Shown: one piece after another, positions 1 to 64,000 of the stretch | How the letters are laid out: each line of letters opens with the position of its first letter | Numbering within the stretch: the first letter of the stretch is position 1 | From: Salinibacter altiplanensis | Lineage (GTDB): Bacteria > Bacteroidota > Rhodothermia > Rhodothermales > Salinibacteraceae | Direction of reading: 5' to 3' | Assembly (NCBI RefSeq): GCF_002894645.1 | Contig: NZ_NCQY01000023.1 | Location: 58,841 to 122,840 of the forward strand | DNA: 64,000 nt | Translations under genes and position numbers: made by a program | Notes under the pieces: generated by a model | Seen by the model: only the letters and a program-made list of their open reading frames with translations | Told to the model about the DNA's origin: nothing | The model's database searches: none

Positions 1-900
1 CGTTGTGTCCACCGGCACGTCCACCTGCATGGCACGCACGCGTCCGTCCGGCGTCCAGCTTTCGCCCTCAGGCGCCACCAGCACGCCCCGCAGCCGCTCG
101 GCCGGAGCCTCCGCGTACTCCGACTGCCGCAGTGCAATCGTGTAGGTGTCCCCGTTCTGCGTCACCGGCTGGGGGGCACCGGGATCGACCACCGATGTCT
201 CCGCGGCGTAGAAGTACACCCCCTCAAGGTCTGGACGGGGGGCGTCCGGCGCCCCCAAGATCAGGGTGTACCGGTCGCCGCTGCGCCCCGCCCCCACCGA
301 CCAGTTGCTCACGCGCTTCGGATGCTCTGCCCGGGCCGCCTCGAAGGCCGGGGCCCGTTCGGTGTCCGAGGGCGCCTCGTCGGTGACGGGGAGCGTCACT
401 TCCACGTCCGCATGGGCGGGCAGACAGATTTCCTCACAAATGAGCCACTCGGCGCGGCCGCCGAGGGAGACCATCGTGCCGGGGGCAAGGGTGTCGGGCG
501 GCGTAATCGTAGTAAGGAGAAAGACCTCGTCGGAATACCCGTAACTGGTGAGCGACCCAAACTCGATTTGGTGAGGATAAGGCCACTGAAACCCGCTGGT
601 CTCGTAGCCCGCCGGGAGCGCCCAGTCGAGGGACGTCGGCTCGCCGGACGCCCCCGGGTTCTTCCAGTAGCTGTGCCATCCCGCCTCCATCTCTAGCCGC
701 AGGGCCACCGTCAGTGGCTCCCCCGGCACGATCGCGTCCTGCTCGCTGAGGAGGGTCGCCTCGCTGTGCGGACTCGGGTCGTCAGAAGCCTGTGGCTGAG
801 CCTGAGGGGACGCGGTGCCCATCATTCCCCACAGAACCACGAGGGGCCACGCGGCAATGACCAAGCGCCGACGTCTGAGGAACCGCCAAAAGAGCGTCAT
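1..900 (-). CDS. DsbD/ScsB-family thiol:disulfide interchange protein, N-terminal part (truncated by window edge)
   Basis: An open frame of 300 codons runs from an ATG at 900 to the left edge without a stop. Residues 1-35 look like a signal peptide (basic start, hydrophobic stretch with LVVLWGMMG, then AQPQA). The rest matches the periplasmic N-terminal domain of DsbD/ScsB proteins: GWHSYWKNPG about 40 residues into the mature part, then EWLICEEICLP with the two cysteines typical of this domain. In the family this domain passes electrons from a membrane thiol transporter to periplasmic substrates. The transmembrane and thioredoxin parts would lie outside the window, so a free-standing domain cannot be excluded. 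The start follows from the signal peptide. Confidence 0.85.
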   Translation of the reverse strand, partial: MTLFWRFLRRRRLVIAAWPLVVLWGMMGTASPQAQPQASDDPSPHSEATLLSEQDAIVPGEPLTVALRLEMEAGWHSYWKNPGASGEPTSLDWALPAGYETSGFQWPYPHQIEFGSLTSYGYSDEVFLLTTITPPDTLAPGTMVSLGGRAEWLICEEICLPAHADVEVTLPVTDEAPSDTERAPAFEAARAEHPKRVSNWSVGAGRSGDRYTLILGAPDAPRPDLEGVYFYAAETSVVDPGAPQPVTQNGDTYTIALRQSEYAEAPAERLRGVLVAPEGESWTPDGRVRAMQVDVPVDTT

Positions 901-1574
901 AAAAGGCCAAGGGCGTCGTGCAGACAGTCGCCGAGTCGGAGTGAATGTACCCAAGCTTCCCCAAATGGTTCATCCCTCTGCGCCCGTCCGTTGGGCGGAC
1001 GTGCCCCCCGAAGATCAGTCCTCATTGCTCACCAGGACGGTCTCCCTGGAGAAATGCCGTTGCCGAAAGACGCAACGGCCTCTTTTTATCATACAGTTTC
1101 TCATCATACAGTGTCCCCACTTGGGCTTCGATTCGGAAACGAGCAGCAGTCTCCACACATCGCCCCTCAAGCAGCCTCGGCGGAGAAATACCTCCTCCGA
1201 CGTGCAGTTTGCCGCATCCGCGTGTTAAGGACGCACACCCCCCTGAAGCCGTTACAGTGCTTTTCTAGCGATCCAATCAGCATGAGTGGCCTCGTTTTCG
1301 GGACCACAGGGTTCCCTTCGGGACACCGAGGGGCCTCAAGACACAGATTGCCCCGGCGTATTGGAGACGGAACCGGGGACCGTCGCCGCACCTGGCTGCC
1401 GCGGGGCCGGAAGCGAGGCCCAGGACTGCAGTCCTCCGTTCGTTTAAGGTCTTCTCCTGTCCGCCGATACCTACGAACGGAGGAACATCCGACAGATGCA
1501 TTCCGGACCGCTCGCTCCACCAGCGGGCGTTCCGCCCCCCTCGATACTCCCCCTTTCCCAGTGGACCGACCAGA
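901..1574. other. Gene-poor stretch upstream of the DsbD-family gene
   Basis: I find no convincing protein-coding frame here; the open frames lack recognisable motifs and have mixed composition. The stretch holds a plus-strand terminator hairpin (1056-1087), two smaller hairpins before it (one around CGTCCG/CGGACG near 995-1010, one CCAGG/CCTGG near 1033-1049), and presumably the promoter of the minus-strand gene. Confidence 0.5.
1056..1087 (+). terminator. Rho-independent terminator without an upstream plus-strand gene
   Basis: An 8-bp perfect stem (GCCGTTGC at 1056-1063 with GCAACGGC at 1072-1079) encloses an 8-nt loop and is followed by CTCTTTTT. Only the plus orientation has the T-tract. 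The nearest gene to the left points the other way, so the terminated transcript is unknown; a small RNA starting after about 900 is one possibility. Confidence 0.7.
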
Positions 1575-1811
1575 ATGTTTCTCAACAACTCTTTTCTTCC
1601 GTTCGGGTCCGTCTCAGACTCTGACCCCGAAGAGTCGTTGACCGAGGGTCTCTCCCCCAATCTACGCCGCGCCGGACAATACGCGTACCGCCGTGGATGG
1701 GACGAATACCGCGAGGCCGATTGTCCGTTCGGCCCGACGGACCAGGCAATGCTGGTCTGGTTCTCATTCAGCAACGAAACAGAAACGCCCCCCACCGTGG
1801 GCCGAAACTAA
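1575..1811 (+). CDS. Small protein with an Rmf/CrpP-like motif
   Basis: This 78-residue ORF uses G/C-ending codons like its neighbours. Its second half (AGQYAYRRGWDEYREADCPF, then a tryptophan about 12 residues on) resembles the pattern of ribosome modulation factor and CrpP-type proteins: a small residue, G-Y/W, then C-P-aromatic, then W. The first 30 residues are acidic and serine-rich. No clear Shine-Dalgarno sequence precedes the ATG. If real, it could bind ribosomes or be a small zinc/RNA-binding-like protein. The assignment rests on a short motif and the ORF could be spurious. Confidence 0.42.
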   Translation: MFLNNSFLPFGSVSDSDPEESLTEGLSPNLRRAGQYAYRRGWDEYREADCPFGPTDQAMLVWFSFSNETETPPTVGRN

Positions 1812-1951
1812 AGTTCCCCCTCCAGACGCCGGTCCCAAGGCCCGGCAGATTCACCGTTCGCGAGGGCTGTCCGCACGAGAAGGACGTGAGGCGCCTTTCG
1901 TTCGTGCCACAGCCCGTAGGTTCTGCTTTGCAAATCCCCCCTGGATGCACC

Positions 1952-2263
1952 ATGAACGAACCGGCCTCCACCGTAAACATCACGTTTCAAAGTCCGACCC
2001 GGACTTCGCGCCCGAGTGCCCCTTCGTTCCACCACCGCAATCTCGAAGGCGTACCGGAGTCCACGGCCCGACAGATGTCCCGGGACTTTACGACCTACCA
2101 GCACGAGCCGTCCAGGATTAGCGAGAAGAAGCTGTACAAGTACCAGTCGGCGGACAACAGCGGGGCGCTCGACGACGAATGTCTCGTCGCGCTCGACTTC
2201 GGGGAAATTGTTACCCTTGAGGTCACGTCGTCCTCAAACGTGGCTGTTCACGGACGCCCCTAA
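1952..2263 (+). CDS. Small hypothetical protein
   Basis: A 103-residue ORF whose second half reads like a protein: mixed charged and hydrophobic residues ending in DDECLVALDFGEIVTLEV. Most codons end in G or C. I recognise no family. The N-terminal 40 residues are rich in S, T and P. It stands alone, with no neighbour on its strand for 140 bp upstream and 700 bp downstream. It could equally be a remnant of a larger gene. Confidence 0.35.
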   Translation: MNEPASTVNITFQSPTRTSRPSAPSFHHRNLEGVPESTARQMSRDFTTYQHEPSRISEKKLYKYQSADNSGALDDECLVALDFGEIVTLEVTSSSNVAVHGRP

Positions 2264-2987
2264 ATCTGGGCACGCGCCTTGTCTGGACGTCCGTTTTGAT
2301 TTTGGACCGGATCGCGAGAGTGAGAATTGGCGAGGTGAAACGCCGTTCGAGAGATTGATACTCAGCCGAGACGCGGTGGGGGACGCCCCTGTAGTGGAGC
2401 CACCGGGCGAACGCAGAAGCCATTTTGCGAGAGACCCCGAAGTCCCACCACTGAGAGCAGAGCGACCGAGTGCTTTTAGAGTGCGATCGAGCACCCGCCA
2501 GGGGAACCCCAGAACGTTCGCCAAGCAGCTTCTGAAAATCACTTTCTGAACGGGACTTGCTAGGGGAGCACCCTGAGCACCAGCGAAGGAGCTCCAGTGT
2601 GCACAGTGTAGTTCACACCCTGCTCCGAGGATGCCTGCGACCGACCCGTCACGAGATTTTTGTGGATGGACACTGAGGACTGCGCCTGCATGACAGGGAG
2701 TGCCCGTAGCCACCCGCCTTTAACGACGAGACCGGTGGGCGTCGAGGCAGGGCTTTCCACCGCGGACGGGGCTACGTCCGGTGTGCCCCCGGCACGGCCC
2801 CCGTCCCTGGCAGGGTTCTTGTCCCTCTGTTGAGACAGGCCGGCCGGATTTTGTTGGGGCCTCCTAACCGGCCCCTCCCTTCCAACCAGCCGGGCGTGCC
2901 GTGTTCAGCGCCTCTACGAAGCGGTGGGCGTTGATGACTTGGAAGAATGCCTCCCTCTTCCCTCAGTTGGGCTCTCGCCTCCCCCTC
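2264..2987. other. Intergenic stretch, no supported gene
   Basis: Several open frames cross this 0.7 kb on both strands but none shows a recognisable motif, signal peptide or consistent codon use. I see no insertion-sequence ends or tRNA. The last 100 bp should hold the promoter of the large exported protein that follows. Confidence 0.45.
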
Positions 2988-5900
2988 ATGATGGACGCTC
3001 ATCTTTTCATCTCCGACCGACGAGCGATCCGTGCAGTCCTCCTCGTCGTGCTAATGGGGGGACTTGGCGTGCCCCTGCACACCTCCCACGCGCAGGAGGC
3101 ACACACCGAAATTCCCCTTACCGTCCGCAACGCGGAGGGCAATGCCTTCACCCTCACTCTCGGCCTCGACTCGGAGGCCACCAGTGGCCTCGACCCGAAA
3201 CTCGGGGAACGAGAGCAGCCCCCGGTCCCTCCCTCCGAGGTCTTTGACGTCCGGCTCGTCGACGACAATGTGCCCGCGTCTGGCTTTGGGGAGGGGCTTT
3301 TGAAAGACATTCGACCGGGCGCCCCGCAGTTTGAGGGGACCCGGCAGCACGAGATTCGCTTCCAGGCAGAAAGCGGCGAAGAACTGACCATCGTATGGGA
3401 CCTGCCCGCGGGGGTCACCGGCACGATCCAGGACGTCTCCGAGGAAGGCGCGTACGGGCCCAAGGGCATGCGAGGCAACGAGTCCCTCACGGTAGAGGCG
3501 GGCGCCCCCAACGCGATCGTCACCCTGGAGTACACCTCGAATCAGGCCCCAACCCTCGACACAAACACAGGAATAACTCTTCTTGAGGGCGGATTGACGA
3601 CAGTCACGACCAGTGCACTCAGTGCCTCCGACCCGGACGATGCTCCCTCGTCGCTCACGTACACGGTCACCGCAGCCCCGACCCGAGGCAATCTCCTCGT
3701 CGACGGGCGCCCGGCCTCGACCTTCACCCAGGCGGACCTGAGCGAGGGATCCGTTCAGTACGACCACACGGCCGCCGACGCCGAGAATGATAACGTTTCA
3801 CTCTTCGTTGAGGACGCAAGTGGGAAACGCACCCCGGAGACAACGGTGTCGATTACAGTGGATGCCGAGAACAATGCCCCGGCCGTTTCGCTCACTCCCC
3901 CCGCCGCCTCGATCGCAGAAAACAACAGCCCCCCCACCACGGTCTCCGCCGTCTCGGTTACCGACGACAACCTCGGTGCGAATGAATTGTCCCTCGGCGG
4001 CCCCGATGCGGGCTCGTTTGCCCTAACCGATGCCGACACCCTTGTGCTCACCGAATCGGCCGACGCCGAGACCAGGAGCAGCTACGCCGTCACCGTGACG
4101 GTGAACGATCCGGACGTTCCCCCCAGCCCCAACGACAGCGAAGAGTTTTCTCTGCGGGTCGAAGACGTAAACGAGCCCCCGATCCTCAAGCGGAACGCCG
4201 GTCTCGCCCTGTCGCCCGGCAGCTCTACGACGCTCACGACCGGGGAGCTCAGTGCCTCGGACCCGGACGATGCCCCCTCGTCGTTCACGTACACGGTCAC
4301 CAAAGCTCCGACCCGAGGCGATCTCCTCGTCGACGGGCGTCCCGCCTCGGCCTTCACCCAGGCGGACCTAAGCGAGGGAGCCGTCCAGTACCGCCACACG
4401 GCCACCAACGGTAAAAATGACCGCTTCACCTTCGTCCTAGAGGATGAAGCCGGAGCACAGGGGACGGAGGCAACGACCCGCATCGCCGTCAATCCGTCCA
4501 CGCACCGGACCACAATCACGGGCACGGACGGAACGAGGAACGACACGGGCTGGCGCCTGCTTGCTCCGCCCTCAAACGTGACCCGCCGCGCCCTCGAGGA
4601 CGACCTCGCGTTTGGCATCAACGCGGGGGCTCTGCTGTACACTTGGGACGACACACGGTGGACACCGGCCACGGACTCCTCGGCGTCCCTGCCACGCGGC
4701 AAGGGCTTTATCCTGTACTTCTTCGACGACGAGGTCGACCCGGTCACCGCCGACGGACTGACGCTCGACATTCCCGACCTGAAGGAAGACCAGACCGCGG
4801 ACGTGACGGTTGACGGGCTCGACGCACGTACGTCCCTGCACCTGCTCGGCAACCCGTACGACACCGCCTTTCACCTCGGCGACTTGGCCGGGGGCGACCT
4901 CTCCAAGCACGGCTTCCAGAATACGGTGCAGGTGTGGGATCCTTCGGGAGGAGGCCAGTGGACGCTGATCACACAGGGCGGTCCCGACGACATTATTCCG
5001 GCGTGGCAGGGATTTTTTGTTGAGCGTGCCCGGACCGGCCGCGGCAAGACGCGCCTCACCTTCGGGGCGGACGGACGCCAGTCCGACTCGGGCGACCTCA
5101 TCGGAAGCCAGTCCGCACTGCTCTCGGCTGCGCAGGACGAACAGGTCCGACTGGATCTCTCCCTCACCGTGGAAGGCACGTCCGACACGCTCGCCCGAAG
5201 CGGTGCCACCGTTCTTTTTCGCGACGGTGCCGATGCGGGCTGGGACGCGTACGAGGCCACCCAACTTCCCCCACCGACCGCGAACACCTACGCCACGCTG
5301 AGCAGCCCCCTCCAACGAGACGGCACCCTGATCCGACGCACCCTCGCCAGCGAGCCCCCGCCGGCACGGAACGAGACGCTCTCCTACCCGCTCTCAGTGC
5401 GCTCGGTCGGCACGGCAGGGACCGCCACCGTGCGATGGCCCGAGTCGACACGTTCTCTCGTTCCTCGTACGTGGACCGTGGAGCTGCTCGACCGCAGCAC
5501 CGGGGCCGTCGTGGACCTGCGCGAGGCCCCCTACACCTTCAACCTCGCCAAGGGAGCCGGAGTCCTCAGTGCCCCCGATGAGGCCCGGTTTGCACTCCGC
5601 CTTACCCCCAAAGCGGGGGTCGCGAGGGTGGCCAACTTCTCGGCCAATCCCATCGAATCGGGCGTCCGCCTGACGTGGGAAACAACCACCGAGATCAACA
5701 ACACAGGCTTTCACGTCCAGCGCAGAAACAAAGGGGGAGAATGGAAACAGATCACGTTCGTCGAAAGCAGCACCGCGAAGAGTCCCACGACCGGCCCTCA
5801 ATCTTACCGGTTTACGGACCGGGACCCTCCCTACGCAATCGATTCGCTGAGCTACCGCCTCCAGCACGTGGACACCACTGGCACCGCCCACACCGCCAAC

Positions 5901-6191
5901 GAAACGGGCCTCCAGTTCAGCGCCCCTGAGCGGATCGTCCTTCGCCCCCCCTTCCCAAACCCGGCGCGGCAGCACGCCACGCTTCACTTCGGCCTCTCCA
6001 GCACCACAGAAGTGCAGATTACGATCTACGACCTTCTAGGACGGTCGGTCAGGACGCCTGTCCGGGGCCGCTTCGAGGCGGGACGCCACCAAAAACGGCT
6101 GACGACATCGGGCCTCGCCCCGGGCATGTACTTCGTGCGGATGCGGGCGGGCAACACCACTCGCACCCGAAAACTCACGGTCCTCCGGTAG
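2988..6191 (+). CDS. Large exported protein with CSPG/cadherin-like repeats and a type IX-style C-terminal sorting domain
   Basis: About 1067 residues. Of the possible starts, the paired ATGs at 2988/2991 give a good signal peptide (RRAIRAVLLVVLMGGLGV, then SHAQ). A region near residues 185-520 carries two CSPG-type (Cadherin_3) repeats, around 211-263 and 421-473, flanking a cadherin-like unit with DPDVPPSPND. A fibronectin-like module (LTWETTTEINNTGFHVQRR) lies near 882-970. The last 85 residues (PNPARQHATLHF, then YDLLGRSV, then LAPGMYFVRM) are a typical Por/type IX secretion C-terminal domain. It is probably a surface adhesin or matrix protein. The repeats are nearly identical in DNA. It appears to be monocistronic. 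Confidence 0.85.
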   Translation: MMDAHLFISDRRAIRAVLLVVLMGGLGVPLHTSHAQEAHTEIPLTVRNAEGNAFTLTLGLDSEATSGLDPKLGEREQPPVPPSEVFDVRLVDDNVPASGFGEGLLKDIRPGAPQFEGTRQHEIRFQAESGEELTIVWDLPAGVTGTIQDVSEEGAYGPKGMRGNESLTVEAGAPNAIVTLEYTSNQAPTLDTNTGITLLEGGLTTVTTSALSASDPDDAPSSLTYTVTAAPTRGNLLVDGRPASTFTQADLSEGSVQYDHTAADAENDNVSLFVEDASGKRTPETTVSITVDAENNAPAVSLTPPAASIAENNSPPTTVSAVSVTDDNLGANELSLGGPDAGSFALTDADTLVLTESADAETRSSYAVTVTVNDPDVPPSPNDSEEFSLRVEDVNEPPILKRNAGLALSPGSSTTLTTGELSASDPDDAPSSFTYTVTKAPTRGDLLVDGRPASAFTQADLSEGAVQYRHTATNGKNDRFTFVLEDEAGAQGTEATTRIAVNPSTHRTTITGTDGTRNDTGWRLLAPPSNVTRRALEDDLAFGINAGALLYTWDDTRWTPATDSSASLPRGKGFILYFFDDEVDPVTADGLTLDIPDLKEDQTADVTVDGLDARTSLHLLGNPYDTAFHLGDLAGGDLSKHGFQNTVQVWDPSGGGQWTLITQGGPDDIIPAWQGFFVERARTGRGKTRLTFGADGRQSDSGDLIGSQSALLSAAQDEQVRLDLSLTVEGTSDTLARSGATVLFRDGADAGWDAYEATQLPPPTANTYATLSSPLQRDGTLIRRTLASEPPPARNETLSYPLSVRSVGTAGTATVRWPESTRSLVPRTWTVELLDRSTGAVVDLREAPYTFNLAKGAGVLSAPDEARFALRLTPKAGVARVANFSANPIESGVRLTWETTTEINNTGFHVQRRNKGGEWKQITFVESSTAKSPTTGPQSYRFTDRDPPYAIDSLSYRLQHVDTTGTAHTANETGLQFSAPERIVLRPPFPNPARQHATLHFGLSSTTEVQITIYDLLGRSVRTPVRGRFEAGRHQKRLTTSGLAPGMYFVRMRAGNTTRTRKLTVLR
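3621..3776 (+). repeat. CSPG-repeat coding unit, copy 1
   Basis: A 156-bp direct repeat of 4251-4406 with about 16 differences by my count and no length change. It encodes ASDPDDAPSSLTYTV, then LLVDGRPAS and FTQADLSEG. The similarity is high enough to suggest a recent duplication or gene conversion. Confidence 0.85.
4251..4406 (+). repeat. CSPG-repeat coding unit, copy 2
   Basis: Second copy of the 156-bp unit at 3621-3776, in the same frame of the same gene, 474 bp downstream of the end of the first. Several differences change amino acids (for example Leu to Phe and Asn to Asp). Confidence 0.85.
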
Positions 6192-6566
6192 TCTACGCGC
6201 TGCATCCGGACAACAGGGGCAGACAGGGAAACAGCCCTCCTACTCCGTGGGATGAGACCACAAGATGAAGTTGATCCATATATTTATACTTGTCACTCCG
6301 AACCTGGGACGGAATCGCCGGCGAGCGTGTCCACATTGGTCCTTGCGCGCTTGAAGCGTACAATCGGCCTTGACCACCGGGCCCTACGCCGCAATGGGAC
6401 TGATCAGCACGCTCTTTTTGGCTGCTTCACTGGCAACCTTCTCAGTCTACCTCCGGCGCCTCTCGGGCGGGGCCCCGGCGAAGGCCTCCTGAAGGGCCCC
6501 GGCAGCATCCCGAAGGGAGCATATAGGACGCGAGGGAAATGCAGGCAGTCCGGACGCGGCGGTGCA
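6192..6566. other. Region between convergent genes, with one tiny candidate ORF
   Basis: The genes on either side point towards each other. An AT-rich patch (ATATATTTATAC near 6280-6289) could be promoter-like and precedes the 32-codon ORF at 6394. I see no terminator with a T-tract. Confidence 0.4.
6394..6492 (+). CDS. Candidate 32-residue single-pass membrane peptide
   Basis: The ATG at 6394 opens a short frame with a hydrophobic segment (LISTLFLAASLATFSVYL) followed by RR and a small polar tail, the layout of a small inner-membrane peptide with the tail inside. An AT-rich patch lies about 100 bp upstream. There is no obvious Shine-Dalgarno site, and the evidence is the peptide's composition alone. 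Confidence 0.25.
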   Translation: MGLISTLFLAASLATFSVYLRRLSGGAPAKAS

Positions 6567-7337
6567 TCATTCCGTCACGGTGTCGACCCGCCGGGCCATA
6601 AAGCCGATGCGGTCTTCGTACCCGTAGGTCGACATGAGCACCGGGTAAAAGGGCTCTTCGGCCCGCCGCACAGTTCCATTTCTTTGCGCAAATACCTCTC
6701 CCGCCTCCACCCGCCGAAAATTCTCAGCGACGAACTCGAAGCCCCGTCCCGAGGCGTCCCCAAATACCTCGTACACCTGCGGGGTAGAGCGAACATAGGG
6801 ACGATCGATGAGGCCCTCCGCGGCCAGGAAGTGGAGCAGGATGCGGTGTGCACTGGACGCTGCGCCCTCGTCGTCGTGGTATCCACACTCGATGGCCACG
6901 CCCGTGACGTGCGCCGTCACCCCTCCCCCGACGTGGCTCATCTCGACGAGGCGATCCAGCCCCGTCGATCGGGCAAGCCGCCGGGAGGCCGTATCCCCGC
7001 CCGTCGCAATCACGTACGGGCAGCCCCGCGACTCGGTGGAGTGAAAATCGATCACGGTGGTGCCGTCCAGCTCGCGTCGGAGGCGCGCCCCGAGGCGCAC
7101 CTCGTGCTGTTCGCTCGACGCGTCGCCGGGCATCGACCGGTTCAGGTCTGCATCGCAGAACCGGTAGCCGAGCTTAAACGCTCGTTCGTTGGCGAGCACA
7201 AACTTGACCGGGGCCTGCAGCGTCACATCGCTCGCCTTGAGGCGGTTGAATGCGTGCCAGCCGCAGGTCTCGTCGCCGTGCACACAGGCCAGGATGGTGT
7301 ATTCGGGGCGGCCGTCGCCGAGGGTTTCGACGTGCAT
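6567..7337 (-). CDS. Succinylglutamate desuccinylase/aspartoacylase-family zinc hydrolase
   Basis: About 256 residues. The zinc-site signatures of the AstE/AspA branch of M14-like enzymes are present: HGDETCG near residue 20, DLNRSMPG near 65, and DFHST near 95. These proteins remove an acyl or carboxyl group from an amino acid derivative using one zinc ion. The substrate cannot be read from the sequence. I chose the ATG at 7337 because the beta-strand before HGDETCG then starts the protein; a TTG at 7403 would add 22 residues with no family support. No signal peptide, so probably cytoplasmic. Confidence 0.8.
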   Translation of the reverse strand: MHVETLGDGRPEYTILACVHGDETCGWHAFNRLKASDVTLQAPVKFVLANERAFKLGYRFCDADLNRSMPGDASSEQHEVRLGARLRRELDGTTVIDFHSTESRGCPYVIATGGDTASRRLARSTGLDRLVEMSHVGGGVTAHVTGVAIECGYHDDEGAASSAHRILLHFLAAEGLIDRPYVRSTPQVYEVFGDASGRGFEFVAENFRRVEAGEVFAQRNGTVRRAEEPFYPVLMSTYGYEDRIGFMARRVDTVTE

Positions 7338-7490
7338 CGTTAAAGTAGTGAGTGGGTGTACTGCGGATTGTGGAGTGACCAAGTGCAGCTGTACGGCACT
7401 CAAGAGAGCCTGTTACGGGCCGGGCCTCGCGACGACGCCTTCTCGGCGAGGACAACGACCAAGGGCACAGCGATCTGTGAGGACGGCCGA

Positions 7491-7808
7491 CTACTCACGG
7501 GTGTCGACGATCACCTCGTAGTGGACCACCTCGTCCTCAAACCGACGGAGCAGCGAGCGGGCAGTGGGCGGCACGTGCGCGTCCTCGGGCGTTTCTCCGA
7601 CAAACTCTCGAACGGCATCCATCGAGACAAAGCGGAGGAGCGTCATGAACGCCACCTCCTTTCCGACCGGCCGCCGATGCACCTCCGCCCCACGAAACCC
7701 TTCGCCACTCTGGGCAGCGATGTCGGGCAGGATCTCGGTTCGAAGCAGCCGCTCGTACCGGTCCGCATCGTCCAGGGCCGTCCAGCCCCGCCATACGCGA
7801 GCAATCAT
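7491..7808 (-). CDS. Antibiotic biosynthesis monooxygenase (ABM) domain protein
   Basis: 105 residues from the ATG at 7808. It starts MIARVWRGWT, has a YERLLRTEILPDIA helix, and a GFRGAEVHRRP / EVAFMTLLRFVS strand pair, the ferredoxin-like dimeric alpha/beta barrel of ABM proteins. Members include quinol and aromatic oxygenases and proteins of unknown role, so the reaction is uncertain. It lies 153 bp before the zinc hydrolase on the same strand. A 21-residue upstream extension is possible but unlike the family. Confidence 0.75.
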   Translation of the reverse strand: MIARVWRGWTALDDADRYERLLRTEILPDIAAQSGEGFRGAEVHRRPVGKEVAFMTLLRFVSMDAVREFVGETPEDAHVPPTARSLLRRFEDEVVHYEVIVDTRE

Positions 7809-7917
7809 CGGAGCGTAACGTCGTGTGGAAGGCAAAAAGAACAAAGAGCTCCTGTACGCTGCCCGTCGCAAACGAGGAGGCGCCCCGCCGAGTCGCAGTC
7901 GCCCGTGTCGTCGATCC

Positions 7918-9411
7918 TCATCCCGAGGACTTCTCTTCCGCCACCGGCACCTCCATAGACGCCGCCGCGGGCGCTGAGCCGTTCGACGCGGTCGGCACAG
8001 CCTCTTCTTCGACGGCCCGCTCCACCTGGTGGTGGAAGCGCGCGAGCAGAAGGACAGACGCCGCGGCGAGCCCCGTCACCAATCCCCACCAGAGCGCCTC
8101 CGGCCCACCGCCCCCGCGCACGCCCCACAGGTACCCCGTCACGAGGCCAATGCCCCAGTACGTTCCCACCGCGATGCCCATGGGCACTCGGGTATCTTTG
8201 AGGCCCTGCAGCGCGCCGTGGGCCGCCACCTGCAGGCCGTCGAACAACTGAAAGACCGCCGCCACCCCCAGCAGCTGAACGGCCAGCGCAACGACCTCGG
8301 TGTTGCCGGGATTCGCGAGGTCCAGGTAGAGCCCCACGATGGGCCGCGGCAATGTCCAGAAGAGGATGGCCGTCCCTGCCATGAAGAGGGTGGCAAGCCC
8401 CATGGCCACCCCACCGGCCCGGCGCGCCCCCGCCTCGTCCTGCGCCCCAGCCGCCTGCCCCACCCGCACCGTCCCAGCCATTCCAATGCCGAGCGGCACC
8501 ATGAAGGCAAACGCCGCGCACTGCAGGGCCACCTGGTGGGCCGCGAGCGCCGTCGTCCCCAGCGTGCCCATCATCACCGTCGTTACCATGAACAGGCTTG
8601 ACTCCACGCCTCGCGACGCGCCCATGGGCGCCCCCACCCGCACCAGTTCCTGCAGGGTGGGGAGGTCCGGCTCACGGAGCCGGGCAAATACCCCATGGGT
8701 CGAGAACGGCTCTGTGTGGTAGACAAACAGGGCCAACAGGCCGAAGAGAGCCGAGAAGACGATCGTGCTCGCCCAGCCGGTGCCGGCCAGCCCGAGCGCC
8801 GGCACTCCCCAGTAGCCAAACATCAGCAGCTCGTTGGCCCCAATGTTCACCCCCACGCCAATGAACGCGATGATGGTCACCGGGAGCGGGCGCGAGAGCC
8901 CCTCCACGAAGCTGCGGAGGGCGGCGAACCCCAAAAACGGCAGGATGCCCCACCGGATGGCGTCGAGATACGTCGTCGCATCCTCGATGGCCGCCGGCCC
9001 CTGCCCCGTCCACCGCAGGACCGGCTCAACGTTGCTCAGAATCAGGAGGATGACCACGCCCAGTCCGCCCGCCAGCCACAGGCCCTGCCGCGCGCTGCGT
9101 CCCACCGCCGCCGGGGCCTCCGCCCCCACGGCCTGCGACACTAGGGGCCCCACGGCCCGGACCATGCCCATCCCCATGATCGCGAAGAAGAAAAAGACCG
9201 TGTGCCCGAGGGCCACCCCCGCCAACGCCTCCGGCCCCAGACGCCCCACCATCACCGTGTCCACAAAGCTCATGGAGATGTGCGCCAGCTGGGCCGCCAC
9301 AACGGGCCCCGCCAGGCGGAGCGTGGCGCGAAGCTCATGGTACAGAGCGGAGGAGAACACAGGAGTAATGGAGCGAAGGAGTGTTTGAACAGATGCTTTT
9401 GAACGTGGCAT
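7918..9411 (-). CDS. MATE-family multidrug/sodium antiporter
   Basis: 497 residues with about twelve hydrophobic segments. The first MatE half begins at ELRATLRLAGPVVAAQLAH with SFVDTVMVGRLG, the usual N-terminal MATE signature; a second similar half follows. The family exports cationic drugs or metabolites in exchange for Na+ or H+ across the inner membrane. The ATG at 9411 is chosen because it places the first helix at the family position; an upstream start would add 48 polar residues. The C-terminal tail is acidic and low-complexity. The substrate cannot be inferred. Confidence 0.9.
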   Translation of the reverse strand: MPRSKASVQTLLRSITPVFSSALYHELRATLRLAGPVVAAQLAHISMSFVDTVMVGRLGPEALAGVALGHTVFFFFAIMGMGMVRAVGPLVSQAVGAEAPAAVGRSARQGLWLAGGLGVVILLILSNVEPVLRWTGQGPAAIEDATTYLDAIRWGILPFLGFAALRSFVEGLSRPLPVTIIAFIGVGVNIGANELLMFGYWGVPALGLAGTGWASTIVFSALFGLLALFVYHTEPFSTHGVFARLREPDLPTLQELVRVGAPMGASRGVESSLFMVTTVMMGTLGTTALAAHQVALQCAAFAFMVPLGIGMAGTVRVGQAAGAQDEAGARRAGGVAMGLATLFMAGTAILFWTLPRPIVGLYLDLANPGNTEVVALAVQLLGVAAVFQLFDGLQVAAHGALQGLKDTRVPMGIAVGTYWGIGLVTGYLWGVRGGGGPEALWWGLVTGLAAASVLLLARFHHQVERAVEEEAVPTASNGSAPAAASMEVPVAEEKSSG

Positions 9412-9830
9412 GGGAACTGCCGTTCGTCGCGATGACGGGGAGGCGTGCCCGTTTTGGGAGAACTTCCCGTTCGGGCCCGGCCCTTTTTGACGTCTCGAAC
9501 TGGCCGCCTCGCTGACGACGAGGTGTTTCAACGAGGCGTACCGCGACACACCCATGAGACGAACGCGATACAGCCACCCAGGATTTCGGTCGTCGTCTTC
9601 TCTGCCCCCGTTCTCCTACCCCCTCCTTCGTGGCCGACAGACCCGGAAAGCGTATCCATCCTGTGAATCGATGCGGATCGCGACGCTTCGGAACGCGCCT
9701 TGTCTTCTGTAGAGGGTGGACGCGTTTGATTGGGTTGGCGCCCGCGGGGGCCTCCAGGCCACGGAATGCGTCTTCGCAGAGCGATTTCGATCGCGCATTG
9801 CAGTTTTCTCACCAGTCAGCACCACAGACC
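9412..9830. other. Divergent intergenic region
   Basis: This lies between the divergent MATE exporter and a lipoprotein gene and should hold both promoters. I see no credible coding frame, repeat or RNA structure in it. Confidence 0.5.
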
Positions 9831-10667
9831 ATGATACGATCTACACTCCTACGGTCCCGCCTTGCCCCCCTGGCCCTCGTCGCTGCGATGGCCCTCGCCT
9901 TCGCCGGCTGTGATTCCACCGGTCCCTCCTCCAATGGGAACGGCGAGGTACAGGTGGGCTTTTCGACGTCCTCTTCCGGGGCCACACAATCGACGAACGC
10001 GCTCGTCAAGGTCAACTCCGACACCTTGACGCTCTCGGGCTCGAACGGCACCCTCGAATTTTACGACCTTCGCCTGATCGTCGACAAGGTGAAGCTGGAG
10101 CAGGACTCGGAGGATCAAGGCTCCGACAATGAAGGCGACGACAGTACGGAGGTGGAAATCGAACGCGAAGTTGAGGTGGAGCGGCCCCGCTTCCTGGACC
10201 TTCCGCTGCAAGGATCTGAGGTCTCGCCCGTGGCCGCCGGAGACGTGCCGGAAGGCACCTACAACGAGTTTGAGTTCGAGGTCGACGACCTCGACGACGA
10301 CAATGGAAATGCTCGCGAACTGCTGTCGGACATCCAAAACGAGGAAGGATTCCCGAACTGGCCCGAAGACGCCAGTATGGTGGTCGTCGGCACCTTCACC
10401 CCCACCGACGGCGCGCCGACCTCCTTCACCACGTACTTCGAGGCCGAAATTGAAGTTGAGCGGGCATTGCAACCGCCCCTCGAGGTCACCGGCGAGGGCT
10501 TCTCGCGCGATCTCATCGTGCGGCTCGACCCGGCGCAGTGGTTTGAGCGCCCGAACGGCACCCTCGTGGATCTCTCCCAATCCGACTACAACACCGGTGA
10601 GGAGCCGGTGGAGTTCGAGGCCGAATACGAGTTCGAAGACGGCGTCTCGGAGATCGAGTTTGAGTAG
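9831..10667 (+). CDS. Acidic lipoprotein, DUF4382-like
   Basis: 278 residues. A signal peptide ends in the lipobox LAFAGC with the acceptor cysteine near residue 25, so it is probably anchored in a membrane. The mature part starts with a serine-rich linker, then strands such as LEFYDLRLIVDKVKLEQ, very acidic runs (SEDQGSDNEGDD) and a late region with EVTGEGFSRDLIVRLDPAQW. The layout resembles DUF4382-type lipoproteins, whose role is unknown. The gene is followed immediately by a strong terminator. Confidence 0.65.
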   Translation: MIRSTLLRSRLAPLALVAAMALAFAGCDSTGPSSNGNGEVQVGFSTSSSGATQSTNALVKVNSDTLTLSGSNGTLEFYDLRLIVDKVKLEQDSEDQGSDNEGDDSTEVEIEREVEVERPRFLDLPLQGSEVSPVAAGDVPEGTYNEFEFEVDDLDDDNGNARELLSDIQNEEGFPNWPEDASMVVVGTFTPTDGAPTSFTTYFEAEIEVERALQPPLEVTGEGFSRDLIVRLDPAQWFERPNGTLVDLSQSDYNTGEEPVEFEAEYEFEDGVSEIEFE

Positions 10668-10684
10668 GGGTCCCGGCCAAAAGC

Positions 10685-10723
10685 AGCCTGACCGGTGGTG
10701 CCAACCGGTCAGGCTTTGCTTTT
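10685..10723. terminator. Bidirectional rho-independent terminator between convergent genes
   Basis: A perfect 12-bp stem (AGCCTGACCGGT at 10685-10696, ACCGGTCAGGCT at 10704-10715) with a 7-nt loop, followed by TTGCTTTT on the plus strand. The stem overlaps the stop codon of the minus-strand gene ending at 10709, and a run of A before the stem could serve as its T-tract. Confidence 0.85.
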
Positions 10724-11182
10724 GCCGTCCCGTGTATCTTCAGATGCCATCCCCCGGGATTGTTCTATTGCCTGCTTCAGGGCCTCCGGCTCGTCGGTAC
10801 CAATGCGAATCTGCCCCTCTCCGCGAATTGTGAGCTCCACGGCCCGCAGCCCGGATACGTTGTAGAGCCAGCCGTGGGGCGTGTAGCGGATGCCCCAGCC
10901 ATAGAGCGCCAAATTCCGGACGATCTCCGTGCTGATAATGTCGTCGAGGACGAAGCGCCGCGTCCAGAAGCCCGGTCCGAAGTAGAACGCCAGCTCCTCG
11001 TCGCTCACCTGAACCGTTAGGCTGGAAAAGAGAACCGCAAGAATGCTGAAGGCCCCAAACATCGTGTAGCCGAGCATTCCCAATTCCCCGTCTTCGGCCA
11101 TGTGGGCGTAGTAGATGAGGGGCAGGAGGGCGAGCGAAAGACCTCCCGTCACGTACCCGACTTGCGTGTGCTCGTATCGCAT
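10709..11182 (-). CDS. Membrane protein with a PH-like domain
   Basis: 157 residues from the ATG at 11182. Two hydrophobic segments near the N-terminus (YVTGGLSLALLPLIYYA and YTMFGAFSILAVLFSSL) are followed by a soluble part with SDEELAFYFGPGFWTRRFVLDDI, alternating beta-strands and GIRYTPHGWLYNVSG. This layout is common in small bacterial PH-domain (YdbS/DUF304-type) membrane proteins of unknown function. Its stop codon sits inside the shared terminator. Confidence 0.6.
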   Translation of the reverse strand: MRYEHTQVGYVTGGLSLALLPLIYYAHMAEDGELGMLGYTMFGAFSILAVLFSSLTVQVSDEELAFYFGPGFWTRRFVLDDIISTEIVRNLALYGWGIRYTPHGWLYNVSGLRAVELTIRGEGQIRIGTDEPEALKQAIEQSRGMASEDTRDGKSKA

Positions 11183-11237
11183 CGTTCGAAGCACTTCGTC
11201 TAGAAGAGCGAACCCGTCGCCGGCCCATCCGCACTCC

Positions 11238-11693
11238 CTACTGCTGTTTGGCCGGTTTGATGAAGTACCCCGCCACGCGCCATTCCTCTCCGTCCTTTTT
11301 CAGGGACACGGTCTCGACCGTCTTCTGCTCGCCGTACGTCGCGCGGTACTGAGCGATCACGTACTCGCCTTCGGGAGCATTCGGGACCGAGTTTGTGTAC
11401 CGCGCCGCCACCAGAGAGCGCGACTGAAGGGAGTCTAGAGAACTGTGCGCCTGCCGGACCTGGGCAGTCCACTGCTCGGCAGACACCTCCGACTTGAAAA
11501 AGGTCGCGGCCTCGTCCCACGTCGCCTCATGCGCGTCAGCGTCGAGCAGCGTGAGCCATTCCTGCGCCGCGGCCTTGGCGGCCGTCACGGCCTGCTCGTT
11601 CGACTGGGCCGACGCGGTCATCGGGGTCCCCACAACGAGGACACCTGCGGCGAGAAGAAAGAGGACGGGCCCTGTAGGAAAAGATCGAACCAT
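11238..11693 (-). CDS. Exported DUF4019-family protein
   Basis: 151 residues from the ATG at 11693, beginning with a signal peptide (FPTGPVLFLLAAGVLVVG, then ASAQ). The mature domain has AAAQEWLTLLDADAHEATWD, then FKSEVSAEQWTAQV, and ends VSLKKDGEEWRVAGYFIKP, which are the marks of DUF4019, a small SnoaL/NTF2-like periplasmic domain of unknown role. Upstream ATGs would add a polar extension. It is 55 bp upstream of the PH-like gene on the same strand. Confidence 0.75.
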   Translation of the reverse strand: MVRSFPTGPVLFLLAAGVLVVGTPMTASAQSNEQAVTAAKAAAQEWLTLLDADAHEATWDEAATFFKSEVSAEQWTAQVRQAHSSLDSLQSRSLVAARYTNSVPNAPEGEYVIAQYRATYGEQKTVETVSLKKDGEEWRVAGYFIKPAKQQ

Positions 11694-11882
11694 GAAGCTG
11701 TGACTCTGTGATGAGGAAGGCATAGCGGAAGGCATAATGGGAAGCACTCGTACGTGCCCATCGCCTCGTCGGTGTCCCCGTTCACCAGCGGCTCGGCCCG
11801 TTCGTCAACCGAACCGTTTCATTCGGGCGTGTGAGGCGGCATCCTGTCCCTTCCGGCCTCACAGCATTGGTTCTTCTGCGCC

Positions 11883-12989
11883 ATGACACGCGTTTTTCGT
11901 TCCGGTCCCCCCGTTTCCCTGGAGGCCCTCTCCCTGACGGGCCTGCAGCTGCTTGGGTGGGGACTCTACGGCGTCGTGTACTACCTGACGCTCCGTCCGT
12001 ACCAGCCGTTCGGCGACATCCTGTGGAAGCAGACGCTCATTGCCACCAGTACAGGGCTGCTCGTGAGCACGTTGCTTGGAGCCCTCTACTGGGGCCTCAC
12101 CCTGCGCCGACGCCCCCCCGTGGTGCAGGCACTGCTCGTGCTCGGGGCCAGCCTTGCGGCCGGGCTGGTCTGGTTTCAGGTCAAAGCATGGGGGGCCGAC
12201 TGGGTGAATCCGTTTATCGCTCCCGTGACGGGCCTCGGGGCTTTTCGGCCCGGCGAGGGCTCGATCCTGTCCGGCGCCGCGGCCTTTCCCATCGTCCTGT
12301 TTGCCTGGAGCGGGCTCTACCTCGGCCTCGCGCAGTGGTACACGCGACAGGAGCAGGAGCGGCGCGTGCTCCGGGCCGATGCCGAGGCGCAGCGCGCCCG
12401 CCTCCGCATGCTGCGCTACCAGCTCAATCCGCACTTCTTCTTCAACGCCCTCACCACCATCGGCGCGCTGGCCGACGAGAGCCCACGGCGCGTGAAAGAG
12501 GCCGTGCGCGAGCTGTCCGGCTTCCTCCGCTACACGCTGCTCGACGACGAGGCACTGGAGGCCCCCCTCCACGACGAGATCCAGGCCGCCGAGCACTACC
12601 TCACCGTCGAGAAAATCCGGTTCGAGGAGGACCTACAGGTGGACATCGACGTGAGCGACAGAGTGGGCCGACAACTCGTGCCCTCGTTTCTGGTGCTCCC
12701 CTTCGTGGAGAACGCCGTCACCCACGGACAGCACACGAGCTCGTCCCCGCTCCACGTACGCATCACGGGCGAATGGACAGCCGAGGCCTTTACTGTTGAG
12801 GTCGCCAACACCGGCCACTGGCGCGACGACGCCTCCGACGTGGACGGCACCGGCACCGGGCTCGCCAACGTCCGCCGCCGCCTGGAGGCCCACTACCCGA
12901 GCCAGCATCAGCTCTCGGTCGGCATAGACGACGGGTGGGTACGCGTCCGCATCGAGATTGCTACCGACGCCCTCGATTCCCATGCGTGA
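11883..12989 (+). CDS. LytS/YehU-type sensor histidine kinase
   Basis: 368 residues. Four hydrophobic segments fill residues 15-150, then a coiled linker rich in Arg, Glu and Ala leads to the His_kinase domain. The phosphoacceptor motif is LRYQLNPHFFFNALTTIGA, followed by an N box (LPFVENAVTHG) and a G box (GTGTGLANVRRRL). There is no separate extracytoplasmic domain, so the signal is probably sensed in or at the membrane. It overlaps the response regulator by 8 bp, which shows translational coupling. The signal and regulon are not visible. Confidence 0.92.
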   Translation: MTRVFRSGPPVSLEALSLTGLQLLGWGLYGVVYYLTLRPYQPFGDILWKQTLIATSTGLLVSTLLGALYWGLTLRRRPPVVQALLVLGASLAAGLVWFQVKAWGADWVNPFIAPVTGLGAFRPGEGSILSGAAAFPIVLFAWSGLYLGLAQWYTRQEQERRVLRADAEAQRARLRMLRYQLNPHFFFNALTTIGALADESPRRVKEAVRELSGFLRYTLLDDEALEAPLHDEIQAAEHYLTVEKIRFEEDLQVDIDVSDRVGRQLVPSFLVLPFVENAVTHGQHTSSSPLHVRITGEWTAEAFTVEVANTGHWRDDASDVDGTGTGLANVRRRLEAHYPSQHQLSVGIDDGWVRVRIEIATDALDSHA

Positions 12990-13722
12990 GTCCCTCCGGG
13001 TCCTCATCATCGACGACGAACGGCTGGCGCGCCGGTCCGTCCGCAGTGCCCTGGATGACGTGACGGACGCCACGGTGGTCGGCGAGGCCGGAAGCGCGGA
13101 CGCGGCCGCCGAGCAGATTCACACGAGCGAGCTCGACGTGGTGCTGCTCGACGTGCAGATGCGGGGGGAGACGGGCTTCGACCTGCTCGACCGCCTCGAC
13201 ACACCCGTGCAGGTGATCTTCGTGACCGCCTACGACGAGTACGCGGTCCGGGCCTTCGAGGTCAACGCCCTCGATTACCTCTTGAAGCCGGTCGACCCGG
13301 ACCGTCTCGCCGAGGCCCTCCACCGTGCCCGCCGCACGGACACGGCCCTGCCGGAGGCCGAGGACGCCTCTGACTCGGACGCCTTCCGGTACGACGACCT
13401 CTTCTTTTACGAGGAGGGACGGCGGCCTCGCTTCCTCCACATCCGCGACATTGTTTTCATCGCGGCGGCGGGCAACTACACCGAGCTGCACCTCATAGGC
13501 GGCGACACGGCCCTCACCTCTACGACGCTGTCCGACTGGGCCAACCGGCTGCCCGACGCCCACTTTGCCCGCATCCACCGCTCCACGATCGTCAACGTAG
13601 AGCACGTGACCGACATAGCCCAGACAGAGGGACGGTCCTACGACGTGCACGTGCCGAACCGCGAGGCCCCGCTGGTGATGAGCCGGCGGCGGGCACGGGC
13701 CCTCCAAGATCTATTCACATAA
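12982..13722 (+). CDS. LytTR-family response regulator
   Basis: 246 residues from the ATG at 12982, which overlaps the end of the kinase gene. The receiver domain has VLIIDDERLA, the phosphoacceptor Asp in VVLLDVQM, the Thr in VIFVTAYDEYAV and the Lys in DYLLKPV. The C-terminal LytTR DNA-binding domain shows FIAAAGNYTELH and FARIHRSTIVNV. LytTR regulators bind paired direct repeats upstream of their targets. An upstream GTG/ATG would add 8 residues and is less likely. Confidence 0.93.
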   Translation: MRESLRVLIIDDERLARRSVRSALDDVTDATVVGEAGSADAAAEQIHTSELDVVLLDVQMRGETGFDLLDRLDTPVQVIFVTAYDEYAVRAFEVNALDYLLKPVDPDRLAEALHRARRTDTALPEAEDASDSDAFRYDDLFFYEEGRRPRFLHIRDIVFIAAAGNYTELHLIGGDTALTSTTLSDWANRLPDAHFARIHRSTIVNVEHVTDIAQTEGRSYDVHVPNREAPLVMSRRRARALQDLFT

Positions 13723-13920
13723 CGTTGGCCGAACGGCTCGTCAGTCGGACGTCTCCGCCTGCGCAGGAGCGAGAAGGGAAAAGCAGGACTCGGCCGGCGG
13801 TGAGAAGGCCACACATTCCCACGCAGCACACGCTCCCAAACGCGAGACCGCCCCCCATTTAGTCATAAAATATCGTCCTCCATCCCGTGGAAAATAAGGG
13901 ACATTCGTCCCCACCGTCGG

Positions 13921-14805
13921 TCAGAGCGTCGTCTCCACTGTCTTCACCACGTCCTCCGGCGTCCAGTCATTCCCCCGAAAGATCCGTCGCACCGTTCCGT
14001 CCGGCGCCACGACCGCCGTTACCAGGTTGTGTGTAATCTCGCCCACTTCCGGCTTGGTGTACACCTGGAAGAGGCTCGTAGCCCGGTTGACCTGGCTCCG
14101 GTCCCCGGTGGCGAACGTCCATGTGTCTAGACGGCCGGTGTACCGCTCAGCATAGTCACGGAGCACCGATGGGGTGTCTGTGGCCGGGTCAAAGCTGATG
14201 GAGAGCAGGTGCGCCTGGTCCCCAAACTTTTCGCGGAGCGTCGGCTGGAGGGTGGCAAAATGCTTCGACATGAGCGGGCAATAGTCCGGGAGCGGGCAGC
14301 TCGTGTAGATGAACGTCAGGACCAGCGCTCGGCCCCGGAAGTCCTCCATCTGAATGGGGATGCCGGTCTGGTCCACGAGCGTGAGGTCTGCGGGCACCGG
14401 GTCGCCTTCCCGCAGGGGCTGGGGCCCGTCGCTCGTAGACGTGGAAGCCGGCACCGGCTGGGTGGCCCGGGCGGGATGACGGGCCACGGCCGTATCCGGA
14501 AGAGACTCGACGGAGCCAATCCACGTACTATCGCTGGACACGACGAGCTCAAACTCAATGGCGTCGCCTGACTGCAGGGATGAGGTCGTGCTTGGGTCGG
14601 CTGGAAGTGGCATCGTCATCGCGGTCATGTATCCAGGGATTTCTTCGTGCTCTACGATGAGCGTACGTCCCCCGTCGTCGATGCCGGCGACCCGTCCTTT
14701 CGCGTCGTAGGTGCTGGGGATAAGCAGAACATAGGTGGCGAAGAGGAAGCCAATTCCGGAGAGGATCAGGCCTCCAAGGAGCACACGCTGCAGGGTATTT
14801 TTCAT
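13921..14805 (-). CDS. CusF-like domain fused to SCO1/SenC copper chaperone
   Basis: 294 residues with an N-terminal membrane anchor (VLLGGLILSGIGFLFATYVL). Residues about 28-90 form a copper-binding CusF/NosD-like beta-barrel: VAGIDDGGRTLIVEHEEIPG followed by YMTAMTMPLP, with the Met residues that bind Cu(I) in CusF. After a Pro/Thr linker comes an SCO1 domain with TSCPLPDYCPLMSK (Cys near 170 and 176) and the third copper ligand in ITHNLV. SCO1 delivers copper to, or reduces, the CuA site of cytochrome oxidase. The fusion suggests direct transfer between two copper sites in one protein. The start at 14805 places the anchor at the N-terminus. Confidence 0.88.
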   Translation of the reverse strand: MKNTLQRVLLGGLILSGIGFLFATYVLLIPSTYDAKGRVAGIDDGGRTLIVEHEEIPGYMTAMTMPLPADPSTTSSLQSGDAIEFELVVSSDSTWIGSVESLPDTAVARHPARATQPVPASTSTSDGPQPLREGDPVPADLTLVDQTGIPIQMEDFRGRALVLTFIYTSCPLPDYCPLMSKHFATLQPTLREKFGDQAHLLSISFDPATDTPSVLRDYAERYTGRLDTWTFATGDRSQVNRATSLFQVYTKPEVGEITHNLVTAVVAPDGTVRRIFRGNDWTPEDVVKTVETTL

Positions 14806-15226
14806 GACACAGCAAAGAATCGTCACAAGGAGTCTGCGGGATCCCACACGCAGCTGCGGGGGGCTTCTTGTGGATGAGCCGGCCTCGGCGGCTGGAAGGC
14901 GTTTTCTCAGGACCCATTCTCAGGACCCCTTTGCGTGTATTTGTCGTTGGTCAATACCTACTTATACGCACTCCATCGTAGAACCAACACGGAACCGACG
15001 CAATCGTCACAGGGAGCGGGTCTGATGAGCTTATGGCTTCCAGTGGGGGCGCCCCACCGGCTGCACCGTGCGAACTAAATGCCTGGCACCGCACGCATTG
15101 CTTATCAACTCACGACTCGGTACGGCGTGCCTGTGGCTCACGATCCAGCGTCATCCATCTCTCAAGATAATCCATCTCTCAAGATAATCCATCTCTCAAG
15201 ATAATCAGCCCTAGAGGTACGCAGGC
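14806..15226. other. Divergent intergenic region with a tandem repeat
   Basis: This lies between the SCO1 gene (minus) and the DUF2911 gene (plus). Its right end holds three 17-bp tandem copies close to the DUF2911 start. The rest shows no gene; an AT-rich patch near 14950-14972 may be a promoter for either side. Confidence 0.5.
15154..15204 (+). repeat. Three perfect 17-bp tandem repeats upstream of a DUF2911 gene
   Basis: TCCATCTCTCAAGATAA occurs three times head to tail (15154-15170, 15171-15187, 15188-15204) without a mismatch. The array ends 22 bp before the start codon at 15227, with AGAGG (15213-15217) between as the likely ribosome binding site. Confidence 0.95.
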
Positions 15227-15892
15227 ATGCACACGCACCGCGCGGATCCCCGGCACCGTCTTCTCGGACTCGTTGCCCTGGCCATGTTCTGGGTCCTCCT
15301 CAGCCCTGTGGCGACGGGTCAGCATACTCATTCACACCGTGCAACCAGTAGCGCAGACACGACCACGTCTGATCGCGGCGGGGAAACCGCGCTGGTTGAA
15401 GGGTTCCGGTTAGACCTTGACGATCCGCCGCCGGGAAGCGGCGTGGCTCGCGCGATGGCCTTTATCGGCGATGCCTATATCCACATCACGTACGGCCGCC
15501 CACTGAAGCGGGGCCGTACCATTTTTGGCGGGCTGGTCGGTTTTGACCAACTATGGGCCGTGGGGGCGCACTACGCCTCTGAGCTCTTCCTGACCTCTCC
15601 CCTCAACATGGGCGGCACCGATGTGCCGTCCGGGGCGTACTCCGTCTTTGCCACTCCCGGTGCATCCTCGTGGACCCTCCACCTCAATAGCGTGCTTGGC
15701 ATGCACCAAACAGATTTGTACGATCCCGCACGCGATGTGCTGGTGGTTGAAGTGCCCGTCGAGACGCTCGACGAGGTAACAGAGGCACTCACGATCGACT
15801 TTGAGCATGTGGACGATGGGGGTGACCTGCGCATCACGTGGGACCAAACCCGTGTGCGCCTCCCCGTTCGGGCTCCACAACGCAGCCGCTAG
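15227..15892 (+). CDS. DUF2911 family exported protein
   Basis: 221 residues with a signal peptide (LLGLVALAMFWVLLSPVATG). The mature domain carries the DUF2911 pattern: YIHITYGRPLKRGRTIFGG, then LWAVGAHYASELFLT, then PSGAYSVFATPG, with WTLHLN later. The function of this family, common in Bacteroidota, is unknown. A Shine-Dalgarno-like AGAGG lies about 9 bp before the ATG, and three 17-bp repeats end just upstream, so copy-number changes could affect expression. Confidence 0.82.
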   Translation: MHTHRADPRHRLLGLVALAMFWVLLSPVATGQHTHSHRATSSADTTTSDRGGETALVEGFRLDLDDPPPGSGVARAMAFIGDAYIHITYGRPLKRGRTIFGGLVGFDQLWAVGAHYASELFLTSPLNMGGTDVPSGAYSVFATPGASSWTLHLNSVLGMHQTDLYDPARDVLVVEVPVETLDEVTEALTIDFEHVDDGGDLRITWDQTRVRLPVRAPQRSR

Positions 15893-15969
15893 CCATCCTC
15901 CGCTCGGAGAAGATCCAGGACGGGGGCAGGCAGGCCGCCACGCACCCACGCGGCCTTTCCTTGCGTTCC

Positions 15970-16212
15970 CCGTCCCCGTCACGGTGCTCGCCGGATTTTT
16001 GGGAAGCGGCAAGACGACCCTGCTCAACCACCTGCTACGCGGGCTACGACCACGCGGGCCACGACCATGAACACAGTGACCACGAGCACAGCAACCGTGA
16101 GCACAGCGACCATGAGCACCCAGGGCCCTGTTCTCGTATCGAACGTGAAAAGCGGGTCGACCAGCGAGCAACGGTCGCCCCCCCGGCCCTCCCAAGCCTG
16201 ACAGACTCCTAG
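15970..16212 (+). pseudogene. CobW/COG0523 GTPase remnant (P-loop joined to His-rich segment)
   Basis: In one frame the sequence encodes VPVTVLAGFLGSGKTTLLNH, the diagnostic start of COG0523 metal-chaperone GTPases with its Walker A. About ten codons later the homology jumps frame into HDHEHSDHEHSNREHSDHEH, the His-rich metal-binding segment these proteins carry much further downstream, and the frame closes at 16212. Intact members are about 300-400 residues, so most of the GTPase domain is gone. No start codon is evident. The last bases overlap the end of the convergent DUF4920 gene. Confidence 0.75.
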
Positions 16213-16691
16213 GCGTCGGGCGCCACGCGGATGCCCGTCGCGACGATCTGCACCTCTTGGGCCTCGGCCGGCGCGTCCCCGTCCTCAGCAAGGTGCTCTT
16301 GCGTGGCCGCGTCGAGCGTGACAGTCTGCAACGTGCCCATGGCCGTAGCCTGTCCGGTCAGCGTCGTCGGCACGGTGAACTCATATCCCTCGTCGGTGCG
16401 CGGCACGAGTACGCGAATCGGCGTTGCCGTGCCCGTATCCAGCGCGAGCCAGCAGCCCTTCTTCTGGCACACCGTCGAGATGCGTCCGGTGACCGTCACG
16501 GTTTCTCCGTCAAGCGCCGACGCCGACGCCGCTACCTCCGAAGCCGCACGGGCCGACGCCTTCTCGACAGACGCCCCGTATGTCCGAACGGTCGCGTCCG
16601 GGTCCGACGACGGCTCTGGCTGACAGGCACCGGCAATTATGATGACGCAGAAGAGCGCAGGAAGGCCGCGAAGGCGGGCCAATGTGGACAT
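16209..16691 (-). CDS. DUF4920 domain lipoprotein
   Basis: About 160 residues. The signal peptide ends in a lipobox-like IIIAGAC, then a polar linker. The core reads ETVTVTGRISTVCQKKGCWL followed by ALDTG, with the paired cysteines typical of DUF4920, a small OB-fold-like domain of unknown role. Late segments such as FTVPTTLTGQATAMGTL fit the same domain. Starts at 16691 and 16706 are both possible. The gene lies inside a zone of broken genes but looks intact itself. Confidence 0.72.
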   Translation of the reverse strand: MSTLARLRGLPALFCVIIIAGACQPEPSSDPDATVRTYGASVEKASARAASEVAASASALDGETVTVTGRISTVCQKKGCWLALDTGTATPIRVLVPRTDEGYEFTVPTTLTGQATAMGTLQTVTLDAATQEHLAEDGDAPAEAQEVQIVATGIRVAPDA

Positions 16692-16742
16692 GGTGTGTGC
16701 AAACATGGCGTGCAAAAGACGGTGTTGAGGAAAGGGGACAGA

Positions 16743-16953
16743 ATGAAACCTCCGCTCGCTCGCCGGCTTTCGGATGCGTCTCGAACCTCTCCCGGCCTGC
16801 CACATCGTCAGACTCAGTGACCGTCCCGTCCGAGCCCCAGATCTGGTGGTAGTCGAGCGCCTTGTCGAATGCCTGCCTCGAAATCGATGCGCGGATCAGA
16901 AGCGCACTGATCAGACTGCTCGCGTCGAATACACAGGACGGCCTGTTCTTCAT
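16743..16953 (-). pseudogene. Truncated PIN-domain toxin (PIN_3/VapC-like)
   Basis: From the ATG at 16953 the frame reads CVFDASSLISALLIRASISR, then QAFDKALDY, GSDGTVTESDDVAGRERFE, aligning with the first 60-70 residues of PIN_3 toxins (VLDTN-SALL, RALE, LSDATLAEL-VL-R-KF). Intact members have about 140 residues and three more acidic active-site residues. Here the match stops near 16743, where the DUF4920 region begins. The usual DTN is DAS, another sign of decay. Active PIN toxins are Mg-dependent RNases; this one is very unlikely to be active. Confidence 0.7.
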
Positions 16954-16963
16954 TCAGCAGGAA

Positions 16964-17170
16964 TTATGGGAGTTCGGGCGTGAAGGTTCGCTTTTCGGCC
17001 CGTCTGCTGATCTCGTCCGTGTACGTCTTGATCGACACCTGCGAGCGGGTGGCACTCCGGAGCTTTAAATTCAGCAGCGAATCGTTTTCCCGTCGCTCTT
17101 CTTTGGACGCGGCACGATGCGCCTTCGCAGCTTCCTTGTCGACCCGAGTTGTACCCTGATCGGTCTTCAT
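16964..17170 (-). CDS. Small basic/acidic protein, possible antitoxin of the broken PIN toxin
   Basis: 68 residues from the ATG at 17170, charged and helical (KEAAKAHRAASKEERRENDS), ending RSATRSQVSIKTYTDEISRR and a short tail. The stop lies 10 bp before the start of the PIN remnant on the same strand, the spacing of an antitoxin-toxin operon. I do not recognise the family, so the antitoxin role rests on context. An in-frame start at 17236 would add 22 residues. Confidence 0.5.
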   Translation of the reverse strand: MKTDQGTTRVDKEAAKAHRAASKEERRENDSLLNLKLRSATRSQVSIKTYTDEISRRAEKRTFTPELP

Positions 17171-17373
17171 GTCGATGCATCTCGTTTTGACCAAGACGCC
17201 GTGCCAACGAACGGCTCCGAGGGGAGTTCTTTTCAAGCGCTATGACGGGTCCAGCTCCGCCGCGACGGGCTTCAGGGCTTATGAAGAGGGCATTTGAGAT
17301 GCCACCTTCCACAAGCGGCACCAGCCCGTCGTCGTCTGCAATGAGGAGTTATGCACATCATTCGTCTTCAACA

Positions 17374-17724
17374 TCATTCGACCGATGTAGCTTGCTTCCA
17401 GCTTTCCTCGATTTGCTCGATCAGTGCCTGCCTGTTTTCACTATCCTCCACCTCACTGATCATAAATACTTTACCACCTGCGCCTTTAATCGAATCACCA
17501 ATATGGTGGCATGTCGACTCATTCGTAATTATACACCGACCATTGAATTTCGTCGTCTTTCGTACATGGAGTGACAAGTCTGAGTACTGATCTCTGAACT
17601 TACGCGCCTCCAGCTTGAGATCTCCCTTTGGATTACTCGAAAGGAATTGCACCGAGGAAATAGACTCGGCAACACCTGAAATCACTTCGAGAAGCGATTC
17701 GTCAACGTAGGGGGCTACGATCAT
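17374..17724 (-). pseudogene. Degenerate phospholipase-D-like protein fragment, AT-rich
   Basis: From the ATG at 17724, 116 residues: IVAPYVDESLLEV, FLSSNPKGDLKLEARKFRDQ, then KFNGRCIITNES and HHIGDSIKGAGGKVFMISEV. This is the C-terminal half of PLD-like proteins that read F-HDRF-III and YHIGASIK-GGK-F at these places. The catalytic HDRF is replaced by NGRC here, and the N-terminal half is missing, so the protein is probably inactive. The stretch is clearly richer in A+T than everything around it, a sign of transfer. No ribosome binding site is evident. Confidence 0.6.
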
Positions 17725-17812
17725 TAATGAACCGGAGGCCCTCCCCCCTGCGTGAACTCGACGCGAAAGACGGAGAAGCCTGCTTGACTTTTTCTGGCCG
17801 GCCCTTGCTAAT

Positions 17813-17830
17813 TGTATCGAGTCTAAATAA
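17813..17830. promoter_or_regulatory. Candidate iron/metal-regulated operator A
   Basis: TGTATCGAGTCTAAATAA lies 28 bp before the siderophore receptor ATG. It shares the core AGTCTAAATA with operator B and a related core with sites C and D, all next to iron/heme genes. TTTAGACT-type half-sites suggest a DtxR- or Fur-like regulator. Confidence 0.5.
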
Positions 17831-17858
17831 AGAACCCGCATCAAAGAGTTTAGCAGTT

Positions 17859-20213
17859 ATGTCGCGTCGCACCTGGTTCGCTGGATTGTGCATCGCCCTC
17901 CTCCTGGGCCTCGCGGGGCCACCGGATGCACGTGCCCAGACGGGACGTGTGGAGGGGAGGGTCGTCGAAGCAGAAACCGGGAATCCCCTCCGGAGCGTGA
18001 ACGTGGGCCTGCGAGGCACCTCCATCGGAACGGCGGTACAAGCGGACGGGTCGTTCGTCTTCGACGACGTGCCGGTGGGCACGTACACGGTCGAAGCCAG
18101 CCTGGTAGGATATGAAACGGCCGAGCGAGAAATCGAGGTACGGACCAGCGAGACGACCACTCTCACCATCCGGCTTTCTCAGAAATCCGTAGAGCTTAGC
18201 GGCATTACAGTGACGGACCGCCGCGGCGGATACGTGGCCGAGGAAGTCGCAAGCGGAAACAAAATTGGTGCTCCCTTGGCGGAGACGCCCCAGTCTGTCT
18301 CGGTGATAACCCGCGACCAACTGGCCGCGAAAGGCGTTGATCGGCTGTCTGAAGCGCTTCGCTACACGCCCGGGGTTCAAGGTGAGACGTTTGGCTTCGA
18401 GCCCCGCACGACGTTTCTGCGGTTCCGGGGCTTCGACGCAACCACCGGTGGGCTCTATCGAAACGGGGTTCAGCTCCGGAATCCATCCTTCAACGAAGGG
18501 TACAACCCCGAACCCTACGGTGCCGAGCGGATCGAGGTACCCCGTGGGCCCTCCTCCGTGCTGTACGGGGCGGGCAGTCCAGGCGGGCTGGTCAACGTCG
18601 TCTCCAAGCGGCCGACCCAGGAACCGTTCAACGAGGTGGTGTTCGAGCCCGGATCGAACAACCGCCTACAGGGCAAGGTCGACCTGAGCGGCCCCATCGA
18701 CGACGACGGCACCTTCTCGTATCGACTCACCGGCCTCGTTCGGGAAGCCGACACGCAGGTCGATCGCGTTCCTAACGACCGCTACTTCGTGGCCCCAGCC
18801 TTTAGCTGGCGGCCCTCCGACGCTACGACCCTCACGCTACTGGGCCGCTACCAGGAAGACGACACTCGGGCTTCCCAGCGGCTGCCCGTCTCTGGTACAC
18901 TGGAGTCAAATCCAAACGGGGAGCTTCCCGTCGACCGGTTCCTGGGAGAGCCGGAAGCCGACCGGTTTGATCGTGAACAGTGGTCAATCGGCTACCTGTT
19001 TACACAGAAGGTCGGGAACGCGTGGACCATCGAGCAAAAGCTACGCTACTACTCGATCGATGTCGACGACGTGAGCGTCTTCGGAACCGGCCTCCAGGAC
19101 GACATGCGAACCTTAGGCCGGTCCCTCTTTGAGAGCTTCGCAGAGCTTGATGGCATCGCCCTCGACAACCAGGCACAGGTCAACTTTGCGACCGGTCAGG
19201 CGCGCCACACGTTCTTGCTCGGGGTCGGTGTTCAGAGCATCGACGTCGGATCAGAGCAGAACTTTGGCAGCGCCCCGCCCATCGACGTCTTCGCCCCCAC
19301 CTTCGACAAGGAGATTCCGGCCCCGCCTCCCTTCCAGGACACCGACATCGATCAGCGGCAGATCGGGGTGTATGCCCAAGACCACGTGGATCTGTACGAC
19401 AAGTGGACCCTATCGCTGAACGGTCGAGTGGACTGGGCCCGGACCGAGACGGACAGGGCCCTTGCCGAGACCCAGACCGAGCAAAACGACACAGAGTTTA
19501 GCGGGCGCGTCGGTCTCGTGTACGAGTCCGACATCGGCCTGGCTCCGTACGCCAGCTACTCGGAGTCGTTCTTGCCGTCTCTGGGGACGGATCCGGACGG
19601 GGAGGCCTTTGAGCCGGAGCGCGGCGAGCAGTGGGAGGTGGGCGCCCGGTACCAGCCGCCGGGAAGCAACAGCTACCTGACGGTGGCCCTCTTCGATCTA
19701 ACCCGCGAGAATTTTCTGCAGACCGATCCGGAGACGTTCCAGCAGATACAAACCGGGGAAGCCAACTCGCAGGGCATCGAGGTTGAAGGAGTGGCGAGCT
19801 TCGACTTCGGACTGGACGTAACAGCCAGCTACACGCGCCAGGACGTGGAGATCACCGAGAGCGTCAACGAAGCGGTGGAAGGAGACCGCCCCATACAGGT
19901 CCGTGAACAGATGGGGACCGGCTGGGCCGACTACACGCTTCAAGACAGTCCCCTCGCGGGACTGGGCCTTGGGGGTGGCGTGCGGTACCTCGGACCGAGC
20001 TTCGGGGACACGCCGAACACCCTGAAGGCCCCCGGCGTCACGCTCTTCGACGCCGCCGTTCACTACGACTGGGAGGGAATCCGTATTCAAATGAACGTTG
20101 ACAATGTGTTTGACAACGAGCACGTCGCATCCACCTTCGTGAGCGGTCCCCAGGACTTTGCGACGTTCGGGGCCGAACGCACGGTCACGGCCAGCATCCG
20201 ATACCGGTGGTGA
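17859..20213 (+). CDS. TonB-dependent siderophore receptor with N-terminal carboxypeptidase-regulatory-like domain
   Basis: 784 residues from the ATG at 17859: signal peptide (WFAGLCIALLLGLAG, then ARAQ), a CarboxypepD_reg-like domain (residues 25-110, GRVEGRVVEAETGNPLRSVN), then the plug with ETPQSVSVITRDQL and YTPGV, and the LRFRGF and RIEVPRGPSSVLYGAGSPGG motifs of ferrisiderophore (FhuA/FpvA-type) receptors. A 22-strand barrel follows, ending in SIRYRW with the terminal aromatic residue. Such receptors import Fe(III)-siderophores across the outer membrane using TonB. A small membrane protein and a PepSY protein follow on the same strand. A candidate metal operator sits in front. Confidence 0.92.
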   Translation: MSRRTWFAGLCIALLLGLAGPPDARAQTGRVEGRVVEAETGNPLRSVNVGLRGTSIGTAVQADGSFVFDDVPVGTYTVEASLVGYETAEREIEVRTSETTTLTIRLSQKSVELSGITVTDRRGGYVAEEVASGNKIGAPLAETPQSVSVITRDQLAAKGVDRLSEALRYTPGVQGETFGFEPRTTFLRFRGFDATTGGLYRNGVQLRNPSFNEGYNPEPYGAERIEVPRGPSSVLYGAGSPGGLVNVVSKRPTQEPFNEVVFEPGSNNRLQGKVDLSGPIDDDGTFSYRLTGLVREADTQVDRVPNDRYFVAPAFSWRPSDATTLTLLGRYQEDDTRASQRLPVSGTLESNPNGELPVDRFLGEPEADRFDREQWSIGYLFTQKVGNAWTIEQKLRYYSIDVDDVSVFGTGLQDDMRTLGRSLFESFAELDGIALDNQAQVNFATGQARHTFLLGVGVQSIDVGSEQNFGSAPPIDVFAPTFDKEIPAPPPFQDTDIDQRQIGVYAQDHVDLYDKWTLSLNGRVDWARTETDRALAETQTEQNDTEFSGRVGLVYESDIGLAPYASYSESFLPSLGTDPDGEAFEPERGEQWEVGARYQPPGSNSYLTVALFDLTRENFLQTDPETFQQIQTGEANSQGIEVEGVASFDFGLDVTASYTRQDVEITESVNEAVEGDRPIQVREQMGTGWADYTLQDSPLAGLGLGGGVRYLGPSFGDTPNTLKAPGVTLFDAAVHYDWEGIRIQMNVDNVFDNEHVASTFVSGPQDFATFGAERTVTASIRYRW

Positions 20214-20263
20214 TCGGGAGCCCCACCTAATCGCCTCCGAGTTTCATTTTTGTGCCGTTTTCG

Positions 20264-20332
20264 ATGCTCACAGCTACGCTCAGTCTCACGTACGCAGGAG
20301 CGGCTCTCTGCTACGCCGCTTCGTCCCGGTGA
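20264..20332 (+). pseudogene. Possible remnant of a DUF3325-like small membrane protein
   Basis: A 22-codon frame, MLTATLSLTYAGAALCYAAS-SR, resembles the start of DUF3325 proteins (hydrophobic, YAG-AALCLA-R), which often accompany DUF3649 and PepSY genes at siderophore receptors. It stops after one helix, while family members have about 100 residues. The remains downstream are in other frames. It could be chance. Confidence 0.28.
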
Positions 20333-20435
20333 GTGGGGCACTGGCCTTCGAGATTGCCGTTCTTTCGATCGCTGTGTAGCTCCGCTCCCTTCATTCACGT
20401 CTGTACGGTTCTGCCCGACGGTGCCTCCGTGTCCC

Positions 20436-20717
20436 ATGAAGTACAGCTGGACTCCCATTGAGGTGTGGAGCAGGACGGGAGCTGTCCTGCTTGCCAGTAC
20501 AGCGCTGTATCTTGCCTTCTGCGTCTTTTGCGTGACGGGGATGCCGGTTGGACAAGACGTAGCCGTCGCCACGGGGGTCCTGATCGGATTTCCCGTGTGG
20601 GTCGGGGCGATGTGCTACGCAGTACTGGCTCGCACCGCGCTGCGGGCGTGGGGGATTCTGCTCGGGATTGCTTTCGTTCTCGGCGGCTGTGCCGCTCTCG
20701 CTCACGCCTTCTTGTAA
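20436..20717 (+). CDS. Small three-helix membrane protein, DUF3649-like
   Basis: 93 residues, nearly all in three hydrophobic segments: VLLASTALYLAFCVFCVTG, VAVATGVLIGFPVWVGAMCY and AWGILLGIAFVLGGCAALA. The central pattern, ending in A-R-TALRAWG, resembles DUF3649 proteins, which lie between TonB siderophore receptors and PepSY proteins in other bacteria. Here it is also between those two, 9 bp before the PepSY gene. A role in siderophore-iron handling at the inner membrane is inferred from context. Confidence 0.62.
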   Translation: MKYSWTPIEVWSRTGAVLLASTALYLAFCVFCVTGMPVGQDVAVATGVLIGFPVWVGAMCYAVLARTALRAWGILLGIAFVLGGCAALAHAFL

Positions 20718-20726
20718 ATCACGCCG

Positions 20727-22349
20727 ATGCCGACGTTTTCCTCTCGCACGTACAAGTTGATGTGGGATGCACATTCGATGACGGGCATCGTCATCGGATT
20801 GGCGCTCTTTGTGCTCTTCGTGACGGGGGCACTGCTGCTCTTTTGCGGAGAAATTCGGCAGTGGGAAGAGCCCTCTCTGCGAGCTTCGCCGGGCGAGCAG
20901 GCCTCCCTGAAGGCCATGACGGGACCCGTTCTCGACTCGCTTGGGCGAGGAGACACGCCGCCCTCCTACGTGTACTTGGGGCTTCCGGACGCCGGGCACG
21001 ACAACCTGTACGTGTACGCAACCGGCGGGACCGTGGGCGCGTCGCACGACGCGTGGGTGAATCCAAAGAGCGGGGCGTGGGTCGCCAATCCCAATGAGGG
21101 CGCGATCACGCAGACGTTGTACTACCTCCACTTCTTTTATCAGTTTGGACTCTGGGGCCTCTACCTGTCGGGTGTCATTGGCCTGTTTGCCCTGTTGGCC
21201 GTCGTGACCGGGACCACCGTTCATTTCGACCGCCTTGTCAAGGATTTCTTCCAGTTTCGCCCCAGTGAGAAACTGCGCGTCGCGTGGGCCGATGCCCACA
21301 AGGTCCTCGGCACCATCGGCCTGCCGTTCCAGACGATGTATGCCTTCACCGGGGCGTACCTCGGCCTGGTGGGCTTGATTGCTCTTCCGTACGCGTCGCT
21401 CCTTTTCGACGGAAGCATGGCCGACTTTTACCGAGAGGCCGGGTACTACGCCCCTACCGTTCAGGTCGACTCGGTGGAGACGGCGTCGCCGACGGGAACG
21501 AGCCTGGACCAGTTGGCCGCCCGGGCCCGGAACGCCTGGCCGAACTTCGATCCGAAGACGATGATCGTCTCTAACATGGGAGAGCCCGACAGCCGTGTGG
21601 AAGTGATCGGGCGGACGCGGGGCTCGGCCTTCGGGGGCACCGGCTCCCTCGTCTTTCATGGCGCAACGGGAGAAGAGCTGCTACGCGATCCTCCCAGCGA
21701 GGCGGGGGCGCTGAACCAGGCCGTCCAAAGCATGGAGGTGCTCCACTTTGCAGAGTTTGGCGGCCTGGCGCTCAAAATCCTGTTCTTCCTCCTGGCGCTG
21801 GCGTCGAGCGCCGTTATTCTGACGGGCAACTTTACCTGGCTCGAAGTGCGCCGGACGCAAGACCGCACGATCAACACGATCCTGGCTCGTCTCACGGCGG
21901 GGGCGGCCACGGGAATGGCACCGGCCACGGCGCTCCTGTTCTTATCTGCCCACTGGAGACCTAGCGGAGCGATCTCCCCCGACGGCTGGACCGATCTCGT
22001 CTTCTTCGGAAGCTGGGGGCTCTGCGTGCTCTACGCACTGGTTCGACCGAACATTGCCTGCGTGCACCGCGCCCTGCTCGCCACCGGCGGCGTGCTCGCC
22101 CTGCTGATTCCGCTCGCCAACGGGCTCGCCACGGGGGACTGGCCGTGGGTCGCGTGGGCAGCCGGGCGCGGAGCCGTGGTGGGTGTGGATGTGGGGGCCG
22201 TTCTGTGTGGACTTGCGCTGCTGGGCCTTGCGGCGGGCCTGGACGTGGAAGCCGCCCCGCCGCCGCCCACCGATCAGGACCGACGTGAGGAAGAGCGTAC
22301 GTCCGCTTCGGGGAGAACACCGGAGGAGGTCTTGCTGGATACGGCGTGA
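20727..22349 (+). CDS. PepSY-associated transmembrane protein (siderophore-reductase-like)
   Basis: 540 residues. The first helix has the family layout (MWDAHSMTGIVIGLALFVLF followed by TGALLLFCGEI), a periplasmic loop follows, then LYYLHFFYQFGLWGLYLSG with paired histidines, ADAHKVLGTIGLPFQTMYAF, and VLHFAEFGGLALKILFFLL. PepSY_TM proteins such as PiuB, FoxB or FsrB sit at siderophore loci, and some reduce the ferric complex with heme bound by the conserved helix histidines. Three extra C-terminal helices and an acidic tail follow. It is translationally close to the DUF3649-like gene. Confidence 0.85.
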   Translation: MPTFSSRTYKLMWDAHSMTGIVIGLALFVLFVTGALLLFCGEIRQWEEPSLRASPGEQASLKAMTGPVLDSLGRGDTPPSYVYLGLPDAGHDNLYVYATGGTVGASHDAWVNPKSGAWVANPNEGAITQTLYYLHFFYQFGLWGLYLSGVIGLFALLAVVTGTTVHFDRLVKDFFQFRPSEKLRVAWADAHKVLGTIGLPFQTMYAFTGAYLGLVGLIALPYASLLFDGSMADFYREAGYYAPTVQVDSVETASPTGTSLDQLAARARNAWPNFDPKTMIVSNMGEPDSRVEVIGRTRGSAFGGTGSLVFHGATGEELLRDPPSEAGALNQAVQSMEVLHFAEFGGLALKILFFLLALASSAVILTGNFTWLEVRRTQDRTINTILARLTAGAATGMAPATALLFLSAHWRPSGAISPDGWTDLVFFGSWGLCVLYALVRPNIACVHRALLATGGVLALLIPLANGLATGDWPWVAWAAGRGAVVGVDVGAVLCGLALLGLAAGLDVEAAPPPPTDQDRREEERTSASGRTPEEVLLDTA

Positions 22350-22764
22350 CGCCGGACGGTAAGGGGGAAAGGAGAGCTCAGACAGGATGGGGACGCTGAA
22401 CAAGTTGCGAGGGCGGGCTCGTTGGCCGGTGTAATGCTCGTCATCGTCGCTGCGGGACCGGTCCTGCCCCACCGGGCGGTCCGGCGGTGACCTCGGGCGC
22501 CCGGTGGAGAGCAGCACCAACGCGCCCCGCACAGTGCACGGACGCGTCGAAACGCCCCGTCCCGGTACACCGACGGACCTGAAGGTTTGCGGGCAGTCCC
22601 CCCAGGCCCGACTGTTCATTTTGTTTTCACCGCAACGGGCCGGGGATAGCCTTGCAAGTATCGGGACTACCCGGTAGGGTTTGACTGGCTACGTTGTTTA
22701 TAACTAGTCTAAATAGTAAAGAAAGCCCTCCGCTTCCTCTCTGACGTTCTCTTTCCTCACTTTT
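22350..22764. other. Intergenic region before the heme receptor
   Basis: No coding frame here convinces me. The right end contains TTGACT (22681-22686) and operator B. The sequence is GC-rich up to about 22670 and AT-rich from there to the receptor start, as expected of a promoter region. Confidence 0.5.
22699..22716. promoter_or_regulatory. Candidate iron/metal-regulated operator B
   Basis: TATAACTAGTCTAAATAG, 48 bp before the heme receptor ATG. The first eight bases, TATAACTA, also occur in site C, and AGTCTAAATA also occurs in site A. A TTGACT lies 12 bp upstream, so a bound repressor would cover the promoter. Confidence 0.6.
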
Positions 22765-24969
22765 ATGATTCGACGAGATCCCCGTCTTGCCTGCGTGACC
22801 ACTGCCCTGGCGGTTCTTCTGAGTCTGGGGCTCCCCGCACTTGCGTGGGGCCAGGCGCCGGCCGTTGCCCCCAGTGACTCCGCGGCACAGGCCGACTCCC
22901 TCTGGTCGATCGACATGAATCCCGTCGTCGTGACGGCCACCAAGACCCGGACATCGCTGAACGACGTGACGGTCCCGGCCTCGGTCATCACGAATGAGGA
23001 CATTGAGGCGCGCGGGTCGCTGCGCCTGTCCGAGCTACTGCGCGAGGAGACGACCTTCCAGTTCGATTACTCGCACGGCACGGGCGTCCAGGTTCAGGGG
23101 CTTGACCCCGAGTACACGCTGCTCCTCGTGGATGGCGAGCCGATGGTTGGCCGCACGGCGGGCACGCTCGACCTCGATCGCATAAGTGTCAGCAACGTTG
23201 AGCGCGTGGAGGTTGTCCGCGGGCCTTCGTCGTCGCTCTATGGGAGCGAGGCGCTGGCCGGCGTCATCAACGTCATCACCGGAGAGCCCCAGCAGTCGCG
23301 GTCGCTCTCGGTGAGCGGGCGCCTTGGGCGCTACACGACGGCGGACCTCAACGCAACGGGCGAGTTCGTGGAAGGGCCGCTGTCCGGGTCCGTCTCGGCG
23401 AATTTCTACCGGACGGACGGCTACGACTTGAGCGAGGACGCCATCGGCCAGACAACCCCGGAGCAGGACGACTACACCGTGACGTCCGACCTGGCGTACG
23501 ACCTGGGCGCGGCCACGACCCTGGACGTGAACGGCCGCCTCAACGTGAAACAGACGGACTACCGGACCGCCAATCGCCAGCAGCAGACCCTGAACGGCGA
23601 ACGTGACCAGACGGACTGGAACGTAGAGACGACGCTCCGCCACGAGTTTCGGCCCGGCCTTCGCGGACAGACCACCCTCTACGGCTCGTGGTTCAACTTC
23701 GACCGCACGGAAACCCTCCAGCAGAGCGGGGAGGTGGACGATGAGCTAAGCACCGATCAGTTCTACGGCAAGGCGGAGACAGAGTGGAACGTGACACTGC
23801 CCCACGACAACCTCGTGACGGCCGGCGGCGGCCTTATCACCGAGTCGATCTCGGGGGTCAACCTGCTCCGGAACGGCACTGAGCGGCGCAAGAGCGGATT
23901 CGTGTTCGTCCAGGACGAGTTCTCGCCGACGGACTGGCTACAGCTGACCGCCAGCGCCCGCTTCGACGCCAACGAGGACTACGAGTCGGAGCTGAGCCCG
24001 AAGGGCGGCGTTCTCGTTGAGCCCGTCGATGGGCTGCGGCTGCGGGCGTCGGTCGGCACTGGCTTCAAGGCGCCTACCTTTCGGGAGCTCTACTACGACT
24101 TTACGAACAACTCGGCGGGCTACACGGTGATCGGGGCGGACCAACTGAACAGCGGCGTCGACCGCCTCCGCGAGAACGGACGCATCGCCCGGGAGCTCGA
24201 TCGCTTTGCGGACATCGAGGATCTGGAGCCGGAGAATTCGCTGTCGTTCAACGGCGGGGTCGAAACGGACCTCCTCCCGCAACTCAGCACGTCGGTCAAC
24301 CTCTTCCACAACGACGTGGAGAACCTGATCGACTCGCAGCTCATCCTGCAGAAGACCGGCGGCGGGCCCTTCCCCTTCGTGTTCACCTACTTCAACGTGG
24401 GAGAGGCCTTCACCCAGGGGCTGGAGTCGGAGGTGACGCTGCGCCCGCTCCGCGGCACGGACCTGGAGACGTCGCTGGGGCGTGTGGAATTGACGGCCGG
24501 CTATCAGTACCTGGAGGCCAAGAGCCGGGATGACATCGACGACATCGAGGCGGGCGAGCTCTTCCGCGTGCCGAACGACCCGCAGAGCCCGAACTTCGAC
24601 CCCAACGCGCCCACGCTACAAGAGGGCGACTACATCGGGCTCTTCAATCGCTCGAAGCACTCCGGCTCCCTGAAGCTCCGCTACCAGCACGATCCGCTGG
24701 GCCTTACCGTCACGCTGCGCGGCACGTACCGGGGCGACTACGGCTTTGCCGACACGAACCAAAACGGCGTCTTCGACGAATTCGACGACGAGGCAGACGG
24801 CTACACGTTCTGGAACACGACGGTCCGCAAGACCCTGCTCGACCGCGCGACGCTCACGCTCGGCGTGGAAAATCTGACGGACGCATCGCCGGAGTACACG
24901 CCCGGGTCGCCGGTTCCCGTCTTTGGCGGACGCGAGTTCTACGCCGGCCTCTCGATGCAGCTCTATTAG
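22765..24969 (+). CDS. TonB-dependent heme/cobalamin-type receptor
   Basis: 734 residues with signal peptide (LAVLLSLGLPALAWGQ). A TonB box-like DMNPVVVTATKTRTSL is followed by a plug with PASVITNEDIEARGSLRLSE, LLLVDGEPMVG and VEVVRGPSSSLYGSEALAGV, then a barrel ending GLSMQLY. The plug is of the BtuB/HmuR type, used for cobalamin, heme or hemophores. Because binding protein, permease, ATPase and HmuS/HemS genes follow in line, heme is the better substrate guess. It lacks the carboxypeptidase-like domain of the other receptors. Candidate operator B is just upstream. Confidence 0.9.
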   Translation: MIRRDPRLACVTTALAVLLSLGLPALAWGQAPAVAPSDSAAQADSLWSIDMNPVVVTATKTRTSLNDVTVPASVITNEDIEARGSLRLSELLREETTFQFDYSHGTGVQVQGLDPEYTLLLVDGEPMVGRTAGTLDLDRISVSNVERVEVVRGPSSSLYGSEALAGVINVITGEPQQSRSLSVSGRLGRYTTADLNATGEFVEGPLSGSVSANFYRTDGYDLSEDAIGQTTPEQDDYTVTSDLAYDLGAATTLDVNGRLNVKQTDYRTANRQQQTLNGERDQTDWNVETTLRHEFRPGLRGQTTLYGSWFNFDRTETLQQSGEVDDELSTDQFYGKAETEWNVTLPHDNLVTAGGGLITESISGVNLLRNGTERRKSGFVFVQDEFSPTDWLQLTASARFDANEDYESELSPKGGVLVEPVDGLRLRASVGTGFKAPTFRELYYDFTNNSAGYTVIGADQLNSGVDRLRENGRIARELDRFADIEDLEPENSLSFNGGVETDLLPQLSTSVNLFHNDVENLIDSQLILQKTGGGPFPFVFTYFNVGEAFTQGLESEVTLRPLRGTDLETSLGRVELTAGYQYLEAKSRDDIDDIEAGELFRVPNDPQSPNFDPNAPTLQEGDYIGLFNRSKHSGSLKLRYQHDPLGLTVTLRGTYRGDYGFADTNQNGVFDEFDDEADGYTFWNTTVRKTLLDRATLTLGVENLTDASPEYTPGSPVPVFGGREFYAGLSMQLY

Positions 24970-25031
24970 ATCCCCCTCCACCGCTGTTCAGATTCCTGAT
25001 TCGATCTCACTCGGTTCTTTGGCCCGCCTGC

Positions 25032-25049
25032 TATTTAGACCGCCTACTA
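25032..25049. promoter_or_regulatory. Candidate metal-regulated half-site D
   Basis: TATTTAGAC (25032-25040) is the exact complement of the GTCTAAATA core of sites A and B, and the following bases are a weak second arm. It abuts the start codon of the heme-binding protein gene. It may be chance or a weak internal operator. Confidence 0.35.
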
Positions 25050-25930
25050 TGATGCGATCCGCTGCGCTGCTTCTTGCTAGCTGCCTCCTTGCGTTCGCCG
25101 CGCACGCGCAGCCCACCGCCGACACGAGCCGCATCGTCACGCTCGGCGGCTCGGTGACGGAGATCGTGTACGCACTCGGCGCGGGGAGCCACGTGGTGGG
25201 CGTGGACGCGTCGAGCCTCTACCCGGAAGCGGCGACGGAGAAGCCGAGCGTGGGCTACTTCCGACGGCTGCCCGCCGAAGGGGTGCTGTCGCTCGACCCG
25301 TCGCTGGTCCTAGCGCTGGAGGGCACCGGCCCGCCGACCGTGCTCGATCAGTTGCGGAGCGCGGGGGTCCGCACTGAACTGATCGAGAATGAGCCGACCG
25401 TGGAGGGCACGACCCGGAAGATTCGCCGGATCGCCGGGCTGCTCGGGCGCGAGGCGCAGGCCGATTCGCTGATCCAGGAGATGGAAGCGGCCCTTGCGGA
25501 GGCGCGGTCGCTGCGCCAGAGGGCCACATCCTCCCCACGCGTGCTCTTCATCTACGCCCGCGGCAGTGGCACGATGAACGTGGCGGGCACCGGCACGTCG
25601 GCCGAGGCGATGATCGAGCTCGCCGGCGCGAAGAATGCCGTCTCTGGATTTGAGGGCTTCAAGCCGATGTCCGCCGAGGCCGTTGCTAGTGCGGAGCCGG
25701 AGGTCATCCTCATGCTCACGCGGGGGTTGGAAAGCATCGGCGGCGTCGACGGACTGCTCGAACAGCCGGGCATTACACTCACACCCGCCGGGGAGAACCA
25801 GCGCATCGTGGCGATGGACGACCTGCTCCTGCTCGGCTTCGGCCCGCGCCTGGGCACGGCGGTGAAGCAGCTCACTGAGAAGCTGCACCCGGAGCTGGAC
25901 CCCGCGTCCTCATCGGCCAGCCGGCAGTAA
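25049..25930 (+). CDS. hmuT: Periplasmic heme-binding protein of an ABC importer (HmuT-like)
   Basis: 293 residues: signal peptide (MMRSAALLLASCLLAFAAHA), then the BtuF/HmuT fold with RIVTLGGSVTEIVYALGAGS, HVVGVDASSLYPEAA, PSVGYFRRLPAEGVLSLDPS and TGTSAEAMIELAGAKNA. The type III substrate-binding protein carries its ligand to the permease encoded 16 bp downstream. Heme is preferred over cobalamin because a HemS/HmuS gene belongs to the cluster. The extreme C-terminus is low-complexity. Confidence 0.85.
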   Translation: MMRSAALLLASCLLAFAAHAQPTADTSRIVTLGGSVTEIVYALGAGSHVVGVDASSLYPEAATEKPSVGYFRRLPAEGVLSLDPSLVLALEGTGPPTVLDQLRSAGVRTELIENEPTVEGTTRKIRRIAGLLGREAQADSLIQEMEAALAEARSLRQRATSSPRVLFIYARGSGTMNVAGTGTSAEAMIELAGAKNAVSGFEGFKPMSAEAVASAEPEVILMLTRGLESIGGVDGLLEQPGITLTPAGENQRIVAMDDLLLLGFGPRLGTAVKQLTEKLHPELDPASSSASRQ

Positions 25931-25946
25931 CTGACAGCGTCTGGGC

Positions 25947-27104
25947 ATGGAATCGTCAATAGATACGCATCCCGGTGAGGACGCAGAACGTGCTGCGCCC
26001 GCGTCCCGCAACGGGGTCGGTTCTCCGGCCATGTCGATGCGGGTGCAGCACCAGCGGCGGGCCCGGCTCGTCCTGGGCGGGCTCGTCGCGCTCCTGCTCG
26101 GGGCGGTGGGGGCGAGCCTGGCGCTGGGGGCGGTGACGATCACGCCGGGGCAGGTGCTCGCGATCTTGGGCGAGCAGGTCGGGCTCGCGCTCCCGTGGGC
26201 CTACGAGACGCGCCAAGAACTCGTGCTAACGGTCATCCGCCTGCCGCGCGTGCTCTTGGCGATCAGCGTGGGCGGTGGACTCGCGGTGAGCGGCGCGGTG
26301 ATGCAGGGCCTCTTCCGCAACCCGCTGGCCGACCCCGGCCTCATCGGCGTGTCGAGCGGGGCGTCGCTGGCGGCGGTCGTAACGATCGTGCTGGGGTCGA
26401 CGGTGCTCGGCGCGTGGAGTGACACGCTCGGCGCCTTCCTGCTGCCGGCCGCAGCGTTCGCCGGTGGCGTGGTCGCGACGCTCGTTGTCTACCGCCTCGC
26501 GACACGCAATGGGCAGACGTCCGTCACGACGATGCTGCTGGCGGGCATTGCCATCAACGCGCTGGCGGGCGCCGGCACCGGACTCATGATCTTCATTGCC
26601 GACGACGACCAGCTGCGCGACCTCACGTTCTGGACCCTCGGCAGCCTCGGCGGAGCGACGTGGACGCAGCTCGCCGTCGTGGGGCCGTGCCTGCTGGGCG
26701 GGATGCTCGCGGCCCCGCTCCTGGCGCGCCCACTCAACGCGCTGCTGCTGGGCGAAAGCGAAGCGCGGCATCTGGGCATCCGCACCGAGCGGGTGAAGAG
26801 GCTCGTCGTCCTGCTGGCGGCGGGCGTGGTGGGCGCGGCAGTGGCGGTGAGCGGCATCATCGGCTTCGTGGGCCTCGTCGTGCCGCACCTGCTGCGCCTA
26901 GCCGTGGGGCCGGATCACCGCGTACTCATCCCCGGCTCGGCAATCTTGGGCAGCACGCTCCTCCTGGGGGCCGACCTTCTGGCGCGCACGATCGTCGCCC
27001 CCGCCGAGCTCCCCATCGGCATCGTGACGGCGCTGGTGGGCGCGCCCTTTTTCTTATGGCTCCTGCTGCGCGACCGCCAGCGCGGCGTCGGCTACTCGTT
27101 CTGA
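25947..27104 (+). CDS. hmuU: Heme ABC transporter permease (HmuU-like, FecCD family)
   Basis: 385 residues with about ten hydrophobic segments after a 30-residue polar head. FecCD signatures are clear: IRLPRVLLAISVGGGLAVSG, QGLFRNPLADPGLIGVSSGA, FWTLGSLGGATW, the ATPase-coupling loop around LGIRTERVKRL, and GFVGLVVPHLLRL. It forms the inner-membrane channel for heme with the neighbouring binding protein and ATPase. The reading frame starts 16 bp after the binding-protein stop. An internal ATG about 29 codons in is an alternative start. Confidence 0.9.
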   Translation: MESSIDTHPGEDAERAAPASRNGVGSPAMSMRVQHQRRARLVLGGLVALLLGAVGASLALGAVTITPGQVLAILGEQVGLALPWAYETRQELVLTVIRLPRVLLAISVGGGLAVSGAVMQGLFRNPLADPGLIGVSSGASLAAVVTIVLGSTVLGAWSDTLGAFLLPAAAFAGGVVATLVVYRLATRNGQTSVTTMLLAGIAINALAGAGTGLMIFIADDDQLRDLTFWTLGSLGGATWTQLAVVGPCLLGGMLAAPLLARPLNALLLGESEARHLGIRTERVKRLVVLLAAGVVGAAVAVSGIIGFVGLVVPHLLRLAVGPDHRVLIPGSAILGSTLLLGADLLARTIVAPAELPIGIVTALVGAPFFLWLLLRDRQRGVGYSF

Positions 27105-27168
27105 CGCACAGGTGCTGCCTCGATCGTGCCTCGCCTCTCGCAATCCCCCTTCGCACTCTACTTCGGCT

Positions 27169-28422
27169 ATGATTCGTCCTGCCCGTATCGTCATCTGGTG
27201 CACGGTCGCGCTGCTGACACCCCTTATCCAGGCCCCCACGCACGCTCAACCCGCACGGGTTGCGGACGAGACAACGCTGCATGACCTGCGCGTGGACGTC
27301 GGGTACCTCTCGTCCGACCTGCTGAAAGGCCGCGAGACGGGGACCGACGGGGAGCGCCTCGCCGCGCAGTACATCGCCGAGCGCTTCCGGGAGCTCCGCC
27401 TCGACAGTACATGGACGCAGCCGTTTGACTTTACGTACAGCCCGAACCCACACGCGTCGCCCGAGGAAGGTGAGCCGCGCACCGGGCGAAACGTCGTCGG
27501 GCACCTCGACCGCGGGGCGGCCCACACCGTCGTCATCGGCGCGCACTACGACCACCTCGGCTACGGCGGCGTCGGGTCGCGCGCACCGGGCGACTCGCTC
27601 ATCCACAACGGCGCCGACGACAACGCAAGCGGCGTCGCGGCGCTCCTGGAGATCGCCCACCAGCTTCAGTCCGCCGATGCGGAGGGCAGCAATGTTCTCT
27701 TCGTGGGCTTCTCCGGGGAAGAACTGGGGCTTTACGGCTCGAAGCACTTCGTCGACGCGCTTTCTGTGCTCGCCGACCGGGTGAGCTACATGATCAACCT
27801 TGACATGGTGGGCCGCCTCGGCGACGAGCGCAGACTGGCCGTAAACGGCACCGGCACTTCGCCCGCCTGGGACGCCGCCCTCGACGCGGCGGCCGGCGCC
27901 ACGGACATCACGCTTGCCGAAGACCCGTCCGGCCTCGGTGCGTCCGATCACACGTCGTTTTATCTCGACGACATCCCGGCGGTGCACCTCTTCACCGGTG
28001 CGCACGATGACTACCACACCCCCGCCGACGACAGCCACCGCATCGACTACGACGGGCTGCACGACGTGGCCACGTTCGCCGTCCGCCTCGTCGAAGCCCT
28101 GGACGATGATGGCGCGCTCGCGTTTACTGAGACCGACGATGAGCAACAGGGCCGCCGGATGTCGTTCGACGTCACCTTCGGCATTATGCCCGACTACGTC
28201 TTTGAAGGTGAGGGCATGCGCATCGACGCAGTGACGGAGGAGGACGGCCCGGCGGCGCGCGCAGGGCTGCAGGAAGACGACGTCATCGTGCGCGTCGGAA
28301 GCGTGGCGGTGGACGACATCTACGCCTACATGGACGCGCTGGGCCAGTTGGAGACCGGGGACACGGTCCCCGTCGTCGTGGAGCGCGACGAGCAGACATT
28401 GGAAAAGACGGTCCAGTTCTGA
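27169..28422 (+). CDS. Exported M28-family zinc aminopeptidase with C-terminal PDZ domain
   Basis: 417 residues with signal peptide ([20 protein letters not shown]). The two-zinc site of M28 peptidases is complete: His near 126 in GAHYDHLG, Asp near 150 in NGADDNASG, the Glu pair in GEELGLYGS near 184, Asp in NLDMVGRL, and His in DYHTPADD near 283. Residues 330-417 form a PDZ domain with [18 protein letters not shown]. It sits inside the heme cluster between permease and ATPase genes, on the same strand. Degrading haem proteins or peptides is possible, but the position may be incidental. Confidence 0.88.
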
Positions 28423-28514
28423 CCGCGCCTACAGATTGTACGCGCCCGGTTTCACTTGCTGCCGGAGAGCACCCCGGAACGATGCCTCTTCGTGATTGCA
28501 CGCCGCCACGTCCC

Positions 28515-29333
28515 ATGCTTGCGCTCCGCGACATCACAGTACAGATTGGGGACGCGACGCTCATCGAGAGCGTGACCGCCAAGGTGCACTCCGGGCAGCT
28601 GACGGCGGTGGTGGGGCCGAACGGAGCGGGCAAGACGACGCTCCTGCGCGTCGCCACGGGCGAGCTGGCGCCGTCGGCCGGAACGGTGGAGATGGGCGAC
28701 CGGCCGCTCGAGGCACTCCCCGAGCGCGAACAGGCGCGGCGCCGGGCCGTGCTGCCGCAGCAGTCGCAGCTCCACTTTGCGTTCTCCGTGCTGCAGGTCG
28801 TGCTGATGGGACGGACGCCGCACCTTCGGGGGGCGGAGTCGGCCCGGGACTGGGAGGTTGCACACGCCGCGCTCCAGGCCGTGGCGATGGACGACTTCGC
28901 CGAGCGCGACTTCCCGACACTCTCGGGCGGAGAGCAACAGCGCGTTCACCTGGCCCGCGCGCTGGCGCAAATCTGGACGCCGCCGGACGCCGGGCACCGC
29001 TACCTGCTCCTGGACGAGCCGACCGCCAGCCTCGACCTCGCGCACCAGCACCAGGTGCTGCAGACCGCCGCTGGCCTGGCCGCCGACGGCGTGGGCGTGC
29101 TGGCCATCCTCCACGACCTGAACCTCGCCGCGCAGTACGCCGACCACGTCGTGATGCTGCGGCGCGGCATGGCCCACGCGAAAGGGCCGCCGCGCGACGT
29201 GTTCACACCGGCGGGGGTCGAGGACGTGTTCGGCTGTCCCGTCCGCGTCATCGCCCACCCCACACAGCCATGCCCACTTATCGTGCCGGACGCGACGGCC
29301 CCTGCGTCCCCCCCCGCTGTTCCTACAGCATAA
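28515..29333 (+). CDS. hmuV: Heme ABC transporter ATP-binding protein (HmuV-like)
   Basis: 272 residues from the ATG at 28515; an ATG at 28482 would add 11 residues. Walker A is GPNGAGKTT, the Q-loop is LPQQSQLHF, the signature is [15 protein letters not shown], Walker B is [12 protein letters not shown] and the switch His is in ILHDLN. The spacer [13 protein letters not shown] between signature and Walker B is typical of HmuV (heme) rather than BtuD or FhuC proteins. It supplies energy for the permease encoded 1.4 kb upstream, with the peptidase gene between them. Confidence 0.9.
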
Positions 29334-29372
29334 GCGCCCCCACTCGCTTGATCATCCACTCCTCTTGATCCG

Positions 29373-30440
29373 ATGCCCACACAACCTCTCGACGCCCCCG
29401 ACCTGAAAGCGCACTGGGAGACGTTCCAGGACGAGCACCCCGATGTCCGCATCCGTACCGCCGCCGACCGAATGGGCGTCAGCGAAGCGGAGCTCGTGGC
29501 CACCGGGTGCGGCGAGCACGTCACGCGCCTCGACGGCGACTGGAACGCGCTCCTCCGTGCGCTCGAATCGCTTGGCGAGGTGATGGCCCTCACGCGCAAC
29601 GACGCCGCCGTCCACGAAAAGACGGGCGTCTATCGGAACGTCGAGTTCACCGACCCTCACAACATGGGCCTCGTGCTGGACGACGACATCGACCTGCGCC
29701 TGTTCATGAACCACTGGCACCTCGGCTTCGCCGTCGAAACGCCCTGGGACGGGGGGCGCGGCGGCGTGCGCCGGAGCCTCCAGTTCTTCGACCGCGACGG
29801 GACGGCCGTCCACAAGGTGTTTCTCACGCGCACGAGCGATCTGGGCGCCTACGACGCACTCGTCGACACGTACCGGCACGACGACCAGTCCATCGCGCAG
29901 GCCGTCACGCCGACCGAGGACGCCCCGGCAGAGACGCCCGACGAGGAGATCGATGTGGAGGGCTTTCTGCAAGAGTGGAGCGAGCTGGAGGACACGCACG
30001 ACTTCTTCCCGCTCCTTCGTACGTACGAGGTCTCGCGGGCCCAGGCACTGCGGTTTGGCGAGGGACCGTTTACGCGCCGTGTGCCGGACGACAGCCTGCG
30101 CGAAATGCTCAAGACCGCTGCCGAGCGGGAGACGCCGATCATGGTGTTCGTCGGCAGTCCCGGCTGCATTCAGATCCACACCGGCCCGGTGAATGCGCTC
30201 AAATCCACACCGCCGTGGTACAACGTGCTCGACCCCGGCTTTCAGCTGCACCTGCATGAAGAAGAGATCGATCAGGCCTGGGTGGTGAAGAAGCCGACGA
30301 TTGACGGAACCGTGACCTCGCTGGAGTTGATGGACGCGGAGGGCGGCATCATCGCCCGCTTCTTTGGCAAGCGCAAACCGGGCCGGCCAGAGCGAGAGGA
30401 CTGGCGCTCCATTCTGGCGGCCCTGCCGTCGGAGCCGTAG
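29373..30440 (+). CDS. hmuS: Heme-handling cytoplasmic protein (HmuS/HemS family)
   Basis: 355 residues, the usual length. Two repeated halves are visible: the first has VMALTRNDAAVHEKTGVYRN and RLFMNHWHLGFAV, the second has PIMVFVGSPGCIQIHTGPVN and FQLHLHEEEIDQAWVVKKPT, ending in a P-RE-WR-IL tail. HemS-type proteins accept heme from the HmuTUV importer and store, deliver or degrade it in the cytoplasm. It begins 39 bp after the ATPase gene. No signal peptide, in line with a cytoplasmic role. Confidence 0.9.
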   Translation: MPTQPLDAPDLKAHWETFQDEHPDVRIRTAADRMGVSEAELVATGCGEHVTRLDGDWNALLRALESLGEVMALTRNDAAVHEKTGVYRNVEFTDPHNMGLVLDDDIDLRLFMNHWHLGFAVETPWDGGRGGVRRSLQFFDRDGTAVHKVFLTRTSDLGAYDALVDTYRHDDQSIAQAVTPTEDAPAETPDEEIDVEGFLQEWSELEDTHDFFPLLRTYEVSRAQALRFGEGPFTRRVPDDSLREMLKTAAERETPIMVFVGSPGCIQIHTGPVNALKSTPPWYNVLDPGFQLHLHEEEIDQAWVVKKPTIDGTVTSLELMDAEGGIIARFFGKRKPGRPEREDWRSILAALPSEP

Positions 30441-30546
30441 TCTTTTTCCTGCACGCGGCCTCCCCCACGCGATCTTCACGAGGACGGTCCCTGCCCCCCT
30501 TGCAAGTGCACTACAGAATCGGTAGCGTTGAACTGCACCGCTTATT

Positions 30547-30564
30547 TATAACTAATCTAGATAA
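30547..30564. promoter_or_regulatory. Candidate iron/metal-regulated operator C
   Basis: TATAACTAATCTAGATAA differs from site B at three positions in 18 bases. It lies 162 bp before the chelatase-like gene and starts a new transcription unit after hmuS. TTGAAC at 30528-30533 is placed as TTGACT is before site B. Confidence 0.58.
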
Positions 30565-30726
30565 CGAATGCATTCCGGTGTCCGTGGTCGGACGGCTCTC
30601 GGCCGAATGAAGACGGAAATGGGGTGCGTGAGGAGTGATGGCGCGCCCTGAGGGCAACGTTCTCACGCGTCATGCTTTCCGGTTCGCTTTCGCTCATCCG
30701 CAATACGAAATACGCAACAGTCGCTC

Positions 30727-32397
30727 ATGTCCCGCCTCCTTCAGTTCCTCTTCGCCGCTCTTCTCGTCGCTGCGCCCCCTGCCTGGGGCCAATCGGCCGA
30801 CGCCCCCGACGGCGACCCCGGTGTCCTCGTCCTGGCGCCGGACCGTGGCTTTCTCGGCAACGAGAAGACGCGCGACGCCATGGCCCATTTCCGGGAGCAC
30901 ACGTCGAACGTTGGGCTTGCCGTCGCCACGTACGAAGAAACCCGGTCGAACCTGAACGAGGCGCTCTCCTCAATCGACACCGAGCACGGCGTGGTGGTTC
31001 TTCCGCTCTTTCTGTCGGCCCACCACGCACTCTACCAGACGGCCCGCGACGCCCTGCCGGAGGTAGAGAACGGCGTGCGGTGGGCCGCCCCACTGGGGAC
31101 GAGCTACCTGAGCGAGGAGCTTCTCTTCGACCGCGTGGACGCCCTCTCGGAGCGCCCGGACGAGGAGGCATTGGTCGTGGTCGGCTACGGGGCCACGAAC
31201 GCTGAAGGAGCCGACGCCATCCGGGCCGATCTTCAGGCCTCCGCCCGGCGAGCCGCCGAGATGCACGGGCTGACCGGGGGGAGCGAGGTGGTCGTACAAT
31301 ACGCACGGACAGCACCGGAGAAGGCATCCCGCGCGGCCATCGGACGCGCCACCAAGACCGTGAAGGCCGCGGCCAGCAAGCATGAGCGCGTGCTGGTGGT
31401 GCCCTTCAACCTTGGGATGCAGTACACCACCATGATGTCGAGCTGGTCGTGGATGCAGCGGCCGCTCCAGTCCATCGACGGCGTGGTCGCCAGCGGCGCG
31501 GACGTACTCTCTCACCCGAACGTCGAGCGGTGGCTCCGGCGCACCACCACCGCGCACCGCCCCCTCGCTCGCGACGAGGTGGGTGTCATCGCCGTGCCCC
31601 ACGGCTCGGAGTACAACTGGAACGAGACAATGCGCGAAGGCCTCGCGCCGGTTGCGGACGACTACACCATGGCCGAGGCGTTCAGCATGGTCGACCCGAC
31701 GGTCGTGGAACGGGCCGTGCGCACGTTGGAAAGGGACGGCCTAAAGGCCGCCGTCATGGTCCGTATCTTTTCGATGGAGAGCAGTTTTCGGGAAAAGTCG
31801 CACTACATACTGGGCCTACAGAACACCTACAGCGGCGGGATGGGCGGGCGCTTCCCGGAACGCATCCGGACCCACCTGCAGATGACGACACTCGGCGGAC
31901 TGGAGGCGAGTCCCCACTTCGCGAAGGGCCTCCTCGACCGCGCCCGGGCCATCAGTCAGGCCCCGTCGGATGAGACCGTCATCCTCCTGGCGCACGGGAC
32001 GGGCTCGGACACAGAGAACGCACACTGGATGAGCAACCTTCGCACCATTGCCGACACGATGCGGGCCCACGGCGGCGATGCGTTCCGCACCATCAAGGTG
32101 CACACCTGGCGCGAAGACTGGCCCGAGAAGCGCACGGAGACAATTCCTGAGATCCAAGACATGGTCCGCGAGGCGTCCGAGGACGGCACGGCACTCGTCA
32201 TTCCCGCCCGCACCACGTCCGAGGGGCGCGCCTCCGAGTACCTCGACGACCTCGACTACCGGTACGGCAAGGGGCTGGCCCCACACCCGCAGTTCGAGGC
32301 CTGGATGCGCGAGCAGATCGAGACCGGCATCGACCGCCTCCGGGCGGCGCCTCAATCCCCCGACCCGGCCACGACGACCGCCGGACCCCCGCAGTGA
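30727..32397 (+). CDS. Exported protein with three CbiX-like chelatase units
   Basis: 556 residues with a signal peptide (LLQFLFAALLVAAPPAWGQ). Three segments have the CbiX/CbiK pattern. Unit 1 (about 32-175) reads VLVLAPDRGFLGN and VVVLPLFLSAHHALY, without the first His. Unit 2 (about 285-400) has IAVPHGSEYNWNE (His 292) and a late FREKSHYILGL. Unit 3 (about 415-540) has ILLAHGTGSDTENAH (His 423) and GLAPHPQFEAW. Class II chelatases use such His residues to insert Co or Fe into tetrapyrroles. Export and the neighbouring heme genes suggest periplasmic tetrapyrrole-metal chemistry, as for periplasmic CbiK of Desulfovibrio. Reaction and direction are inferred. Confidence 0.8.
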   Translation: MSRLLQFLFAALLVAAPPAWGQSADAPDGDPGVLVLAPDRGFLGNEKTRDAMAHFREHTSNVGLAVATYEETRSNLNEALSSIDTEHGVVVLPLFLSAHHALYQTARDALPEVENGVRWAAPLGTSYLSEELLFDRVDALSERPDEEALVVVGYGATNAEGADAIRADLQASARRAAEMHGLTGGSEVVVQYARTAPEKASRAAIGRATKTVKAAASKHERVLVVPFNLGMQYTTMMSSWSWMQRPLQSIDGVVASGADVLSHPNVERWLRRTTTAHRPLARDEVGVIAVPHGSEYNWNETMREGLAPVADDYTMAEAFSMVDPTVVERAVRTLERDGLKAAVMVRIFSMESSFREKSHYILGLQNTYSGGMGGRFPERIRTHLQMTTLGGLEASPHFAKGLLDRARAISQAPSDETVILLAHGTGSDTENAHWMSNLRTIADTMRAHGGDAFRTIKVHTWREDWPEKRTETIPEIQDMVREASEDGTALVIPARTTSEGRASEYLDDLDYRYGKGLAPHPQFEAWMREQIETGIDRLRAAPQSPDPATTTAGPPQ

Positions 32398-32466
32398 CAA
32401 GGCAGGCAAAGGCGCCATGCACTAGGCCGCCACCACACGTTTCCCGCATTCTCCTCCCTCCGCACC

Positions 32467-32889
32467 ATGCACAACCTCCACGGCCCCGACCGCCTCTTCG
32501 AGACCCGCTACGGCCACGTCCTGCAGTGTGCCTGCTGCAGCCGCATCCAGATCACCCTCCGCGAACACACGCTGCTGGTAGACGCAGACGAGTTGGAGGC
32601 CCTGACCGACACGATCAAGCACGCCTGGGCCAAGGTGCGCAACGAAGACGGGCAGGATCAGTGGACCCTCCAGGCAGGGACCGATGCCGGTCCCGTGTCC
32701 ATCACGCTCTCCGAACCGTCGCTCTACACGCTGCACATCCTTCTCCAGGGGGCCTGGTCGATGTACACGCTCCGAGAACGGGTGTGGGCCGTGGTGGGCG
32801 GCGCGGACAACCACCGCGCCCGCGACGTGCTGCACAACCATGTGCCTCCCGCTCAGTCACGGTGGGGCCGCCTCGACCAGTCCTCATAA
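32467..32889 (+). CDS. Small CxxC protein, DUF6686-like
   Basis: 140 residues. Near the N-terminus ETRYGHVLQCACCSRIQITL has a CxCC cluster that could hold a metal, then LLVDADELEALTDTIKHAW. The same pattern (gly-tyr, CxxC, I-I-L, then an acidic helix) occurs in small Bacteroidota proteins I would assign to DUF6686, function unknown. The second half contains short strands and a final basic/acidic tail. It follows the chelatase-like gene by 69 bp and precedes a methyltransferase by 17 bp, so the three may be co-transcribed. Confidence 0.55.
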   Translation: MHNLHGPDRLFETRYGHVLQCACCSRIQITLREHTLLVDADELEALTDTIKHAWAKVRNEDGQDQWTLQAGTDAGPVSITLSEPSLYTLHILLQGAWSMYTLRERVWAVVGGADNHRARDVLHNHVPPAQSRWGRLDQSS

Positions 32890-32906
32890 GTTTGCGTTTT
32901 CACCAC

Positions 32907-33605
32907 ATGGACGACACTGCCCCGGCGCAGCCGTTTGATGCTCAGCGGGCCGCCGCGTACGACGACCGCATCCGGCGCCTCTGCCCGGACTACGGTCATC
33001 TCCAGAAGACAGTTGCCTCCGTGCTGGCGGCCCAACTGCCAGACCGCGCCCACCTGCTCGTGGCGGGGGCCGGCACCGGCACTGAAATTGTACAGATGGG
33101 GCGTGCCCATCCGCAGTGGCGGTTCACCGCCGTCGACCCGTCGGCCGCGATGCTGGACCGATGTCGAGCGAAGGTCGCACACGCTGGGCTCAAGGACCGG
33201 ATCGACTACATCGACGCGCCCGTCGAGGACATGCCCGCCTCGCGATTGTTCGACGCCGCCACGTCGCTTCTCGTCACGCACTTCATCGACGAAACAGCGG
33301 CCACGCGGCGCTACTTCCAAAGTCTCGTCGGGCGACTGGTCCCCGGCGCCCCACTGGTATGGGCGGACCTCTACCGTCCCGCATCCGACGGGGCGTTTCG
33401 CTGCCTCTGGGCCGCTTGGCGCAGGCACGTAGGGGCACACATGACGACGAAGGAAACGGACCGGGCGTTTGTCCGCATCGAAGAGGACATCTCGTTCGTG
33501 CGACCGGACGGGCTGGAACAGATTGTCACTGGGGCGGGCCTGGCCCCACCCACACAGTTCTACCAGCACCTTCTGTGGGGCGCGTGGACCACCACAGCGA
33601 GATGA
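32907..33605 (+). CDS. Class I SAM-dependent methyltransferase
   Basis: 232 residues from the ATG at 32907. Motif I is LLVAGAGTGTEIVQMG, followed by FTAVDPSAAMLDRC and an acidic end to strand 4 (YIDAPVEDMPASRLFDAATS); VPGAPLVWADLYRP is the post-motif. This is the general Methyltransf_25 type seen in small-molecule methyltransferases. The substrate is unknown. It starts 17 bp after the CxxC protein, so it may belong to the iron/heme-linked unit. Confidence 0.85.
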   Translation: MDDTAPAQPFDAQRAAAYDDRIRRLCPDYGHLQKTVASVLAAQLPDRAHLLVAGAGTGTEIVQMGRAHPQWRFTAVDPSAAMLDRCRAKVAHAGLKDRIDYIDAPVEDMPASRLFDAATSLLVTHFIDETAATRRYFQSLVGRLVPGAPLVWADLYRPASDGAFRCLWAAWRRHVGAHMTTKETDRAFVRIEEDISFVRPDGLEQIVTGAGLAPPTQFYQHLLWGAWTTTAR

Positions 33606-33740
33606 CCGCCCCGGCATAGGAGAGACGTCGCGCGGGACTCTCGTTGTCGGGAGTTCCTCTACACAGTCTCTTCTTGACGCCTTCGGAATTGGGAGCGATG
33701 TTGGAAACCCACACGTTGTTTCTCCTCGCCCTGCGTCACT

Positions 33741-36299
33741 GTGTACCGACGCTGGATCGCCCGTGCCAGTCTCGTCTTCACCCTCCTTGGCAGCTGGGGG
33801 ATCCTGGGGGGATCTGCCTCCACGTTCGGCCAGCCGTCGAGCACAGGGTCGGCGCTGGTCACGCCTCAGGGGCAGGACGCGGCCCCTGAAGTTCAGCGGC
33901 GCGTGCAGCGATCCCTCCACGGCCCTGCGCCCCGCTCCAAGGATGGGCCTCTCTCTCCCATCGGCGCGGACCTCGCCACGCTCTATCACCAGCACGCGGC
34001 TGACGGCCCCGCGGGAGTGCGCCGCCTGTTCGGAAGCGCCACGCGCATCCGTCAGGGCCGGGACGCTCGCTACCGCCGCCCGGTCTCGCGGGACGGCCGG
34101 CACGTCACAGTCACCGCCGTCGCCACGGGCGCGGGCGGCCTCCTGTCGGACCTCCGGGCCCTTGGCCTAAAGCGGGGCGCTCGGGCGGGCCGCTCCGTCT
34201 CGGGACGCCTGCCAATCGCGGCCCTCAAGACGGCCGCTCAACTCTCGTCGCTCCGGGGCATGGTGCCCGCCTATGCCCAGACGCACGTCGGACGTGTGGA
34301 CTCGGAGGCCGACACGGCCCACCGTGCCTTTGAGGGGCGGACCGCCCTCGACGTGAACGGCAGTGGCCAGAAGGTCTGCGCCTTGTCGGACAGCTACGAC
34401 CGGAGCGCTACCGCCGCCACCACCGCCCAAGACGACGTCGCGTCGGGCGACCTGCCGGGGCCGGGGAACCCAGCGGGGCGAGCCGCCCCGGTGGACGTGC
34501 TCGACGACAGCGAGCCGGGCAGCGACGAGGGGCGCGCGATGCTCCAGCTCATCCACGACCTTGCCCCCGGCGCCGAACTCGGCTTCCACACGGCCGTCGG
34601 AGGACTCCCTGCCTTTGTACAGGGCATCCATGACCTCGCCGACCCCCAGAAGGGAGATTGCGACATCCTGGTCGACGACGTCCGGTACAACACCCAGCCC
34701 TTCTTCCAGGACGGCCCCGTTGCGAACGCGGTGGACCGTGTCGTTGCCGAGGGCGTCGCGTACTTCTCTTCCGCCGGGAACGACGGCCAGAACGCCTACC
34801 AGGATGGCTTTCGCGACTCCGGAAGGCAGGGTGTCCTCAGTAGCAGCGCCGTGGCCCACGACTTCGCTCCCTCCGGCGGGACAGTCGACACGCTCCAGCG
34901 CATCACCATCCGGCGGGGCGGTACCTTCCGCATCTTCACGATGCAGTGGACGGATCCCTCGTCGTTGGTCGAGGGGTCGAGGGGTGCAAACACGGACCTC
35001 GACGTGGCCCTCGTGAACGACACGCTCGGGGTCGTCGCCCAGTCCGCCCGCGACAGCGACGACACGGGCCTGCCCGTAGAAGGGGTCCTGTCACATACCA
35101 ACACCGGCACCATCGACACCAACGAGGACGGCGTGGCGGACTCGACGTACCATCTCGTCATTGAAAAGGCCGCGGGTCCCAACCCCGACGGCGTGAAGTA
35201 CATCCACTCCGGACTCAGCTACGCGATCGAGGAGTACGACCCGACCGGTCCCACCCTCTACGGTCACCCCATGGCCGAGGGCGCAATGGCGATCGCCGCG
35301 GCGCCGTTCTTCAACACCGGCGCGTACAACTCGAACGTCAATCCCGCCGTTCTGGAGCCCTTCTCCTCGGCAGGAGGCATCAAGGTTCGGTTCGACGAGA
35401 GCGGATTTCCGATTCTGGCCCCGGAGGCCCGCGAGAAGCCCGACCTCACCGCGACCGACGGCATCGACAATACGTTTTTCGGCGCCGATTCGGCCTACGA
35501 CTCGGACACACACCCAAACTTCTTCGGCACGTCGGCGGCGGCCCCGAACGGCGCCGCCATCGCGGCCCTCGTCCGCGAGGCCACCCCCGGCCTCTCCCCC
35601 CCGGAGGTCTACGACCGGCTCGAGTCGAATGCGCAGGACGTGACGAAGCGCCAGGATCGGGGCGGAGCCTTTGTCTCCATCCCGTCGGGCGTCGACCGCT
35701 GGAGCGGGCACGGGTTCATGCAGGCGACCGCCACAGCTCTGCCCGTGGCACTGACTGACTTCGGGGCAGTCGTCGAAGAGAAGCACGCCGTGCTCACCTG
35801 GACGACGGCCCGTGAGACCAACAACGCTGGCTTCGGCGTCGAGCACAAGCGCGGCGACGGGGCCTTTGAGACGATCGGCTACGAGGCCGGGGGCGGCACG
35901 ACCTCCGAATCGCGGACGTACCGGCACCGCACAGCACCGCTCGCCCCCGGCCTCCACACCTTTCGACTCCGGCAGGAGGACCTCGACGGATCGTCCTCCT
36001 ACAGCCGAGAGATCCCCCTTGAGCGCTCTCTCTCCAACACGCACCGCGTATCGGACGTCGCCCCGAACCCAGTGACCGACGAGGCGTCAGTATCGGTTGC
36101 CGTGGGGGCGCCGCAGGAGGTACGGGTGGACGTGTACAACGTGCTCGGCCAGCGGGTCGCGCGTCTGCACAACGGCCGCTTACGGGCCGACGATCCGTGG
36201 ACGCTGACGGTGGGACCTGGATTGCAGAGTGGTGCGTATTTCCTCCGCGTCGACGGTGCCTCTTTCACCGCGACCCGACCGTTCGTCCGTGTCCGATAG
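33741..36299 (+). CDS. Divergent exported subtilase with type IX-style sorting domain
   Basis: 852 residues. The GTG start at 33741 gives a signal peptide (SLVFTLLGSWGILGG). An N-terminal domain follows (about 48-185), then the protease core: Asp near 217 in VCALSDSYD, SSAGNDG near 347 for the oxyanion Asn, and the nucleophile Ser near 598 in FFGTSAAAPNGAA. At the place of the usual HGT-His box the sequence is SDEGRAMLQLIHDLAPGAEL. A fibronectin-like module (LTWTTARETNNAGF) and a Por-type C-terminal domain (PNPVTDEASV, YNVLGQRV, SGAYFLRV) end it. It is probably secreted. A free-standing homologue of its N-domain follows 22 bp later. Confidence 0.82.
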   Translation: MYRRWIARASLVFTLLGSWGILGGSASTFGQPSSTGSALVTPQGQDAAPEVQRRVQRSLHGPAPRSKDGPLSPIGADLATLYHQHAADGPAGVRRLFGSATRIRQGRDARYRRPVSRDGRHVTVTAVATGAGGLLSDLRALGLKRGARAGRSVSGRLPIAALKTAAQLSSLRGMVPAYAQTHVGRVDSEADTAHRAFEGRTALDVNGSGQKVCALSDSYDRSATAATTAQDDVASGDLPGPGNPAGRAAPVDVLDDSEPGSDEGRAMLQLIHDLAPGAELGFHTAVGGLPAFVQGIHDLADPQKGDCDILVDDVRYNTQPFFQDGPVANAVDRVVAEGVAYFSSAGNDGQNAYQDGFRDSGRQGVLSSSAVAHDFAPSGGTVDTLQRITIRRGGTFRIFTMQWTDPSSLVEGSRGANTDLDVALVNDTLGVVAQSARDSDDTGLPVEGVLSHTNTGTIDTNEDGVADSTYHLVIEKAAGPNPDGVKYIHSGLSYAIEEYDPTGPTLYGHPMAEGAMAIAAAPFFNTGAYNSNVNPAVLEPFSSAGGIKVRFDESGFPILAPEAREKPDLTATDGIDNTFFGADSAYDSDTHPNFFGTSAAAPNGAAIAALVREATPGLSPPEVYDRLESNAQDVTKRQDRGGAFVSIPSGVDRWSGHGFMQATATALPVALTDFGAVVEEKHAVLTWTTARETNNAGFGVEHKRGDGAFETIGYEAGGGTTSESRTYRHRTAPLAPGLHTFRLRQEDLDGSSSYSREIPLERSLSNTHRVSDVAPNPVTDEASVSVAVGAPQEVRVDVYNVLGQRVARLHNGRLRADDPWTLTVGPGLQSGAYFLRVDGASFTATRPFVRVR

Positions 36300-36321
36300 C
36301 GCCAAGGTCCCTCTCAGTACC

Positions 36322-36930
36322 ATGTCGTGTCCGTCGTGGGTGCCCACCGGCCTGTTCGTCCTGCTCACCGCGGCACTCGTCCCGGGACCCAGCCCGGCCC
36401 AGTCCCCGCCCGACAGCCTTCGGGCCGAGGCCCGTCAGGACTTTCACGGCCCCGACCAAACGGGCAAGGACGGCCCGCTCGCCAAGGCCGGCCTGGATCT
36501 GCTGCTGCTCTACCACGAGTATCGGGCACTTCGGCGGGACGGCGAGGCCCCCTTCTCACCAAGTGTGGACGGGGCCCGAGTGGCCGATGGGCACGTGACC
36601 ATCGACGCCGTCGCAAAAGAATCGGCCCAGGAGCTACGGGCGGACCTGACCGCACTCGGCCTCAAGGAGGCGGCGGTCGCCGGGCGAGTGGTGTCGGGCC
36701 GACTGCCCATCGAGCACGTGCCGGCCCTCGCCCGGGTCGAGTCGCTACGGGGCGTCGTCCTTCCGCGGGCAGAAACGCAGGACGGTGGGTCCTCTCGCCT
36801 GCGGCCGGAGGCCCGGAACGCCGCCCCAGAAGCCTCTTCCGCCCCCTCGCTGCCCTCCGACGAAACCGACCCCGGCGCCGCCCTCTTCCTCGGCGTCGCA
36901 CTCGGGACGTTTCTCCTCACCGAGGCGTAG
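36322..36930 (+). CDS. Free-standing homologue of the subtilase N-terminal domain
   Basis: 202 residues from the ATG at 36322, with a signal peptide (GLFVLLTAALVPGPSPAQS). Residues 23-150 match the neighbouring protease's N-domain: FHGPDQTGKDGPLAKAGLDL against LHGPAPRSKDGPLSPIGADL, ALGLKEAAVAGRVVSGRLPI against ALGLKRGARAGRSVSGRLPI, and SLRGVV against SLRGMV. The catalytic domain is absent; the tail is Pro/Ala-rich and ends in a short hydrophobic stretch (ALFLGVALGTFLL). It could inhibit or help fold the protease, or be a truncated duplicate. It is 22 bp downstream and surely co-transcribed. Confidence 0.75.
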   Translation: MSCPSWVPTGLFVLLTAALVPGPSPAQSPPDSLRAEARQDFHGPDQTGKDGPLAKAGLDLLLLYHEYRALRRDGEAPFSPSVDGARVADGHVTIDAVAKESAQELRADLTALGLKEAAVAGRVVSGRLPIEHVPALARVESLRGVVLPRAETQDGGSSRLRPEARNAAPEASSAPSLPSDETDPGAALFLGVALGTFLLTEA

Positions 36931-36970
36931 GGGCAGTTTCTCCGTCGCGTGTGACCGCCGCGGCCGTCCG

Positions 36971-38887
36971 CTACAACGCCACTTCCGCCCCGACCAGCAG
37001 CGTGCGGCCCGGCATTGGCGCGTCGAAGACCTCGCTGTACTGCCGGTCGAAGGCGTTGCGGAGCTCGACGGACAGCGTGGTGCGGGCGCCGGAGAGGCGC
37101 GTGTCATAGGCCAGCCGACCGTGCACCACCCCGTAGCGGTCGGTCGCTAGGGGCGCGTCGCGGAGCCGATCCTTCCACAGTCCCTGCAGGCCCAGCGTCA
37201 CGGCCCCGGCCCGGAGCGACGCGCTGCTCTGTATCTGGTGGCGAGCCCCATCGAGGCCGTACTTGTAGGCGGAGGGGGCCTTCTGTCCGTCGAGGCTGGC
37301 GTCGAGGAGCGTGTAGGCCGCGTCGAGATGAATCCCCACGGCGCCGAGGGTCCGGTCGAACGACAGCTCGGTTTCGAGGCCCGTAGTGGTGGTCCGGTCC
37401 AGATTTTGGGCCTCAAACACTTGCTCCGTCTCGTTCCGGAGGTAATCGATGGCGCTGTCGGTCGTGCGGTGGAAGCCCGTCGCGGACAGCGACAGGTTTG
37501 CTGGCAGGCGCACGTCCACCCCTGCCTCTCCCGACCAGGCGGTCTCGGCAGCGAGGTCGGCATTGCCCTGGTTACTGGGGGAGTCGATAAAGCGCTCCAG
37601 GAAGTTGGGCGCCCGCACCACGCGCCCTCCCCCCGCACGGAGCGTCGCCGGCCCAAGGTTATAGGCCACGTAGAGCTGCGGGGTCGGCTCCGTCCCGTAC
37701 GTCGGGTCGTAGTCGACACGCGTGCTCTGGTTGATCGTGAGGCGGGAGGTGGCACGCCAGCGCAGGCTCACGAAGGCCCCGACGGATGGGTCGCCGTGCA
37801 CCCCATCCCGATTGCTGTCGACCCCGCGGAGCCCGGCGGAGGCACCGCCGGTTGCCCGAACGCGGTTCCACGTGTGGGAGCCCTGCCCCTGTACGCGGAG
37901 GCGACGACTGACGTGGGTGTTGGCCCCCACGTTGGGGTTGTACGTATACCGGTCGCGGTGCTGCTTGCCGAAGAGCTGCACCTGCCAGGGCGTCTGTGCA
38001 TCGCCGGGGCTGGTCAGGCGGCTCTGCAGCCAAAACGTCGACGTCGCCTCCCGGGCCCGATCCGTAGCAAAATCCGTGTAGAAGTGGTAGGCCCCAAACT
38101 CACGGTCGTCCACCCCGGCTCGGGTGTAGAGCGTCGCGGCCCCAACGTCTCGGGAGACCGCGGCCGTAGCCGCTCGTCGCTCGAAATCGGTCTGGACAGC
38201 ACTGGACAGGTCCGTTGTGCCCTCCGGATCCACCGACACATCCCGCCCATCACTGCCCTGCACCGCCGCCGCTGCACTCACGGTCGTCCGTTCGCTCACG
38301 GTCCGCACCGCCCCCCCGACATCGTAGAAATCGTTCTTTCCGTACCGGCCATCCACCTGGGCCGTGGTTCCCTCCCCCGCCCTCTCTCTTCCACGCAGGG
38401 CCGTCTTCGTGATGAGGTGGACCACCCCGCCGAGCGCGTCGGGGCCGTAGAGGGCCGTCGCCGATCCGTGAAGCACCTCGACACGCGCAATTTCCGAGAG
38501 CGGCACCGGCAGGTCCATCAGAAAGTGCCCGGTGTACGGGTCATTGATGCGGGCGCCGTCCAGCAACAGCAATACCCCGTTGAACGTGGAGCCCCGCATT
38601 GTGAGGTCGCTCTGCACGCCAAAGCCGCCTCGGCTCTTCACGTCGAGCCCCGCCGCGACGTTGAGCAGCTGGTCCACGCTGTTGACGGACAAGGCCTGGA
38701 TGTCCTGCTGGGTGTACACGCTCACGCGACGGCCCGTCTCCTGCGCCGCCGAGGCCACGCGGGAGGCCGTCACCACGACACTGTCGGACACCTGCACACG
38801 AAACGCCACGTCGGACGTGTCCTGGCCCTGAACAGGCGTTGCGAGCAAAAGGAGAAGGGACGGAACAAGCAGGCGGAAACGAGACAT
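36971..38887 (-). CDS. TonB-dependent receptor (BtuB/CirA-like)
   Basis: 638 residues from the ATG at 38887: signal peptide (LLVPSLLLLLATPVQGQ), TonB-box region with SDSVVVTASRVAS, plug with RRVSVYTQQDIQALSVNSVD, QLLNVAAGLDVKSRGG, LTMRGSTFNGVLLLLDGARI and VEVLHGSATALYGPDALGGV, then a barrel ending LVGAEVAL. It resembles vitamin B12 or catecholate receptors. No carboxypeptidase-like domain. It is convergent with the subtilase pair and divergent from the rhodanese gene. The substrate is unknown. Confidence 0.87.
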   Translation of the reverse strand: MSRFRLLVPSLLLLLATPVQGQDTSDVAFRVQVSDSVVVTASRVASAAQETGRRVSVYTQQDIQALSVNSVDQLLNVAAGLDVKSRGGFGVQSDLTMRGSTFNGVLLLLDGARINDPYTGHFLMDLPVPLSEIARVEVLHGSATALYGPDALGGVVHLITKTALRGRERAGEGTTAQVDGRYGKNDFYDVGGAVRTVSERTTVSAAAAVQGSDGRDVSVDPEGTTDLSSAVQTDFERRAATAAVSRDVGAATLYTRAGVDDREFGAYHFYTDFATDRAREATSTFWLQSRLTSPGDAQTPWQVQLFGKQHRDRYTYNPNVGANTHVSRRLRVQGQGSHTWNRVRATGGASAGLRGVDSNRDGVHGDPSVGAFVSLRWRATSRLTINQSTRVDYDPTYGTEPTPQLYVAYNLGPATLRAGGGRVVRAPNFLERFIDSPSNQGNADLAAETAWSGEAGVDVRLPANLSLSATGFHRTTDSAIDYLRNETEQVFEAQNLDRTTTTGLETELSFDRTLGAVGIHLDAAYTLLDASLDGQKAPSAYKYGLDGARHQIQSSASLRAGAVTLGLQGLWKDRLRDAPLATDRYGVVHGRLAYDTRLSGARTTLSVELRNAFDRQYSEVFDAPMPGRTLLVGAEVAL

Positions 38888-39088
38888 GCAGGAGACAGGG
38901 GAGAGTGTAACGATCGACCAGCAGCGCCCAACAACTATGTCAGTAGGGGGATCCTCGTCCGCCTCCGAAATTCTTTGAAGACGTGTAACGCTTCGCATCT
39001 CTGCGGGTACGGCGGATCCTGCTTCGGAGACCGCCGATTCCGAAGTGTCCCTACGCAGACTCTCATTATTCCTGTGCATTTCTCCCCC

Positions 39089-39436
39089 ATGGATATGCCC
39101 GACGCCCCAACAACCATTTCTGCCAACGACCTCAAAGATGCCCTCGAAGGCGAACACCCACCGGTCCTCATCAATGCCCTGCCGCGGGAGGCCCACGTGG
39201 CGAAGCACATTCCGGGCTCCGTGAACGTCCCGGTCGACGAGATCGAGCGGGTTGAAACGATCGTGCCCAACAAGGATGCCCTCGTCGTGGTCTATTGCGC
39301 CAATGCCGACTGCACCGCCTCCCTCAAGGCCGCACAGGCCCTGGAGGAGACGGGCTACACGAACGTGGTCGACTTCGAGAACGGCTACGCCGGCTGGCGG
39401 CGGGCGGGACATCCGCTGGTCGGCAAGGAGAACTGA
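39089..39436 (+). CDS. Single-domain rhodanese-like protein
   Basis: 115 residues. The rhodanese fold is visible: INALPREAHVAKHIPGSVNV (CH2A), and the active-site loop VVVYCANADCTASLKAAQAL with the catalytic Cys in YCANADC, then GYTNVVDFENGYAGWRRAG. Such proteins carry a persulfide sulfur for tRNA thiolation, cofactor synthesis or sulfide detoxification. No signal peptide, so cytoplasmic. It stands alone between divergent and distant genes. Confidence 0.88.
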   Translation: MDMPDAPTTISANDLKDALEGEHPPVLINALPREAHVAKHIPGSVNVPVDEIERVETIVPNKDALVVVYCANADCTASLKAAQALEETGYTNVVDFENGYAGWRRAGHPLVGKEN

Positions 39437-39886
39437 GCAGATAGGCAAAAGAACCGGGCAGTGCCCCCTTCCGAGCACGCCGGAGGTGCGAAGCGGAGTC
39501 AGGGCACTGAACGCCCGGTGCCCCTGTACCCCCGGGGTGCGTTTCTTCAAAGGCCCCCCGTAGCGACCTTCACGGCATAGGTCCCCATCGGTGTCCTCGC
39601 TGAATCCTAGGGAGATTCTCAGGGGATGCCCCTGCGGGCTTCGCTTCGTCTCCCGTCTGGTCGTCAGCCCCTCGGGATTGACCGTCGAGTGAACGCGTTT
39701 CCGCGTGTCTACGTGGCCTGTACGTCCGGCGCCCCCCTAAAGAACTACAGAACACCGTCCCTCTTGCGGACGAGACGGCCGTCGTCCCGTCATCGCTTTA
39801 CACAAGCGATTCGTCCGCCCCTCCGCACCACACGTTGGACTAATCTGTTGTGAAGACCTGCTTCCTTGTCCAGGTCCTTCTCCCGC
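39437..39886. other. Intergenic region with inverted repeats
   Basis: No coding frame is supported. Just after the rhodanese gene AGTGCCC (39460-39466) and GGGCACT (39502-39508) can pair around a 35-nt loop that contains smaller GC-rich stems; there is no T-tract. The remainder precedes a TonB receptor and shows nothing recognisable. Confidence 0.45.
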
Positions 39887-42193
39887 ATGTGCCACATTCG
39901 TGTTCGCGTTCTCGTCGGCCTCTGCGCCGTCGTTCTGAGCCTCGTGGGGCCGCCTGTTGTGGCCCAGGAGCGGGCCGCCCTCAACGGGTACGTACGCGAC
40001 GCCGAGACGGGCGAGACCCTGCTCCAGGCCAACGTCGTGGTAAAGGGTCTCCGTCGGGGCACCGCCACCAACAACGACGGCTACTACACGCTCCGAGACC
40101 TCCCGCCCGGCGAGCAGACCGTCGTGTTCTCCTACCTCGGCTACCAATCTCACACGGAGACGGTTGCCCTGACGGCCGGAGAGACGACCCGCCTCGACGT
40201 AGAGCTCGCGCCCACTGACCTGCAGACGGAGGAGGTCGTCGTGACGGGCGAGCAGGACAACGCCAGCGAACAGCGCATGGGGGTCGACAAGCTCCCCGTC
40301 GCAACGATCACCGAACTCCCGTCCGTCCTGACGCCGGATGTCTTCCGGTCGCTCGCCCTGCTGCCGGGCGTCACGACGGCCTCGGACTACTCCAGCAACC
40401 TCTACATCCGGGGCGGCGGGCCGGCCCAGACCCTGATCCAGCTCGACCGCACGACCGTCTACAACCCAACCCACTTCTTTGGGTTTTTCTCGACGTTCAA
40501 CCCCGACGCCATCAAGGACGTGCAGCTTTACAAGGGTACCTACCCGGCCGAGTATGGGGGGCGGCTGGGGAGCGTGGTCGACATCTACAACAAGGACGGC
40601 AACCAGCGTGAAACCACCGGGGGCCTCAGTCTCAGTAGCCTGGCAACCCGGGGCTACATCGAAGGGCCCTACGGCGGCAGCGACGACGCCCCGGCCGGCT
40701 CCTACATGGTATCCGTGCGCCGCTCGACCCTCGAGCCCCTGCTCGCCGCCCTGGACGACGTGGACGGGCTCCCCGAGACCTTCTACTTTTACGACGTGAA
40801 CGCGAAGGCCACCTACGACGCGGGGCCCGACGACGACCTCTCGCTGGCCGTGTACGGGGGGCAGGATCAGCTCTTTCTCCGGCCCGGGGACGGGCAGGAG
40901 TTCGACGTGGACTACGGCAACCGAACGCTCAGTGCCGACTGGACGCACCTCTTCTCCGACCGGCTGTTCGCGACGCTTACGGCCGCGGGCTCCCGCTACG
41001 AGAGCACGCCGGTGTTCGAGCTCGGCGGAACGCGCTTCACCCAGACGAACGAGGTGAGCGACGCATCGCTGAAGGCGGGCGTGGAGTACGTGCCGGGCGA
41101 CCGGCACACCGTGGAGGCCGGGCTGCACGCCAGCCGCCTCACGTTCCGGTTGCGCAATACGCTCGACGGAGACGAAACCTTCAACCAGCGCCTCCAGGGC
41201 CAGCAGGCGGCCCTGTACTTGAAGGACACCTACACGCCGACCTCGAACTGGACCGTCCGGGGGGGACTGCGGGCGACCTACTTCTCAGAGGGAAACTACC
41301 TTCGGCTCGCCCCGCGACTCTCGGTGAGGCACGACCTGACGTCATCGGTACAGCTGCAGGCCGCCTACGGCCGCTACCACCAGTTTCTTACGCTGGAGAC
41401 GAGCCAGCTCTTCACCGCCTTCGATTCTTGGCTCATGACCGACGAGGGCCTGTCCCCCGCCTACGGGGACCAGTTTGCCCTGGGCGTCGACGTCCAGCTG
41501 GGCAACGCGTGGCGCCTTGAGGTGGAAGGCTACGCGCGCACCATGCGGGACCTGTTCGAGCTGGATCCCTTCTTGCCCGACGCGGCGGGCGTGCCGTACG
41601 CCGATCGCTTTCGGGTGGGCGACGGGCGCGCGTACGGGACGGAGGTGCTTGTTCGTCGGCCGGAGGGCCGCCTGAACGGCTTCCTGAGCTACACCCTCAG
41701 CCGCACCGAGCGGCGCTTCCCGAACGTCAACCGATCCGAGGGCGGCTCCCCTCAGTATTACCCGCCCAATTTTGATCGCACCCACGACCTCACACTTGCC
41801 CTCAACTACCACCTCACCGACCAGTGGCGGGTGTCGAGCACCTTCAACTACGCCACCGGCCAGGCCTACACGCAGCCCGAACAGCGCTACGAGCTGGTGG
41901 ACAGTCCCTTCTCGTTCAGCCCCGGGGTGGGGGAGTCACAGAACGTGTTCGTGAGCCCCTTCAACAACGCCCGTCTGCCCCCCTACCACCGGCTCGATGT
42001 GGGTTTGGCCCGGACGGGCCAGTTCTTTGGAATCGCCGAGTACGAGCTGCAACTACAGGCCATCAACGCCTATGGGCGGCGCAACATCTGGTTTTACCAG
42101 TTCGAAAACGAACCGGGCGGTACGCTCGACCGCAACGTGACCCCTCAGATCCCCATTCCGGTGCCGAATATATCATTCTCCCTCACGTTCTAG
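39887..42193 (+). CDS. TonB-dependent receptor with carboxypeptidase-regulatory-like domain
   Basis: 768 residues. I start at the ATG at 39887; a TTG at 39866 would add 7. Signal peptide (VRVLVGLCAVVLSLVGPPVV), CarboxypepD_reg-like domain (residues 28-105, LNGYVRDAETGETLLQANVV), a linker with TEEVVVTGEQ, plug with LPSVLTPDVFRSLALLPGV and LYIRGGGPAQTLIQLD, and a barrel ending ISFSLTF. Together with the DUF4249 lipoprotein 55 bp downstream it forms a receptor/surface-lipoprotein pair common in Bacteroidota, whose ligands are mostly unknown. Confidence 0.9.
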   Translation: MCHIRVRVLVGLCAVVLSLVGPPVVAQERAALNGYVRDAETGETLLQANVVVKGLRRGTATNNDGYYTLRDLPPGEQTVVFSYLGYQSHTETVALTAGETTRLDVELAPTDLQTEEVVVTGEQDNASEQRMGVDKLPVATITELPSVLTPDVFRSLALLPGVTTASDYSSNLYIRGGGPAQTLIQLDRTTVYNPTHFFGFFSTFNPDAIKDVQLYKGTYPAEYGGRLGSVVDIYNKDGNQRETTGGLSLSSLATRGYIEGPYGGSDDAPAGSYMVSVRRSTLEPLLAALDDVDGLPETFYFYDVNAKATYDAGPDDDLSLAVYGGQDQLFLRPGDGQEFDVDYGNRTLSADWTHLFSDRLFATLTAAGSRYESTPVFELGGTRFTQTNEVSDASLKAGVEYVPGDRHTVEAGLHASRLTFRLRNTLDGDETFNQRLQGQQAALYLKDTYTPTSNWTVRGGLRATYFSEGNYLRLAPRLSVRHDLTSSVQLQAAYGRYHQFLTLETSQLFTAFDSWLMTDEGLSPAYGDQFALGVDVQLGNAWRLEVEGYARTMRDLFELDPFLPDAAGVPYADRFRVGDGRAYGTEVLVRRPEGRLNGFLSYTLSRTERRFPNVNRSEGGSPQYYPPNFDRTHDLTLALNYHLTDQWRVSSTFNYATGQAYTQPEQRYELVDSPFSFSPGVGESQNVFVSPFNNARLPPYHRLDVGLARTGQFFGIAEYELQLQAINAYGRRNIWFYQFENEPGGTLDRNVTPQIPIPVPNISFSLTF

Positions 42194-42248
42194 CCCAACA
42201 CATCTCGTCTCGTGCACGCCGCCTGCCCCTGACTGCCCTGCCCCCTTC

Positions 42249-43214
42249 ATGCACCGCCTGCTCCTTCTTTTCCTGTCAGCGCTCCTAGCCGTTGGGCCCC
42301 TCGGCTGCGACACGACCGCACCCGCCCCCGAGACGCAGGTCGTCGTGGAGGCCTACCTGCAGGGCGGCGCCGCCATGCCGCCAATTCGCCTCACCCGCAG
42401 CGTCGGGACGGAGGAGGCCTACGTGGCCTCCGAGACGGCCGTGCGCGAGGCAACCGTGGAGGTGCGCCGCCGCTCCGGCAACGGCTCCCCCGCAGACACG
42501 CTCGGCTTCGTCGAGCAGGAGCCGGGCGTGTACCGGCCCAGGGACACGTCGCGAGTGCGGCCCGGCACCACCTACGAGCTGTCCGTCGTCACGCCAGACG
42601 GAACGGACCTGACCGCCACCACCACCGTGCCGGATGCCATCTCGATTGTGGAGGCCGCAAACACGACGGCGGTGTACAGGGACACGACCCGGCAGCCGTC
42701 CTTCACGATTACCCCCCCAGACAGCAGCCGCGAGCAGCAGGCCGTGCTCGTCATCACATCGACCTCCCTGGCCGACTTCGGACGGCCCGAATCCCAGTTG
42801 GTCCGGGGCCTGACGCCGTTCTACGCGGACATCTACGACGCGGACGAAGATAGCCTCCGCACCTACCGCACCACCTCCTCCGGCGTGCGGAACGAGGCGA
42901 ACTTCACCCGCGACGCGAGCGGACGGATCACCACGGACCTGCCGTGGATTTCTGTGGCGTTTTACGGCCCGAACGAGATCGGCATCCACGTTATCGACGA
43001 CAATCTGCTCAACCTCATTCGCTCCCAGCAGGCCCAGTCGCCGGGCGGCCCGGGCGGCGGGCTCGGCCCCGGGGAGATTCCGAATGTCATCGAGGCCGTA
43101 GACGGCGGCACCGGCGTCTTTGCCAGCTACACGAAGGCCACCCGGAACGTCTCAATCCGGTGTTCACCGTCGCTCGCGGACGCGGAGTGCCCGGCGTTCG
43201 CGGCGTTTCCGTAG
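42249..43214 (+). CDS. DUF4249 family lipoprotein
   Basis: 321 residues. Signal peptide with lipobox VGPLGC (Cys near 19). The body begins ETQVVVEAYLQGGAAMPPIR, then AVREATVEVRRRSG, PGVYRPRDTSRVRPGTTYEL and VTPDGTDLTATTTVP, the beta-rich start of DUF4249. It is immediately downstream of a TonB receptor, the standard arrangement, and probably caps or helps that receptor at the cell surface. The function of the family is not established. Confidence 0.85.
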   Translation: MHRLLLLFLSALLAVGPLGCDTTAPAPETQVVVEAYLQGGAAMPPIRLTRSVGTEEAYVASETAVREATVEVRRRSGNGSPADTLGFVEQEPGVYRPRDTSRVRPGTTYELSVVTPDGTDLTATTTVPDAISIVEAANTTAVYRDTTRQPSFTITPPDSSREQQAVLVITSTSLADFGRPESQLVRGLTPFYADIYDADEDSLRTYRTTSSGVRNEANFTRDASGRITTDLPWISVAFYGPNEIGIHVIDDNLLNLIRSQQAQSPGGPGGGLGPGEIPNVIEAVDGGTGVFASYTKATRNVSIRCSPSLADAECPAFAAFP

Positions 43215-43351
43215 CGGCACGGGCAGGGCTTGCTACGCGGCGCAATTTCTACCGGGGCACGCCCCAATCCGGGCGCGGTGCTGATACGCAGGACAACCCG
43301 TCATGAAAAGGTTGTCGCGTGGCGGGGGCGCGTGGGACACAGCCGCCTCGG

Positions 43352-44173
43352 CTACGCCTCAGACGGACGCCCCGACTCCACCTGCACCTGTCGCCGCTCC
43401 CCAATGTACCCGCCCACGAGGGAGGCGATGAGGCCAATGCCAAGAACAAGAGCCATGCGCCCGTAGGAGAGGATGTCAGCGCCGCCAAGCGCGACGACGA
43501 AGACATCGATCAGAAGAATGAGCGTGATGAGGCCCGCAACGGCCGCCTCGTACGACGTGTCGCCCGGTGAGCGGAAGGCGCAGACGTACCCGGTGGCCTC
43601 GAGCCCAAGAAAGACCACGAGCAGCATGACCCAGGCGTACGGGGCATCAATCGCGGCCGCCGGGCTTCCGAAGAGGCCAAAGAGCCAGACCACGAAGTTC
43701 ACCAGGAACAGGCTGACGGCAAACCCGAGAATGGCCCCGGCCATGATCCACTCCCACGACAGCGCGGGGGGCTCCGCGTCGGCGTAGGTTCGCTGCAGCA
43801 TCTCTCCGGCCCACGCCCCTCCGAATGTCAGGACAAGCCCGTTGAGGAAGGCGACGACCATCGTGTACGTGAACGCCCCGTCTCTCACGAGGGACTCGAA
43901 CGCCTTCAGGCCGAGCGCAGCAATGATAAAGTAGGCCGCGAGGGCCACCAGCACGGCGGCCAGGGCCGGCTCCAGCACCGTCTCGCCCTCACTCAGGGCC
44001 CCGTAGGTCGCGCCCGCCAGGATGAAGCCGGAGATCATAGCGAGCAGCGGAAAAGTAGGCGCCCCAAACGCATTTCCGGTCATCCAGGTAAAGAGCACGA
44101 CAAACACCACGCCGGTGAGGAAGGACCCGACAATGGCCCGAGGATCAAAGCGGAAGGCGGAACGGGTAGACAT
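43352..44173 (-). CDS. Polytopic membrane protein of unknown function
   Basis: 273 residues with about eight hydrophobic segments, such as IVGSFLTGVVFVVLFTWM, FPLLAMISGFILAGATYGAL, AYAWVMLLVVFLGLEA and AAVAGLITLILLIDVFVVAL. Short charged loops separate them (LSEGETVLEP, RTYADAEPP). The first helices resemble small glycine-zipper-like membrane proteins, but I recognise no family or active residues. It is convergent with the DUF4249 gene and divergent from fabF. Confidence 0.75.
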   Translation of the reverse strand: MSTRSAFRFDPRAIVGSFLTGVVFVVLFTWMTGNAFGAPTFPLLAMISGFILAGATYGALSEGETVLEPALAAVLVALAAYFIIAALGLKAFESLVRDGAFTYTMVVAFLNGLVLTFGGAWAGEMLQRTYADAEPPALSWEWIMAGAILGFAVSLFLVNFVVWLFGLFGSPAAAIDAPYAWVMLLVVFLGLEATGYVCAFRSPGDTSYEAAVAGLITLILLIDVFVVALGGADILSYGRMALVLGIGLIASLVGGYIGERRQVQVESGRPSEA

Positions 44174-44634
44174 TGCGTATCGGAACTCAGTTCGTGAGGG
44201 ATCGGATGAACGAACATGCGGAGCCGGAAGCAGGCGCTTGGCCCGCCCGGTGCTTCGTCACCCTTTAATATAAGAAGGCAAGGGTCAGAAGAAAGCCGAG
44301 TGAACGCCGGTCGCCTCCTCGCCGTGGCGGCCGTCAACGCTCCCAATCCACTTGGTTAAATCCGCATGACCCCATCGGAACCCCTTGTTTCGGAGCAGGT
44401 GGGACGGTACACTGCACAGTTCAGAAGGGACAAGCGGCGCTTGGGAAGCATCAGTGCTGTCCTGGGCGCCTCCACGTGCTTTCCCTCGGTGACGGGGAGA
44501 GTCTCCCGTCATGGTCTTTTCTCCGCACACGGCCTCGTCTCCCCCGAGCGCTGGATTTGCCTGCACGGCATCGCCGCAGGGCATGGCCGCGCTCGCACCT
44601 CCCCGCACTGACTGCCGACCAGCCTGCCTGCTTC
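44174..44634. other. Divergent region before fabF, with a terminator-like hairpin
   Basis: No protein gene is supported in these 461 bp. TTTAATATAAG (44265-44275) is a possible promoter element. A hairpin with a T-rich tail lies at 44490-44520, about 115 bp before the fabF start. Confidence 0.45.
44490..44520 (+). terminator. Terminator-like hairpin in the fabF leader
   Basis: TGACGGG (44490-44496) pairs with CCCGTCA (44505-44511); the loop can extend the stem by GAGA/TCT. TGGTCTTTT follows. Since fabF lies downstream on the same strand, it could end a short leader or act as an attenuator. The T-tract is short. Confidence 0.4.
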
Positions 44635-45900
44635 ATGGATTCTACCGCCCCTTCTCACCGCGTCGTCGTTACCGGCCTCGGGGCCCTCACGCCCCTCGGC
44701 CACTCCGTCGATGAGTTCTGGGACGGCCTCCTGGCCGGCAGGAGCGGGGCGGGCCCCATCACCAACTTCGACGCGTCGGACGTCCGCACCAAGATCGCGT
44801 GTGAGATTTCGGGCTTCGATCCGACCGACTACATGGACGCAAAGTTGGCCGAGCGGCAGGACCCGTTCAGCCAATATGCCCTGGCCGTCGCCCAGCAGGC
44901 CTTCGACGACGCGAACCTCGACACCGACACCCTCGACCCGGAGACGCGGGACGACATCGGGGTCATCTTCGGCACGGGCGTAGGGGGCAGTGACCTCTTC
45001 GTCGACTCGGTGCTCGACCTCGACGAAAACGGGGCACGGCACATCTCCCCCTTCTTCGTGCCCATGATGATCAGCAACATGGCCGCCGGCCTGATTGCCA
45101 TGGAGCATACGCTTCGTGGCCCCAACCACTGCGTCGTGAGCGCCTGCGCCACCGGCAACGACGCCATCACCGACGGGCTGCTGCTGCTGCGCCAAGGCCA
45201 CGCTCGCGCCATGCTCGTAGGGGGGACAGAGGCCTCGATCAATGAGCTGTGCGTCGGGGGCTTTGCCTCGATGCGGGCCCTGTCGACCCGGAACGACGAG
45301 CCCACGAAGGCCAGCCGCCCGTTCGACGCGGATCGGGACGGGTTCGTGCCCGCCGAGGGCGCCGGGGCCCTCATGCTGGAGACGCTGGAGCACGCCCGCG
45401 AGCGCGAGGCCCCCATCTACGCCGAAGTTGCGGGCGTCGGCAAATCGAACGACGCCCACCACTATGCCGCTCCGGATCCGGACGGCCGGGGAGCGGCCCT
45501 GGCCATGAACAAGGCCCTCGACGACGCCGGCCTGGCCCCGACCGACGTGCAGCACATCAACATGCACGCCACTTCAACCCCCGTCGGCGACGTGATCGAG
45601 TCGGACGCCGTGAAGCAGGTGTTTGGCGATTACGCGCACAACCTCAACCTGTCCGCCACCAAGAGCATGACCGGCCACATGCTCGGCGCCGCCGGCACGG
45701 CCGAGGCCATCGCGTCGATCCTCGCGATCCGCAACGGGCGCGTGCCGCCGACGATCAACCACGAGACGCCGGACGAGGACTGCGACCTCAACTATACTCC
45801 CAATGAGGCGGTGGACCGCGACGTCTCGGCGGCCCTTACCAACGCCTTCGGCTTCGGCGGCCACAACACCACGATTGCGCTCACGGCGTTTGAGGACTAG
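44635..45900 (+). CDS. fabF: 3-oxoacyl-ACP synthase II
   Basis: 421 residues. The ATG at 44635 gives the family start (HRVVVTGLGALTPLG). The Cys-His-His triad is Cys171 in VVSACATGND, His311 in NMHATSTPVGD and His348 in KSMTGHMLGAAG. The enzyme condenses malonyl-ACP with acyl-ACP in fatty acid elongation. The usual HGTST around the first His is HATST here. A second fabF lies at the right edge of the window, so the two may serve different chain lengths. A thioesterase gene follows 77 bp later. A terminator-like hairpin sits in the leader. Confidence 0.93.
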   Translation: MDSTAPSHRVVVTGLGALTPLGHSVDEFWDGLLAGRSGAGPITNFDASDVRTKIACEISGFDPTDYMDAKLAERQDPFSQYALAVAQQAFDDANLDTDTLDPETRDDIGVIFGTGVGGSDLFVDSVLDLDENGARHISPFFVPMMISNMAAGLIAMEHTLRGPNHCVVSACATGNDAITDGLLLLRQGHARAMLVGGTEASINELCVGGFASMRALSTRNDEPTKASRPFDADRDGFVPAEGAGALMLETLEHAREREAPIYAEVAGVGKSNDAHHYAAPDPDGRGAALAMNKALDDAGLAPTDVQHINMHATSTPVGDVIESDAVKQVFGDYAHNLNLSATKSMTGHMLGAAGTAEAIASILAIRNGRVPPTINHETPDEDCDLNYTPNEAVDRDVSAALTNAFGFGGHNTTIALTAFED

Positions 45901-45977
45901 TCGTCGGCCGTTCCGCGTCGCCCTCTTCTGCGATCCGTGATGCCCCCCCTTCTTCGCCCAATGGGCCCACCCCGGCA

Positions 45978-46388
45978 ATGTCCTCCCTGCCCAACAACCT
46001 TGGCGGCGCGGCCGACCTGCTCGGCATTGCGATCGAGGCGGCCACCCCTGAGCGCGTCGTTGCAACCATGCCGGTAACGCCCGACCATCATCAGCCGTTC
46101 GGGCTGTTGCATGGGGGGGTAAGCGTGGTGCTGGCCGAGACGGCGGCCAGCGTCGGGGGCACGCTGGCGGCCCCCGACGAACAGGGGGCCGCGGGCCTTG
46201 AGGTCAACGCCAATCACGTGCGCTCCGTACGGGACGGCACGCTGACAGCCACGGCCACCCCCCTCCACACCGGGCGCACCACACAGGTGTGGACGGTCAA
46301 AATTCGGGACGCCGACGACCAGCTCGTGTGCGCCAGCCGCTGCACGCTCGCCGTCGTCGACCTCGCGGATGCCCCCGCGGCGTCGTAA
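45978..46388 (+). CDS. Hotdog-fold thioesterase (PaaI/MenI-like)
   Basis: 136 residues. HHQPFGLLHGGVSVVLAETAAS has the HGG and E of the 4HBT/PaaI active site, then GLEVNANHVRSVRDGTLTAT and VWTVKIRDADDQLVCASRCT. Such enzymes cleave acyl-CoA or acyl-ACP thioesters, for example 1,4-dihydroxy-2-naphthoyl-CoA in menaquinone synthesis. The next genes are quinone/aromatic-stress enzymes and fabF is upstream, so lipid or quinone metabolism is a fair guess. The spacing to the next gene is 36 bp. Confidence 0.82.
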   Translation: MSSLPNNLGGAADLLGIAIEAATPERVVATMPVTPDHHQPFGLLHGGVSVVLAETAASVGGTLAAPDEQGAAGLEVNANHVRSVRDGTLTATATPLHTGRTTQVWTVKIRDADDQLVCASRCTLAVVDLADAPAAS

Positions 46389-46424
46389 CAGATCCCAGCC
46401 GACTCTTCCCGCCCTCTCTGTCCC

Positions 46425-47375
46425 ATGCCTGATGCTTCGCTCCCCGGCGTTCACCACGTTACGGCCCTGTGCGGCGATGCCCAGGAGAACCTCGACTTCT
46501 ACGTGGGCGTGCTCGGCCTGCGCCGCGTCAAGACGACCGTCAATTTCGACGACCCGACCACACATCACCTCTACTACGGCGACGCTGCCGGCCGCCCCGG
46601 CTCCACGCTAACCTTTTTCCCTTGGCCGCAAGCCACAAGCGGACGAGGCGGGGCTGGCATGGTGCACACCGTCGCGTTCGCCGTGCCTCGGGGCTCCCTG
46701 GCCGGTTGGCACGACCGCCTGACCGCGCACGGTGTCGAGCCGGAGGAGAAGACCTACTTCGACGAGCCGTGCCTCCACTTTTCCGGCCCGAGCGGCCTGC
46801 CGCTGGCTCTGGTGGCCACCGCCCCTGCTGAGGATGCTCGGCCCTGGACCGATGGCCCGGTGCCCGCCAACCGCGCAATCCAGGGGATCCACGCTCCGGT
46901 CCTGCCTGTCTTCTCCGACGACCGAACCCTGGAGCTGTTTACGGACGTCTTTGGCTGGGCCCGGGCCGGGACCGACGGCGACCGTGTACGTCTCCGGGGC
47001 CCCGGCACGGGCGTCGGCACCACAGTGGACCTGCTCGTCCGCGACCGCCACCCGTCCGGTCGCATGGGCCGGGGCACCGTGCATCACATCGCCTTCCGGG
47101 CGCCGGACGACCAGGCCCAGCGGGCGTGGCAGTCCATCCTGCGGGAGCACGGCCTGCAGGTGACCGACGTCAAAGACCGCCACTACTTCCGCTCCGTCTA
47201 CTTCCGCGACCCGGACCGCACCTCGGGCCTGCTCTTCGAGATCGCTACGAACGGGCCCGGCGTTCACGTCGACGAGGACGATGCGGAGCTTGGCCGGTCC
47301 CTCGTGCTGCCGGAGCACCTTGAGTCGCGCCGCGCCGAGCTGGAGAGGGTTCTTCCCAGACTCACCACCCCTTGA
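46425..47375 (+). CDS. Ring-cleaving dioxygenase of the VOC family (MhqO/MhqA-like)
   Basis: 316 residues made of two VOC halves. The first begins PGVHHVTALCGDAQENLDFY and VGVLGLRRVKTTVNFDDP; the second has GTVHHIAFRAPDDQ and ends TSGLLFEIATNGPG, with the metal ligands His (VHHV), His (VHHI) and Glu (FEIA) in place. MhqO and MhqA are Fe(II) extradiol-type enzymes induced by quinones. The following alpha/beta hydrolase resembles MhqD, so the two form a quinone-detoxification pair. The substrate is an inference. Confidence 0.85.
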   Translation: MPDASLPGVHHVTALCGDAQENLDFYVGVLGLRRVKTTVNFDDPTTHHLYYGDAAGRPGSTLTFFPWPQATSGRGGAGMVHTVAFAVPRGSLAGWHDRLTAHGVEPEEKTYFDEPCLHFSGPSGLPLALVATAPAEDARPWTDGPVPANRAIQGIHAPVLPVFSDDRTLELFTDVFGWARAGTDGDRVRLRGPGTGVGTTVDLLVRDRHPSGRMGRGTVHHIAFRAPDDQAQRAWQSILREHGLQVTDVKDRHYFRSVYFRDPDRTSGLLFEIATNGPGVHVDEDDAELGRSLVLPEHLESRRAELERVLPRLTTP

Positions 47376-47413
47376 CGTCGCGCCCTACGCACTTCCTTTT
47401 TTCTTCGGTCGTT

Positions 47414-48070
47414 ATGAGCACGGACGCCCCCCATCAAGACCAGCCCGTACACACCGGCGGAGCCCCGCTGAGCGACGCCCAAGCAGCCCTCGTGCTGCTG
47501 CACGGACGCGGCGCCTCCGCCCAGGGCATGCTGCGCCTCGTCGACGCCCTCGACGTGCCGGATGTCGCCTGCCTCGCCCCCCAGGCCCGCATGCGGTCGT
47601 GGTATCCCCAGTCGTTCATGGCCCCTCGCACCGAAAACGAGCCCGAGCTCTCCTCCGCCCTCGACACCGTCGGCACTGTACTCGACCGGGCGGAGGACGC
47701 CGGGCTCGGCCCCGAGCGCACCGTCTTGCTCGGGTTCTCGCAGGGCGCCTGCCTGGCCACCACATACGCCGCCCAGAATCCACGACGCTACGGCGGCGTC
47801 GTTGGACTCAGTGGCGGCCTCATCGGCCCCGAGGACGCGTCGTTCGACGACGACGGCTCCCTCGACGGCACGCCCGCCTTTCTCGGGTGCAGCGACGAGG
47901 ACCCATACATCCCCGAGTCGCGCGTGCGGGAGACGGACGACGTGCTTCGGGCCCTGAACGCCAACGTCACCACACGCATCTACGAGGGGATGGGACACAC
48001 CACCAACGACGACGAGCTTCAACGCATCCAGGCGCTTCTCCACCGCTGCGTCGACACACGTGCAGCGTAG
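47414..48070 (+). CDS. Alpha/beta hydrolase (MhqD/YpfH-like carboxylesterase)
   Basis: 218 residues from the ATG at 47414. The fold begins AALVLLHGRGASAQGML; the nucleophile is the Ser of LLGFSQGACLA, then Asp in LGCSDEDPYIP and His in GMGHTTND complete the triad. This is the phospholipase/carboxylesterase (Abhydrolase_2) family. In Bacillus, mhqD and mhqO-type genes respond to methylhydroquinone; here the dioxygenase is 39 bp upstream. A TTG at 47372 overlapping the dioxygenase stop is an unlikely start. Confidence 0.86.
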   Translation: MSTDAPHQDQPVHTGGAPLSDAQAALVLLHGRGASAQGMLRLVDALDVPDVACLAPQARMRSWYPQSFMAPRTENEPELSSALDTVGTVLDRAEDAGLGPERTVLLGFSQGACLATTYAAQNPRRYGGVVGLSGGLIGPEDASFDDDGSLDGTPAFLGCSDEDPYIPESRVRETDDVLRALNANVTTRIYEGMGHTTNDDELQRIQALLHRCVDTRAA

Positions 48071-48197
48071 CGCCTCCGTTCGCCCACCTCGCGACGCGAC
48101 GATCGTTGTCGCCGTGAATGCCCGGGCCGGGGGACATCACACTTGATGCCGGGCCTGAGATGTCAGTGTCGAAGGATGCCTTCCGGCGACGAATCAC

Positions 48198-49811
48198 TCA
48201 TCCGCCCGGCGGGGGAGGCGGGGCCAGGGCCTCAACCGTAATTGTCACCGTGGCCTCGTTGGCGACCCATCCGTCCTCGTCAGTCACCGTGTAGGTGTAT
48301 TCATCCGTGCCGATAAACCCTGGCTCGGGCGCGTAGGTCACCGTGCCGGCCGACGCGTCGACGCGCACCGTCCCGTGGGCCGGCCCGCCCTGGACCCGTA
48401 CCGTGGACGCGTTGAGGGCGCCGTCCGGGTCCCGATCGTTGTCCAGAACGGCCGTCGTCGTCGCCTCTCGCTCCGTCGTTTTGTCGCTGTCATCGGCGGC
48501 TGTGGGCAACTGGTGGCCGCCCGTTCCACAGCCCTGCGCCGTGCCCATCTTCAGTGCCACGACCGTTCCGTCGCGGCCGGCGGCGTAGACGTGACAGCCC
48601 ACCCCGACGACACGGTGGATCGGAGGCGCAGCGCCCATGAGGGCCCCAAGGTTGATGGCGCCCACGTCGCGAAGCCCGGTCGCCGGATCGCCCGGATCGA
48701 GACCCTCTCGGCCCACCTGGTACACGTCGAGGCGGCCGTCGGGCCGGGCGGCGTACACGAGCCCAGACGGCTCGTTGGGCACCGCCGGGTCCTCTTCATG
48801 GAGAGAGACGCTGGTGTACGTCGGGCCCTCTCGGCGGAACAGCACGTCGCCGTTCGTGGCGTCGAGGACGGCCACCCCGCCGGTTCCGAGTGCCAGAAAC
48901 AGGCGGTCTCCCTCCAGAACCGCGTCTCTCCAGACCTGCAACTGCTCCACACGCTCATCCTCGAGGCCGGACACCTCCGTAAGGGCCCCGTCGTCTTCAA
49001 TCGGCCCCGCGTACACGCCTCCGCCGCGGTCGGCCACAAACAATGCGCTCGGCGTGGTCTCCACGGATTCGAGCGCCGCCCCGGAAATGTCCCGACGGGT
49101 TCTGTCGTCGAGGGCCACGCCAAACTGGGACAGCGCCTCTCCCCCCGACACGGCGTAGGCCTCGTGCTTGCCGTCACGCTCCGGGGCAACGGCGACACCC
49201 TTTCCGACGGACCCCGTCAATCCCGTGACGGTGGCCTGCGGGGCCTTCATCCCGTCGACTTTCAGCAGGGAGGCCGGGGTGCCCCGAAGATCGCCGTTGT
49301 ACGCGGATGGGCGCAGCCCCCCAGTCAGGTACAGTGCCTCATCGTCTTCATCGTACGCCACGTCCTCCACGTCGAGGACATCGCTGCCGAGCCCACTCGG
49401 GGCAAGGAGCGTCGTCGGATCGCTCGCGTCGAGGCGATCAATGCCCCCTCCAAAAGGTCCTCCGGGCGTTTTGTACCCGATGTATATTGTGCCGCCCGCG
49501 TGGACGAGGGCCCCCACCCGCATGGTGTCACGGGGCGGGGCCACCCGTGTCACACTCGCCAGCGCAATGCGCATCGATCCGTCTGTCGACGGAAGATCGG
49601 GGGAGGCGGCACGGGTCAGCGAGGCGGTCTTGCGGAGACCCGTCATCCGTGCCCCCAAGTCATCGGTTTTCTGGAAGAGCGACGAGGCGCTTTCCGAAGC
49701 GGTCCCCGGTTCCGTTCCCATGGGCATGGTCCCGTCGCAGCCGCTGAGCACGAGGCCCAGGGCGAGAACGGAAAGGAATGGGCGAACCGCATTGGGGATA
49801 CGAACACGCAT
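48198..49811 (-). CDS. Lipoprotein with a beta-propeller and a C-terminal cadherin-like domain
   Basis: 537 residues from the ATG at 49811. The signal peptide ends in lipobox LVLSGC. Residues about 75-430 carry repeated units of propeller type (GGTIYIGYKTPGG, VEDVAYDEDDEALYLTG, RLFLALGTGGVAVLDATNG, HVYAAGRDGTVVALKMG) as in LVIVD repeats. Residues 440-537 form a bacterial cadherin/Big_9-like domain with VLDNDRDPDG, GTVTYAPEPGFIGTDEYTYT and a Pro/Gly tail. It is probably on the cell surface and may bind carbohydrate or protein. A GTG at 49844 is an alternative start. It is monocistronic. Confidence 0.72.
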   Translation of the reverse strand: MRVRIPNAVRPFLSVLALGLVLSGCDGTMPMGTEPGTASESASSLFQKTDDLGARMTGLRKTASLTRAASPDLPSTDGSMRIALASVTRVAPPRDTMRVGALVHAGGTIYIGYKTPGGPFGGGIDRLDASDPTTLLAPSGLGSDVLDVEDVAYDEDDEALYLTGGLRPSAYNGDLRGTPASLLKVDGMKAPQATVTGLTGSVGKGVAVAPERDGKHEAYAVSGGEALSQFGVALDDRTRRDISGAALESVETTPSALFVADRGGGVYAGPIEDDGALTEVSGLEDERVEQLQVWRDAVLEGDRLFLALGTGGVAVLDATNGDVLFRREGPTYTSVSLHEEDPAVPNEPSGLVYAARPDGRLDVYQVGREGLDPGDPATGLRDVGAINLGALMGAAPPIHRVVGVGCHVYAAGRDGTVVALKMGTAQGCGTGGHQLPTAADDSDKTTEREATTTAVLDNDRDPDGALNASTVRVQGGPAHGTVRVDASAGTVTYAPEPGFIGTDEYTYTVTDEDGWVANEATVTITVEALAPPPPPGG

Positions 49812-50107
49812 GGCGCGGAGCGGAGCGTTTGGGCGAAGAGCCACGAACCGAGGTCATCGCGCCTCTTTGGCTCTTGGCCGACGCCGTAGGAGCCCTCCGA
49901 GAGCGCCCCCATATGATGGCAAATCCACAACAGATGTGCGGGTAGATATTGCGCAAACCCATGTATAGATCTGGTGCCCTCGTGTGGACCCTTTGCACAG
50001 ATCGCATACAGATTTGACGGTTTCGTGCATTTCCGGAATCTCGGGGCTGCAGACGCCTCTCCTACCCAGCAGTGCCACCGCCCCCGGCCCCAAAAATGCA
50101 CATCCGT
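49812..50107. other. Intergenic, no supported gene
   Basis: This lies upstream of the lipoprotein gene on the minus strand and after the Uma2 pseudogene. It is more AT-rich near 49910-50030 (GTAGATATTGCGCAAACCC), which could be the promoter of the lipoprotein. No further gene is seen. Confidence 0.45.
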
Positions 50108-50515
50108 TTACGCCTCGATGGACTCCGGGACGTCCGGCGTGAGGGCAGACTGCGTTCGCTCCCCCTCCGCGTCGGTGTTGCCCGCCGACCGGACCTCGAC
50201 ACACAGCTCCGGCACGACGGGACTCGCCTCCGCGTCGTCGGGAATTTGGCTCCACCGATCCTCGGAGAGCCACACCACGTCCGGCACCTTCACCCCTTTA
50301 GTCGTCTGTACGGCGAACTCGACGGCACGACGGCCAGGATGATCAAGGTGTTCGAGCAGGAGTTCCCCGATTCACATTTGGAAATGTCCGTGGAACAGTG
50401 TGTGCGGGCTCAAGAGAAGCTGTCCGTGTCTGTTCGTCTCAATTTTGAAGGGGAGATCCCGCAACTGTGGATCACGTAGGGCACGCTTCCAGGTGGATTG
50501 AGCCGTAGCATCCAT
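50108..50515 (-). pseudogene. Uma2-family (DUF820) endonuclease pseudogene
   Basis: From the ATG at 50515 the frame reads STWKRALRDPQLRDLPFKIE, TNRHGQLLLSPHTLFHGHFQ, then TGA at 50372-50374, then continues in frame IGELLLEHLDHPGRRAVEFA, VQTTKGVKVPDVVWLSEDRW and PVVPELCVEVRSAGNT. This is the Uma2 fold in full order. After that, 35-50 residues usual in the family (containing the E-K-YF-GA-EVW part) are missing and the sequence goes directly to GERTQSALTPDVPESIE, the family's C-terminal tail. A nonsense codon and an internal in-frame deletion both break the gene. Uma2 proteins are PD-(D/E)XK-like nucleases of unclear role. Confidence 0.85.
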
Positions 50516-50594
50516 GTGATCGGGCTCTCCGATTCAGAAAATAGCGTGCAAATCGTACCGGAGACTTCTACGGCCGACCCCGACCGCCCTCTCC

Positions 50595-53072
50595 CTACAG
50601 CACGTCCTGCGTGTCTACGTCGATCGCCACGTGGTAGCCGTTCGGCGGCGCGCCGTGGGCGTCGCGCGTCCGGCGCAGGGCCGTCTGGAGCGGCGCCGGG
50701 CTGCCACCGCGCACCTTCAGGAGGGTGCGGTAGCGGTGCTGCTTCTTCACGCGCTGGATGAAGGCGGGCTCCGGCCCCATCACCCCGGCCGGCCCCGCGT
50801 GCTGCCGCAGCTGCTCCGTCCAGTTCTCTGCGAGGCGCTCCACGCGGGCCTCGTCCGGCCCCCGAAACTCGACGGTGGCCACGTGGCCGAACGGCGGGTA
50901 GCCCAGCTCGCGGCGCTCGGACAGCGCCTCCGCCGCGAAGCCCTCGTAGTCGTGCTCCTGCGCGTAGCGGAGGGCCATGTGGTCCGGGTTGCGAGTTTGG
51001 AGAATCACCTCCCCGGCCAGTTCTCGGGTCCGGCCCGCCCGGCCGGCCACCTGTGTGAGGAGCTGAAACGTGCGCTCCTCCGCCCGGAAGTCGGGAAAGA
51101 GGAGCCCCACATCGGCGTCCACCACGCCCACCAGCGTCACGCGGCTGAAGTCGAGCCCCTTGGCGATCATCTGCGTGCCGAGCAGGATGTCGGCCCCGTT
51201 TTCGAAGCGGCGGAGGAGGTCGCGATGGCCGTGCTTCTGGCGGGTGGTGTCGCGGTCCATGCGGAGGACCGTCGCGTCGGGGACGGCGTCGTCGAGCTCC
51301 GCCTCCACGCGCTGGGTGCCTGTGCCGATCTGGGAGATGTTGTGCCCCCCGCACTCCGGGCACTGGCGCGGGACGCGGTCGGCATGGCCGCAGTAGTGAC
51401 ACCGCAGCTGCTCTCCTTCACCATGTCGGTGGAGCGTGAGGCTGACGGAGCAGCTCTGGCACTCAGGCACCCAGCCGCAGTCTTCACACTCCAGCACCGG
51501 CGCGTAGCCACGTCGATTTTGCAGGAGGATGGTCTGCTCCCCCCGCTCCACCCGCGTGCGGATGGCCTCCCGGAGCGGATCGGCCAGGGCCCCGTCCAGC
51601 TGATGCTTTTTGCGCTGCATCGTGAGGTCGAGGACGCGCACGTCGGGGAGCGCGGCGGTCTTGCCGGAGTCATCGGGCACACGCTCCGGCAGCTCGAGCC
51701 GCTCGTACTTGCCCCAGCGCGCGTTCATGGTGCTCTCCAGGCTGGGCGTGGCCGACCCGAGGATGCAGACGGCGTCGCTGCGGTGGGCGCGCATCACCGC
51801 CACGTCGCGGGCGTGGTAGCGCGGGGCCGGGTCAAACTGCTTGTAGGAGGTCTCGTGCTCCTCGTCGACCACAATCAGCCCGAGGTCCTCCAACGGCGCG
51901 AGGACGGCCGAGCGTGGGCCAATGGCAATGGCGGCGTCGCCCGCCCGCAGTCGGCGCCACGCGTCGTAGCGTTCGCCCCGGTTCATCTGCGAGTGAAGGA
52001 CGGCAATCTCATCGCCAAAGTGGGCCCGGAAGCGCTGGACGGTCTGGGGCGTGAGCGCAATCTCGGGGACGAGGATGATGCCGGTGCGCCCTCTCGCCCG
52101 CACCGCCTTGAGGGCCCGGATGTAGACCTCGGTCTTGCCACTCCCGGTGATGCCGTGGAGCAGGAAGGTGCCGTAGCGATGGGCGCCCACCGCGTCGGTG
52201 ACAGCGTCGAGGGCCTCCTGCTGGGCCGGGAGCAGGTCGTGGTCCGGCGGCGCGTCGGGCGGGGGCAGGTCGTCGAGGGGCGAGCGCATCACCTCCTTCT
52301 CCACCAGCTCCACCATGCCCTTCTCCACCAGGCTGCGGACGGTGGAGTACGAGGCATCGGCCCGCTCCATCACGTCGACGCGGCGCGGCGCGGGCGTGCC
52401 TTCGGCCCGGAATCCCGCCAGCGCCCGAATCGTGGCCCGCTGCTTTCCGCCACGGAGTTGCTCGATGAGATCGTCCGGCGCATCGTTGTGCTGGAAGGCG
52501 GGCGCGAAGCGGAGGTGCGTCTCCGTCTTGGGCGCCACCTGCTCGTCGGAGAGGGTTGTCTCCATCGCAACAGCCCCATCAGCGGCCATGCGGCGGATCA
52601 GGGCGAGCGGGACGGCGGGCCCCAGGCGCTGTCGGACGGCTGCGAGGGTGGTCTCGTCGTGCGCCGCCAGGTCGTCGAGAACGGCCCGCCCCACATCGTG
52701 ATCGGCCCACTCGCCGGGATTGGCATCGGTGCGCGTGAGGCGGTGCTCCGTCTCGACGGTGGTCCCGGCGGGCAGCACGGCCTTCAGCGCCTCCCCCCAG
52801 GGACAGACGTAGTAGTCGGCAATCCACTCCGTAAGCCCCAACAGCTCTTCGGTGCACACCGGCACGTCGTCGAGCACGTCCAGGACGGCCTTGACCTCAA
52901 AGTCGAGCGTCTCGGCCGGGGGGCCCTCGTCCACGATGACGCCGGTAAGGCGCCGGTTTCGAAACGGCACGAGCACCCGTGCGCCCGTCTGCGCCATGCC
53001 CACCAGCGCCTCCGGCAGGCGATAGGTAAAGGCCTGATCGAGCGGGCGGGGCAAAAGGACGTCGACGGTCAC
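50595..53072 (-). CDS. priA: Primosomal protein N' (replication restart helicase)
   Basis: 825 residues from a GTG at 53072 (VDVLLPRPLDQAFTYRLPEA). The 3'BD domain comes first, with EWIADYYVCPWGEALKAVLP, then the winged-helix region, helicase motifs GITGSGKTEVYIRA (Walker A) and VDEEHETSYKQ (DEEH), the eight-Cys zinc-binding insert (CEDCGWVPECQSCS and RCHYCGHADRVPRQCPECG), and motifs V/VI with TQMIAKGLDFSRVTLVG and QVAGRAGR. It reloads the replisome at stalled forks. The UpxY-like gene lies 95 bp upstream on the same strand. Confidence 0.95.
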   Translation of the reverse strand: MTVDVLLPRPLDQAFTYRLPEALVGMAQTGARVLVPFRNRRLTGVIVDEGPPAETLDFEVKAVLDVLDDVPVCTEELLGLTEWIADYYVCPWGEALKAVLPAGTTVETEHRLTRTDANPGEWADHDVGRAVLDDLAAHDETTLAAVRQRLGPAVPLALIRRMAADGAVAMETTLSDEQVAPKTETHLRFAPAFQHNDAPDDLIEQLRGGKQRATIRALAGFRAEGTPAPRRVDVMERADASYSTVRSLVEKGMVELVEKEVMRSPLDDLPPPDAPPDHDLLPAQQEALDAVTDAVGAHRYGTFLLHGITGSGKTEVYIRALKAVRARGRTGIILVPEIALTPQTVQRFRAHFGDEIAVLHSQMNRGERYDAWRRLRAGDAAIAIGPRSAVLAPLEDLGLIVVDEEHETSYKQFDPAPRYHARDVAVMRAHRSDAVCILGSATPSLESTMNARWGKYERLELPERVPDDSGKTAALPDVRVLDLTMQRKKHQLDGALADPLREAIRTRVERGEQTILLQNRRGYAPVLECEDCGWVPECQSCSVSLTLHRHGEGEQLRCHYCGHADRVPRQCPECGGHNISQIGTGTQRVEAELDDAVPDATVLRMDRDTTRQKHGHRDLLRRFENGADILLGTQMIAKGLDFSRVTLVGVVDADVGLLFPDFRAEERTFQLLTQVAGRAGRTRELAGEVILQTRNPDHMALRYAQEHDYEGFAAEALSERRELGYPPFGHVATVEFRGPDEARVERLAENWTEQLRQHAGPAGVMGPEPAFIQRVKKQHRYRTLLKVRGGSPAPLQTALRRTRDAHGAPPNGYHVAIDVDTQDVL

Positions 53073-53167
53073 CAGGCGGGAAAGACACTTGTTCGAAACG
53101 ACACGGTCCCCCGTACGGGCCGCCGGGGCGTGGGTGCCGGGCCGCCGTCCCGCACATCCCTCTGGAC

Positions 53168-53701
53168 CTACCGCTGCGTATCCGACGTCGTCTGGACCCA
53201 GTCGGCCGCCACCTGAATCTTGACCGCCTGCCGCACGGCCTGCACCCGCACCAGGAGATAGGTCTGTCCCCGGTGCTGAAGCACCTCGCCCGCGAGGCCC
53301 TGCAGGCGTTCGGGGCCGCCCGTGATCGTGACGGTCTCGCCCACCGCCGGCCGCAGGTTCGCCGTCGAGAGCCGCTCGGGCACCGCCTGGGCCTTCTGGA
53401 GGCGCTCAACCGTCTCTTCGCGGAGGCGGGCCGGCTCGCCGTCGAAGTGCACGCAGCGTGCAATGCCGTTCGTGCGGAGCACGCGCAGGCGGTCCTTTTC
53501 GTCGACCCGGGCGAAGAGGTAGTTGCGGAAGAGCGGCTCGGTCACTTCCTTCTTGCGGTCGGACCACTGCCGCACCTCCGTTCTCTTCGGCACCATCACG
53601 TCGATGCGCCGCTCGTCGAGACGGGTTTCGCACTTCTTCTCGGCCCGGGCCCGGGTGTAGAAGACGCGCCAGACGCGATTGTCGTCGGAAGACGTGCTCA
53701 T
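53168..53701 (-). CDS. UpxY-type NusG paralogue (transcription antiterminator)
   Basis: 177 residues. The NusG N-terminal domain is clear: VWRVFYTRARAEKKCETRL, then a basic surface with RKKEVTEPLFRNYLFARVDE. A KOW-like region follows (PAVGETVTITGGPERLQGLA, then GEVLQHRGQTYLLVRV). Such paralogues bind RNA polymerase and allow read-through of particular long operons, mostly for surface polysaccharide in Bacteroidota. No polysaccharide genes are in this window, and its neighbours are priA and hrpB. It may have a distant or different target. The housekeeping NusG would lie elsewhere. Confidence 0.85.
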   Translation of the reverse strand: MSTSSDDNRVWRVFYTRARAEKKCETRLDERRIDVMVPKRTEVRQWSDRKKEVTEPLFRNYLFARVDEKDRLRVLRTNGIARCVHFDGEPARLREETVERLQKAQAVPERLSTANLRPAVGETVTITGGPERLQGLAGEVLQHRGQTYLLVRVQAVRQAVKIQVAADWVQTTSDTQR

Positions 53702-53988
53702 GACGCGGACAGCTGTTGGGGCTGAAATTCGGGGAGCGACAGGGATGCGCGAACGGCGCGATTGCCCTCGCGCCGAGGCGAGTACGGAATTGCCCTTCGT
53801 ATCGTCTTCTTCCCCATTGCGGCACGGGGAGAATCGTTCCCGCCTCGACCACCGGCGACAGAACCATACGTACTTCTCCGTGAGCGTAAACGCAACCGGC
53901 AGCCACGGCTACACCGCAACGGGCCCCGCACGGACACAGGAGAGAGGCAGGCCCAGGAGAGAAACGGAAATGCCGGGGCACTGTCTCC

Positions 53989-56526
53989 TTACACGTCCGC
54001 GTCCATCCGCGCCTTCGTGGTGTGAGTGGCGGGGGCGTGGATCGGATCTTCGGGCCAGTAGTGCTTCGGGTAGCGGCCGCGCATGTCCTTGCGGACCTCG
54101 TGGTAGGTGTCCTGCCAGAACCCTTTGAGGTCCTGTGTGATCTGAACGGGACGCTGGGCCGGTGAGAGGAGGTGGAGCGTGAGTGCCACACGCCCGTCGG
54201 CGATGCGCGGCGTCTCAGTGCGACCGAACAGCTCCTGCAGGCGCACCGCGAGGACCGGATCCTCGGCATCGGAGTAGTCGATGGGACGGTCGTAGCCACT
54301 GGGGACGGGGACGTGCGTGGGCGCCCAGTCCGCCAGTCGGTCGCGCTGGTCGTAGGTGAGCTGCTCGCGGAGAATCTCCGGCAGGTTGAGCTGCTGAAGG
54401 TCATCGGCCCGATTCAGTCCGTACAGGTGGGGCAGTAGCCAGTCCTCCAGGGCATTGAGCAACGCCTCGTCGCGCACGTCGGGCCAGTCGCCCGCGAGGT
54501 GGTGGTGCAGAAACTGAATTCTATTTTGCAGTTGGCGCGCATGGTCGGTCCACGGCAGCAGGCCGAGGCCCTCTTCCCGAAGGCCATCCACCAGCGCCTC
54601 GGCGACGGCCGTGGGGTCGGGACCCTCGACGGGGCCCTCCGTGAGCGTAAGGGCGCCAATCTGCTCGCGGCGACGAGCCCGCACGCGTCGATGCTCCGCG
54701 TTCCACGCCACCGTCGTTTCGGTCGCGATCCGGTCGCCGAAGTGGTCGACGATCTCCTCCTCGGAGAGGGGCACAGCCAGGAAAATGCGGTTCTCCTGCC
54801 GTCGGGCGTCCACGTGGGCCGCCACGAGGTAGTCGGCGTCCGACAGCAGCTGGGGCCGCGGCAGTGTGGCGGCGCGGCCGGTGCGGAGTCGAAAGCGACC
54901 CGCCTGTCCTTCGCGCCGCTGCGCCAGGCGGTCCGGGTAGGCGAAGGCGGTCAGCAGGCCGGCGACCTCTACCTCGCCCTCCGCCTGGGTGGAGACCCCG
55001 AGCTTGGATCGCCAGTGGTCGGCCATCTTGCGGACGTGGCCCACGGCGCCGTAGGGGACCACGTAGCTGCGGGCGTGGTTCGGGGTGGGCCGCTCGCCGC
55101 GGCGCAGGCGGTGGAGCGCCTCCAGCCGCAGCCGCAGATCCACGTCCGGGGCCTCGCCCTGTCCCTTGAAGATGTCGCGCTCGCTGAGCAGGGCCGCCAG
55201 GTCGCACGCCAGGGCCCCGTGCCCGAGGGCCTGAGCGTTGAGAAGCATGTGGGCGAGGCGGGGATGGAGCCCCAACTTCGCCATCTCGCGACCATGATCG
55301 GTGATCGTGCCGTCCGCGTCGACGGCCCCGAGGCGACGCAAGAGATCTTGGGCCTGCTGATACGTGTCCTCGGGCGGCGGATCGAGCCAGCGGAGCGCAG
55401 ACGGGTCGGGCGTGCCCCACATCGCCAGCTCAAGGGCGAGGGGCGCCAGGTCGGCGTTCTCGATCTCCGGGGCGGTGTGGGGGTCGAGGTGGTGCTGCGT
55501 GCGCTCCGTCCAGAGCCGGTAGCACGTGCCGGGGGCCACGCGCCCGGCGCGGCCCGTCCGCTGGTCGGCGGAGGCCTGCGAGACGCGGACGGTATCGAGG
55601 CGCGTCATGCCGGTGGTGGCGTCGAACCGGGGGGCGCGGCGGAGCCCACTGTCCACCACCACGCGAACGCCCTCGATGGTGAGGCTCGTCTCGGCGATGT
55701 CGGTGGCCAGGACGACCTTGCGCTCCCCATCCGGACTCGGCGCGATGGCTGCGTCCTGCTCCTCCGGTGGCAGGTTGCCGAACAGGGGGTGGAGCGTGAC
55801 GTCGTCCGGCACCTCGCCCTCCAGCCGCGACTCGGTGCGTCGGATCTCGCCCGCCCCGGGCAAAAAGACGAGCACGTCCCCGTCCGTCTCTTGGAGCACG
55901 TCTTGGACCCTCGCCGCCACGGGCGGTGCGATGCGGTCGCCCGGGCTGAGGGGCCGGTCGGCGTAGTGCACCGCCACCGGGTAGCTGCGGCCCTCGCTCT
56001 GCAGGAGGGGTGCGTCGTCGACGAGGCCCGCGATGGGCCCGGTGTCGAGCGTGGCGCTCATAACGAGCACTCGCAAGTCGGGCCGGAGGACCTCACGGGC
56101 CTGCAGCGTGAGGGCGAGGCCGAGGTCGGCCTGCAGGTTGCGCTCGTGGAACTCATCGAACAGCACCGCACCGATGCCCTCCAGCGCCGGGTCGTCCTGG
56201 AGCATGCGCGTGAGCACGCCCTCCGTCACCACCTCGATGCAGGTGCGGCGGCTCACCTGCGTGTCCATCCGGACGCGGTAGCCGACCGTCTCTCCCGCCT
56301 CCTCCCCGAGCTGACCTGCCATGTATTGCGCGGCGGAGCGGGCGGCCAGCCGCCGCGGCTCTAGCATAATGATACGGTTCTCCCCGAGCCAGTCTTCCCC
56401 CAGCAGTGCCAGCGGCACGCGGGTCGTCTTGCCGGCCCCGGTGGGGGCCTGCAGCACCGCTTCGGGGCGCTCCTGAAGCACGGTCGTCAGGGCCGGCAGC
56501 ACGTCGTCGATGGGGAGGTCTGACAT
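53989..56526 (-). CDS. hrpB: ATP-dependent RNA helicase HrpB
   Basis: 845 residues, the usual length. Walker A is VLQAPTGAGKTTRVPLALLG, motif II is AVLFDEFHERNLQADLGLAL (DEFH), motif III is VMSATLD, motif V/VI include ATDIAETSLTIEGV and QRTGRAGRVAPGTCYRLWTE. The HA2-like part and the HrpB C-terminal domain (ending near KGFWQDTYHEVRKDMRGRYP and KHYWPEDP) are complete. The bacterial DEAH-box protein's RNA target is unknown. It lies 157 bp downstream of the HAD gene and 287 bp upstream of the UpxY gene, on the same strand. Confidence 0.95.
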   Translation of the reverse strand: MSDLPIDDVLPALTTVLQERPEAVLQAPTGAGKTTRVPLALLGEDWLGENRIIMLEPRRLAARSAAQYMAGQLGEEAGETVGYRVRMDTQVSRRTCIEVVTEGVLTRMLQDDPALEGIGAVLFDEFHERNLQADLGLALTLQAREVLRPDLRVLVMSATLDTGPIAGLVDDAPLLQSEGRSYPVAVHYADRPLSPGDRIAPPVAARVQDVLQETDGDVLVFLPGAGEIRRTESRLEGEVPDDVTLHPLFGNLPPEEQDAAIAPSPDGERKVVLATDIAETSLTIEGVRVVVDSGLRRAPRFDATTGMTRLDTVRVSQASADQRTGRAGRVAPGTCYRLWTERTQHHLDPHTAPEIENADLAPLALELAMWGTPDPSALRWLDPPPEDTYQQAQDLLRRLGAVDADGTITDHGREMAKLGLHPRLAHMLLNAQALGHGALACDLAALLSERDIFKGQGEAPDVDLRLRLEALHRLRRGERPTPNHARSYVVPYGAVGHVRKMADHWRSKLGVSTQAEGEVEVAGLLTAFAYPDRLAQRREGQAGRFRLRTGRAATLPRPQLLSDADYLVAAHVDARRQENRIFLAVPLSEEEIVDHFGDRIATETTVAWNAEHRRVRARRREQIGALTLTEGPVEGPDPTAVAEALVDGLREEGLGLLPWTDHARQLQNRIQFLHHHLAGDWPDVRDEALLNALEDWLLPHLYGLNRADDLQQLNLPEILREQLTYDQRDRLADWAPTHVPVPSGYDRPIDYSDAEDPVLAVRLQELFGRTETPRIADGRVALTLHLLSPAQRPVQITQDLKGFWQDTYHEVRKDMRGRYPKHYWPEDPIHAPATHTTKARMDADV

Positions 56527-56683
56527 TCACTCAGGAGGACCCGTTCAAAAACCATCGAGAGGGTTGGAGCCGTGGGATAAGCGGCGGAATTCCCTTCTCT
56601 TCTTGTGTTTGGGATGTTCGGAGGCCCTTTCGCTTTTGCCCGCCCGGGCGCCCTCCTCGCATTCCTCCCCCCGGTTTGCGAGA

Positions 56684-57358
56684 CTACGACTCGCCTTCCC
56701 GTGTTTCTACGTGGCACCGCCAGTCGACCCGAAGTTCCTCTCCTTCAGAATGAACCGCCACCGCGTTGAGCTGAGGAACGACCGCCGTAGCCGCCTCAAG
56801 GGCGGCCGGAGGCATCGCGGTTGCCACGCCGAGGACAGACGCCCCGGCCCGCCGGGCCGCTTCGACGCCCGCGGGGGCGTCTTCGAGGACAACGCATCGC
56901 CCGGGATCAAGGCCTAGCTGCTCGGCGGCCCGCCGGTAGGGCTCGGGGTCCGGCTTGCCCCGGTCCACGTCATCGGCCGTCACCAGCACCTTCGGCTCTG
57001 GCAGTCCAACCTGTGCCAGGCGTGAGGTGGCCGTACTATGGCGCCCACTGGTGGCAATGGCCCATTGGTCCTCGGGAAGACGCCGGAGGAGCGCCTGCGC
57101 CCCGTCGAAGGCGCTCAGCTCCTCCGTGTCGGTGGCCATCTCGGTCCCCAGCCGCTCGACCTCCGTCTCAGGATCGAGGTGCGGCGCCACTTCCTCGATG
57201 ACCTCAATCGCCGGGCGCCCCGTGTGGACGGCCTCAACCTCCTCGAACGGGATGTCTCGATCCTCCGCCCAGCGCCTCCACCGCCCCTGAACGACCGCTT
57301 CGGAGTCGACGAGCACACCGTCGAGGTCGAAGAGAATTGCATCGCACGAGAGGGCCAT
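56684..57358 (-). CDS. HAD-superfamily sugar-phosphatase-like hydrolase
   Basis: 224 residues from the ATG at 57358. Motif I is AILFDLDGVLVDSE, motif II is WAIATSGRHSTA, motif III uses DDVDRGKPDPEPY and motif IV is CVVLEDAPAGVEAARRAG. The helical cap lies between motifs I and II (subclass I, beta-phosphoglucomutase/phosphatase type). Members hydrolyse sugar or other small phosphates or isomerise glucose phosphate. The substrate cannot be told. Upstream in-frame codons would add a non-homologous 37-residue head. Confidence 0.88.
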   Translation of the reverse strand: MALSCDAILFDLDGVLVDSEAVVQGRWRRWAEDRDIPFEEVEAVHTGRPAIEVIEEVAPHLDPETEVERLGTEMATDTEELSAFDGAQALLRRLPEDQWAIATSGRHSTATSRLAQVGLPEPKVLVTADDVDRGKPDPEPYRRAAEQLGLDPGRCVVLEDAPAGVEAARRAGASVLGVATAMPPAALEAATAVVPQLNAVAVHSEGEELRVDWRCHVETREGES

Positions 57359-57730
57359 GGGAGCAGGAGGCAGGTGGGAGCAGTACGGATGAGAGGTACG
57401 ACCGCAAACAACAGCGGATTGGCATTTAAACCCCATCTGCAGGACCGGGTTCAGTCTTGCCTGTTCCAAACGGGCTTTTGAGGAGCGCGCTTCACGAGTA
57501 CTTTTTCTTGTCCTCTCTCGGCCTCCGTCGTTCCCAGTTCGCCCCCGTCCACATTCATTTCACCTGTGTGCGATCCACGACACTCCGCCGTCTCGGATTT
57601 GCTTTCGTCGGCCAGGAGCCACTTCATGCAACCGTCACTGTTTTCTTTTTAACGGGGCCGGTGCCTTTGGCCTCGTGGCGTTCCCTCCCTCCTTCCCTCT
57701 CCTCTCGCCTCCCGTTCCGTGCTGCTCCCA
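57359..57730. other. Divergent intergenic region
   Basis: This lies between the HAD gene (minus) and the metalloprotease lipoprotein (plus). No coding frame, hairpin or repeat stands out. An AT-richer patch near 57640-57652 (TTTTCTTTTTAAC) could be part of the downstream promoter. Confidence 0.45.
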
Positions 57731-60238
57731 ATGCGCTCTTTGTCCTCTGCTCGCGGCCCGATGCTCTTCGCCGCGTTTCTGCTCACCGGCCTCCTCGTTG
57801 GCTGTGCCGGCTCTCAGTCCACAACGTCCTCCTCCCCGGACAGCCCCGACCAGGCCCAGTCCGCCAACGCGAGTGAGAACGGCGAAAACGGCCTCAAGCC
57901 CTTCGGAGAGGTCATTCCCGACACCGCCCGAACCGACCCGGGCCTGCTCACGATCCACCGCTTCGACGGGAAGCTGTACGTCGAGCTCCCGGACTCGCTG
58001 ATCGGTGAGGAACTGCTGATGGTCTCGCGGGCCGCCCAGACGCCCGACGGCTTCGGGTACGGGGGCGAGAAGACCAACACGCAGGTGCTGCGCTGGCAGC
58101 GCCGGGGCGACCAGCTGTACCTCCGGGTGGTGAGCCACGAGAACATGGCCAAGGAGGACGACCCGGTCTACCAGGCCGTTCAGAACTCCAACCTGGAGCC
58201 AATCATCCAGTCCTTCTCCATTGAGGCCCTCAACAAGGACTCGACCGGCGTCGTCGCGGAGGTGACCGACCTCTTCACGTCCGACGTGCCCTCGCTGGGC
58301 GTCCCGAGCGGGGCACGCGAGGAGTATCGGGTGCGCCGGCTCGACGGAGACCGGACCTACATCAAGGACGCCGAGAGCTTTCCGGAGAATACGGACGTCG
58401 AGACCGTTCTGACGTACCAGGCCGAGAACCCGCCGTCCAGCGCCTCGACGCAAACCCTGACGGTGGAAATGAACCACTCGATGGTGCTGCTGCCGGAGGA
58501 GCCGATGCAGCCGCGCCTCTGCGACGACCGGGTGGGCTACTTTAGCGTCGAGCGCACCAACTACAGCTCCGACGAGCAAAGGGCCACCGAGGAGTGCTTC
58601 ATCACACGGTGGCAGCTCGAGCCGACGGACCCGGAGGCGTACGCCCGCGGGGAGCTCGTGGAGCCCGAGGAGCCGATCGTGTACTACATCGACCCGGCCA
58701 CCCCGGAGAAGTGGCGCCCCTACCTCAAGCAGGGCGTGGAGGCCTGGCAGTCCGCCTTCCGCGAGGCCGGCTTCAAGAACGCCATCCTCGCCAAGGATCC
58801 CCCCAGCGCGGAAGAGGACTCGACGTTCGACCCGGACGACATTCGCTACTCCACGATCCGCTACTTTGCCTCGGAGGTCCAGAACGCCTACGGCCCGCAC
58901 GTCCACGACCCCCGCTCCGGCCAAATTCTGGAGAGCGACATCGGCTGGTACCACAACGTGATGAACCTGCTGCGCAACTGGTACTTCGTGCAGACGGCGG
59001 CCGTCAACCCGGAGGCGCGCCAGCCCGTGTTCTCGACGGAGGTGATGGGCAAGCTTGTGCGCTTCGTCGCCGCCCACGAAGTCGGACACACGCTGGGCCT
59101 GCCGCACAACATGGGCTCCAGCAACGCCGTCCCGGTCGACTCCCTCCGGTCGCCCGCCTACACGGAGGACCACGGCACGGCCCCCTCCATCATGGACTAC
59201 GCCCGGTTCAACTACGTGGCCCAGCCCGGCGACGGTGTGGACAACTTCCTCCCGAAGATCGGCGTCTACGACAAGTGGTCCGTGCAGTGGGGCTACACCC
59301 AGCGCCCAACCGGCTCGCCGGAGGCACAGGCCCAAACCCTCGACGAGATGATCCGGGAGCACACCGACGACCCGCGGTACTTCTTCGGGGCGTCCGGCTC
59401 GATCGACCCCCGCTCGCAGTCTGAGGACCTCGGGCGAGACGCCGTGGAGGCCAGTCGGCTCGGCGTCGCGAACTTGAAGCGGATCCTTCCCAACCTCATC
59501 GAGTGGACGAGCGAGGACGGTCAGGACTACGCCACCTTGGAGGAGCTGTACGGCGCGGTGGTGAACCAGTGGCGGCGCTACATGGGCCACGTGACCCAAC
59601 ACCTCGGCGGCGTGCATGAGACGCCGAAGACATCCGACCAGGAGGGCCCGGTGTACGAGCCCGTCTCAGCCACGGACCAGGAACGAGCGGTCGACTTTCT
59701 CCTCGACCGGGCATTCGAAACGCCCACGTGGATGGTGGAGGCCGACGTGCTGCGTCGCATCGAACACGCCGGGGCACTGGAGCGCGTGCGGGGAGCACAG
59801 GTGAGCGTCCTAGAGGGCGTGCTCGACCCGGAGCGCATGGCCCGCATGCTGGAAGCGGAAGCGATGAGCGAGGACGACGTCTACGGCGTGGGCGACCTGT
59901 TCGGGGACCTGCGGGGCGGCGTCTGGGCCGAGCTGGACTCGGGCACGGCCATCGACCCGTACCGGCGCAACCTGCAGCGCGGCTACCTGGAGCGGCTGGG
60001 CCACCTCATGACGGCGGAGGTGGAGGCGCCCCCGCCCGAATTCCGGCAGTACATCGACTACACGCCGGTCAACGTGAGCCAGTCGGACATCCGGCCGTAC
60101 GTCCGGGCGGAGCTCAAGACGCTGCGCGAGGACGTCCAGCAGGGCCTCCGTCGCACGACCGACGACCGAACCCGGATGCACCTCCAGGATGTCCTCGCCC
60201 GCATCGACAAGACCCTGGACACTGACTCGGAGGCGTAG
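57731..60238 (+). CDS. Metzincin-type zinc metalloprotease lipoprotein (DUF5117/DUF4953 family)
   Basis: 835 residues from the ATG at 57731 (a GTG at 57719 would add 4). The signal peptide ends with lipobox LLVGC, followed by a Ser/Asp-rich linker. DUF5117-like region: FDGKLYVELPDSLIGEELLM and GYGGEKTNTQVLRWQRRGDQ. The catalytic site is HEVGHTLGLPHN near residue 449, a metzincin HExxHxxGxxH, and SIMDYARFNYVA gives the downstream Met-turn. The C-terminal part is helical. Proteins of this family are exported peptidases in Bacteroidota with unknown substrates. A long inverted repeat follows the stop. Confidence 0.85.
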   Translation: MRSLSSARGPMLFAAFLLTGLLVGCAGSQSTTSSSPDSPDQAQSANASENGENGLKPFGEVIPDTARTDPGLLTIHRFDGKLYVELPDSLIGEELLMVSRAAQTPDGFGYGGEKTNTQVLRWQRRGDQLYLRVVSHENMAKEDDPVYQAVQNSNLEPIIQSFSIEALNKDSTGVVAEVTDLFTSDVPSLGVPSGAREEYRVRRLDGDRTYIKDAESFPENTDVETVLTYQAENPPSSASTQTLTVEMNHSMVLLPEEPMQPRLCDDRVGYFSVERTNYSSDEQRATEECFITRWQLEPTDPEAYARGELVEPEEPIVYYIDPATPEKWRPYLKQGVEAWQSAFREAGFKNAILAKDPPSAEEDSTFDPDDIRYSTIRYFASEVQNAYGPHVHDPRSGQILESDIGWYHNVMNLLRNWYFVQTAAVNPEARQPVFSTEVMGKLVRFVAAHEVGHTLGLPHNMGSSNAVPVDSLRSPAYTEDHGTAPSIMDYARFNYVAQPGDGVDNFLPKIGVYDKWSVQWGYTQRPTGSPEAQAQTLDEMIREHTDDPRYFFGASGSIDPRSQSEDLGRDAVEASRLGVANLKRILPNLIEWTSEDGQDYATLEELYGAVVNQWRRYMGHVTQHLGGVHETPKTSDQEGPVYEPVSATDQERAVDFLLDRAFETPTWMVEADVLRRIEHAGALERVRGAQVSVLEGVLDPERMARMLEAEAMSEDDVYGVGDLFGDLRGGVWAELDSGTAIDPYRRNLQRGYLERLGHLMTAEVEAPPPEFRQYIDYTPVNVSQSDIRPYVRAELKTLREDVQQGLRRTTDDRTRMHLQDVLARIDKTLDTDSEA

Positions 60239-60244
60239 ATGCGG

Positions 60245-60314
60245 CCGGTCTTGAGGGCGGGCCCGCTTCTCCGTGTCGCTTCTTCGTGTGGGAACCGGGC
60301 CCGCCGCCGACCGG
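60245..60314. terminator. Long inverted repeat between convergent genes
   Basis: GGCGGGCCCG (60256-60265) pairs perfectly with CGGGCCCGCC (60296-60305), and the outer CCGGTC (60245-60250) with GACCGG (60309-60314). The loop is 30 nt. No T-tract follows on either strand, so it may be a rho-assisted or structural end shared by the two convergent genes. Confidence 0.5.
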
Positions 60315-60325
60315 ACGGTTGACGG

Positions 60326-60961
60326 CTAGCGCCCCCCTCCAGCCCCCGACGTAACCTCGTCCCGCTTCTTGCGGAGACTCTTCATCAGGGAATCGAAGCC
60401 CCGCGTCCGAACGACCGTCTGAAACGAGCGGGCGTAGCCCTCCACGGTGCTCACCCCGTCGATGATGATGTCTTCGGCCCGCCACTCATCCTCGCGGCGC
60501 TCTAGCACGTACTCGACGGGCGTGGTGCGCCCCTCATACCTCGTTTGGGTGCGCACGAAGGCACTGTCGCGCTGTACGTCAATCTGGTCGTAGGTGACCG
60601 CAGAATTGTACACCCCGAGGTCGCTCATGGACTGCGCGCGCACTACCTCGCGGAAGACGGAGACGAACTCCCCTCGCTGGTCCGTGCTCAGGTCCGCCCA
60701 GTGCGGCCCGAGGGCGCGCTGGCTCATCACCCGAAAGTCGATCACGCCGTTGACCAGCTCCTTCAACTGGGCACGCTGCTCGGCGCTGTAGTCGTCCGTC
60801 TCGCCGAGAATGGACTTGATGTGCTGGTCTCGGTTTTCCAGCATTTGCCGGATCTCGGCTGCTGTGGCGCTTTCTCCCTGCCCGAACGCGGTCGACCCCC
60901 CTCCGCTCAGAAGCAGAAGTGCGGCAAGCATGGCGGAGAGGAATGGGCGAAGACAAGTCAT
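60326..60961 (-). CDS. mlaC: MlaC-family periplasmic lipid-binding protein
   Basis: 211 residues from the ATG at 60961, with signal peptide (FLSAMLAALLLLSGGGSTAF). The MlaC/Ttg2 fold is visible in IRQMLENRDQHIKSILG, LVNGVIDFRVMSQRALGPHW, STDQRGEFVSVFREVVRAQS and DIIIDGVSTVEGYARSFQTV. MlaC carries phospholipids between outer and inner membrane. The usual MlaD/E/F genes are not adjacent; a TolC-like gene lies 122 bp upstream on the same strand. The C-terminal tail is basic and Gly-rich. Confidence 0.88.
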   Translation of the reverse strand: MTCLRPFLSAMLAALLLLSGGGSTAFGQGESATAAEIRQMLENRDQHIKSILGETDDYSAEQRAQLKELVNGVIDFRVMSQRALGPHWADLSTDQRGEFVSVFREVVRAQSMSDLGVYNSAVTYDQIDVQRDSAFVRTQTRYEGRTTPVEYVLERREDEWRAEDIIIDGVSTVEGYARSFQTVVRTRGFDSLMKSLRKKRDEVTSGAGGGR

Positions 60962-61083
60962 GGGCGTAGCGTCGATAATGAGCAGAGCTGTTCGTCGGGG
61001 GCCGGCGTGTGTTCGGGCCGCGGGGCCAATCAGGTGCGTTTCCGGGGCGGCACCGCGCGTCCCGTGTGTCAATCCGGGCCCGG

Positions 61084-62550
61084 CTATTCTTGGCCATCCA
61101 CGGCATCAAGAAGCGTACCGCTCCGGGCGCGGTCCGCAAGCGTCCCGGTGGCGCGCAGAAGGTCGAGCACGGCACCGTTGTACTGCCGCACCGCCCGGAG
61201 GTACTGTGCCCGCGCCTCCAAATCCGCCCGTACGGCCTTGATTAGGTCCTCCGTGTCGCCGAGGTCAAGGTCGAAGTTGACCTGCTCGGTCCGGAGCCAC
61301 TCGCCGGCAATCGTGGTGGAGCGGTCGCGAGACTCGACGGCGGCCTGCGCCGTAAGGAGCGAGCGGTAGGCCTCTTCCACCTCGAAGCGCACGAGCTGCT
61401 CGGCCGCGGTGCGCTGGTACTGCACCGCGTTGAGCTCGGCCTTCGCCTGCTCGACCTGCGCACGCGTCTGGCCGAAGTTGAGGTTCTGCTGGACGCCGAT
61501 GCCGGTGCGTGTGCCCGTGCCCATAAATGAGTCGCCGATGAAGGCATTGTCGGGGTTGGGACGCTCCGGCAGCGTGACGCTCTGCGAGAGGGTGGCCCGC
61601 AGTCCCACCTTGGGGTAGTACTCGGACCGGGCCACGTCCACAAGTGCGCGGCGCGCCTTCACGCCCGCCTCGGCCTGCTGCACCTCCGGGCGGTTCTGCA
61701 GGGCGCGCTGCGTGTAGTGGTCGAGCGAATCGGGATGGATGGCGAACGAAAGGGGCCGCAACTCGTCGGCCTTCGGCTGCACCCGCACCCGGTCCGACAG
61801 AAACAACTGGCGCCGCAGGGCCGAGCGGGCCGTCTTCCGATTCTGCTCAACCTCGACGGCGCGGCGCCTCGTCTCCTCCTCGGTCAGGCGTGTCTGAAAG
61901 AGATCCGACTGGCTCACCCCCTCATCGCCCTCGTCGAGCAAGCGGTTGATCTCTCGCTTGGCCCGGTCGATGACCTCTTGGGTCCGGTCGGCGAGCCGGT
62001 CGAGGGCCTTCGTGAGCAGCAATCCATAGTACGTTTCGCCCGCCCGGACGGCCACCTCCAGGGCTTTCTGCTCCACGCGGGCCGCCTCCACGTCCACCCC
62101 GCGCCGCGCCGCGCTGATGGAGCCGGACAGCTCGCCCCACGTCCAAAGGGGCTGCTGCACCGCAATCTCAAACCGGCTGAACGGGCGAAGCGCCCGGGGC
62201 GACCAGTCGTTGGTGACCCCCGGCTGTAGGTACAGCTCGTCTCCCGCGATCCCATCGGGCACATTGTCCAGTCCCGGTGCGAGTGAGTGTGCCGTGTTTA
62301 TGGACACGTCGGTCAGAAACCGGTTCGCCTGTGCTTCCTCGCTTCGGGCCGTCGCGAACTGCTTCTGGGCCCGGCGCTGATCAACCTCCGGGCTTTCTTC
62401 GAGGGCACGGAGGATCGTCTCCGTGAGGTCGACCTGCACGGTGTCCATGGGGACAGGGGCTCCGGGCTGAGCAGCGGCCAGTCCGGCCCCGAGCAGGACC
62501 GCAGTGAGGACGACGGCCCCAAGCAGACGAACGAGGGAAGGTGCAGTCAT
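61084..62550 (-). CDS. TolC-family outer-membrane channel protein
   Basis: 488 residues from the ATG at 62550, with signal peptide (LLGAVVLTAVLLGAGLAA). Two OEP repeats are visible: LTETILRALEESPEVDQRRA with long helices KFATARSEEAQANR, and in the second half HYTQRALQNRPEVQQAEAGV followed by RRALVDVARSEYYPKVGLRA. The membrane-spanning part lies around FIGDSFMGTGTRTGIGVQQN. The family forms trimeric outer-membrane ducts for efflux pumps or type I secretion. No pump gene is next to it in this window. Confidence 0.9.
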   Translation of the reverse strand: MTAPSLVRLLGAVVLTAVLLGAGLAAAQPGAPVPMDTVQVDLTETILRALEESPEVDQRRAQKQFATARSEEAQANRFLTDVSINTAHSLAPGLDNVPDGIAGDELYLQPGVTNDWSPRALRPFSRFEIAVQQPLWTWGELSGSISAARRGVDVEAARVEQKALEVAVRAGETYYGLLLTKALDRLADRTQEVIDRAKREINRLLDEGDEGVSQSDLFQTRLTEEETRRRAVEVEQNRKTARSALRRQLFLSDRVRVQPKADELRPLSFAIHPDSLDHYTQRALQNRPEVQQAEAGVKARRALVDVARSEYYPKVGLRATLSQSVTLPERPNPDNAFIGDSFMGTGTRTGIGVQQNLNFGQTRAQVEQAKAELNAVQYQRTAAEQLVRFEVEEAYRSLLTAQAAVESRDRSTTIAGEWLRTEQVNFDLDLGDTEDLIKAVRADLEARAQYLRAVRQYNGAVLDLLRATGTLADRARSGTLLDAVDGQE

Positions 62551-62730
62551 TCTGGAGAGACCAGGCTTGCAAGCGGGAGAGCACCGAGCATGTAGACGAC
62601 ATCTTCCACGCCACCAGGGCCGCCCGCCACCAACGGAAGGCAACGGGCCCTCGCCCCCGGCACACGCTGGAGCATCCGGCGTAAGGGGTAGAAACCCGCC
62701 ACTCCCCCTGATTATTGCCCACGATCCCCC

Positions 62731-63021
62731 ATGTCTGCCGACGGCCCCCGTTCCCTCGGAGACGTTCTTGAGGACGTCATCGACGAGCTTGGCGTTCAGG
62801 AGGAGGTCGACGAGGCCCGTGTCGTCGAGACGTGGGCACACCTTGCGGGCGACAAGATCAATAGCGTGACCGAGTCGGCCTGGATGAAGGACTCGACGCT
62901 GTACGTGAAGATCACCTCGGCCGCCTGGCGCCAGGAGTTGCACATGAACCGGCGCAAGTGGCGCGAGCGTCTCAACGGGGCGCTCGAGGCGGAGCTGGTC
63001 GACGAGATCGTGTTCCGGTAA
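62731..63021 (+). CDS. DciA-like DUF721 protein
   Basis: 96 residues. The pattern LGDVLEDVIDELGVQEEVDE, RVVETWAHLAGDKINSVTES, WMKDSTLYVKITSAAWRQEL and LNGALEAELVDEIVFR is that of DUF721 (DciA). DciA helps load the replicative DnaB helicase in bacteria without DnaC, which suits this lineage. It is divergent from the TolC-like gene by 180 bp. The stop codon lies in a 15-bp near-duplication. Confidence 0.85.
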   Translation: MSADGPRSLGDVLEDVIDELGVQEEVDEARVVETWAHLAGDKINSVTESAWMKDSTLYVKITSAAWRQELHMNRRKWRERLNGALEAELVDEIVFR

Positions 63022-63036
63022 ATCGTCTTCCGGTAA
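63007..63036 (+). repeat. 15-bp imperfect tandem duplication over the dciA-like stop codon
   Basis: ATCGTGTTCCGGTAA (63007-63021, ending in the stop codon) is followed directly by ATCGTCTTCCGGTAA (63022-63036), one mismatch. The second copy repeats the last five codons as untranslated sequence. Confidence 0.8.
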
Positions 63037-63056
63037 CGGCGTGGGGGGCGTGGCCG

Positions 63057-64000
63057 CTACTCGTCGTAGGCGCGCAGGGCCAGGGATGTGTTGTGCCCGC
63101 CGAACCCGAAGGCATTGGACAGGGCTACGTTCACGGGCCGCTCTTCCGCTTCGTTAAACGTGTAGTCCAGGTCACACGCCGGGTCGGCCTCCTCAAAGTT
63201 AATCGTCGGCGGCACCACGTCGTGTCGGAGCGCCTGGATGGTCGCGATGGCCTCGATGGCCCCCGCGGCACCGAGGAGATGCCCCGTCATGCTTTTCGTG
63301 GAGGACACGTTCAGGTCGTACGCGTGGTCGTCGAACACCTTCTTGAGGGCCTGCGTCTCGGCCTCGTCGCCGAGGGGGGTCGACGTGCCGTGGGCATTGA
63401 TGTAGTCGACATCGGTTGGGGCAAGGCCGGCGTTGTCGAGGGCGCGGTTGAGCGCGAGGCACACACCGCCGCCCTCCGGGTCGGGCGCCGTCAGGTGATG
63501 GGCGTCGGCGGACATGCCGATGCCTTCGATCTCCGCGTAGATGTGGGCCCCACGGGCCCTGGCCCGCTCCAGGGTCTCGATGAAGAGCGCACCGGCCCCT
63601 TCCCCCATCACGAAGCCATCCCGATGGGCCTCGAACGGGCGCGAGGCCCGCGCCGGGTCGTCGTTGCGCGTCGAGAGGGCCCGCATGCTCGCAAAGCCCG
63701 CGATGCCGAGCCGCGTCACGCAGGCATCGGTTCCGCCACAGAGGGCGGCGTCCATGTCCCCCTCCTGAATCATGCGACAGGCGTCGCCGATGTTGTGGTT
63801 GCCCGTGGCACAGGCCGACACCATCGCATGGTTCGGCCCCCGAAAGCCGTGCGCCATCGCGATCTGGCCGGCCGCGATGTCGGGGATGAGGGTCGGGATG
63901 AAGAAGGGCGACGTGCGCTTCTCACCCCCCTCGATGAACTCTTCGGCTTGGTCCCGGAAGGTCTTGATGCCCCCAATGCCGGTGCCGTAGACGACCCCGA
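63057..64000 (-). CDS. fabF: 3-oxoacyl-ACP synthase II, second copy (truncated by window edge)
   Basis: The frame is open from the right edge to a stop at 63057, covering the last 314 codons; about 100 N-terminal residues lie outside. Readable parts begin GVVYGTGIGGIKTFRDQAEE and include FFIPTLIPDIAAGQIAMAHG, the catalytic Cys in MVSACATGNHNIGD, His in INAHGTSTPLGD and His in KSMTGHLLGAAG. It keeps the usual HGTST, unlike the fabF at 44635 (HATST). The two copies are clearly different over their shared part. No internal Met start is meaningful for the full gene. Confidence 0.93.
   Translation of the reverse strand, partial: GVVYGTGIGGIKTFRDQAEEFIEGGEKRTSPFFIPTLIPDIAAGQIAMAHGFRGPNHAMVSACATGNHNIGDACRMIQEGDMDAALCGGTDACVTRLGIAGFASMRALSTRNDDPARASRPFEAHRDGFVMGEGAGALFIETLERARARGAHIYAEIEGIGMSADAHHLTAPDPEGGGVCLALNRALDNAGLAPTDVDYINAHGTSTPLGDEAETQALKKVFDDHAYDLNVSSTKSMTGHLLGAAGAIEAIATIQALRHDVVPPTINFEEADPACDLDYTFNEAEERPVNVALSNAFGFGGHNTSLALRAYDE

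Follow-up and report, generated by a model that had tools for sequence, protein, structure and literature searches.

A predicted double class II chelatase-fold protein beside the heme uptake genes of Salinibacter altiplanensis and its possible role in periplasmic heme processing

Gene organization and promoter elements of the heme uptake locus

The window, meaning the whole 64,000-nucleotide stretch of Salinibacter altiplanensis DNA analyzed here, carries a heme uptake cluster on the + strand, as the original prediction had it, and we identified a TonB-dependent receptor, an HmuT-type protein, a FecCD permease, an ABC ATPase, and HemS as its members. It is preceded by a gene for a PepSY_TM membrane protein resembling PiuB and ferric reductases (positions 20727 to 22349, +; Pfam PF03929, E 3.6e-51), which is also found upstream of the receptor gene in two related loci, L085 and L124 (L numbers designate loci throughout). 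The receptor (22765 to 24969, +; PF00593/PF07715) is of the heme/B12 type and is paired with HmuY in relatives; it scored under the cut-off with both the TonB-hemin and the TonB-B12 models, the latter being its best NCBIfam match, far below the cut-off. Downstream lie the genes for the HmuT-type heme ABC binding protein (25049 to 25930, +; PF01497, E 7e-38), the HmuU permease (FecCD; 25947 to 27104, +; PF01032, E 5.5e-95), an M28 peptidase with a PDZ domain (27166 to 28422, +; PF04389, E 4.9e-42), the HmuV ATPase (28482 to 29333, +; PF00005, E 4.4e-26), and the cytoplasmic heme-handling protein HemS/ChuS (29373 to 30440, +; PF05171, E 6.8e-88). The position of the M28 peptidase, whose PDZ domain is C-terminal, between hmuU and hmuV is conserved in the HemS-type loci L119 and L120 of the same genus. 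The gene under study comes next and is followed by one for a small CxxC protein, DUF6686-like (32467 to 32889, +), which ends both versions of the locus described below. This small protein is 52% identical to the one following the candidate homologue in L085 and 77% identical to the one following HemS in L120, and its relative in L086 has a weak match to PF20391. HmuY was not found in the window's own genome, and the CobN/ChlH domain (PF02514) was detected neither in the protein under study nor elsewhere in that genome.

The candidate gene is a single uninterrupted open reading frame of 556 codons at positions 30727 to 32397 of the + strand, exactly as first called, and the signal peptide proposed for its product was confirmed. 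The N terminus, MSRLLQFLFAALLVAAPPAWGQ, consists of a short basic n-region followed by a hydrophobic signal sequence, and sequence inspection assigns residues 1 to 22 (30727 to 30792, +) to a Sec signal peptide. Relatives have export signals of their own, either signal peptides (for example, L034, L040, and L089) or lipoboxes (L053, L054, and L094). The window protein has no Cys at the cleavage region and so no lipoprotein anchor. The His residues claimed for HGS and HGT motifs were found at residues 292 to 294 and 423 to 425, respectively. Immediately 5' of the start codon is a repeat-like sequence, CGCAATACGAAATACGCAA (30700 to 30720), which is also present at L085 and L086, hence in three related genomes.

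Two copies of a 23-bp operator-like imperfect palindrome (consensus, TTATTTATAACTRRTCTAAATAA) are present in the window, one before the candidate gene (TTATTTATAACTAATCTAGATAA, 30542 to 30564, +) and one before the gene for the heme-type receptor (22694 to 22716, +). Both copies were located by a motif search of the window and the genome, with the promoter blocks aligned; the two matches compare with none in 100 shuffles, and the whole genome has three sites, compared with none for the reversed control. The third site (L132:4958-4980, corresponding to C16:145457-145479 of the same genome) lies about 100 bases before the gene for a paralogue of the DUF6686-like protein, which would place the small CxxC protein in the same iron/heme regulon. 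The palindrome also precedes the receptor gene in L085, L086, L124, L125, and L119 to L122, and in several of these loci it is accompanied by the upstream block CTTGCAAGT...CGGTAG. It appears to resemble the operators of metal regulators. Since it is common to both promoters, the candidate gene is tied to the heme receptor whatever the gene order.

Chelatase folds and active-site residues

By single sequence, the relationship of the protein to chelatases is weak. Pfam CbiX matched residues 45 to 101 with 20.9 bits, under the curated cut-off of 22, the CfbA model matched residues 286 to 348 with 17 bits, and a single-sequence search against solved structures returned chance matches only. The family is under-called by Pfam, because a PF01903 search across the window's own genome gave nothing above E 1e-3. 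Among relatives, Pfam CbiX scored 40.7 bits for the short-form protein of L048 and 60.4 bits for L053. By profile and by fold, however, the relationship is solid. Profile searches matched CfbA structures at E 1.9e-7, and an AlphaFold2 model of residues 23 to 548, built on a 16-row alignment (mean pLDDT, 90.8; pTM, 0.89), was compared with known folds by the use of Foldseek and VIA-align. Residues 284 to 541 resemble SirB (Z 19.4 over 232 residues, 3.1 Å), and residues 31 to 279 resemble CbiX 4ccs (Z 17.2), with HemH also matching the first half of the model at about Z 17. Further fold matches were periplasmic CbiK 2xvz (Z 16.6) and FetB 9b86 of Porphyromonas gingivalis (Z 15.4), the latter giving no match to the window protein by phmmer or profile.

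The two-lobe alpha/beta fold of class II chelatases is present in both halves of the model, according to which the protein consists of two such folds arranged in tandem, each of them complete, at residues 25 to 280 and 283 to 542. Three units had been counted originally; the model and HHalign instead give four lobes, that is, two full two-lobe chelatases, in the order N1-N2-C1-C2. Lobes N2 and C2 match each other at E 6e-12 and lobes N1 and C1 at E 1.3e-4, with no strong match between N1 and N2 or between C1 and C2, the pattern expected if a two-lobe unit was duplicated in tandem. The family profile likewise picks up N2 as a second copy, at E 5e-9 in the window protein and at values down to 6e-13 in relatives. 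Shorter relatives of about 300 to 330 amino acids comprise the C-terminal unit alone, with a signal peptide of their own. The Nitrospirota locus L088 has two full-length genes for double-chelatase proteins side by side (5854-7644 and 9107-10840), amounting to eight lobes.

In the N-terminal half, the HG histidines are lost in both lobes. The HG of lobe N1 (residues 30 to 144; 30814 to 31158, +) has become a conserved DRGFxGN (residues 39 to 45), and that of lobe N2 (residues 145 to 279; 31159 to 31563, +) has become GYG. As the DRGFxGN loop is nearly invariant across 14 long-form sequences, this half has been remodelled and has not merely decayed. The C-terminal half keeps one His per lobe, His292 in C1 (residues 283 to 409; 31573 to 31953, +) and His423 in C2 (residues 412 to 542; 31960 to 32352, +), and both are invariant in both family alignments. 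In profile alignments to CfbA structures, His292 coincides with the HG histidine found where strand 1 ends, which is His9 in CfbA and His10 in SirB. An intact pair of metal ligands is not present: the second His is replaced by Phe354, which aligns with CfbA His75 (the counterpart of SirB His76), CfbA Glu42 has no counterpart in the window protein, and the corresponding position in lobe C2 (PARTTSEGR) has no His. His423 falls at the position of SirB Arg134, as judged from the motifs LAHGTGSD and IGRGSSD and from the N2 alignment, and lobe C2 also has the invariant R-x-D of TWREDWP.

In SirB, His10, Glu43, and His76 are contributed by lobe 1, and Arg134 and Leu200 occupy the lobe-2 positions; in both CfbA and SirB, the cavity sits between the His/Glu/His and the lobe-2 positions (PMC11301274). 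Judged by homology to these two enzymes, the two lobes of the C-terminal half would thus each direct one His into a shared cavity, whereas the biosynthetic enzymes have a His pair within the same lobe. The original prediction had allowed for the His residues falling outside the active-site cleft; His292 and His423 align with cavity positions of the solved enzymes. SirB with a His at position 134 shows increased nickel-chelatase activity, which has been read as base catalysis (PMC11301274). In the distant homologues of L094, L095, L096, L098, and L099, the LG motif in lobe C1 is followed by a His-rich loop, where archaeal CfbA also has one.

Related loci and exchange with the heme import cassette

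Relatives of the candidate also occur in Balneolaceae, Nitrospirota, Deltaproteobacteria/Polyangia, Opitutaceae, and Nitrosomonas records. The scan of genome contigs relied on a narrower alignment, the broad one being too divergent, and its 15 loci are biased to the long form. A heme-type receptor gene is located directly upstream of the candidate homologue in many loci, and a gene for the lipoprotein HmuY (PF14064, all above the cut-off) lies between or beside the two in L085, L089, L093, L031, L035, L038, L048, L049, and L051 and likewise in L124 to L126. The order receptor-HmuY-candidate is seen in L085, L086, L089, L031, L124, L125, and L126, while L127 and L128 have distant relatives of the candidate near HmuY and a receptor. 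Across the order, HmuY is encoded within 6 kb of the candidate in 15 of the 40 carriers, and an association with iron or heme genes, which the original prediction had described for this one locus, therefore recurs among the homologues. Several short-form carriers (L040, L043 to L045, L050, and L052) have no heme genes nearby. In the Polyangia locus L095, a gene for the ferrous iron transporter FeoB (L095:7040-9091) ends 34 bp upstream of the candidate homologue, and L086 includes a gene for an Fe2+ transport protein. For Rhodothermus marinus, cbiX has been listed beside hmuY without comment (PMC6987092).

Two irregularities of these loci may be recorded here. The receptor gene by the candidate is split in two frames in L085 (6208-8319) and is cut to 131 amino acids in L092 (8739-9134), reflecting either decay or assembly error. 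Loci L090 and L091, identical to each other, face opposite ways on a single contig (JAJCYR010000091.1) and probably result from duplication during assembly.

Comparison of genomes from the same genus and the same family revealed two versions of the locus. In the first (L119 and L120, with L121 similar), the order is receptor-HmuY-HmuT-HmuU-M28-HmuV-HemS-DUF6686; in the second (L125, L085, and L086), it is receptor-HmuY-candidate-DUF6686, and L124 has the same arrangement without DUF6686 in the stretch examined. The slot between HmuY and DUF6686 therefore holds either the candidate or, in L119 and L120, the HmuT-U-M28-V-HemS genes, and relatives carrying the candidate have kept the receptor and not the ABC genes. 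The window locus is a hybrid in which both cassettes are present. At the level of whole genomes, the candidate and HemS occur together in only 1 of the 114 genomes of the order, the window's own, where 7.7 would be expected (p 4e-4), and the same single genome combines the candidate with a close HmuT (p 8e-4); both p values ignore shared ancestry, the genomes being related and not independent events, and are indicative only. Close HmuT proteins (44 to 100% identity, clearly separate from a background of 26 to 35%) are confined to genomes with HemS. Both alternatives, the candidate and HmuT/HemS, occur inside three separate genera. In relatives, the chelatase-fold protein probably stands in for heme import plus HemS. 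The CobN-type HmuS was considered as a missing partner and rejected for the order, with PF02514 found in none of its 114 genomes; elsewhere in the phylum, CobN matches come mostly from a single family, whose genomes have two copies each, and in that sample do not adjoin HmuY.

Proposed role in heme processing

We propose that the protein processes heme in the periplasm by means of its class II chelatase fold, most likely as a heme dechelatase (reverse ferrochelatase), an assignment to which we give an even chance of being correct. Heme would enter via the HmuR-like receptor, would be handed over by HmuY where this is present, and would be bound in the cleft formed by the C-terminal chelatase domain, where the opposed histidines of its two lobes would serve as axial ligand and as proton donor. 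Iron would be freed in the periplasm and taken in as Fe2+ by FeoB-type transport, making whole-heme import unnecessary. The N-terminal domain, with its changed and conserved DRGFxGN loop, may be a docking or substrate-handing half and not a second catalytic center. In the window's organism, this periplasmic route would run beside a complete HmuTUV-HemS route. Three points make periplasmic removal of iron the most economical reading: other carriers of the gene have no close HmuT or HemS, the gene occupies their slot behind the receptor, and there is a precedent in Bacteroides fragilis, where iron is released from heme in the periplasm and FeoAB is required (PMC6460266). Unpublished data quoted in the same work indicate that disruption of cbiK in B. 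fragilis leaves heme-iron use unaffected (PMC6460266). It also counts against a dechelatase that FeoB adjoins a candidate homologue in one locus only, that several of the short-form carriers stand apart from heme genes, and that the exclusion of HemS is seen among related genomes. Catalysis is not assured, since the metal-binding His pair of CfbA and SirB is incomplete, with Phe354 in place of the second His and the counterpart of Glu42 gone.

This incomplete metal site makes a non-catalytic heme carrier a serious rival, and one that we regard as possible, if on the doubtful side. His292 and His423 would then be opposed axial ligands, and heme from the receptor or HmuY would be passed to HmuT in this organism and to another acceptor elsewhere. 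The loss of the second metal-ligand His and of both HG histidines of the N-terminal half fits such a protein, as does the presence of a His on either face of the tetrapyrrole cavity, an arrangement suited to bis-His ligation (cavity geometry in PMC11301274), and the title of one paper calls Desulfovibrio CbiKP evolved into a haem-binding protein. Against a carrier, most genomes with the candidate lack the close HmuT and HemS that would receive the heme, and in relatives the gene replaces the importer cassette rather than accompanying it. It is unlikely that the protein is instead a periplasmic enzyme inserting cobalt or iron into sirohydrochlorin or another precursor, or a component of cobalamin/corrinoid uptake: the fold family is that of SirB and CbiK and the best NCBIfam match of the receptor, far below the cut-off, is the TonB-B12 model, but an Rfam scan of the window gave no match, hence no cobalamin riboswitch, the metal-insertion site is incomplete, and the neighboring HmuY and HemS are heme-specific families. 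A periplasmic metal-binding protein or metallochaperone for Fe2+, Co2+, or Ni2+, with no tetrapyrrole substrate, would account for the His-rich loops of the distant relatives named above but is very improbable, since that loop is absent from the window protein and its close relatives and the partnership with HmuY and the heme receptor is conserved.

The dechelatase reading is not new in kind. The CbiK-like IhtB of P. gingivalis, an exported lipoprotein whose gene lies with those for a receptor and an ABC transporter, has been proposed to strip heme of its iron (PMC10913741; PMC13227078). The window protein resembles IhtB/FetB of this Iht system (PDB 9b86) in being exported and in having its gene beside those for a TonB receptor and an ABC transporter, here HmuTUV; IhtB/FetB, however, is a single two-lobe lipoprotein, whereas the window protein is predicted to be a two-domain tandem with a cleavable signal peptide and is tied in relatives to HmuY and an HmuR-like receptor. 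The comparison drawn originally was with the CobN-type HmuS of Bacteroidota, which is apt functionally, as HmuS has a comparable place by an HmuR-type receptor and HmuY and the same proposed reaction (PMC12583661), but HmuS has an unrelated class I fold, and the direct precedent in IhtB/FetB (PMC10913741) was missed.

Among other known proteins, CbiKP, the periplasmic cobaltochelatase of Desulfovibrio vulgaris (2xvx/2xvz), is also exported and has the two-lobe class II fold; it is a single unit, in contrast to the duplicated window protein, whose second half has a single such His in each lobe. The metal histidines of CbiKP are in the C-terminal lobe. Bacillus SirB and archaeal CfbA, which provide the closest folds, are cytoplasmic, and the SirB site of His10/Glu43/His76 compares with His292, no counterpart, and Phe354 in the window protein, just as SirB Arg134 compares with His423. 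DR2241 of Deinococcus (2jh3) is likewise a multidomain protein with a chelatase-like part, but a TM-score of 0.38 by target indicates that only part of it corresponds, and to our knowledge it is not known as two tandem chelatase folds.

What is new here is the double-chelatase architecture, the C-terminal half with one His per lobe, the tie to HmuY together with a shared operator, and the exchange with the HmuTUV-HemS cassette; a limited literature search found no paper on any of these. The fuller claim, that a periplasmic dechelatase of class II fold, with one His per lobe on a double-chelatase scaffold, replaces the whole HmuTUV-HemS cassette behind HmuR/HmuY, we hold more tentatively, at somewhat under an even chance. 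If true, it would mean that a periplasmic and a cytoplasmic heme-iron module are interchangeable and are swapped within genera and that the window's species carries both. The protein is a candidate answer to the question of how bacteria without a CobN-type HmuS or HemS obtain iron from heme. Species of one genus that carry either the importer-plus-HemS cassette or the double-chelatase protein also constitute a natural swap experiment, and with them the long-standing suggestion of reverse ferrochelatase activity for CbiK-like exported proteins becomes testable in bacteria that are free-living and non-pathogenic.

Two Chlorobi-like genomes have two adjoining genes for exported CbiX-like lipoproteins near TonB receptors (L053:2609-5234 and L054:8564-11196), with PepSY_TM also encoded at L054. 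In these lipoproteins the second His is retained and its surroundings look canonical, for example, SPHSFDD, and the gene pairs could be similar to an ancestral, unfused state of the double protein.
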